Origin: Verrucomicrobiota bacterium
Lineage (GTDB): Bacteria; Verrucomicrobiota; Verrucomicrobiia; Verrucomicrobiales; Akkermansiaceae
Reading direction: 5' to 3'
NCBI GenBank assembly: GCA_027619375.1
Contig: JAQCFL010000006.1
Span: 1-42,463 of the forward strand
Length of the DNA stretch: 42,463 nt
A model generated the notes under the pieces. The model searched no databases. It saw only the letters and a program-made list of their open reading frames with translations, and was not told where the DNA came from. Below are positions 1-42,463 of the stretch, in pieces; the stretch's first letter is position 1; every line of letters begins with the position of its first letter. Made by a program: the position numbers and the translations under genes.

Positions 1-1
1 G

Positions 2-1819
2 GGGACGGGGGTGGGCAAGTCGCTGGCCTACCTGCTTCCGGCCGTGCAGCACGCCCTGGAGGCCGGGCGCAAGGCGGTCATCTCCACCCACACCATCAAT
101 TTGCAGGAGCAGCTCCTCGGCAAGGACCTGCCGCTGGTCCGCAAGCTCATCGGGGCGCCCTTCGAGGCGGTCCTTCTCAAGGGACGGGGCAACTACCTCT
201 GTCCGGCGCGGCTGAAGCGGGCCATGCAGCAGAGCGGCGACCTCTTCAACACCAGCGAGACGGAGGAGCTCCGCGCGATCCGCGACTGGGCGATGAAGAC
301 CAGCGACGGCACGCTGAGCGACATGGATTTCCAGCCGTCCATGAAGGTGTGGCACCAGGTCTGCAGTGAGGCGCAGATCTGCACGACGCGCTTTTGCGGG
401 CCGGGCGGCAATTGTTTTTTTCAGGAAGCGCGGCGGCTGGCCGGGGAGGCGCGGGTGGTGGTGGTGAACCACACGCTGTTCTTCGCGCTGCTGAACACCG
501 AACTGGAAACCGAATCGAAGGGCTTTCTCTTCCCGAACGACTTCGTGGTCTTTGACGAGGCGCACACTCTGGAAAGCATCGCGGCGAGTCAACTGGGCCT
601 GCGCCTCAGCCAGTCCGGGCTGCGTTACGATTTGCAGCGGCTCTACAATCCGCGTTCGCGGAAGGGACTCCTGCGCACCATGCAGGCCGGCAAGCCGATG
701 ATCGGGGTGGAGGCGGCGCTGCACGCGGCGGATGAATTTTTCGCGCGTCTGGGCGAGGCTTCCACCTTCGGGGAATGGTCGCGGGAGTTCCGGGTGCGGG
801 AGCCGGAGCTGATTGACAACACCCTCGCCGAACCGTTGCGCGAGTTGTGGCAGGAGATTGAAACGCTTGCCACGGATTGCGACAACGACACGACCCGCGC
901 CGAGCTGCAGGACGGCGCACGGCGGTTGCGGGAAGCGCACGGGGCGCTGCGCATGTTCCTCGATCAGGAGGACCGCGACTGTGTTTACTGGGTGGAGCGG
1001 GGCGGGCAGGACCGCAGCTCCTACAGCATGCACGCCGCGCCGGTGAATGTGGCGGATCGTTTGCGGCCGCTGCTCTTTGGCCGGGACAAGACGGCGATCC
1101 TCACCAGCGCCACGCTGGCGGTGGGCGATCCGGAGTTGAACTACTACCGGCGGCGCGTCGGGGCGGAGAGTGTGCGGGCCGTGCAGATCGGCAGTCCCTT
1201 TGATTATAAAAAGCAGATGCGGCTCTTCGTGGTGAAGTCGATGCCGGATCCGGGGGCGAAAGGATACGAGGAAGATCTGGCGGGGTGGATCGAGCATTTC
1301 CTGCGGCGCACCGATGGGCGGGCTTTCGTGCTTTTCACCAGCTATCGGGTCATGCAGTCGGTCGCCGCGGCGTTGGGGGAAGTTTGCAAGGCCTCGGGCT
1401 GGCAGTTGCTGGTGCAGGGGGGGGAGATGACGCGGCACCGCATGGTGGAGGAGTTCCGCAATGACGAGCGCAGTGTGCTCTTCGGCACGGACAGTTTTTG
1501 GGCGGGGGTTGATGTGCCCGGCAAGGCGCTTTCGAATGTGATCGTGACGCGACTACCCTTCGCGGTGCCGGACCATCCGCTGACCGCCTCGCGTCTGGAG
1601 TTGATCGAAGCGAACGGCGGCAATCCCTTCATGGAGTATTCCGTGCCCGAGGCGATTCTGAAACTGCGGCAGGGGGTGGGGCGTCTCATCCGTTCCACTA
1701 AGGACAAGGGCATCGTGGCGATTCTCGACAACCGCATCGTGACGCGGCGCTACGGCCGGGTTTTCATCGACGCGCTTCCCGACGCGCCGTTGGAGATCAT
1801 TGATGAGAAGCTGGGGTAG
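2..1819 (+). CDS. dinG: DinG/XPD-like ATP-dependent helicase, 5' end truncated by window
   Basis: Reading frame is open from base 2 with Walker A GTGVGKS, DEAH box (FDEAHTLES), cysteine set typical of Fe-S XPD/DinG helicases (NYLCPARLK...CSEAQICTTRFCGPGGNC), C-terminal QGVGRLIRS motif VI. Confidence 0.9.
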   Translation, partial: GTGVGKSLAYLLPAVQHALEAGRKAVISTHTINLQEQLLGKDLPLVRKLIGAPFEAVLLKGRGNYLCPARLKRAMQQSGDLFNTSETEELRAIRDWAMKTSDGTLSDMDFQPSMKVWHQVCSEAQICTTRFCGPGGNCFFQEARRLAGEARVVVVNHTLFFALLNTELETESKGFLFPNDFVVFDEAHTLESIAASQLGLRLSQSGLRYDLQRLYNPRSRKGLLRTMQAGKPMIGVEAALHAADEFFARLGEASTFGEWSREFRVREPELIDNTLAEPLRELWQEIETLATDCDNDTTRAELQDGARRLREAHGALRMFLDQEDRDCVYWVERGGQDRSSYSMHAAPVNVADRLRPLLFGRDKTAILTSATLAVGDPELNYYRRRVGAESVRAVQIGSPFDYKKQMRLFVVKSMPDPGAKGYEEDLAGWIEHFLRRTDGRAFVLFTSYRVMQSVAAALGEVCKASGWQLLVQGGEMTRHRMVEEFRNDERSVLFGTDSFWAGVDVPGKALSNVIVTRLPFAVPDHPLTASRLELIEANGGNPFMEYSVPEAILKLRQGVGRLIRSTKDKGIVAILDNRIVTRRYGRVFIDALPDAPLEIIDEKLG

Positions 1820-2197
1820 GGGACGGCACTCTCCTGTGCCTGGGCGTCAGGGTATCGTGAACTCTCCATCAATGGCCTGCGGTTCCCACCCATCCCCTGT
1901 CGATTTGTCGGCGCCGAATTTTACACGTGATCCAGGCCGTGGGGGTTTGGTATTTTGAATTTGGGGCCTGGAGCTTATTTGGAAATTGGATTGTGGAAAT
2001 TCGACGGGCCCAACCCGATGGCCGGCAAAATTTCCAATCCCCAAGCTCCAAATAAATTTCAAATCCACATCCCAAGATCCAAACCCAGAAAGCGGGTTCG
2101 TCATCAACGCTTGATGGCGAACGCTACCGTCCTGGAGGGGCGCCCGATGTGAGCCTGAAGCCTCTGCGCATTCTCGGGAGAGTGACCGTCCCCTACC
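1815..2197. repeat. Intergenic inverted-repeat element with ~20 bp terminal inverted repeats
   Basis: Left arm GGTAGGGGACGGCACTCTCC (1815-1834) matches reverse complement of right arm GGGAGAGTGACCGTCCCCTACC (2176-2197) with one indel and one terminal base. Confidence 0.7.
1955..2090. repeat. Large AT-rich imperfect inverted repeat (internal to the element)
   Basis: Left arm TTTGAATTTGGGGCCTGGAGCTTATTTGGAAATTGGATTGTGGAAATT; right arm AATTTCCAATCCCCAAGCTCCAAATAAATTTCAAATCCACATCCCAAGATCCAAA; complementary words TTTGGAGCTTGG / GATTGGAAATT. Compositionally distinct from the GC-rich flanks. Confidence 0.65.
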
Positions 2198-2885
2198 TTA
2201 AGGACAGGACGCGCTTGAGCTGGGGGGCGGGCCATTGGCCGGGGGCGGTGGGCTGGTTTCCGAGGTAGCCGTAGTTGAGGACGGATCCCAATTGCGCGGC
2301 GAGGAGTCGGGAGCTGGGCGCGAGGGGGCCCATGCCCATCACGGAAAGGGGGAGCGGGGAGGGTTCCTGGAACAGCTCGATGATGCGCAGGAGGTCGCGC
2401 GGTTCCCGAATGCGGAAGGCCAGCTTGGCGACATCCGCCCCGGCTGCGGCGGCGGCCTCGATGCGGGAGCGCAGCTGATCGACGGGGGGCGTGGCCTCGA
2501 AATCATGGAAAGAGGCCACGCGGAGCATGTTTCGCTGCCCGGCTTCCGCCCAAAGAGCGCGCAACTCCACCAGGGACCGCAGCTCGAGATCGATCACCGC
2601 GGCCTGATCCAGCAGTCCGCGCAGGAGTCCCTCCCGATTTGTCACATCCCGTTGGCCAGCGCCGCCCTCATCAGGGTGCCGGGCAGTGATGAGCAGCGGG
2701 AGAGCGGGATTCAATTCCAGGACGAACCGTAGAACTTCGGGTCCGTCGCCCAGCACATCGAGGCGAAGTTCGACCAAATCGCAGTCCGCAGGGCTGATCT
2801 GAAAAGAAAGTGCGTCCGGATCGGTGATCGCTCCGACGGTCAGGGGAGACTGGTCGCGGAGGAGGGAGAGGAGGTCATGGCTCAT
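2193..2885 (-). CDS. aroD: 3-dehydroquinate dehydratase, type I
   Basis: ADCDLVELRLDVL, LLITARHPDEGG, ASFHDFEATPP, ADVAKLAFRIREPRDLLRI, MGMGPLAPSSRLLAAQLGSVLNYG: type I DHQase pattern including the Schiff-base lysine (VAKLA). Confidence 0.88.
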   Translation of the reverse strand: MSHDLLSLLRDQSPLTVGAITDPDALSFQISPADCDLVELRLDVLGDGPEVLRFVLELNPALPLLITARHPDEGGAGQRDVTNREGLLRGLLDQAAVIDLELRSLVELRALWAEAGQRNMLRVASFHDFEATPPVDQLRSRIEAAAAAGADVAKLAFRIREPRDLLRIIELFQEPSPLPLSVMGMGPLAPSSRLLAAQLGSVLNYGYLGNQPTAPGQWPAPQLKRVLSLR

Positions 2886-3050
2886 GGGGATAGGCCTTTT
2901 CTCTCTTTCCAGACCCGGAATGGCAAGCGACGATGCCCGGGGTAAGGGGCAAAACGGTATTTACGCTGTGATACTAATTATTCTTACCACCATTTCTGCT
3001 GGTCAAGCCCCGGAGGGGTTTCCTATTTATCGGGAACGTTAATACGAGCT

Positions 3051-3671
3051 ATGATTATTCGTGCAATCCCCAGAGTCCTCTCCGCGTCCCTCCTCGCTGT
3101 CTTTTTTGCCACCGGAACCTCCTCGGTCTGTGCGCAGGCCAAGATGAAGGTGGACAAGCCGGAGTTCGACGACCTGAAGTCGCCGGACTTGGGCGGCGGC
3201 GGAAAGAAAAATTTCACCGGCAAAGATTGGTTGGAAGTGGAAGTGAAGTTCAACGTCGCAGACGTCCGCCCCGCATCGAAGGACGGTTTTGTCGACCAGG
3301 CAGAGATCCGCTGGTATGTGGCGGTGGAGAATCCGGGCGGCGAGGGCTTCTGGCTTCTGGAGAAGCAGGTCACCCACGTGAACATCGAACTGGGCGAGGA
3401 CTTCTACGCCTCGGTCTATCTCTCTCCGGCCTCCGTGAAGCGCCTCAGTGGCCGCGACCGCGCCAGCAAGAGCATTGTCTGGGGTGTGGCCGGCGAGATC
3501 ACCGTGGCCGGCACCACGGAGAGCTTCAACTCCCAACCCTCCAAGAAGGAGTGGTGGAAGGCGGGCAGTCTCTCCCGGACCGACAAGGTGCCTTTGCTCA
3601 ACAAGGACGAAACACCGTTCAAGGCCCTCTGGTGGGACCGCTACGCGGAGATCAAGCAGGACCGCCGCTGA
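3051..3671 (+). CDS. Secreted protein, Amuc_1102-like (first gene of pilus-like locus)
   Basis: Signal peptide MIIRAIPRVLSASLLAVFFATGTSSVCAQA; position immediately upstream of PilM-like gene as in the Akkermansia Amuc_1098-1102 cluster; product assigned mainly on synteny. Confidence 0.7.
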   Translation: MIIRAIPRVLSASLLAVFFATGTSSVCAQAKMKVDKPEFDDLKSPDLGGGGKKNFTGKDWLEVEVKFNVADVRPASKDGFVDQAEIRWYVAVENPGGEGFWLLEKQVTHVNIELGEDFYASVYLSPASVKRLSGRDRASKSIVWGVAGEITVAGTTESFNSQPSKKEWWKAGSLSRTDKVPLLNKDETPFKALWWDRYAEIKQDRR

Positions 3672-3748
3672 TTTTAATTTCATTTCCGAACCGCCGGCGG
3701 TGTGGCCCGCCCGGTTCGCAACCCCGACTTACCGACTTCCAATCTACC

Positions 3749-5539
3749 ATGGCTGACGCAGAAAGCACTGTCGCACTCAACATCGGATCCCAGCAGATTT
3801 CCATGGCGGTCTTTGACCAGGCCAAGAATGGCGGTTTGGTCCTGAAGAAAATTGATGCCGCCAGCATTCTGGCGGATCCCGCCGCGGAGATGGCGCGCTT
3901 CGCCCAGATGCGTGTGGTGGTGGGTGACCTTGCGAAACATTTGCAGGTGTCCAAGACGGGAGTGCGCTACGCGATTTCCGGACAGTCGGTATTCACGCGT
4001 TTCATCAAGCTGCCGCCCATCGAGGAGGACAACATTGATCAGCTGGTGGCCTTCGAGGCGCAGCAGCACGTGCCGTTCCCGATCAACGAGGTGATCTGGG
4101 ACTGGGCCGCCCTGGAAGCCAGCGGCACCGAGAAGGAGGTCGCCCTGGTCGCCATCAAGGCGGATCAGCTCAACGAGATCAACGACACCATCAAGGACAA
4201 CGGGCTGACCACCGTGCAGGTGGATGCCTCGCCCATGGCGCTCTACAACGCCTTTCGTTTCAACTATCCGGAGGAGCAGGAGAGCATTCTGCTCATCGAC
4301 ATCGGGGCCAAGGCCACCAACCTCATTTACATCGAGGGCGCCCGGGTTTTCACCCGCAGTCTGAACATCGGTGGCGCGGCGATCACCGCGGCCATCGCCA
4401 AGGACTACCACATTTCCTTTGCGGAGGCCGAGAACCAGAAGGTCACCAACGGGATGGTGGCCCTCGGCGGGGGACACACCGAGCAGCTTGATGAAGCCAC
4501 GGCCGGTCTGGCCAGCACCATCCGCAACGCCCTGACCCGGCTGCCATCTGAGATCGCCCGGACCAACACCTACTACCGCACCCAGCACGGCGGCAACCCG
4601 CCCACCAAGGCCTATCTGGCCGGGGGCGGGGCGAATCTGCCCTACATGCGCGAGTTCCTGGAAGAGAAGCTCCGCCTGCCGTTGGAATATTTCAATCCGC
4701 TCCTGCGTGTTTCGATCGGCAAGGGGCTCGACACCGATGCCCTCGCCCCGCTCGCCCACACCATGGGTGAGTTGGTGGGGCTGGGACTCAGCGGCATCGG
4801 CCAGTCCAAGCTCAACATCGACCTGGTGCCCGGGGCGGTGCAGTCGGCCCGGGACAATGCCCGTCGCAAGCCCTTCCTGCTTGCCGCCACGGTCCTCCTC
4901 CTCGTTGGTCTCGCGGCCTGGGCCGGATCCAAGGTGAAGAACGCGGCCACGGCGCAGACCAGGGCTGTGGAGATGGAGGCCAAGGCTGCCGAACTCCGGC
5001 CCTTCGCCAACCAGATCAAGGCCCTCGGCAACAGTGCCAAGTCGCTCAGTGAGGTGGGTCTCTCCTATGCCGATGCCCAGGTGCAGCGGGAGGAATGGGT
5101 GCACGTGCTCAACGAACTCAAGGGGCACTTCGCCAGCACCTCGGTGTGGGTGACGGATTTCCAGCCGCTGGTCGGCTACGAGAAGGGCCAGCCCACCACC
5201 GGCACCTCGGTGGTGAAAAACAGCTTCGGCACCAATGCTTACGGGACGAGTTCCCTCAACGACCAGATCAAGGACCCCAAGGCGGAGATCAACGCGGTGC
5301 GCCTCGTCGGTTTCTGGCGTCAGGGAGGGGACAACCACAACGCGGTCAACAAGATCGTCGACAAGCTCCGCAAGGAGGGCGTGCTCTTCGAGCTGAAGAT
5401 GGGGGGCGAAAAGGACCCCCGGGCCATGACGGACGGCGAGATCTTTGAGATCTTGAAGAACAACGCGGACGACCCGGATGAATTGGGCGCGAGCTTCAAG
5501 CTCGTCCTGCCGCTCAAGCGCACCATCCCCCTCAACTAA
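3749..5539 (+). CDS. PilM-like actin-fold ATPase with C-terminal membrane/PilN-like region (Amuc_1101-like)
   Basis: ATG at 3749 (ACCATGGCTGAC) rather than upstream ORF start 3227. SETVALNIGSQQISMAVFD, IDQLVAFEAQQHVPFPINEVIWD, ILLIDIGAKATNLIYIEGARVFTRSLNIGGAAITAAIAKDYHISFAEAE, AYLAGGGANLPYMREFLEEKLRLPLEYFNP = PilM; then LNIDLVPGAV...KPFLLAATVLLLVGLAAWA = PilN-like motif plus TM helix. Confidence 0.88.
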   Translation: MADAESTVALNIGSQQISMAVFDQAKNGGLVLKKIDAASILADPAAEMARFAQMRVVVGDLAKHLQVSKTGVRYAISGQSVFTRFIKLPPIEEDNIDQLVAFEAQQHVPFPINEVIWDWAALEASGTEKEVALVAIKADQLNEINDTIKDNGLTTVQVDASPMALYNAFRFNYPEEQESILLIDIGAKATNLIYIEGARVFTRSLNIGGAAITAAIAKDYHISFAEAENQKVTNGMVALGGGHTEQLDEATAGLASTIRNALTRLPSEIARTNTYYRTQHGGNPPTKAYLAGGGANLPYMREFLEEKLRLPLEYFNPLLRVSIGKGLDTDALAPLAHTMGELVGLGLSGIGQSKLNIDLVPGAVQSARDNARRKPFLLAATVLLLVGLAAWAGSKVKNAATAQTRAVEMEAKAAELRPFANQIKALGNSAKSLSEVGLSYADAQVQREEWVHVLNELKGHFASTSVWVTDFQPLVGYEKGQPTTGTSVVKNSFGTNAYGTSSLNDQIKDPKAEINAVRLVGFWRQGGDNHNAVNKIVDKLRKEGVLFELKMGGEKDPRAMTDGEIFEILKNNADDPDELGASFKLVLPLKRTIPLN

Positions 5540-5557
5540 TTACCGGAACCCACCTTC

Positions 5558-6625
5558 ATGTCAGATTGGATCAAGGAAAACAAGTTTGCCGCCGCCATGC
5601 TCGCGGTCGCCGTGGTGGCGATTGCGGCGACCTACCTCTTCTCGGGAACGAAATCCGAGGCCTATGAGGGATCGCTGGGGGCCTTTCAGACCAGTGCGGG
5701 GGATTACTCGAGCCTGGTCCGCACGGAACCCTACCCCGATCCGGCCGGACTGGAGGCGTATCGCAAGGACATCGTGGCCTACAAAGGACAGGTGGAGGGT
5801 TTGCAGAAGGCCCTCCTCGCCTTCCGTCCGGAGAAATTCGAGAAGGTCCGCCCGGCGGAGTTCACGACCCGCATCAACGAGGTCGGCAACGCCCTGAGGA
5901 AGATCTATGACAAGAACGGCATCAAGTATCCCGAGAAATGGCAGCTTGGGTTCGAGGGCTACACCAGCAGCCCGCCGCAGGACAACGCCACCGATTTCCT
6001 GAACTACCAGCTCGACGGCCTCAACTGGCTCTACACGGCCCTCGCCAAGTCCGGTCCCAGCGAGTTGCTCAATGTCTATCGCTCCCGGCTCCCCATCGAG
6101 GATGGCGAGCCGATGGGGGCGGCCCCGCCGAGCGGGAATCAGCGGGGGAGAGGCAAGCAACAGGCCGGTCCCGTCGATCCCTACTTCACGCTCCCCGTGG
6201 AGCTTACCTACCGCGGTCCGGAGTCCTCGCTGCGCAAGTTCCTGACCGAGATTTCCAACTCCAAGAAATACTTCTACGTGGTGCGTGCCATGCGGGTGGA
6301 GAACACCAAGGGGGAGATTCCCCCGAAGAAGTCCGACGCGAACTTCAAGGCGGAGGAGGCCCCTGAGGTGAGCGATCCCTTTGGCACCGGCGTCTTTGAT
6401 TTCGTCATCCCCGGCGATGACGGCGCCCCCCCCGCCGAGGAAGGGGAAGAGCCCGCTCCGGAAGAGGACGCGCCGGCCGCCGACGTGGTGCTTCCCGCAG
6501 TGGATGCCCCCGCCTCCGGCGAACAGATTCTCGGCCGGGTTCTCGGCGGGGAGGAAGTCTTCGTCTTTCTTGAACTCGAACTCATCCTCTTCCAGGACAA
6601 CGTCGCGTTGCCCGAAGTGAAGTAA
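5558..6625 (+). CDS. Amuc_1100-like (PilO-type) inner membrane pilus protein
   Basis: N-terminal MSDWIKENKFAAAMLAVAVVAIAATYLF TM; motifs recalled as shared with Amuc_1100: MS[DN]WI..NK.AA, LGF..Y, A..G.S....VYR..LPIE, C-terminal G.E.VFV...L.L..F. Syntenic position. Confidence 0.85.
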   Translation: MSDWIKENKFAAAMLAVAVVAIAATYLFSGTKSEAYEGSLGAFQTSAGDYSSLVRTEPYPDPAGLEAYRKDIVAYKGQVEGLQKALLAFRPEKFEKVRPAEFTTRINEVGNALRKIYDKNGIKYPEKWQLGFEGYTSSPPQDNATDFLNYQLDGLNWLYTALAKSGPSELLNVYRSRLPIEDGEPMGAAPPSGNQRGRGKQQAGPVDPYFTLPVELTYRGPESSLRKFLTEISNSKKYFYVVRAMRVENTKGEIPPKKSDANFKAEEAPEVSDPFGTGVFDFVIPGDDGAPPAEEGEEPAPEEDAPAADVVLPAVDAPASGEQILGRVLGGEEVFVFLELELILFQDNVALPEVK

Positions 6626-6641
6626 CCAAGCATTCAACACC

Positions 6642-7685
6642 ATGGCTTCCAACATTTCCGACAGCTACGAAAAGGTCGTTCTCGTCGTCGCCCTCGTCAT
6701 CGCCCTTGCCCTCGGCGGGCTGGCCTTCACGAGCGGTGGCAAGATCGAGGAGGATTTCGTCCAGCCCAGCCCCACCCGCAGACCCGCTCCGGAGCTTCCC
6801 GGCAAGGGCAGGATGGACATCGCCATCGCCAGCCTCGGCAAGCCGGTGCAGTATGAGCGCGGCAAGGAAGGAGGCCGCGAGGTCGATACCTTTGTGGGGA
6901 TCCCCTGGTACCTCAAGAAAGACGGGAGTACCGTCGATCTCGGCGATGCGGGCCAGCAGGACGTCCACAAGGACATTCCGAACATCTGGTGGCTGGACAA
7001 CCACCTGAACCCCGGCTTCGCCGATTCTCCCGAGCAGGATGCCGACGACGATGGCTTTTCCAACCGCGAGGAATTCGTGGCAAAGACCGACCCGAACTCG
7101 CCTTCCGATCACCCGTCGCTCATCGACAAGCTTCTCGTGAAGGAACTCATCAACGATAAGTTCCTCCTCGATTTCAGTGGCGACATCGGCACCAGCTACA
7201 AGTTCAAGACGGAGACGAAGATCAACGGCAAGATCGAGAGGGGAACGACCAGGGACTACATCCCCGCCGGGGAAGGGGACGCCTCGGTGTTCTTTTCCGG
7301 GCCTCCCTTCCAGTTCCGCTTCCGTCTCAAGGCGGTGGAGGAGCGCGTGGTCGTCAATGAGCGGACCAATGTGGAGAGCAAAGAGAAATTCGCGATCGTC
7401 GAAGACCTCAAGCCAAACCTCAATGGAAACGTCTATGAGATCCCCTACGGGGGCCAGGGCCTCATCTTCAATGATTACAAAGTAGTTCTCTACCTCGACG
7501 CGATCGGGGAGGAGGGCAACAAGTTCGAAGTGCCCATCAACACCTCCTTCAGCCTTCCCTACAAGGAGGACGCTGCCGATAAGCCCTTCACCTTCAAGGG
7601 GCTGAGCGCGGCGGGGGACGTTATGATCACCTACCAGACAGACGGACAGCCTGACCAGAAGGACCTCGTCATCCCCGAAAAGTGA
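6642..7685 (+). CDS. Amuc_1099-like membrane protein with EF-hand/TSP3-like calcium loop
   Basis: N-terminal TM (VVLVVALVIALALGGLAFTSGG), DADDDGFSNREEFVAKTDPNSPSDHPSL calcium-loop motif, syntenic position between Amuc_1100-like and secretin genes. Confidence 0.75.
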   Translation: MASNISDSYEKVVLVVALVIALALGGLAFTSGGKIEEDFVQPSPTRRPAPELPGKGRMDIAIASLGKPVQYERGKEGGREVDTFVGIPWYLKKDGSTVDLGDAGQQDVHKDIPNIWWLDNHLNPGFADSPEQDADDDGFSNREEFVAKTDPNSPSDHPSLIDKLLVKELINDKFLLDFSGDIGTSYKFKTETKINGKIERGTTRDYIPAGEGDASVFFSGPPFQFRFRLKAVEERVVVNERTNVESKEKFAIVEDLKPNLNGNVYEIPYGGQGLIFNDYKVVLYLDAIGEEGNKFEVPINTSFSLPYKEDAADKPFTFKGLSAAGDVMITYQTDGQPDQKDLVIPEK

Positions 7686-7767
7686 GTCTCTTTGACCAAC
7701 CATGATCTCCGCGAAGAAAAAAGCTTCACAAACCCCTGATATTTGAAAGAACCTCTCCACGCACACC

Positions 7768-10374
7768 ATGCAACAAGCGACGCATCCCAAATACACACAC
7801 AAGGCATTTGTCCTTGGCCTTTCGCTTGGCGTTCTAGGTATCACCTCAGCACCGATGTTCGCACAGGGCATCGCGCAGACTGAGGCGATCCGCCGCCAAG
7901 CGTTGACCCAGGAAGCCGAGTCCCTCCTTGACCAAGGTCGGGACGCCTATGCCAAGGGGGAGTTTTCGGAGGCCGTGCAGAAATACCGCACGGCCCTCGA
8001 CAAGCTTCCAGGGGGAGCCAACACCGAAGACCGGCGGCGGGCCATCACGGCCCACCTTGCCGACGGAAGTGTGGCCCTGGCCCAGCAATACCGCCGGACC
8101 GGCAAGTACGTCGAGGCGCGTGAGCTTCTCGAGACCGTGCTCATCGCCGATCCCGGCAATGCCGCTGCCCGTCAGCACCTCGAGTATCTCGACGACCCGA
8201 TCCGGACCAATCCGGCTCTCGACTACGTGCATGTGGAGAAGGTCGATCAGGTGCGTCGTCACCTTTACACTGGCGAAGGCTATTACAATCTCGGGCGTTA
8301 CGACAAGGCCATGGAGGAGTTTGAAGCGGTGATCCGCGACGACCCCTACAACACCGCGGCCCGCCGTTTCATGGCACGCATCTCCTCGGCGCGCTCCGAC
8401 TACTACCGCGCCGCCTACGATGAGACCAGGGCCCGGATGTTGGCGGAAGTCGATCAGGCCTGGGAACTCTCCGTTCCTCCGGCCGCTGGTGACCTCTTAA
8501 CCCCCTACGCGGGCGTCTCCCCCGACAGGGGTGGTGTCGTTTACATTCAGAACAAGCTTCGCAACATCATCATTCCGATGGTGGACTTCGATTCGACCAC
8601 GGTGGAGGAGGCCATCGACTTCCTGCGCCAACGTTCCCGCGAGTTGGATACCAATGAACTTGATACCGAGAAAAAAGGCATCAACTTCGTGATCCGCAAG
8701 GCCCGCGTGGAAGGTGGTGCGGTTGATGACGCCCTTGATGCCGATGTCGGGCTCGGGGCCTCGAATCCCGGTTCGGCCTCCATCAAGGAACTCAAGCTGC
8801 GCAACGTGCCGATCGCCACGGTTCTCCAGTATATCTGTGACCAAGCCGCCCTCCGCTACAAGGTGGACGAGTTTGCGGTGACCCTCCTGCCCGCCTCGGG
8901 TGCTGAGGGAGAGGACCAGCAGACCCGGCGCTGGCAGGTGCCTCCCACCTTCCTCAATGACATTGAGAGTGGCAGCGACGGTGGTGGTGCGGCGAGCGAC
9001 GACCCGTTTGCCGACGCCGGTGGTGGTGGTGGTCTGCAAGGTGGTCTGAAGGGCCGTCGCAACCTGATCGACATTTTCAAGGACAAGGGGGTGACCTTCC
9101 CGGAAGGAGCCTCGGCCAGCTTCCTGCCCGGGTCCAGCACCCTGGTGGTGAAGAACACCCCGACCAACCTGGACCTCATCGATGTCCTCGTGGAGGACAT
9201 TCGCGGAGGCACTCCGAAGATGATCAAGATTCTCACCAAGTTCGTGGAAATCTCCCAGGAGAACTCCGACGAGTTGAGCTTTGACTGGATCCTCTCCCCG
9301 GTGGGCCTTGGCAAGGTCGCCTCCGACAACCTCTTCCTCGGTGGTGGCACGGTTGGCAGCGGCACGACCAGGACCGCCAGTGATTTCATCAGTCCTGTGG
9401 CGGGAGCATTTATTCCGGGAATCCCGTTGGGTTCCACCCAGGCCGTTTCGAACATCGGCACGGCTGGTCTTCGTTCCGGTGACTCCGCATTGACCCGCAA
9501 CAGCATCGACGCCATCCTCAACAACCCGACCCGGACCGCGCAGAACGCCGATGTGGCGCCTGGCATCCTGTCCCTCACCGGATTGTTCAACGACGGTCAG
9601 TTCCAGATGATCATGCGTGGCCTCGCCCAGAAGAAGGGTGCGGATATCATGACCGCTCCGAGCGTGACGACCCGTCCGGGTCAGAAGGCGACGATCGAGA
9701 TCATTCGTGAATTTATCTACCCCACCGAATACGAACCACCGGAACTGGCGCAGCAGAACAACAACAACTTCGGCGGTGGTGGCGGTGGCGGTGGCGGTGG
9801 CGGTGGCGGCGTGACGCCAGCGACCCCGACGGCCTTCGAGACCCGCAACATCGGGGTGACCTTGGAGATCGAGCCCAACGTTGGTGCCAATGACTACGTG
9901 ATCGACTTGCGCTTCGCGCCGGAGATCGTCGAGTTCGAAGGCTTCATCAACTACGGAAGCCCGATCACCTCGCCCGCCGCCGACGCCTTCGGCAACCCGG
10001 TCACCTTGGTCATCACCGAGAACCGCATCGAGATGCCGGTCTTCTCGAGCCGCCGCGTCAGCACCGGGATCACCATCTATGACGGTCACACCGTCGCGGT
10101 TGGTGGCCTCATGCGCGAGGACGTTCAGAATGTGGAAGACAGTGTGCCCATCCTGGGTGACCTCCCGATCATCGGTCGTCTCTTCCAGAGCAAGGCTCAG
10201 AACCACATCAAGAGCAACCTCATCATCTTCGTCACGGCCCGCATCATCGATGCGACCGGACGCCCGGTGCGGAAAGCAGAAAGTCCTACCGAAACGCCGC
10301 TCGCCACGGGTGGCGGGGGAGTGGGAGTGGGAGTCGGAGTGGCCGGCGACGCGGGAGTCCTCCCGATTCGCTAG
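7768..10374 (+). CDS. TPR-containing secretin, PilQ/GspD family (Amuc_1098-like)
   Basis: Signal peptide; N-terminal TPR repeats (AESLLDQGRDAYAKGEFSEAVQKYRTAL; GEGYYNLGRYDKAMEEFEAVIRDDPYNTAAR); C-terminal secretin signature VSTGITIYDGHTVAVGGLMREDVQNVEDSVPILGDLPIIGRLFQSKAQNHIKSNLIIFVTARII. Confidence 0.92.
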   Translation: MQQATHPKYTHKAFVLGLSLGVLGITSAPMFAQGIAQTEAIRRQALTQEAESLLDQGRDAYAKGEFSEAVQKYRTALDKLPGGANTEDRRRAITAHLADGSVALAQQYRRTGKYVEARELLETVLIADPGNAAARQHLEYLDDPIRTNPALDYVHVEKVDQVRRHLYTGEGYYNLGRYDKAMEEFEAVIRDDPYNTAARRFMARISSARSDYYRAAYDETRARMLAEVDQAWELSVPPAAGDLLTPYAGVSPDRGGVVYIQNKLRNIIIPMVDFDSTTVEEAIDFLRQRSRELDTNELDTEKKGINFVIRKARVEGGAVDDALDADVGLGASNPGSASIKELKLRNVPIATVLQYICDQAALRYKVDEFAVTLLPASGAEGEDQQTRRWQVPPTFLNDIESGSDGGGAASDDPFADAGGGGGLQGGLKGRRNLIDIFKDKGVTFPEGASASFLPGSSTLVVKNTPTNLDLIDVLVEDIRGGTPKMIKILTKFVEISQENSDELSFDWILSPVGLGKVASDNLFLGGGTVGSGTTRTASDFISPVAGAFIPGIPLGSTQAVSNIGTAGLRSGDSALTRNSIDAILNNPTRTAQNADVAPGILSLTGLFNDGQFQMIMRGLAQKKGADIMTAPSVTTRPGQKATIEIIREFIYPTEYEPPELAQQNNNNFGGGGGGGGGGGGGVTPATPTAFETRNIGVTLEIEPNVGANDYVIDLRFAPEIVEFEGFINYGSPITSPAADAFGNPVTLVITENRIEMPVFSSRRVSTGITIYDGHTVAVGGLMREDVQNVEDSVPILGDLPIIGRLFQSKAQNHIKSNLIIFVTARIIDATGRPVRKAESPTETPLATGGGGVGVGVGVAGDAGVLPIR
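9772..9810 (+). repeat. GGY/GGTGGC repeat encoding 13 consecutive glycines inside the secretin
   Basis: ggcggtggtggcggtggcggtggcggtggcggtggcggc, preceded by an Asn run (AACAACAACAAC). Confidence 0.95.
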
Positions 10375-10401
10375 GTTCTCGCGCCCTTGTTGCCAGTTTT
10401 C

Positions 10402-10434
10402 AAACCCGGTGGCTTCGGCCACCGGGTTTTTTCT
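10402..10434 (+). terminator. Rho-independent terminator after the secretin gene
   Basis: AACCCGGTGGC-TTCG-GCCACCGGGTT followed by a T-run (aaacccggtggcttcggccaccgggttttttc). Confidence 0.93.
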
Positions 10435-10471
10435 TTCCTCGGGGGAGGGGAGAGGTGTTGATGGCGGGGTC

Positions 10472-12436
10472 ATGCATGTTCTGGCGCTCACTGGCGGTAT
10501 CGCCACCGGCAAGTCCACCTTCGTTCGGCTCTTCCGCAGCTTGCTGCCGAGGGCGGAGGTCTTCGACAGTGATGCCTGTGTGGGCCGCCTGCTCGGCGAG
10601 CCCGTGGTGATCGGCCGGATCCTTTCCTCGCTGGGGTCGGAAGTAGGGGACGGGGAGGACGGTTTATCGCGGGTGCGGCTGCGGAGCCTGGTCTTTGGGA
10701 ATCCCGGGGCGCGGGCCGTTCTGGAGGGGATTCTCCATCCCCTGGTGCGGGAGGAATGTCTTGAACTCAAGGACCGAACCGCTAAGGAAGGGGGGTCGCC
10801 GGTGTTCATCGCGGATGTGCCGCTGCTTTTTGAAAGCGGATTCGAGTTTGGATACGAGCGCTCTCTTCTGGTTGCCAGCACGCGCGAAACCCAGTTGGTT
10901 CGCCTCAAATCCCGGAATGGATTCGACGACAAGCTGGCGGAAGCCATCCTCGCGGCGCAAATGCCCATCGAGGACAAGCTTCCCCTCGCCGACGTGGTCT
11001 TCTGGAACGAAGGCGCGGAAAGCCTCCTGCGAAAACAGATTCACCGATTTCTCCTGACACTCGAACTTATGAGCGAACAAGACACCTCCGTGCCGGAAGG
11101 CAACGCCCCGGGCACCCCGGAACAGAGTGATCCCCCCACCGAAATCGCGGTGGTGATGGAACAAGCGAGGCCGGACATCCCGGCCCGTCTGGATGTTGAG
11201 GAATTGCGTTCCAAGACCCTGGCCGAGCTGCTCGATCTGGCCACCACCCTGCCGCGGCGTCTGCCGGCCTTCGCCAGCAAGAGCCAGGTGGTCTTCGAAA
11301 TCCTCACCTATTACGCGGCGGAAGGCTGCCACCTCGAGGCGGAAGGAATCCTCGAAATGGCCAAGGACAGTTTCGGGATGTTGCGTGACCCGAAACGCAG
11401 TTTCAAAAATTCTCCCGACGACTTTTACCTCGGCAGCAACCTCATCAAGGACTTCGGCCTGCGACCAGGTCAGCTGGTGCGCTGCACCCTGCGCCCTCCG
11501 CGCGACCGGGACAAGTATCTCTCGGCCGGGGAGGTGCTCTCGGTGGAGGGCATTCCCGCCGCGGAATACAAGGAACCCAAGCCCTTCGACGAACTGACCT
11601 CCCAGTTTCCCGACGAACGCTTCGTGTTGGAGACCCAGAACCCGGCCGATCTCGCCGTGCGCCTGGTCGATCTGGTCGCTCCGCTGGGCAAGGGGAGCAG
11701 GGGACTCATCGTCGCTCCTCCCCGCGGTGGCAAAACGATCCTCCTGAAGCAGATCGCGCGCTCCATCCAGGAGAGCAATCCGACCGCCTCGCTCATCATC
11801 CTCCTTCTTGACGAGCGGCCGGAGGAGGTGACCGATTTCGAGGAGACGGTGGATGCACCGGTTTACAGTTCGACCTTTGACGAACCCTCCCAACGGCATG
11901 CGGCTGTGTCTGATCTCGTCCTGGAGCGGGCCCGGCGGCTGGTCGAGTTGGGGCGGGACGTGGTCATCCTTCTCGACAGTCTCACCCGTCTGGCGCGGGG
12001 CTACAACAACGCCCAGCGCGGCGGCCCGATCGGCTCGGGTGGCCTGAGCCCCGCCGCCCTTGCCCAGTCGCGGAAATTCTTCGGCGCGGCCCGCAATGTG
12101 GAGGAGGGGGGGAGTCTGACCATTCTCGCCACTTGCCTCGTGGAAACGGAGAGCCGGATGGACGATGTCATTTTCGAGGAGTTGAAGGGCACCGGAAACA
12201 TGGAAATCCGCCTCGACCGGGATCTGGCGGAGCGACGGATCTACCCCGCCATCCACATCCCCCAAAGCGGAACGCGGAACGACGACCGGCTCTACCATGC
12301 CGAGGAGATGCCCAAGGTCATCGATTTGCGGCGCCAACTGACCGGTCTGCCGGTCGGCGAAGCGGTGGAGACCCTCATGAACCAGCTCGCCAAGACCTCC
12401 AGCAATGCGGAGTTTCTGCTCCGGGGTCTGAAATAG
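10472..12436 (+). CDS. Dephospho-CoA kinase (residues ~1-199) fused in frame to transcription termination factor Rho (residues ~200-654)
   Basis: [38 protein letters not shown] (CoaE); RHO_N helix region, [98 protein letters not shown] (Rho). No stop codon between the two; only internal ATG candidate at 11069 lacks a Shine-Dalgarno. Confidence 0.88.
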
Positions 12437-12491
12437 AGTGCTGATATTCTGGTGCGTGGGATCGGGGACTCTTTCCGGGAGGTCGGAAGGA

Positions 12492-12530
12492 GGCTCCCTT
12501 GGGGAGGGCCGGGAGGGAGGGCCGGGAGCC
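12492..12530 (+). other. GGCTCCC/GGGAGCC hairpin enclosing a putative G-quadruplex, 3' of coaE-rho
   Basis: GGCTCCC (12492-12498) pairs with GGGAGCC (12524-12530); between/overlapping is GGGGAGGGCCGGGAGGGAGGGCCGGG (12501-12526), six G3+ runs separated by 1-2 nt. Confidence 0.6.
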
Positions 12531-12776
12531 TGACGGTCCCCACGATTAGGAATGGGCTGCCTTGTTTGGTGCGATCAGTGGAGGCGATGGCGCATCCCAA
12601 AAGAGGAGGGGGCTTACTTTGTTGAAAGAATTTGATTCCCGGTCGAGGAGTGGCCCCTCAGGCTCGCCAAGGTGCCTTGTTGGCGGGAAAAATTCACCCC
12701 ATCATTCCTGCGGGTCTGGTGGAGAAAACGGAGACTCCAGAGGCCGTCAAACGGCCAAAGAAAGGCCACAATTGGT

Positions 12777-12805
12777 TTGACAGGTACTGGTTCTACCTCT
12801 CTATT
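12777..12805 (+). promoter_or_regulatory. Candidate promoter for the 12859 gene
   Basis: TTGACA (12777-12782), 17-bp spacer, TCTATT as a weak -10. Confidence 0.4.
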
Positions 12806-12858
12806 TCTGGGGGTAATCGGGCCTTGGGGGGTCGCCAAAATTGCCTATGATCGGCATC

Positions 12859-14430
12859 ATGAAAAAACATCAATCACGAAATTCCGCTTCCGCTTCCTGC
12901 AGGCGTTACCGGTCGCATCAGGCCGCGAGGCTCTTTTGGATGGGCGCGGGAGTGCTCTCCCTCTCATTGGCGTCCCTTGCCCAAGCGCAGGTTCTCGTTT
13001 ACAAGGAGGTGAAGGAGGCAAGCCAGACTGGCCCGACTTCGATGGTTTTCGATCAGGGCTCGCTCGACATTAGCCTGGAGGACGGCAGTTTTTCGATTGA
13101 GGGATGCGCTGGAAACGGGGGGATCTCGATCATGCAGCCCAACATCTTTTGTCCCATTGGAACCACCGCGTTTATCCTGCTAGGGGATGTCGACGGAAAT
13201 GGCGAGGCTGATACCCGGTCGTTCTGGTCCGTGACGAATGTTGTGCGGGCCCGCTTTATCCGGCCCGGATACGCCACCGGCCCCAACGCGATTCGCCTGA
13301 GTGCTGCTCCCGCCAGCTCGGGCCTTCTGGGAGATCTGCTTTCCACCCGGGATGCGTCGGTCACTCTGTTCTACAACGTGTTGAATCCAGTGACCCAGCA
13401 GGAGTATGGGATCACCCGGTATGGGCTTTTTAAAAATTACAGTAACGCACAGCTCCCGGAGATGTATGATGATCTCCCTCTGGGGATCTATCAGTTTCGG
13501 TTCCCGAGTCTGCTGAGTGAAACGGGAGTCCATTACATCAACCTGCTCAGGAACCCTCTTATCGAACCTTGGCCGGGACCCACGCCGGTACAGGGGCTGG
13601 GAGCCTTCCGGATGACCAACGACTGGGTGAACGGGGCCCTTGAGTTTGATCCACGCTTCGTGGTCGATTTCAACTGGACGGGAATTTCTTCGGATGGTGG
13701 TGGTAGCAGCAGTGCATCAGTTGTTCCCTCGGACCGCCTCTATTTTTCGTTGAGGGAGACCGCCACTGGTCGAATTGTTTACCCTCCCTTCCCTGATGCC
13801 ACCCCCGACGGGGATCGGGCTCCAATTTGGCTGGAAGGGCAACTGTACGGCGGAGGAGTGTCGATCGGTCCGTTTTTCCAATTGGGCTTTTTCGAGCCGG
13901 GAACCGAGTTGACCGGCTATCTTGAAGTGCGGCGGAGCCTGATTGTTGGAGGTGGGGTGGATGTGGCGATCTCTGCCTACGACAATTCCGAGCGAATTTT
14001 CAAATGGCCCGTCCGATTCATTGATACCTATGAGGGGTTTGCCATTCTGGCGTATCCCGGAGGGACTCCTGATGCGCAAATCAGCCCTACTTTTGACTTT
14101 GATGGTGATGGCTACACCAATTTTGAGGAGTTTGCCTATCAGACCGATCCAGCCCGGCCCGAGGACAATCCGAGCCAGCTTGTGCTGCCCGAGATCGTGG
14201 AGGGGAAGTGTGTTCTGACTATTCAGAAGCGGCCATTCGTCGGGGGCCGATTGGACTACTATGCGGAGGCCTCTACGGACGGTGGGGTTACTTGGGCGCG
14301 GGTGACTGCGGCGAATCCGGATTGGGTGATTACCGCCAACAATCTCCAGGTTCTGCAGGTGATGTCGACGTCTCCTTTCAGTGCCCCCTCCTGCATGGTT
14401 CGGCCCCGTGTGAAGCTTATCAATCCGTAA
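12859..14430 (+). CDS. Secreted hypothetical protein with C-terminal calcium-loop module
   Basis: ATG at 12859 (MKKHQSRNSASA...) with signal-like LFWMGAGVLSLSLASLAQAQ; C-terminal FDFDGDGYTNFEEFAYQTDPARPEDNPSQLVL. Confidence 0.75.
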   Translation: MKKHQSRNSASASCRRYRSHQAARLFWMGAGVLSLSLASLAQAQVLVYKEVKEASQTGPTSMVFDQGSLDISLEDGSFSIEGCAGNGGISIMQPNIFCPIGTTAFILLGDVDGNGEADTRSFWSVTNVVRARFIRPGYATGPNAIRLSAAPASSGLLGDLLSTRDASVTLFYNVLNPVTQQEYGITRYGLFKNYSNAQLPEMYDDLPLGIYQFRFPSLLSETGVHYINLLRNPLIEPWPGPTPVQGLGAFRMTNDWVNGALEFDPRFVVDFNWTGISSDGGGSSSASVVPSDRLYFSLRETATGRIVYPPFPDATPDGDRAPIWLEGQLYGGGVSIGPFFQLGFFEPGTELTGYLEVRRSLIVGGGVDVAISAYDNSERIFKWPVRFIDTYEGFAILAYPGGTPDAQISPTFDFDGDGYTNFEEFAYQTDPARPEDNPSQLVLPEIVEGKCVLTIQKRPFVGGRLDYYAEASTDGGVTWARVTAANPDWVITANNLQVLQVMSTSPFSAPSCMVRPRVKLINP

Positions 14431-14463
14431 TTTCCCCCCATTCAACCAGATTTGCATTTTCCC

Positions 14464-17400
14464 ATGAACCGTAGAATCAAGATTTCCAAGGGGGCGAAGC
14501 CAGCGATTGCGTTGCTTGCCTGCTTACTTGTGGTCAATCCGCTTCCTGTCCTGTCTCAGGCGGTGGGGGGGGGAGTGGTCGTTGAGCCGGAGCCGACTGA
14601 TCAAGTTGTTGAGTTTGTGCAGGGTGGGAGGGTGCACCGATGGGTGCTGTCTTCCGAGGAATACTGCGTATCGCAGAAAGGGCACCAATCCCGTCTCGGC
14701 AAGATGCCCTCCCCTGAAGGCATCGATCTTCTCCAGGCCTTTAAGGAATTGAACAGCGGGGTGCACTCTCAGGCCTCCGTTCCAGATGCGATCAAGGACT
14801 TGGTGGAGCCGGCTGTTCCTGGTTCGGAGCCTTGCTATTGCCCCGTCGTCTATCCGGAAGGCCAGAGTGGTCGGGAACGGGCACGAGGCGTGTTGCGCCC
14901 CATGGTGAACCTGAAATTGGCGGGTGATGTGAATCTCGAAGCGCTACAGGCCGAGGTGGGAGCGACGAGTTCCCGTTGGGTCGTGGCTGGACGTTTTGCG
15001 GTTCTTGAGTTCGCCGACGTGGAGACCGCGCTGGGCTCCCTGGACACACTCGGCTCCACGGAAGGGGTTAAGGATGCCTATCCGGAAATCAGCGGGAGGA
15101 TGAAGCCGATGGCCATTCCGACCGATCCCCTGTTTTCCTACACCCCTCCCCGCGTGAATTACCAGTGGCACCTGCGGAACATCGGAGCCAATGGGGGATT
15201 TGCCGGAGTTGATGTGAACATCACGGATGTCTGGGACCAGTACACCGGTAGCGGAGTCGTGATCGGGATTGTTGACGACGGACTGGAAACCTTCCATCCC
15301 GACCTCTTCTTGGGCGTGGATTTCGCCAATGACTGGGATTTCAACGGAAATGACAACAATCCCAATCCACTGAACGACACCTTGGACGGCATCGTGGATA
15401 GCCATGGAACCTCGGTGGCAGGCGTTGCCGGGGCTCGATGGAACAACGGAATCGGAGGAGTTGGCAGCGCCCCTCAATGTAAGCTGATCGGCTTGCGGGT
15501 TCTGGGGGATTTGAACAATGTAACAGAAGCTGACTTCGCTGCGGCGGTGGGTTGGAACCAGGGAAACATTGCCATTTCCAACAACAGTTGGGGTCCCGCC
15601 AATCCCACTGCTTTCGCGGATTATGGCGGAGTTGTGGCTGCCATGGAAACCGGCGTGGCGAACGGCAGGGGAGGTAAGGGCAGAATCTTCTGTTTTGCAG
15701 CAGGCAATGATGGCGCGGTTGAGGGGAATACCAACCATTCGAATCTTACCAGCGCGCCGGAGAGTGTTGTGGTGGGGGCATTGAATGATGATGGAACCCG
15801 CTCGTACCTTTCGACTCCAGGTGCGTCGCTGACCATCAGTGCGCCCTCCGGTGGTTCGGCAAACCAGCAGAAAGCGACCACCACCACATTGACCAACATC
15901 ACCAACGGCTACACTGATGGATTCAGTGGAACGTCTGCGGCGACTCCCTTGGTTTCAGGTTGTATTGCCTTGATGCTGGAGGCCAATCCGAACCTGGGCT
16001 GGCGGGATGTGCAGGAAATTCTCATCAAAACGGCAGTGAAGAACGACCCCCTGCATCCGGACTGGAGCACCAACGATGCCGGGTTCCATTTCAACCACAG
16101 CTTTGGAGCGGGAATGATTGACGCGGGGGCTGCGGTCGCCGCGGCGGAGACGTGGACCAATCTGGGGCCGCGCCAGATGGCTCAGATCGAACTCACCGAT
16201 TTCACTGTGGGCCTTGAGCCGGATCCGGGTGGGGCCGCTATCCCCGATGGAGGATTGCCGGTGGATTTTTTGTTCAACGCGGGAAATTTCACCCCGTTGC
16301 GGGTGGAACATGTGATTCTGAATCTTGATATCGAGCATGCCAACCGGGCGGAGCTCGAAATCACCCTGATTTCACCATCGGGGACTTCGAGTCTGGTCCT
16401 GGACAACTTCACGGGAGCAGCGGGGGAGCAAAACATCGCCTATGAGTTTCCCCTGAGTACTGTCCGGTGTTGGGGTGAGGAGTTCTCGGGCGCATGGCGG
16501 GTGCGCGTTCGGGATGCCGTTGCCGGTGGTGGCGTGGGCGAGATTTTGCAGGCCAAAATCACGGCTTACGGGACCACCCCTGATGGGCAGCCCCCACGGG
16601 AGCTCCCCGGTTTGGCGGGGAGTCGGCGCCTTATCTCGCGACTAGGCGAGTTCACGGTGCTTCCGTTGATCGGGACACCTGAAGGTGCAACGATATCGAT
16701 TACCGGAGGAAGCCTGCCGGGGGGAATGTCCTTCGAGGGAGCGCTTGGAGTTCTCTTTGGTGCCCCGACGGAGATCGGCGAGTTTCCCGTGGAGGTCACG
16801 GTGACCAACGGCCCGGACTCGAGGGTCTTTATCGTCATCTTCGTGGTAGGCGATGTGGCAGGGACGACATTGGGTGCTGCGATTGAGCAGACCGATGCGA
16901 GCACCACATCGAGCGGAAACGGGGGGCCTTGGTTGGTTGATACCACTGTGACCTTCGATGGCTCGGATGCGGCGGTTTCACCCGGCACTCTCGGGCACAA
17001 CTTCTACTCAGAGCTCCAATTCACGACCGGGGAGAGTGGCGTCATGGTTTATGCCTGGCGGACATCTTCAGAGGAGAATCGGGATCGCGTCTGGCTTTAT
17101 GAGACCGGCGACCCAAAGCAGAAGTGGTCTAGTTTCCTGTCTGGCGAAAGGGACTGGGGAAGGGTGGCTCTGCCTGTTGCTGCCGGGAAAACCTATCGTT
17201 GGAGGATGGAACGGGACGCGTTGGGCAGTTTTGGATCAAACCAGGCATGGCTCGATGCCGTGCAGGTTCTACCGATGTCCTCCTACATCACGAATATCCA
17301 GGGAGTGTTGGGGACGGACTTGGGCCTATCCTTTGTGGGGAAAACCTATTGGTTGGCCGAATCGTCGGTCGTTGATGGTGTGGTGAAGGAGATCGTTCGG

Positions 17401-18090
17401 TCCCCCGCTGTGGGAAATGGGCAGTTTGCCGGCCTGAAGACCACCGTCGTGGGTCCTGTGCGACTCAAGTTCGATTGGAAAATCGACGCGGCACCTTTGG
17501 ATTACCTCTACCTGTTGGTGAATGGGAGCATCGCATTGAGCCGCCAGTCTTTCATGGACTGGCAGGAAATCTCGTATGAATTGCCTGCGGGGACCCACCA
17601 GATCGAATGGCGCTACAGCAAGGACGACACCTTCGCCTTTAGTGCCGATGCCGCGTTTCTTGGGTCCATTTCCACGGAGTTTTTCGCGAACTACAATGCC
17701 TGGATCGCGCCGTTCCTGAGTGCAGAGCAACTTAGTAATCCGCTCTTTTACGATCCTACTGCGAATCCGGATGGCGACATGTGGAACAACTTTGAAGAGT
17801 ATGTTTACGGGGGAAATCCGATGGTGGCGGAAGCTGGTCCGCTTCCCCGCGAGCCGAAATTGGTCCTCAACGACTTGGGGGAATGGGTTTTCCGTTACGA
17901 GATGCCCGAAGAAACCGAGGATGTGGAGGTGACGATGGAGGAGTCCACGAATCTCATCGACTGGATTCCCTCGCCGAGTGCGACGGAAATCAACGTCGGT
18001 GGCATGACCCGTTTCGAGGTTCCGGTCAGTGGTCCTGGTGCGAGGTATTTTCGGGGTCAACTGACTTCAAGCGGGGTGATCACCCCCTGA
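14464..18090 (+). CDS. Secreted S8 (subtilisin/kexin-like) serine protease with P-domain, putative Ig fold and C-terminal calcium-loop module
   Basis: Catalytic triad GVVIGIVDDGLETFHPDL (D), DSHGTSVAGVAGA (H), GFSGTSAATPLVSGCIALML (S); P-domain RVEHVILNLDIEHANRAELEITLISPSGTSSLVL...GAWRVRVRD; DPTANPDGDMWNNFEEYVYGGNP near C-terminus. Confidence 0.9.
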   Translation: MNRRIKISKGAKPAIALLACLLVVNPLPVLSQAVGGGVVVEPEPTDQVVEFVQGGRVHRWVLSSEEYCVSQKGHQSRLGKMPSPEGIDLLQAFKELNSGVHSQASVPDAIKDLVEPAVPGSEPCYCPVVYPEGQSGRERARGVLRPMVNLKLAGDVNLEALQAEVGATSSRWVVAGRFAVLEFADVETALGSLDTLGSTEGVKDAYPEISGRMKPMAIPTDPLFSYTPPRVNYQWHLRNIGANGGFAGVDVNITDVWDQYTGSGVVIGIVDDGLETFHPDLFLGVDFANDWDFNGNDNNPNPLNDTLDGIVDSHGTSVAGVAGARWNNGIGGVGSAPQCKLIGLRVLGDLNNVTEADFAAAVGWNQGNIAISNNSWGPANPTAFADYGGVVAAMETGVANGRGGKGRIFCFAAGNDGAVEGNTNHSNLTSAPESVVVGALNDDGTRSYLSTPGASLTISAPSGGSANQQKATTTTLTNITNGYTDGFSGTSAATPLVSGCIALMLEANPNLGWRDVQEILIKTAVKNDPLHPDWSTNDAGFHFNHSFGAGMIDAGAAVAAAETWTNLGPRQMAQIELTDFTVGLEPDPGGAAIPDGGLPVDFLFNAGNFTPLRVEHVILNLDIEHANRAELEITLISPSGTSSLVLDNFTGAAGEQNIAYEFPLSTVRCWGEEFSGAWRVRVRDAVAGGGVGEILQAKITAYGTTPDGQPPRELPGLAGSRRLISRLGEFTVLPLIGTPEGATISITGGSLPGGMSFEGALGVLFGAPTEIGEFPVEVTVTNGPDSRVFIVIFVVGDVAGTTLGAAIEQTDASTTSSGNGGPWLVDTTVTFDGSDAAVSPGTLGHNFYSELQFTTGESGVMVYAWRTSSEENRDRVWLYETGDPKQKWSSFLSGERDWGRVALPVAAGKTYRWRMERDALGSFGSNQAWLDAVQVLPMSSYITNIQGVLGTDLGLSFVGKTYWLAESSVVDGVVKEIVRSPAVGNGQFAGLKTTVVGPVRLKFDWKIDAAPLDYLYLLVNGSIALSRQSFMDWQEISYELPAGTHQIEWRYSKDDTFAFSADAAFLGSISTEFFANYNAWIAPFLSAEQLSNPLFYDPTANPDGDMWNNFEEYVYGGNPMVAEAGPLPREPKLVLNDLGEWVFRYEMPEETEDVEVTMEESTNLIDWIPSPSATEINVGGMTRFEVPVSGPGARYFRGQLTSSGVITP

Positions 18091-18278
18091 GGTTGCCTCG
18101 CCTGACCCTGAATTCGCTCCATGCCCTCCTCCCAAATCCATTGGATTGGAATTTCGAAACTCCTTCGACATGAGTATGTGGACGTGAGCCACTGTTTGTT
18201 GGGGAATTTGAGTGGGGGGCGGGAGTTGTCCTGATGTCAGGGAGCCCGGCAGGAGGAGAGTCGTCAGCACTGTAAACC

Positions 18279-19334
18279 ATGATCAAGACCACTTCGGAGC
18301 TCGTCGGGCTTCTTGAGAGCCTTCAAGAGGGAGAGGTGGCCATTCCGGGGATCGATCTGGAGGCGGACAACCTGCATCGATATTCCGAGCAGCTTTGCCT
18401 GGTGCAGGTCACGGACGGGGTGCGCTATGAGTTGGTGGATCCCCTGGCCATCGAGGATCTCTCTCCGCTGGGCACCTTTTTGGAGACTGCGACCTTGTGG
18501 ATGCACGGGGCGGACTTTGACATGACCCTTTTCAAGCGGGAGTTCGGGCTGTTGCCTGAGATGATCCTCGATACGCAGATCGCAGCGCGGCTTTTAGGAG
18601 TGCGGAGGTTCAGCTATGCCAATCTGGTGGAGCAATATTTCGAGGTGCAACTCTCCAAGAGTTCCCAGAAGGAGAACTGGGGGCAACGTCCGCTACCGGA
18701 CAAGATGTGCGAGTATGCGTTGAACGATGTCCGTTATTTGCTGCCGCTCGCAGCCAAATTGGAGGAGGAGTTGCATGAGAAGGGACGGCATCGGTGGTTC
18801 CTCGAGTGTTGCAAGGCGGCGATGGACCGTGTCCGGGAACGGGACGAGCAACGGGAGGATCCCTGGCGCATCCAGGGCTCCGGAAAGCTGGACCGGCAGG
18901 GGCTGGTCTTCTTGAAAGCCCTTTGGGAATGGCGCGACGGGGAAGCATGCAATTGGGATCGGCCCGCGTTCATGGTGGCCCGCAACAAGCAGCTCATCGA
19001 CTGGAGCATGGACCTTGTGCGGGGCAAGGATCCGATCATTCCGCAGAACTTCAGGGGTGGCCGACTCCGTCGTCTGCAGGAGTCGATGAAACGGGCCAAG
19101 AGTGTTCCGAAGGATGAGTGGCCGGAGCGTCCGAAGCGAAAAGGGCGGCGCTGGGATGACGAGCAGGAAGAGGAATTTCGGCGCCACGCCGAACGTCGCG
19201 ACATGGTGGCGGAGGAGTTGGACATTGATCCGTCGATGTTGGCACCTCGTGCCGTGATCGAGCGACTCGTTTGGAAGGAGGAGGAACCGGAAAGTCTGCT
19301 GCTTCCCTGGCAGCGCGAATTGCTGGGCGTGTAG
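18279..19334 (+). CDS. rnd: Ribonuclease D-like 3'-5' exonuclease with HRDC-type region
   Basis: GIDLEADNLHRYSEQLCLVQVT, LWMHGADFDMTLFKREFG, DTQIAARLLG, SSQKENWGQRPLPDKMCEYALNDVRYLLPL (DEDD exonuclease motifs), HRDC-like segment GQGLVFLKALWEWRD...KQLIDWSM. Confidence 0.85.
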   Translation: MIKTTSELVGLLESLQEGEVAIPGIDLEADNLHRYSEQLCLVQVTDGVRYELVDPLAIEDLSPLGTFLETATLWMHGADFDMTLFKREFGLLPEMILDTQIAARLLGVRRFSYANLVEQYFEVQLSKSSQKENWGQRPLPDKMCEYALNDVRYLLPLAAKLEEELHEKGRHRWFLECCKAAMDRVRERDEQREDPWRIQGSGKLDRQGLVFLKALWEWRDGEACNWDRPAFMVARNKQLIDWSMDLVRGKDPIIPQNFRGGRLRRLQESMKRAKSVPKDEWPERPKRKGRRWDDEQEEEFRRHAERRDMVAEELDIDPSMLAPRAVIERLVWKEEEPESLLLPWQRELLGV

Positions 19335-19344
19335 TGAGGAACAG

Positions 19345-22480
<3,136 letters not shown>

Positions 22481-22532
22481 TCCGGAACAATCCGCCTGAA
22501 CCAATTTTCACGACCCAGCCAATTTTCATTTG

Positions 22533-25181
22533 ATGTCTGACGACTCGATCAAGCCAATCAACGTAGCGGATGAGATTTCGAAGTCCTTTCTGGACTACTC
22601 GATGTCCGTGATCATTTCACGAGCCCTGCCCGATGCCCGGGACGGATTGAAGCCCTCCCAGCGGAGGATTTTGTTCGCCATGCACGACCTCGGGCTGGCC
22701 CCGAACAAGGCGCACCGGAAATGTGCCAAGATTTGTGGTGACACCTCCGGTAACTACCACCCGCACGGGGAATCGGTGATCTATCCGACCCTGGTCAACA
22801 TGGCGCAGGGCTGGTCGATGCGTGAAACGCTGGTGGACGGCCAGGGGAACTTCGGTTCGCCGGAGGCGGATCCCCCCGCGGCAATGCGATATACGGAGGC
22901 GCGCCTGACGCACCTCGGCCTGGCCATGATGGCCGACATTGAGAAGGACACCGTTGATTTCATCCCCAACTACGACGAGACGCGAACCGAGCCGACGGTG
23001 TTTCCGGCGGCGTTTCCGAATCTCCTGGTGAACGGCGGAACGGGAATCGCGGTGGGCATGGCCACGAACATTGCGCCCCACAACCTCGGGGAGATTGTGG
23101 ACGGCATTTGTGCCATGATCGACAATCCCGAGATTACCCTGCCCGAGCTGATGGTGCACATCAAGGGGCCGGACTTTCCGGTGAGCTGCGAGATCCGCGG
23201 GATCAAGGGGATCGAGAGCTACTTTGCGACGGGTCGCGGCAGTGTGAAGCTGCGTGGTCGGATGGAGGTGGACGAGAAGGCTTCCGGGGCGGCCATCATC
23301 ACCATTACCGAGGTTCCCTACGGAGTGAACCGTGCCACGCTGCAGCAGCGGATTGCGGAGCTGGTGAACCAGAAGATTATTCTGGGCATTTCCGGGATGC
23401 GCGACCTGACCGACGAGAACACGCGCATTGAGATCACCTTGAAGCGGGATGCTCGGCCGCAGGTCATCGTCAACCAGCTCTACAAGATGACGGCGATGGA
23501 GACATCGTTCAGCTCCAACATGCTGGCCATTCACCAGCGGCGTCCGAAATTGCTTTCGCTCAAGGAAGCGTTGGATTGCTACATCGAGCACCGTCGCGAG
23601 GTGGTCATCCGGCGCACCCGATTCCTCCTGCAGAAGGCGGAGGACCGGGCCGAGAATTTGGAGGCCTTCCTCCTGGCGCTGGGGCATCTGGATGACTTCA
23701 TCAAGATGATCCGCAATTCGAAGAATCGCGATGAGGCACGGGAGCGGATCAAGGGCTACGACTTCACTACCGAGGCGGCGGAGGCCCTGGGTGTGCTGAT
23801 CCGCGGGCAGGCCAGCATCGTGAACGGGCGTTACGTCTTCACGGACCGGCAGGTGAACGCGATCCTCGAGCTGCGCCTCTATCAATTGACCGCGATGGAG
23901 CGGGACAAGATCAAGGCCGAATACGATTCGGTGATCGCGGAGATCAAGGACCTCATGGACATTCTGGCCCGCGAGATCCGGGTGCTGGGGATCATCAAGG
24001 ACGAGTTGCGGGAGATCAAGGAGAAGTATGGTTCGCCGCGGAAGTGCGAGATCCTGCCGGACGAGGGGGAGATCGCCATTGAGGATCTCATCGCGAACGA
24101 GGGGATGATCGTGACCTTGAGCAACCGTGGCTACATCAAGAGGACTCCGGCCAGCGAGTACCGGGTGCAGGGGCGGGGCGGCAAGGGTGTGCGGGGTATG
24201 GAGACGCGCACCGTGGACGAGGAAGAGAATGATTTCGTGGAGCATCTGTTCAGCACCACCGCGCACGATTACCTGATGTTCTTCACGAACACCGGGCGGG
24301 TGTATGTGGAGCGGGTCTTTGACATTCCGGAGGGTTCGCGGGCCTCGAAGGGGCGGAGCATCAAGAACGTGCTCAACCTGCAGGCCGAGGAGAACATCGC
24401 GGCGATGTTGCGCATCGAGCGCCGTCTGGATGACGAGGAGAACGACGTGACCTTTGGAGAGGACAGCGGCTTCGTGTTCTTTGCCACGCAGAACGGCAAG
24501 GTGAAGAAGACCGGTCTCTACGACTTCCGGAATTTCCGGAAGGACGGGATCATCGCCATCAAGCTGGACGAAGGGAACGAGCTCATCGACGTGCGTCTGA
24601 CCACGGGGAGTGATCACGTGGTGCTGGTGACCCGGAAGGGATTGAGTCTGCGCTTCAGCGAGGAGCAGGCCCGTCCGATGGGACGGACCGCGGCGGGCGT
24701 GGCGGGGATCAAGCCGCGGGGCGGCGATGTCCTGATCGGGCTTTCGTTGGTCTCGGATCAATCGACGCTGCTGGTGGCATCGGCGAACGGCATCGGGAAG
24801 CGGACGCCCTTTGGTGACTACCGGAGCCAGACGCGGGGCGGGAAGGGGATCATCACCATGAAAGTCACCGAGAAAACTGGAGATGTGGTGGGTGCGGTTG
24901 CGGTTGAGGAGGAGGACGAGTTGATGCTGATGACCACGGGTGGGCAGAGTATCCGGATTCGCGTGGCGGAGGTCCGTGAAGCGGGGCGCAACACCCAGGG
25001 AGTGAAGCTCGTCACCTTGAAGGACGATGAGAAGCTCCAGGACATTGCCCGCGTGGTTCCCGATGCCGAGGAGGTCGGGGAAGAGGGCGAGGCGGATCCG
25101 GAGACGGTTGACGAAGCTGTGGGGGCGGCAGACGAGGGAACTGGTCCGGATGATGCTTCGCTGCCCCCGGATGAGGTCTAA
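22533..25181 (+). CDS. gyrA: DNA gyrase subunit A
   Basis: DYSMSVIISRALPDARDGLKPSQRRILFAMHDLGL, GNYHPHGESVIYPTLVNMAQ, catalytic Tyr context AAMRYTEARLT, C-terminal beta-pinwheel GyrA-box-like QGRGGKGV. Confidence 0.95.
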   Translation: MSDDSIKPINVADEISKSFLDYSMSVIISRALPDARDGLKPSQRRILFAMHDLGLAPNKAHRKCAKICGDTSGNYHPHGESVIYPTLVNMAQGWSMRETLVDGQGNFGSPEADPPAAMRYTEARLTHLGLAMMADIEKDTVDFIPNYDETRTEPTVFPAAFPNLLVNGGTGIAVGMATNIAPHNLGEIVDGICAMIDNPEITLPELMVHIKGPDFPVSCEIRGIKGIESYFATGRGSVKLRGRMEVDEKASGAAIITITEVPYGVNRATLQQRIAELVNQKIILGISGMRDLTDENTRIEITLKRDARPQVIVNQLYKMTAMETSFSSNMLAIHQRRPKLLSLKEALDCYIEHRREVVIRRTRFLLQKAEDRAENLEAFLLALGHLDDFIKMIRNSKNRDEARERIKGYDFTTEAAEALGVLIRGQASIVNGRYVFTDRQVNAILELRLYQLTAMERDKIKAEYDSVIAEIKDLMDILAREIRVLGIIKDELREIKEKYGSPRKCEILPDEGEIAIEDLIANEGMIVTLSNRGYIKRTPASEYRVQGRGGKGVRGMETRTVDEEENDFVEHLFSTTAHDYLMFFTNTGRVYVERVFDIPEGSRASKGRSIKNVLNLQAEENIAAMLRIERRLDDEENDVTFGEDSGFVFFATQNGKVKKTGLYDFRNFRKDGIIAIKLDEGNELIDVRLTTGSDHVVLVTRKGLSLRFSEEQARPMGRTAAGVAGIKPRGGDVLIGLSLVSDQSTLLVASANGIGKRTPFGDYRSQTRGGKGIITMKVTEKTGDVVGAVAVEEEDELMLMTTGGQSIRIRVAEVREAGRNTQGVKLVTLKDDEKLQDIARVVPDAEEVGEEGEADPETVDEAVGAADEGTGPDDASLPPDEV

Positions 25182-25266
25182 ATCGGGGATATTCAGGGGG
25201 GAGGATGGGATGAAATGCCTGATTTCCGGGTGGCGCTCCCGGTATAGCTATTGTATATCCAACGGT

Positions 25267-28200
25267 ATGTCGGAGAGTTCCTGCGTGAGGATGTCCGGTG
25301 GCCGCGATGCGGGTGCCGGGCCACGCCGGGGATTTGCTCTGATGGCGACTGTGGCGCTCCTGGCGCTCCTGACGGTGATCACGCTGGGCTATTTGAGTTT
25401 ATCGACCATCGAGGTGCGACAGGCGTCGTTGCGGAAGTATGATCAGGAGGCGCGGGCCAACGCGCATTTGGCGCTGATGCTGGCCCTGGGCGAGCTGCAA
25501 AAGCAGGTGGGGCCGGACCAGCGGGTTACTGCGCCGGCGGCCCTGCTTGATGGGAATCCGGGCACCGCAGAGGTGGAGGGAGTGCGTCATCCCCACTGGA
25601 CGGGGGTGTGGTCAACGACGCTGAGCGATGGTTTGCCGGTCTGGGTTCGCAATGACGCGGGGCGGGGGTTGCAGGATCGACGGCCCGACTCCGGGTGGCG
25701 TCGGGAGAACGAGGTGCTGTCCTATCTGGTGAGCGGCAACGAAGGCGGCAGGCGGGCGGCGGGATCGGCGATGCTTGATGCGCGGAATGCGGTGCCGGAT
25801 GGTGAGGGGGAGGTGGAAGTGGTGGGCGAGGGATCGTTGGGCCGCGAGGCCGGGGCCCTGGCCCGCGGTCGGGTGGTGGTGCCGAAGCGGAAAGTGGAGA
25901 CGGGTCTCAGGAAGGCCGGGCACTATGGATTCTGGGTGGGGGATCTCGGGGTGCGGGCGAACATCGCGACGCGGAACCGCCATGAGGATGCCTCGGCCGC
26001 AGCGGCCGATTACCGGGTGATGACCTCGCAGGAGGCGAATCCGGAATTGATGGATGGAGCGTCCGGGGCGGAAGGCATCGCCTTGGAGGAGGGGCAGAAG
26101 GATTTGTTGATCAGCGAGGGGCAACTCGATTTGTTGGGCATCGATGTGAAGGCGTGGCGGCAGGAATTATTTCACGATGTGACGGTAGATTCGAAGGGGG
26201 TCCTGGCGAACGTGCGGGAGGGGGGATTGAAGCGGGACTTGACGGCGTATTTGCAGAGCAATGGAACGGTGCCGACGCTGGCGGGCCATCCGGAGAGCGG
26301 GTTGAGCGATCAAGATCGTCTGGTGGGTCCGCGGAATGAACTGGTGGCGGCGGCGGAGGGGATCAACTGGGAGGAGACCGGACATCGCCACACCGCGCCG
26401 CGTTTCGGCCTGCTCCGCGATTGGGCCATGCTGGGTGAGCGGATCCAGAGCCCCACGACGGTGGTGGACGCGATCATTCCGAAATCGGAACCCGTCCCGC
26501 GCTTTCCGAATCTCGGAGCCCGGCAAGCCAACGTGAATTTGACTCCGGCAACGATCGCCGACTTTGACACCACCAACCTGGCCCCGGTGCTCGTGGAGGG
26601 ATCCTACATGACCAGCCTGAGCCGGCACGAGGTGAATGATGTTCGTGGCAACTGGCAGATGCGGCTACATGTTTATCCGCGGGTGGTGCTGTGGAATCCC
26701 TTCAATGTCACCCTGCGCTTTCCCAAATCGATGGTGATGATCCAGGGGAACGGTCGAAAGGAGTATCACGTTCGTTCGGGGGATGGGCGCGTCGGGTTCG
26801 TTCGGCAGTATGTGTGGCTCTGGTCATCGCGGGGAGAGGAGATCGAGAACGGGACGCAATTTTGGGCCGCCTACGAATCTCCGTATGCGGGGAACATTTA
26901 CTTCACGGTGCCGGAGACGGTCTTTGCGCCCGGGGAGTGTCTGGTCTTTTCCTGCGGGAGGGCGAAGGAGTATGATGCGGATGCCTTGGAGGCGAATATA
27001 CTGAGTGCCGAGGTCGGGCCGGATCCGGGAAAGAACTTCTATTTTTCAGGTTCGGACGTCAGTTCCATTCTCCACGAACCCCCGCCTTTGGAGTGGTGGG
27101 AGCAACCGGTCACCTGGACGGAGAGGTCCAAGAACCAGGCCGACGACAACCAGATGCTGCTGAAGGTGATCGGGGATCAACGCAATGTGGACTACGCGGT
27201 GTATGATTATCTTCCCGCGGTATCCCAGGTTTCCTGCTCCCTGCAGTATGGGGGCGGCAGGGAGCCCCGCATCCAATGGAATCTTCTCAACCCGGTGGTG
27301 ATGGAGGAAACCTTGTGGGATTATGATCGGAATCCCTTGAAGCGACCGCCCGACGTGCGCAGTCGGGATGGGTTCCGGATGCGGTGGTTCTGGGAGCATC
27401 GTTCCAACGAGTTGGGCTCGGGTGGTTTGCTCGGAACGCCGCATTTTCAGTCGGCGCTGATGGCGAACTGGAATCTCCGGGCGGCCTACACGCTGCGTAG
27501 TCCGTGGGACAACCTGGCGGGGACGCTGCCCAAGGGGAATGCCAATTTCGCCTCCAGCTACTTCGGTGGGGGCCCTTGGTTCTTCGGGGCCTACACGCGG
27601 GATCTCTTTGATGAGGCGGTGGGTTTCAATGAGCAGGCCCCGGTTTTGCGGGATGGGAAATACCGGGGCAATCCCTTCGGGCAGCCGCAGGATTTTGCGA
27701 CCTTCCAGAAGAGCTATGTGTTGTTCGACGTGCCCAAGGCCCAATCGGGGGTGCTGTCCCTGGCCCAGTTCCAGCACGCCAAACTTTCGGAGTTTGTCTG
27801 GCATCCGGGCTATGCGATCGGGCAGTCCCTGGTTGATCCGCGGGTCGGGCGGACCGGGACGCTGCCCGATGCCGCCGGCGGGGATGTTGATTGGGACCCG
27901 GCGGCCATCGGGTGGTCCAACGACGGGGACCGATCATCGAACAGGAACGAGTGGGCGCGGTTCGCGAAGGCATTTTTGCAGGACTATGCGGAAGAAGACC
28001 GCTTGGTTTACGATCTGTCCTTCGAGGTGAACCACTCCTTGTGGGATGGATTTTACCTCTCCTCGGGCACCGCTGCGGCGAAGGCGTCGTTTCTGCGTGA
28101 TCCCTATGACTATGCCTTGCCGAATGGGCGGCACGTTCTGGCGGAATCGACGAAGGAGACGGCCACCGCGGAACGTTTGGCGGATTTCCATCGCAGTGCC

Positions 28201-28974
28201 TATCACCTGATGGTGGATGGGGCCTTCAACGTAAACGCGACGAGCGTGGAAGCCTGGAAGGCCATGCTCGGGGCGACGCGGAATGCGGGCTACGGTTCGC
28301 AGAACGCGACGCCTTTTCCGCGTGTCCTGGATGCCCCGGGGGGGGAATGGCTGGAGGGGCGTCCGAGCGATCCGGAGGCCTGGTCGGGGCATCGTTCCCT
28401 GAGCGATGGGGAGTTGGCCCGTCTGGCGGAAGAGATCGTGCGGGAGGTCAAGACGCGCGGACCCTTCCTCTCGCTGTCCGATTTTGTGAACCGGCGCCTG
28501 GCGGCGAACGAGACCGGCAAGCGGGGGGCTCTGGAGTCGGCGATCGAAGCGGCCGGGCTGAACGTGGCCTTTGAGCGTGGGCAGGAGTTTGCCTTGGAAA
28601 ACAACTATTCGCTGCCCGACTACCGGCATCCGGACAACATCGAGGATCCGACACGCCTGGAACAGACCCTGAAGCCGTCCAGCAAGGCCTGGGGGGCACC
28701 GGGCTATCTGACGCAGGGGGATGTCCTGCAGGTGGTGGGATCGACCCTTTCGGCCCGTTCGGACACCTTCGTGGTGCGGGCATACGGGGATGCGGTGGAC
28801 GAGACCGGCACGGTGAAGGCCCGGGCCTGGTGTGAAGCGGTGGTGCAGCGGATCCCGGAACCGTTGGATCCGGACGAGACCGGACTTGATTCCCGGGAGC
28901 TTGGAACCAGCAAGGATTTTGGAAGAAAGTTTGAAGTGCGGTCCTTCCGATGGCTCAATCCAGAAGAAATTTGA
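25267..28974 (+). CDS. Verru_Chthon cassette protein A-like giant prepilin-like protein (start uncertain: 25210, 25267 or 25288)
   Basis: Prepilin-like N-terminus PRRGFALMATVALLALLTVITLGYLSLSTIEVRQASLRKYDQEARANAHLALMLALGELQKQVGPDQRVTAPA; C-terminal RGPFLSLSDFVNRRLA...GAPGYLTQGDVLQVVGSTLSARSDTFVVRAYGDAVDETGTVKARAWCEAVVQR, recalled as typical of the family. Confidence 0.75.
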   Translation: MSESSCVRMSGGRDAGAGPRRGFALMATVALLALLTVITLGYLSLSTIEVRQASLRKYDQEARANAHLALMLALGELQKQVGPDQRVTAPAALLDGNPGTAEVEGVRHPHWTGVWSTTLSDGLPVWVRNDAGRGLQDRRPDSGWRRENEVLSYLVSGNEGGRRAAGSAMLDARNAVPDGEGEVEVVGEGSLGREAGALARGRVVVPKRKVETGLRKAGHYGFWVGDLGVRANIATRNRHEDASAAAADYRVMTSQEANPELMDGASGAEGIALEEGQKDLLISEGQLDLLGIDVKAWRQELFHDVTVDSKGVLANVREGGLKRDLTAYLQSNGTVPTLAGHPESGLSDQDRLVGPRNELVAAAEGINWEETGHRHTAPRFGLLRDWAMLGERIQSPTTVVDAIIPKSEPVPRFPNLGARQANVNLTPATIADFDTTNLAPVLVEGSYMTSLSRHEVNDVRGNWQMRLHVYPRVVLWNPFNVTLRFPKSMVMIQGNGRKEYHVRSGDGRVGFVRQYVWLWSSRGEEIENGTQFWAAYESPYAGNIYFTVPETVFAPGECLVFSCGRAKEYDADALEANILSAEVGPDPGKNFYFSGSDVSSILHEPPPLEWWEQPVTWTERSKNQADDNQMLLKVIGDQRNVDYAVYDYLPAVSQVSCSLQYGGGREPRIQWNLLNPVVMEETLWDYDRNPLKRPPDVRSRDGFRMRWFWEHRSNELGSGGLLGTPHFQSALMANWNLRAAYTLRSPWDNLAGTLPKGNANFASSYFGGGPWFFGAYTRDLFDEAVGFNEQAPVLRDGKYRGNPFGQPQDFATFQKSYVLFDVPKAQSGVLSLAQFQHAKLSEFVWHPGYAIGQSLVDPRVGRTGTLPDAAGGDVDWDPAAIGWSNDGDRSSNRNEWARFAKAFLQDYAEEDRLVYDLSFEVNHSLWDGFYLSSGTAAAKASFLRDPYDYALPNGRHVLAESTKETATAERLADFHRSAYHLMVDGAFNVNATSVEAWKAMLGATRNAGYGSQNATPFPRVLDAPGGEWLEGRPSDPEAWSGHRSLSDGELARLAEEIVREVKTRGPFLSLSDFVNRRLAANETGKRGALESAIEAAGLNVAFERGQEFALENNYSLPDYRHPDNIEDPTRLEQTLKPSSKAWGAPGYLTQGDVLQVVGSTLSARSDTFVVRAYGDAVDETGTVKARAWCEAVVQRIPEPLDPDETGLDSRELGTSKDFGRKFEVRSFRWLNPEEI

Positions 28975-29813
28975 TGAAAAACAAGATTAGGTTGGTGGTC
29001 CTGATGATGACCGCGCTGTGGATGGTGGTGCCAGCAATGGTTCTGGCCCAGAACGAAGCGGGGGACGACAGGGCTGCGGCGGAGAAGAAAGACGACAGGA
29101 ACAAGCCGCGGGGCTGGCTGCGCATTCTTCCGGTGGGCGATGCTCCGCCGTTTCGACAAGAGATCATCGACGGGGTTCGGGTGGAAATGCCGGAGCCGAA
29201 GGGCTCACTGCCTCCGCGGCAGATTCTGGTGCCGGCCGGGGGCGACAAGGTCGAGATGAGGCGCCTGCAGCTGGGGCGGACCACCCAGCCGGTCGTTTCG
29301 ACGATGGGAGCGCATGTCCTCCGGGAGTTGACCGAGGCGGGCGGGGAGAAGCCATGGATGACGGTGAACATGCCGGAGCACCCGGCGGCTCTGGCGATTT
29401 TCTTCCGCGACCCCCGCCAAAATACATGGGATGCGGCGCGGAGTCTCGTTGTGAAGGATGACCTGGAGACCCATCCGGATGGTGCGGTGCGGGTGATCAA
29501 TGCCTCCATCTATCCGGTGCAGGCGGTGGTGGGAGAGCAGGGGGTGGAGTTGGCACCCGGCAAGGTGATGGTCCGGAAGCGGACCAATCCGGAGGCGATG
29601 GAGGATATTCCCTTGATGGTGAGAGTGCAGACCGCGGAGGGCTGGAAGGTGGTCTATGACAGTGCCCTCCCCCAGGGGCGGGGAGAGCGGACCAATGTGG
29701 TCGTCTATCGCTCCGATGGAGAGAAGCCACGCCGACCGGCCAAGGTGCTGGTGCTCAAGGAGCGGTCTCTGCTCCCGAAACTGCCGGATAAGAAGAAGGA
29801 CCCGGAGAGCTAG
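28974..29813 (+). CDS. Secreted hypothetical protein translationally coupled to the preceding gene
   Basis: TGATG stop/start overlap at 28972-28976; signal peptide MKNKIRLVVLMMTALWMVVPAMVLAQ. Confidence 0.75.
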   Translation: MKNKIRLVVLMMTALWMVVPAMVLAQNEAGDDRAAAEKKDDRNKPRGWLRILPVGDAPPFRQEIIDGVRVEMPEPKGSLPPRQILVPAGGDKVEMRRLQLGRTTQPVVSTMGAHVLRELTEAGGEKPWMTVNMPEHPAALAIFFRDPRQNTWDAARSLVVKDDLETHPDGAVRVINASIYPVQAVVGEQGVELAPGKVMVRKRTNPEAMEDIPLMVRVQTAEGWKVVYDSALPQGRGERTNVVVYRSDGEKPRRPAKVLVLKERSLLPKLPDKKKDPES

Positions 29814-29846
29814 TGCTGCGTGACGGGCGGCTTTTCCTGGATCTCG

Positions 29847-29864
29847 CCTGAAAATCAGGGTTTT
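29847..29864 (+). terminator. Weak terminator-like hairpin
   Basis: CCTGA-AAA-TCAGG followed by GTTTT; short stem. Confidence 0.3.
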
Positions 29865-29905
29865 GCAGGGTGATGGAGTCGTCGCGGAACAGATTGAAGC
29901 GGTAG

Positions 29906-29934
29906 TTGACGCTCTGGCGGCCCCCTGCTTAATT
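29906..29934 (+). promoter_or_regulatory. Candidate promoter for gap-pgk-tpiA
   Basis: TTGACG (29906-29911), 17-bp spacer, TTAATT (29929-29934), about 60 bp upstream of gap. Confidence 0.45.
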
Positions 29935-29995
29935 CGCCCGCCCGGAGCCGGAGAGGATTCGCCTTTTCCCGGACCGGAATTCAACCCGCAGAGTC

Positions 29996-31000
<1,005 letters not shown>

Positions 31001-31073
31001 GTCCTGCGGTCCTGATCCGCTGAACAGAATTATCCCGGAAGGGCGCCCGGTCATGCGCCCGACATTATCAACC

Positions 31074-32270
31074 ATGGCAAAGCTCAGCATTCGCGACCTG
31101 GAGGCGCAGGGCCGCGAGGTCCTGATGAGGGTGGATTTCAACGTGCCCCTGAAGGATGGCGCGATCACGGATGACACGCGGATTGTGGCGGCGCTGCCGT
31201 CCATCAAGCATCTTCTCGACGGGGGGGCGAAGCTGGTGCTTTGCTCCCACCTTGGTCGTCCGAAGAGTGCCGAGGACAAGCAGTATTCCCTGCGGCCTGC
31301 AGCAGTGCGACTTTCCGAGTTGCTCGGCCGGGAGGTCGGGTTTGCGGAGGATTGCGTGGGCGAGGCGACCGCGGCGTTGCGGGCCGGGCTGAAGGCGGGC
31401 GAGGTTCTGCTTTTGGAGAACACGCGATTTCATTCCGAAGAGGAAGCCAACGATGCAGCCTTCGCGGAAGCCCTTGCGGGGAGCGCGGAGTTGTTCGTGA
31501 ACGATGCCTTTGGAACGGCGCATCGGGCCCACGCCTCGACGGAGGGGGTGACCCACCACGTGGAGAAAAGCGCGATGGGGTTTCTGATCGAGAAGGAACT
31601 GGAGTACCTGTGCGACAAGCTGGCCAACCCCGAGCGACCCTTCGTGGTGATCATGGGCGGGGCGAAGGTGAGCGACAAGATTCAGGTGATCACCGCGCTA
31701 CTGGAGAAGGCCGATGTCTTCATCATCGGCGGGGCGATGGCCTACACCTTCCGCAGGGCGCAGGGATACCAAACCGGCGAGAGCCGGGTGGAGGAGGACA
31801 AGCTTGATCTGGCCCTGGAGATCCTGAAGACGGCGGAGGCGAAGGGCGTGAAGTTCATGCTGCCCGCCGATACGCGGGTGACGCAGGAATTCAAGGAGGG
31901 TGGGACCACCAAGGTGACCAAGCCCTACGCGGAGGGAGGGGCGATTGAAGCCGGTTGGGAAGGCATCGATATCGGGGACGTGGCCATCGCGGACTACCTG
32001 CCGGTGATCGCGCAGGCCGGGACGATCATCTGGAACGGCCCGATGGGAGTGTTCGAGATCGACTCATTTGCGGCGGGGACGGAGGCCGTGGCCCGTGCCA
32101 TGGCCGCCTCGAAGGGGGTGACCATCGTGGGCGGAGGCGACTCCGTGACTGCGGTGAAGAAGTTCGGGCTGGAGTCCGAGATGACCTTTATTTCCACCGG
32201 CGGGGGAGCCTCGCTGGAACTGCTCGAAGGGAAGCAGCTGCCCGGAGTGGCGGCGCTCGACGAGGCCTGA
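31074..32270 (+). CDS. pgk: Phosphoglycerate kinase
   Basis: VLMRVDFNVPLKDG, LCSHLGRPK, LLLENTRFHSEEEAND, VNDAFGTAHRAHAST, IVGGGDSVTAV, STGGGASLELLEGKQLPGV. Start placed at MAKLSIRDL (ATG 31074). Confidence 0.96.
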   Translation: MAKLSIRDLEAQGREVLMRVDFNVPLKDGAITDDTRIVAALPSIKHLLDGGAKLVLCSHLGRPKSAEDKQYSLRPAAVRLSELLGREVGFAEDCVGEATAALRAGLKAGEVLLLENTRFHSEEEANDAAFAEALAGSAELFVNDAFGTAHRAHASTEGVTHHVEKSAMGFLIEKELEYLCDKLANPERPFVVIMGGAKVSDKIQVITALLEKADVFIIGGAMAYTFRRAQGYQTGESRVEEDKLDLALEILKTAEAKGVKFMLPADTRVTQEFKEGGTTKVTKPYAEGGAIEAGWEGIDIGDVAIADYLPVIAQAGTIIWNGPMGVFEIDSFAAGTEAVARAMAASKGVTIVGGGDSVTAVKKFGLESEMTFISTGGGASLELLEGKQLPGVAALDEA

Positions 32271-32282
32271 CCCAATCACACC

Positions 32283-33050
32283 ATGTCCAGAAAACTGATC
32301 ATCGCCGCCAATTGGAAAATGAACAAGGGGCCCTCCGAGACGGGGGATTTCCTGAAGACCTTTCTGGCCAAAATCGCGCCTCTCACCAGCAATTGCGAAG
32401 TGGTGGTGGCCCCGCCGTTTGTCTCGCTGCCCATCGCCTCTGAGTTGTTGGCCAACTCGAATGTGGAACTGGCCGCGCAGAACGTGTCGCAGTTTGACAG
32501 CGGAGCCTACACCGGGGAGGTGAATGTGGTGATGCTGAAGGAACTTTACGTGCGCCACGTCATCCTTGGCCACAGCGAGCGCCGTTCGATCTACGGAGAG
32601 ACCGATGCAGTGATCAACGGGAAGATCAAGAAGGCCCGCGAGGCGAACTTGAGGCCGATTTTCTGCATTGGGGAGACGCTTGAGGAGCGTGAAGCCGGGA
32701 AGCTGGAAGAGGTGCTCCGGAGGCAGGTGCGGGGCGGGTTGGACGGAGTTTCCGAGAAGGATCTGCTGGATTGCGTGTTGGCCTACGAGCCGGTGTGGGC
32801 GATCGGGACCGGGGTGACGGCCTCGCCCGAGCAGGCGCAGGAGGCCCATGCCTTCGTGCGGTCGCTGTTGGCCGAGCTTTACGGCAAAACTGTTTCGGAG
32901 AAGATCCGCATTCAATACGGCGGGAGCGTGAAGGCGGGCAATGCCGCCGAATTGATGGGGCAGCCCGATATTGACGGCGCTCTGGTCGGTGGAGCGAGTC
33001 TGGAGCCGCAAAGCTTTCTGGATCTGATCCAGAACGGTGTGGCGGGTTGA
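32283..33050 (+). CDS. tpiA: Triosephosphate isomerase
   Basis: AANWKMNKG, ILGHSERR, AYEPVWAIGTG, IQYGGSVKAGNAAEL, DGALVGGASL. Confidence 0.97.
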   Translation: MSRKLIIAANWKMNKGPSETGDFLKTFLAKIAPLTSNCEVVVAPPFVSLPIASELLANSNVELAAQNVSQFDSGAYTGEVNVVMLKELYVRHVILGHSERRSIYGETDAVINGKIKKAREANLRPIFCIGETLEEREAGKLEEVLRRQVRGGLDGVSEKDLLDCVLAYEPVWAIGTGVTASPEQAQEAHAFVRSLLAELYGKTVSEKIRIQYGGSVKAGNAAELMGQPDIDGALVGGASLEPQSFLDLIQNGVAG

Positions 33051-33112
33051 TTTCCCCGGGTTTTCCCCGATAGTAAGCGGACGGTTTGGCGAGCAATGGG
33101 TCAGCGGACGCG

Positions 33113-34099
33113 ATGGCGTTCCTCCGCATCAGGGGGGGCGGGTTTCTGATTGGGTATGGACCGTTCGAGGAATTCGCGGAGCCGCCGGTTTTGGGAGTGG
33201 CGTTCTATAGGAATGATTTCGGGCTGACTGATCCGCGGCCGTGGAAGGTGTCGGCGCGGGTGGCGGAGGTGGAGACGCTGCCGGAGAGCGGTGCGGCGAG
33301 GCCGTTGGTGGGGTGGGAGGAACCGTCGGGAGTTGGATTCACGGAAGTGTTTGGCGAGGTTGCCACGAAGATCGCGGAGGGAGTGCTGGAGAAGTCGGTG
33401 CCGGTGGTGACGGAGGGCGGGGTGTTTCAGGGCGGCGGGGGGAGGGATTTGCTGGGAGCGCTGAACACGCTTCCGCCGGCCTTGACGGGGTATGGATGGA
33501 TCAACGGGGATGAATCGTTTGTGGGGAGCACGCCGGAGGAGTTGTTTCGGCTGAAGGACGGGATTCTGACCACGATGGCGCTGGCGGGGACGGCGCGGAG
33601 TGAGGATCAGGTGTTGTTCGAGGCGGATCCCAAGGAAATCCGGGAGCACGAGTATGTGGCGGGGAGTCTGGTGGCGAAGCTGTCGGACATCGGGATGGTG
33701 CAGCGGCGACCGCGACGGGTGATGAACCTCGGGCCGCTGGTGCACTTTGAGACGCCGATCCGGGTGGAGTTGTATCGGGCGGAACTGCCGGGAGAACTGA
33801 TCCGGCACCTGCATCCGACGCCGGCGCTGGGCCCGTTGCCGCGGACCAAGGAGACGATGGAGCTGCTGCTGGAATGGCGGGGGCGGGTGGGGTGTCCGCG
33901 CTGGTTCGGGGCCCCGTTCGGGGTTTGGAGGGAGGGGGAATTGACGGTGTTGGTGGCGATTCGGATGGTGGTTTGGCAGGGGGAGCGGGTCTTTTTGCCG
34001 TCGGGCTGCGGGGTGATCGATGAGAGCCGTCTGGTGAATGAATGGCGGGAGTTGCGCTTGAAGCGGAATGCGGTGAAGCAGGTCTTCGGGATCGTGTGA
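33113..34099 (+). CDS. menF: Isochorismate synthase (chorismate-binding family, short form)
   Basis: GYGWINGDESFVGSTPEELFRLKDGILTTMALAGTARSED, REHEYVAGSLVAKL, HLHPTPALGPLPR, GCGVIDESRLVNEWRELRLK; first gene of a men cluster. Confidence 0.85.
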   Translation: MAFLRIRGGGFLIGYGPFEEFAEPPVLGVAFYRNDFGLTDPRPWKVSARVAEVETLPESGAARPLVGWEEPSGVGFTEVFGEVATKIAEGVLEKSVPVVTEGGVFQGGGGRDLLGALNTLPPALTGYGWINGDESFVGSTPEELFRLKDGILTTMALAGTARSEDQVLFEADPKEIREHEYVAGSLVAKLSDIGMVQRRPRRVMNLGPLVHFETPIRVELYRAELPGELIRHLHPTPALGPLPRTKETMELLLEWRGRVGCPRWFGAPFGVWREGELTVLVAIRMVVWQGERVFLPSGCGVIDESRLVNEWRELRLKRNAVKQVFGIV

Positions 34100-34152
34100 G
34101 GAAAGGTGAATTTCCGGTTTCGGATCGGGGGAAGTCCGCATAGCCTCCGGGC

Positions 34153-35718
34153 GTGAGCGAGGTGGCGCAACGAGTGTTGGATGCCTGTGCAGGGGCGGGG
34201 ATCACCGACTATGTGGTCTGTGCGGGGGCGCGGAATGCGCCGCTGGTGCTGGGCTTGGTGCGGAGCGAGGGTGCGCGGGTGTGGAATCATTTTGAAGAGC
34301 GGGGGGCGGGATTTTTTGCGCTGGGGCGGACCATGGACACGGGGCGGCCCTGTGCGGTGGTGACGACGAGCGGGACGGCGGCGGCGGAGTTGTTGCCGGC
34401 GGTGGTGGAGGCGCACTATCAGGGGCGGCCGTTGTTGGTGATCACGGCGGATCGCCCGGCGGAGTTTCGCGGGAGCGGGGCACCGCAGGCCATCGAGCAG
34501 GTGGGATTGTATGGCGGGTATGTGGAGGGATGTCGCGATGTGCAGGAGGGAACGGAGGAGGTGTTGACGGGATGGAGTGGATTGCGGCCGTGGCATGTGA
34601 ACGTGTGTTTGCAGGAAGAGGGAGAGGTGCCGGTGATGGGCGCGCTGGGGGCCGCGGTGGAGCCGACGCGCAAGAGGGCGGGGGTGGTGGAGTTGGCGAC
34701 GTTTTTGCGGGACCGGGTGTTTGAAGGGCTGGTGGTGTTGGTGGGCGGGTTGGAGCCGGAGGAGCGGGAAGATGCCTTCCACTTTTTGAAGGATCTCGGG
34801 GTGCCGGTCGTGGCGGATGCGACGAGTGGTTTGCGGGAGGCCTTGGGTGGTTTGGCGCTGGCGGATGGGGATCGATTGCTCCGGAGCCAGCTGCCCGGGA
34901 AGGTGCTGCGTCTGGGGGATGTGCCGGTGGGGAGATTTTGGCGGGACTTGGAAAGTTTGAAGGAGGTGGAGGTGTGCTCGGTGACGCGGACGGGTTTCAG
35001 CGGACTGGCGCGGGGGAGCATCGTGCTGCAGGGGCGGGTGGATCATGTGCTGCGGGGCCTGGGGCAGGTGCAGGGGCTGGGCGACATCCTCGAGCATCTG
35101 GAGATGGGGCGGCGGAGAAAGGCGGAACTGGAGGAGTTGTTGGAACGGTATCCGGACAGTGAACCGGCCTTGGTGCGGGTGCTGTCGACGTATGCGACTT
35201 TGGGCGAGTGCGTCTATCTGGGAAACAGCCTGCCGATCCGGGAGTGGAATCTGGTGGCACAGCGGGACACGCCGATGATGGATGTGCGGGCCAACCGGGG
35301 GGCGAACGGGATTGATGGGCAGTTGAGCACGTGGCTGGGGAGCACGGTGGAACGGGATGGGGCCTGGGCGGTGGTGGGAGATCTCACCGCGCTCTATGAT
35401 CTGGCCGCGCCGGCCCTGTTGCCGCAGTGCGGGGGGGCGGGGCGGGTCTTGGTGGTGCTCAACAATGGCGGGGGCCAAATTTTCGGGCGACTGCCGCGAT
35501 TGCAGGGGGTGGGGGAGAAGGAAAGCGCGGTGATGGCCAATGCACACGGCACCGGCTTTGCGGAGTGGGCGGCGATGTGGGGAATGGGTCACGTGCGGGT
35601 GACGGGGATGGAGAATTTTGACTTTGAGCCGGGGCAGGGCACCACGGTGCTGGAGATTTGTCCGGACGCGAAACAGACGGAGCAGTTTTGGGCCGCCTAT
35701 GAGAAGTTGAGGGCATGA
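34153..35718 (+). CDS. menD: 2-succinyl-5-enolpyruvyl-6-hydroxy-3-cyclohexene-1-carboxylate synthase
   Basis: GTG start; VVCAGARNAPLVLGL, HFEERGAGFFALG, TSGTAAAELLPAVVEAHYQGRPLLVITADRPAEFRGSGAPQAIEQ, GDLTALYDLAA, VVLNNGGGQIFGRLP: ThDP-dependent MenD motifs. Confidence 0.93.
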   Translation: MSEVAQRVLDACAGAGITDYVVCAGARNAPLVLGLVRSEGARVWNHFEERGAGFFALGRTMDTGRPCAVVTTSGTAAAELLPAVVEAHYQGRPLLVITADRPAEFRGSGAPQAIEQVGLYGGYVEGCRDVQEGTEEVLTGWSGLRPWHVNVCLQEEGEVPVMGALGAAVEPTRKRAGVVELATFLRDRVFEGLVVLVGGLEPEEREDAFHFLKDLGVPVVADATSGLREALGGLALADGDRLLRSQLPGKVLRLGDVPVGRFWRDLESLKEVEVCSVTRTGFSGLARGSIVLQGRVDHVLRGLGQVQGLGDILEHLEMGRRRKAELEELLERYPDSEPALVRVLSTYATLGECVYLGNSLPIREWNLVAQRDTPMMDVRANRGANGIDGQLSTWLGSTVERDGAWAVVGDLTALYDLAAPALLPQCGGAGRVLVVLNNGGGQIFGRLPRLQGVGEKESAVMANAHGTGFAEWAAMWGMGHVRVTGMENFDFEPGQGTTVLEICPDAKQTEQFWAAYEKLRA

Positions 35719-36449
35719 TCTGGTGTTTGCATGGTGCGGTGGGGATGGCGGAGGATTGGAAGAAGCTTTCGACCGGCCTGGGACAGGGCGGAGAGACGGT
35801 GCGGCGGGTGGATCTTTGGCGGTATCTGGATTGTTGTCCGATGGAGTTGGGGGAGTTCGGGAAGGCGTTCTGTGAGGAGGTGAGGGCGGCGGGTGGTGCG
35901 GAGAGTGGCAATGTGTTGGTGGGGTATTCGATGGGGGGGCGCTTGGCCTTGCATGCCTTGTTAGAGGGCGCGGAGGAGGGATTGTTTGCGGGAGCGGTGA
36001 TTGTCGGAGCGCATCCCGGGTTGTTGACGGAGGAGGAGCGGATCGTGCGGATGGGGCGGGATGCAGAGTGGGCGGGGAAGGCCTTGGTGGGTGACTGGAG
36101 GGCGTTCCTGCGGGAGTGGGAGGGGCAGGCGGTGTTGACACAGGTGGCGCCGGAGGGTTGGGGAGATCGGAGGAAACTCTCGGTGCGGCATCAGGCTGTG
36201 GCGCGGAGTTTCATGGATTGGTCACTGGGGAAGCAGAAGGATTTGCGGGAGCGGTTGGGGGCCTTGGATCTGCCGGTTTTGTGGGTGACGGGAGAGCGGG
36301 ACCGCAAGTTCACGGCCTTGGCGGAGGAGGTGGTGCCTCTTTTGAATCGGGGGCGGCATGAGGTGGTGGCAGGGGCGGGGCACCGGGTGCCGTGGGAGGA
36401 GGGGGATGCGTTTCAGGCCCTGGTGGAGGGCTTCCTGGCTGATCTGTGA
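35715..36449 (+). CDS. menH: Alpha/beta hydrolase, probable SHCHC synthase
   Basis: ATGA overlap with menD; WCLHGAVGMAEDW, VLVGYSMGGRLALHALL (nucleophile elbow), LPVLWVTGERDRKF, GAGHRVPWE. Confidence 0.83.
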   Translation: MIWCLHGAVGMAEDWKKLSTGLGQGGETVRRVDLWRYLDCCPMELGEFGKAFCEEVRAAGGAESGNVLVGYSMGGRLALHALLEGAEEGLFAGAVIVGAHPGLLTEEERIVRMGRDAEWAGKALVGDWRAFLREWEGQAVLTQVAPEGWGDRRKLSVRHQAVARSFMDWSLGKQKDLRERLGALDLPVLWVTGERDRKFTALAEEVVPLLNRGRHEVVAGAGHRVPWEEGDAFQALVEGFLADL

Positions 36450-36506
36450 AACTTTTACAGCGCGTTTACACACGGTTGAGGCGGGTCTGCTCACAATGCA
36501 GTCCTT

Positions 36507-37868
36507 ATGAAAGCGATGATTGTTCTGGGCGGAGTTCTGTTGGGGGCCTTGGGTTTGGTTGCGGCGTTGAGTAGTGACAAGAGCAAGGCGAGGCCCGGCT
36601 ATGTGCTGCATGAATGGGGGACCTTCACGACGGTCTCTGGTTCGGACGGGGTGCTGTTGACGGGCTTGGAACGGGAAGAGGAGCATCTGCCGCCGTTTGT
36701 GCATTCCCACTTTGGAATGGAGAATACGACTCAGAACCAGAGCTTTCGGGGAGGGTTGCTTAGGCCGGTTGTCAATCCAGGAGAGGAGCCGATCCCCGTC
36801 TTGGTCGCGAATCAAGCGCTGATGTTCAAGGGATTTTGGCGGAGGGAACTGCGTAACGTTGCGGTCAAAATGGAGACTCCCGTGGTGTATTTTCACACCG
36901 AGGAAAAACTCAGTGTGGATCTGCGGGTCGACTTCAAAGGGGGGGCAATCAGTCAGTGGTTTCCACAGCGGGCAGAGGGCGAGACGCCCCCCGCAGTGAC
37001 CAATTTGTTGCCTGGCGCGGCCAAAGAAGGAGAGAAGCCGCCCTCCGCTGCGGAGCAGGACAAGGCGAAAGGGGTCATTGATTTCCGGAAAGGCTACGAT
37101 GGCTGGATTGGCTGGAAAGTGGATGTTCTGCCGCGGGATCAGGTGGATCCGGTGAAGTTGTTTCGTCGTGAGGAAACGCCGTCCTGGATGTATCCGAAGG
37201 TGCGGAAGGCGGCGGTGGTGCGCAATGCCCAGGGGGAGCATGAGGACTATCTGTTCTATCGGGGAGTGGGGAATTTTGCGCAGCCGGTGCGGACGACGGT
37301 CGATGCGGAGGAGCGCTTGAGCATTCACAATGAAAGCTCGGAGCGGGTGCCTTTTGCCTTCGTTTTTGAGCGCGCGAATGGCGTGACGCGCTTTGCGGTG
37401 CTGAAGGAGGGGGTGTAAGCCGGTTCGACGGTGGTGGTGGCGGAAGAGGGACTGACGGTGGCGACGGAGGACTGGAAGGAAGAGGTCTATGTGCCGGTGC
37501 GGGACGGTTTGGTCGCGGCGGGGCTGTATCCGGAGGAGGCGGATGCCATGGTGCGGACCTGGTGGCGCAGCTACTTCGAGACGCAGGGACTGCGGGTGTT
37601 CTGGGTCGTGCCGGAAGGCTTCACGAATCAGGTCCTGCCGATGAAGGTTTCTCCCGCGCCGAAGGAAGTGGTGCGGGTCATGGTGGGGCGCTCGGAGGTG
37701 CTGCGGCCGCGGTTTGAGCGGGACCTCGTGCAGAAAATGACGATCGAGGCGAAGGAGGATGAGGGCTGGAAGAGCATCTATCTGGCGGATCGCTTCGGGC
37801 TGGCCTACCAGAAGCGAGTGGAGGCGCTGACGAAGCTGCCGGAAACGGTGCATGGAGGGATCCACTGA
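36507..37868 (+). pseudogene. HEWGTFT-motif secreted/membrane protein interrupted by an in-frame TAA at 37416-37418
   Basis: ORFs 36507-37418 and 37431-37868 are in the same frame, separated by one TAA and three sense codons (GGG GTG TAA GCC GGT TCG ACG GTG GTG); downstream piece has no independent start signal and reads as a continuation. Confidence 0.7.
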
Positions 37869-38037
37869 CTGCCGTTTGCCCACACTCGCGGACTCCGAGC
37901 CGGGAAGGTCGCTTGAAGAGGAGGTGAATACCGACCATTCCTGTTAGACCGCTCGTCGCTTGTCAAACTGTTATGACGGACAACTATTCTGAACCAGAGC
38001 GAAACGGCAATCGGGCAGATTACTCGATTTCAAGGAC

Positions 38038-38071
38038 TGACCCCATTCTTGACGTGACCCCATTCTTGACG
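38038..38071. repeat. Perfect tandem duplication of 17 bp
   Basis: TGACCCCATTCTTGACG TGACCCCATTCTTGACG. Confidence 0.95.
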
Positions 38072-38095
38072 TGCTTGGACAAGCTGCCGGGTTGC

Positions 38096-38488
38096 TCAGG
38101 CGACAAGGGTGTTCTCGCGGAGCCAGGTGGTGAATTCTTCTTCGGAGAGTTCGCCGGCGGCGAGGGCGAGATAGCGGGGATACTTTTCCTCCTCACCAAC
38201 TGTGAAGCGGGTGCCGTTGAGATTGAGAAACAGTTCACAAGCGATGGCGGCGGTGCGTTTGTTGCCATCGAGGAAGGGATGGTTCTTGGCGAGTCCGAAG
38301 GCGTAAGCGGCGGCGAGGGCACAGGGGTCGGGTGGGCAATCGCGGTCTTGCCAAAGCTGCTCCGGTCCCGCCAGTGCGGAGAGGAGGATACCTTCATCCC
38401 TGATGCCATCCATGCCGCCGTGCTCGGCAAGTTGTCGCCGCTGAAGCATGTGGACGACTTCCTCCTCGATCCATTCAGGTTCGCTCAT
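38096..38488 (-). CDS. doc: Fic/Doc-family (death-on-curing) toxin
   Basis: HPFLDGNKRTA matches the Fic/Doc HxFxDxNKR motif; start MSEPEWIEEEV at 38488 with ATGA overlap with the antitoxin stop. Confidence 0.88.
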   Translation of the reverse strand: MSEPEWIEEEVVHMLQRRQLAEHGGMDGIRDEGILLSALAGPEQLWQDRDCPPDPCALAAAYAFGLAKNHPFLDGNKRTAAIACELFLNLNGTRFTVGEEEKYPRYLALAAGELSEEEFTTWLRENTLVA

Positions 38489-38709
38489 TCCGCCAGTTTC
38501 TTGAGCATGTTCCGATTCTCGCGCATGATGCATTCGGCGATGTCCATCTGACGGCTTTTGATTTCGTCGTAAGCGGACAGTTCCAAACCACGGCTGGTCT
38601 CGGTGACGGTGAGGGTGTCTCCTTTGGAGACGCGGAGTTTCTCGAGAAGTTCCTTGGGGAGGATGAGGCCGGCGGAGTTGCCGATGGAGATGATTTTGAC
38701 CGTGGTCAT
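38485..38709 (-). CDS. AbrB/MazE-type (SpoVT-AbrB fold) antitoxin
   Basis: MTTVKIISIGNSAGLILPKELLEKLRVSKGDTLTVTETSRGLEL: swapped-hairpin AbrB motif; start moved to ATG at 38709. Confidence 0.88.
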   Translation of the reverse strand: MTTVKIISIGNSAGLILPKELLEKLRVSKGDTLTVTETSRGLELSAYDEIKSRQMDIAECIMRENRNMLKKLAE

Positions 38710-38743
38710 GAATGTGTTATAACAAAAGTTATAACATCGGCAA
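38696..38743. promoter_or_regulatory. Overlapping face-to-face promoters/operator between antitoxin gene and menB
   Basis: + strand TTGACC (38696-38701)-16 bp-TATAAC (38718-38723); - strand TTGCCG (38743-38738)-16 bp-TATAAC (38721-38716). Both -10s lie in the palindrome GTTATAAC (38716-38723); a second GTTATAAC is at 38728-38735; together TGTTATAAC-AAAA-GTTATAACA (38715-38736). Confidence 0.65.
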
Positions 38744-38764
38744 GGCGGGTTTTTCGGCATTGGA

Positions 38765-39625
38765 ATGGGGATTGCGCGGGGTGGCGGGGGCGTGGAGGAT
38801 GCTGCGGTGAGTTGGACGAGCGTACAGGACTATGAGGACATCCGTTACGAGACGACGGACGGGGGGCAGATTGCGAAGATCACCATCAATCGGCCGGAGG
38901 TGCGGAATGCCTTTCGGCCGCAGACGGTGAAGGAGATGTTGAAGGCCTTTGAGTTGGCGCATGAGGATCCGAAGGTGGGGGTGATCATTTTGACGGGGGC
39001 GGGGGATCTGGCGTTTTGTTCGGGAGGGGATCAGAAGGTGCGGGGGCATGCGGGGTATATCGGGGAGGACGGAGTGCCGCGGCTGAACATTTTGGATGTG
39101 CAGAAAAAGATTCGTGGTTTGCCGAAGCCGGTGGTGGCGATGGTGGCGGGGTATGCGATTGGTGGGGGGCACGTGCTGCATGTGGTGTGTGATTTGACCA
39201 TCGCGGCGGACAATGCGCGGTTCGGGCAGACCGGACCGAAGGTGGGGAGTTTTGACGGGGGATTGGGGGCGAGTTATCTGGCGCGGATCGTGGGGCAGAA
39301 GAAGGCGCGGGAGATTTGGTATTTGTGCAGGCAGTATGATGCGCAGCAGGCGTTGGAGATGGGACTGGTGAACACGGTGGTGCCTCTTGCGAAGTTGGAA
39401 GAGGAAACGCTGTCGTGGTGTCGGGAGATGTTGGCGCATTCGCCGATGGCCCTGCGGTGTTTGAAGGCGGCGCTGAATGCGGACTGCGACGGGCAGATGG
39501 GTCTGCTCGACATGGCGGGAAATGCGACGCTGCTCTACTACATGAGTGAGGAGGCGAAGGAGGGGAAGCAGGCATTTTTGGAGAAGCGGAAGCCCGATTT
39601 TTCGAAGTTTCCACGGGTGCCGTAG
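38765..39625 (+). CDS. menB: 1,4-dihydroxy-2-naphthoyl-CoA synthase (start may be GTG 38807)
   Basis: [117 protein letters not shown]. Confidence 0.96.
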
Positions 39626-39629
39626 GATC

Positions 39630-40499
39630 ATGAAGGCGTGGATTCTGGCGGCGCGGCCGAAGACGCTTCCGGCGGCGATTGTGCCGGTGTGGGTGGGCTG
39701 TGTGTTGGCCTGGAAGCTGGTGGGGGCGGTGGATTGGCGCTTGGCGGGGTTCACCCTGGCGGGGGCCTTGTGCATTCAGGTGGCCACGAATCTGTTCAAT
39801 GATGCGATTGATGCGCGGAAGGGGGCGGACACGGAGGAGCGGTTGGGTCCGCGGCGGGTGACGGCCAGCGGGATGCTGTCGCGGCGGGTGGTGTATGGGG
39901 GGGCGGCGTTCTTTTTGCTGTTGGCGTTTGCTTGCGGGGTGCCCCTTTTCTTGGAGCGGGGGTGGGTGATGCTGGCGATCGGGGTGCCGTCCTTGTTTTT
40001 GGCGTATGGGTATACCGGTGGACCGTTTCCGTTGGCCTACCTGGGTTTGGGTGAATTGTTTGTCGTTTTGTTTTTTGGATTCGTGGCGGTGATGGGGACG
40101 GTGTTTGTGCAAACGGGGGAGTGGCTGTGGCCGGGGGCGGTGTTGGGGCTGCAGGTGGGTCTGCTGAGTGCGGTGCTGATCACCATCAACAATTTGCGGG
40201 ACGTGGAGGAGGACCGGCGGAGTGGGAAGCGGACCCTGGCGGTGAGGATAGGACGAGAGGGCATGCTGGGGGTGCTGCACGGCATGATTTACTTGCCGAT
40301 GGTTCTCACCGGATTGGGCCGCAACTTCGGGATGCCTTGGTTGCTTTTACTTTCGTTTCCCTGGTTCCTGCTCGGCCTGACCGTGGTGCATCTGGTGAAG
40401 CGGACCGAACCGGGGCCGGCCTACAATGGCTATCTTGCGCTGGCGGCCCTGCAGTTGGTGGGTTTTGCGGTGGTGGTGACCATTGCGGCGGCAATTTGA
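39630..40499 (+). CDS. menA: 1,4-dihydroxy-2-naphthoate polyprenyltransferase
   Basis: WILAARPKTLPAAIVPVWVG, ATNLFNDAIDARKGADTEERLGPRRVTASG, NNLRDVEEDRRSGKRTLAVRIG; multiple TM helices. Confidence 0.94.
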   Translation: MKAWILAARPKTLPAAIVPVWVGCVLAWKLVGAVDWRLAGFTLAGALCIQVATNLFNDAIDARKGADTEERLGPRRVTASGMLSRRVVYGGAAFFLLLAFACGVPLFLERGWVMLAIGVPSLFLAYGYTGGPFPLAYLGLGELFVVLFFGFVAVMGTVFVQTGEWLWPGAVLGLQVGLLSAVLITINNLRDVEEDRRSGKRTLAVRIGREGMLGVLHGMIYLPMVLTGLGRNFGMPWLLLLSFPWFLLGLTVVHLVKRTEPGPAYNGYLALAALQLVGFAVVVTIAAAI

Positions 40500-40536
40500 G
40501 AGTGGATCGGTTGGCGTCCCGCGCTATGTTCGGGGC

Positions 40537-41511
40537 GTGGCTTCGAATGCTCAGGAGGAGACCTTCGTCTGGCGCTACACGCTGCGTAGTGCCGGTGCGC
40601 TGAATGCGCGGACGGGGCGGAAGGAGTTCGAGGGAGCGTTGATCCGGGTGCGGGATGGGTTTGGCTGCCTGCATCCCTGGCCTGAACTGGGGGATCCGCC
40701 GCTGGAGGATTTGCTGGAGATGTGGAAGGAGGGAGGGGGGCATCGGCTGATCCGTCGGGCTCTGGCCTGTGCGGCGCTGGATCGTCATGCGCGGGAGGAG
40801 GGCTATTCCCTCTTCACGGGGTTGGCGGTGCCGGACAGTCACGCCACGATCGTGGAGTGGACGCATGAGGCGATCGAGAGGGCGGTGGTGCACGGGTTTG
40901 AAACGATCAAGTTGAAGGGTGGACGGGCGGTGGTGCGGGAGGTGGAGTTGTTGGATGAGTGGGTGCGGTTGTGGCCGGCGCTGCGCTGGCGGATCGATTT
41001 CAACGGGATGCTGAGCTTTGCGGAAGTGAAGGCCTTGCTGGGCTGTTTGACCGACACGGCCTTGGAGCGGATCGATTTTTTGGAGGATCCCTGTCCCTTT
41101 GATGCGCGGGAATGGACGGCGCTGCGGGAAGTGGGCAGGGTGTCGTTGGCGATGGATGAGGGGATGAGTGCGGGGCATCGGGAGCCCGATGTGCTGGTGG
41201 TGAAGCCGGCTTTGATGGATCCGCGGGATCTCCTGGCGGGAGCGGTGGAGAACGCGCAGAGTCTGGTGGTGACGAGCTACATGGATCATCCGGTGGGGCA
41301 GTGTTTTGCGGCGATTGAGGCGGGGCGGTTGATGGAGACGGAGGGGAGCGCGCTGGTGGGTCGGTGTGGATTGTTGACGCATGAGTTGTTCGAGGAGACT
41401 GAATTCTCGGAGCGTCTGGGGGGGATGGGGCCGGGGTTCAGTTCTCCGGCGGGGACGGGTTTGGGGTTTGATGATTTGTTTAAGAAGCTGCCATGGAGCC
41501 GATTGAGTTGA
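40537..41511 (+). CDS. menC: o-Succinylbenzoate synthase (enolase superfamily)
   Basis: TIKLKGG (KxK), WRIDFNGML, FLEDPCPFD, LAMDEGMS, LVVKPALM catalytic/metal-ligand residues; position between menA and menE. GTG start at 40537. Confidence 0.88.
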   Translation: MASNAQEETFVWRYTLRSAGALNARTGRKEFEGALIRVRDGFGCLHPWPELGDPPLEDLLEMWKEGGGHRLIRRALACAALDRHAREEGYSLFTGLAVPDSHATIVEWTHEAIERAVVHGFETIKLKGGRAVVREVELLDEWVRLWPALRWRIDFNGMLSFAEVKALLGCLTDTALERIDFLEDPCPFDAREWTALREVGRVSLAMDEGMSAGHREPDVLVVKPALMDPRDLLAGAVENAQSLVVTSYMDHPVGQCFAAIEAGRLMETEGSALVGRCGLLTHELFEETEFSERLGGMGPGFSSPAGTGLGFDDLFKKLPWSRLS

Positions 41512-42463
41512 GAGCGGCCTTGTTTTGGGAGGATTCCCGCCCGCGGGTGTTTGCTCCCCCGCGTTTGGGGGAGGCGGCCCGGGGTTTGGAGGAGAGTCTG
41601 GCGGGGAAGGATTGGGCGCGGAACGGGGTGGTTTTTGCGAGTTCGGGCTCGAGCGGAGCCCCGAAATGGGTGTTGCTGCGCAAGGCCGCCTTGCTGGCTT
41701 CGGCGGCCATGGTGAACCGGCATCTGGGCGTGTCGGCCGGGGATCATTGGTTGCTGGCGCTGCCGGGATGGCATGTGGGGGGCTTCGGGGTGGCGGCGCG
41801 GGCCTTCGAGGCGGATTGCGGGTTCTCGGTGCTGGAGGGAGGCTGGGATGCGGAGCGCTTTTTGGAGGCGTGCGCGAAGGACGGGGCTACTTGCACTTCA
41901 TTGGTGCCGACGCAGGTGCATGATCTTGTGGCGGCGGAATTGGCCGCGCCGGATCGGTTGCGGGTGGTGGTGGTGGGCGGGGGTGGATTGGCGGAAGAGC
42001 TGGGCGGCGAGGCGAGGCGACTGGGCTGGCCGGTGCTGCAAAGCTACGGGATGAGCGAGGCGGGATCGCAGATTGCCACGGCCCCGCTTGATTCGTTGGC
42101 GCGGAAGTTTTCGTCGAACGGCCTGCAAGTGCTGCCGGGTTGGGAGGTGGAGACGAGCGGGGGTGGTCGCCTGCGGGTGCGGGGGGACGCCTTGTTCGAG
42201 GGCTACGTGAGTGGAGCGGGGAAGCGGTTGGGGGCGGATTTGATGGATGGGTGGTTTGAGACGAAGGATCTGGTTTCGATGGAGGGGGGACGACTGACCT
42301 TCCTGGGGCGGAGTGACCGGACCGTGAAAATACTGGGGGAGTTGGTGGAGTTGGATGCCTTGGGGCGGGAGTTGACGGCCTTCGTCGAGGGGAAGGGGGA
42401 GGTGCGGGTGGTGGAGGTGGAGGACGGGAGGGCAGGCTATCGGTTGGTTCCGGTGGTGGCGGG
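41493..42463 (+). CDS. menE: o-Succinylbenzoate-CoA ligase, 3' truncated by window end (absent from supplied ORF track because it has no stop)
   Basis: ATG 41493 overlapping menC 3' end; MEPIELRAALFWED..., FASSGSSGAPKWVLLRKAALL (AMP-binding P-loop), GMSEAGSQIATAPL, GWFETKDLVSMEGGRLTFLGRSDRTVKILGELVELDALGREL. Confidence 0.9.
   Translation, partial: MEPIELRAALFWEDSRPRVFAPPRLGEAARGLEESLAGKDWARNGVVFASSGSSGAPKWVLLRKAALLASAAMVNRHLGVSAGDHWLLALPGWHVGGFGVAARAFEADCGFSVLEGGWDAERFLEACAKDGATCTSLVPTQVHDLVAAELAAPDRLRVVVVGGGGLAEELGGEARRLGWPVLQSYGMSEAGSQIATAPLDSLARKFSSNGLQVLPGWEVETSGGGRLRVRGDALFEGYVSGAGKRLGADLMDGWFETKDLVSMEGGRLTFLGRSDRTVKILGELVELDALGRELTAFVEGKGEVRVVEVEDGRAGYRLVPVVA

Follow-up and report, generated by a model that had tools for sequence, protein, structure and literature searches.

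Gene Content of the Locus

The window (the whole stretch of 42,463 nucleotides that was analysed) carries five collinear genes on the plus strand, between positions 3051 and 10374, whose products are homologues, in order, of Amuc_1102, Amuc_1101, Amuc_1100, Amuc_1099 and Amuc_1098 of Akkermansia muciniphila. The first (3051–3671, 206 aa) specifies the Amuc_1102 (MUL2A) homologue, matched by phmmer to crystallized Amuc_1102 (7DSZ) with E = 5.3e-28. The Amuc_1101 (MUL2B) homologue (3749–5539, 596 aa) comprises a PilM domain and a PilN-like part (PF11104, 1.2e-31); its start was placed at the ATG at 3749, the mechanically called ORF opening at 3227. It is followed by a PilO-like Amuc_1100 homologue (5558–6625, 355 aa; phmmer to crystal chain 6KNY, E = 2e-15), an Amuc_1099 homologue (6642–7685, 347 aa) that was assigned by its position and the family alignment, and an Amuc_1098, or PilQ, homologue (7768–10374, 868 aa) with a Secretin domain (PF00263, 1.8e-30) at residues 619–828.

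The flanking genes lie outside the machine. Upstream and divergent is a type I 3-dehydroquinate dehydratase gene (2193–2885, minus strand; PF01487, 2.7e-34), while downstream on the plus strand are coaE, for dephospho-CoA kinase (10472–11068; PF01121, 4e-32), and the gene for transcription termination factor Rho (11069–12436; ATP-synt_ab and Rho_RNA_bind domains). The dehydratase neighbor, shared with aquatic relatives, is kept in free-living family members (loci L065–L070, L074, L082, L090 and L099), and is also given in the legend of Fig. 2 of PMC13174399. Further downstream, a 529-aa protein (12841–14430) with a weak TSP3 repeat resembling that of the 1099 homologue adjoins a subtilisin-like protease of 1212 aa that carries a proprotein-convertase P-domain (14452–18090). 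A 1315-aa ORF (25027–28974) overlaps the end of gyrA (22530–25181) and has no Pfam match; its true start is probably downstream.

Synteny with A. muciniphila and Other Relatives

The reference genome was recognized as A. muciniphila because its 1100 protein is 100% identical to crystallized Amuc_1100 over 228 residues. Its locus reads 1102-1101-1100-1099-1098-coaE-rho, identical to the window, so that the Akkermansia-like order of the five genes proposed in the sequence-only reading is confirmed by direct comparison, and holds for coaE and rho as well. The two loci differ in protein sequence (37% identity for 1102, 41% for 1101, 30% for 1100, 31% for 1099 and 49% for 1098), in the longer acidic linker of the 1100 homologue, and in genus. 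The window genome is a MAG (84% complete, 466 contigs) of the family Akkermansiaceae, to which A. muciniphila also belongs, and the context earlier described as non-Akkermansia is therefore correct for the genus, but the source is a close relative within the same family. The nearest named record is the Akkermansiaceae MAG ANT-78 (79% identity in the 1101 protein), and other named relatives include Akkermansiaceae MAGs, Roseibacillus, Luteolibacter and Haloferula.

For wider comparison, 41 loci were assembled, consisting of the window and 40 other members of the class that were picked for having an 1100 homologue. The order 1101-1100-1099 is found in all 40 of the other loci, with 1098 next in 39 and 1102 ahead in 35. 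A tree of the 1101 proteins follows the families, with Akkermansia forming a long branch (0.92) within its family and the genus of the window branching outside it, a topology to be expected under vertical descent with faster change in the gut lineage. The 1100 profile matched 239 of 289 Verrucomicrobiota genomes, although matches in distant classes may represent PilO in general.

Much of this has precedent. The synteny and its flanks appeared in print in 2026 under the name MUL2, for Akkermansiaceae as well as other Verrucomicrobiales (PMC13174399), and the A. muciniphila cluster and its PilQ were described by Ottman et al. in 2017 (PMC5332112) and 2016 (PMC4960237). The window locus thus adds another case to an already published cluster and is no new system, and the novelty first implied for it has mostly gone, since the synteny had already been reported.

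The Amuc_1100 Homologue

Judged by its sequence, the product of 5558–6625 is a true Amuc_1100 homologue, with similarity far beyond chance: a profile built from the 41 homologues matched the crystallized Amuc_1100 chains with E of about 2e-77. All of the motifs listed in the sequence-only reading are present, namely MSDWIKENKFAA at the N-terminus, LGFEGY (LGFxxY), VYRSRLPIED (VYRxxLPIE) and, beyond an acidic linker, GGEEVFVFLELELILF at the C-terminus. The predicted structure (pLDDT 81) has a short cytoplasmic N-terminus, one TM helix, a long helix and two alpha-beta-beta units, with the linker forming a disordered segment at about residues 250–329, ahead of the last strand. A Foldseek search of this model against the PDB returned Amuc_1100 chains as the ten best matches (TMt 0.78–0.90, E about 1e-13), so the proposed homology holds for structure as well as sequence. 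The longer linker is real, but its length varies across the 41 loci from 20 to 81 residues (50 in A. muciniphila), and it was discarded as a special feature of this protein.

The next-best folds are PilO proteins of M. xanthus and P. aeruginosa (3JC8_Oa, 2RJZ and 5UVR), with probabilities of 0.57–0.84 and E-values of 0.08–0.66 that are not significant. The idea that the protein is a PilO-type component of an envelope machine fits this search in that PilO is the nearest fold after Amuc_1100, at scores that fall short of significance. The N-terminus is short and polar, and in the model the single hydrophobic helix runs straight into the long helix, as in PilO. A review has also likened the Amuc_1100 fold to proteins of type IV pili and type II secretion.

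A PilM-PilN Fusion

The 1101 homologue is divided into a PilM domain (residues ~1–350), which matches the PilM structures 3JC8, 2YCH and 5EOU (3JC8_Ma, E = 7e-38), and a PilN-like part (~351–596); an INIDLVP-type motif marks the junction. Beyond this motif the model (pLDDT 88.6) has one TM helix, a long helix and an alpha/beta domain. In all 41 loci the protein continues for ~200–250 residues past the PilM domain, to a total length of 547–635 aa, and in most of them the PilN-like part opens with an NLLP-type motif, either (I/L)N(L/I)LP or NIDLVP. A profile of this C-terminal part matched M. xanthus PilN (3JC8_Na) with E = 9.6e-13, spanning PilN residues 3–139, and the Pfam PilN model matched 13 of the 41 members (best 1e-5). 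On this sequence evidence, PilM and PilN are fused in the 1101 protein at every one of the 41 loci. The Pfam PilN model found no match in the window genome, since the protein there is too divergent for a single model, and Foldseek gave no significant match for the PilN half, probably on account of its 100-residue helix. The relatives searched have one full-length PilM-PilN each, where the assembly holds the protein intact. In the part of the literature covered, no report of a PilM-PilN fusion in Verrucomicrobiota was found, and 1101 is named PilM only.

The 1099, 1098 and 1102 Homologues

At its N-terminus the 1099 homologue carries a TM helix, which is joined by a TSP3-type Ca-binding repeat (TSP3_bac was found in 16 of 38 members) and a further C-terminal region; the protein occupies the position of PilP. 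Pfam, a profile against the PDB and a search for PilP across the phylum returned no similarity to PilP, with none in the window genome; a PilP role is suggested by gene position. The 1098 homologue combines TPR repeats at about residues 54–205 with the C-terminal secretin domain, a sequence architecture that identifies it as a TPR-bearing PilQ. A second TPR-secretin, paralogous to PilQ and unlinked to MUL2, is present both in the window genome (contig C141; L060:27–2414) and in A. muciniphila (L201:3147–5672), followed in the two genomes by a protein of 487 or 546 aa, the 487-aa one matching no Pfam family. Elsewhere in the class, several members (L077, L082, L088, L090 and L099) have a second TPR-secretin in tandem inside the MUL2 locus.

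A scan of the N-termini of 36 homologues of 1102 found Sec-type signal peptides, most of which end at an AQ-like site. A simple pattern for the class III prepilin motif was absent from all 36, and there was no N_methyl match on the locus contig (C100). Without a prepilin signature, the 1102 homologue was rejected as a pilin; these proteins are probably not pilins, and Amuc_1102 is probably a Sec-exported accessory protein.

Motor Genes Elsewhere in the Genome

In the window genome, contig C336 holds a tandem pair of PilB-type ATPase genes together with genes for PilC and for a pilin whose N-terminus is of type IV. C206 has a second PilB-PilC pair, and C280, C398 and C442 between them encode several PilT-family ATPases. 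The PilT family scored over its curated cut-off, while the best PilB and PilC matches were below the equivalog cut-offs and nearly tied with GspE and GspF. A. muciniphila has a C336-type operon (64 and 68% identity to the window genome for PilB, 66% for PilC and 30% for the pilin) and a C280-type PilT/PilU pair (70 and 78%). Its ATPases of the PilB and PilT types that exceed the cut-off are limited to two PilB and two PilT, and its secretins to two, both of the TPR type (Amuc_1098 and its paralogue). Contig C21 of the window genome (L059) has a type II secretion-like secretin adjoining GspG- and GspK-like pseudopilins, and since the only secretins of A. muciniphila are the two TPR-secretins, this system appears to have been lost there. 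The simplest reading of the gene content is that the alignment complex and the motor set form one type IVa-pilus-like machine, because A. muciniphila has one of each.

Nature of the Machine

We favor, with a probability of roughly 0.8, a type IVa-pilus-like machine whose alignment complex and outer-membrane gate are specified by this locus, with Amuc_1100 as PilO. Compared with the PilMNOPQ systems of Myxococcus, Pseudomonas and Thermus, the likeness is by sequence for PilM, PilN and PilQ and by nearest fold for PilO, and the gene order is also alike. The differences are that PilM and PilN are one protein, TPR repeats are fused to the secretin, a protein with a TSP3 repeat stands where a recognizable PilP would be, an extra exported protein (1102) is present, and the motor genes are unlinked. 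The weak fold match and the gene position support a putative pairing of Amuc_1100, as PilO, with the PilN half of 1101; position places 1099 in a putative PilP role. In such a machine, the PilM half would bind the unlinked motor ATPase in the cytoplasm, the PilN half and the 1100 protein would form a periplasmic scaffold, and 1099, to go by its position, may bridge the inner-membrane complex to the PilQ secretin gate. PilB would then extend the filament through PilQ, and PilT/PilU would retract it. The binding of PilM to the motor, as well as extension and retraction by PilB and PilT, are established for those families.

The single chain joining PilM-like and PilN-like parts is also the architecture of GspL in type II secretion (PMC4471445), which likewise has a secretin, and this raises the alternative of a GspL-GspM-GspC-GspD-like complex, serving protein export or glycan uptake with no retractile pilus. 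Four of the 41 homologues of 1100 weakly matched GspM subtype b, for the pilin encoded next to PilC the top score, short of the cut-off, is that of a GspG-like pseudopilin, and PMC13174399 ties MUL2 in A. muciniphila to mucin transport. However, the similarity of both parts of 1101 is to type IVa pilus proteins and not to GspL, the order M/N-O-x-Q is that of type IVa pili and differs from that of type II secretion, and the window genome has PilT-family retraction ATPases over the curated cut-off, which type II systems are without. On C21 it also has a separate, type II secretion-like secretin with pseudopilins next to it, and we consider a type II complex at the MUL2-type locus improbable.

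Few probiotic proteins have been studied as much as Amuc_1100, for which the usual description is an outer membrane or pilus protein. A second alternative is that it and its homologues are structural surface proteins, either part of a pilus fiber or an adhesin, as the term 'outer membrane pili-like protein' implies; in its favor are the surface immunofluorescence and the TLR2 activity that Ottman et al. (PMC5332112) reported in A. muciniphila. Against this are the PilO-like passage in the model from a polar N-terminus through the hydrophobic helix into the long helix, the position of PilO as nearest fold after Amuc_1100, and the retention of the gene between those for PilM-PilN and the secretin, together with the profile matches across the phylum given above, as befits a core machine part. 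A surface-protein role is accordingly very unlikely, more so than the type II alternative.

Implications for Amuc_1100

If Amuc_1100 is PilO, it is expected to have an inner-membrane anchor, and it is predicted to be an inner-membrane-anchored periplasmic scaffold, which conflicts with the surface immunofluorescence and the 'outer membrane protein' label. Its TLR2 activity would then be a side effect of the protein being released or exposed, and not its ancestral job. At somewhat better than even odds, Amuc_1100 would be the PilO of the whole phylum, in a complex where PilM and PilN are fused in GspL-like fashion and a TSP3-bearing protein stands in for PilP; as an inner-membrane scaffold, its TLR2 activity would be incidental and no pilus function.

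Reading Amuc_1100 as PilO would give this protein an ancestral function and a different predicted cell location, within a machine found widely among Verrucomicrobiota. The role of MUL2 in glycan or mucin attachment or uptake comes only from A. muciniphila genetics, which PMC13174399 cites. Assignment of the locus to a type IVa-pilus-like machine names the unlinked pilB pair, pilC and the pilT pair as genes that would be expected to share the MUL2 mucin/glycan phenotype.
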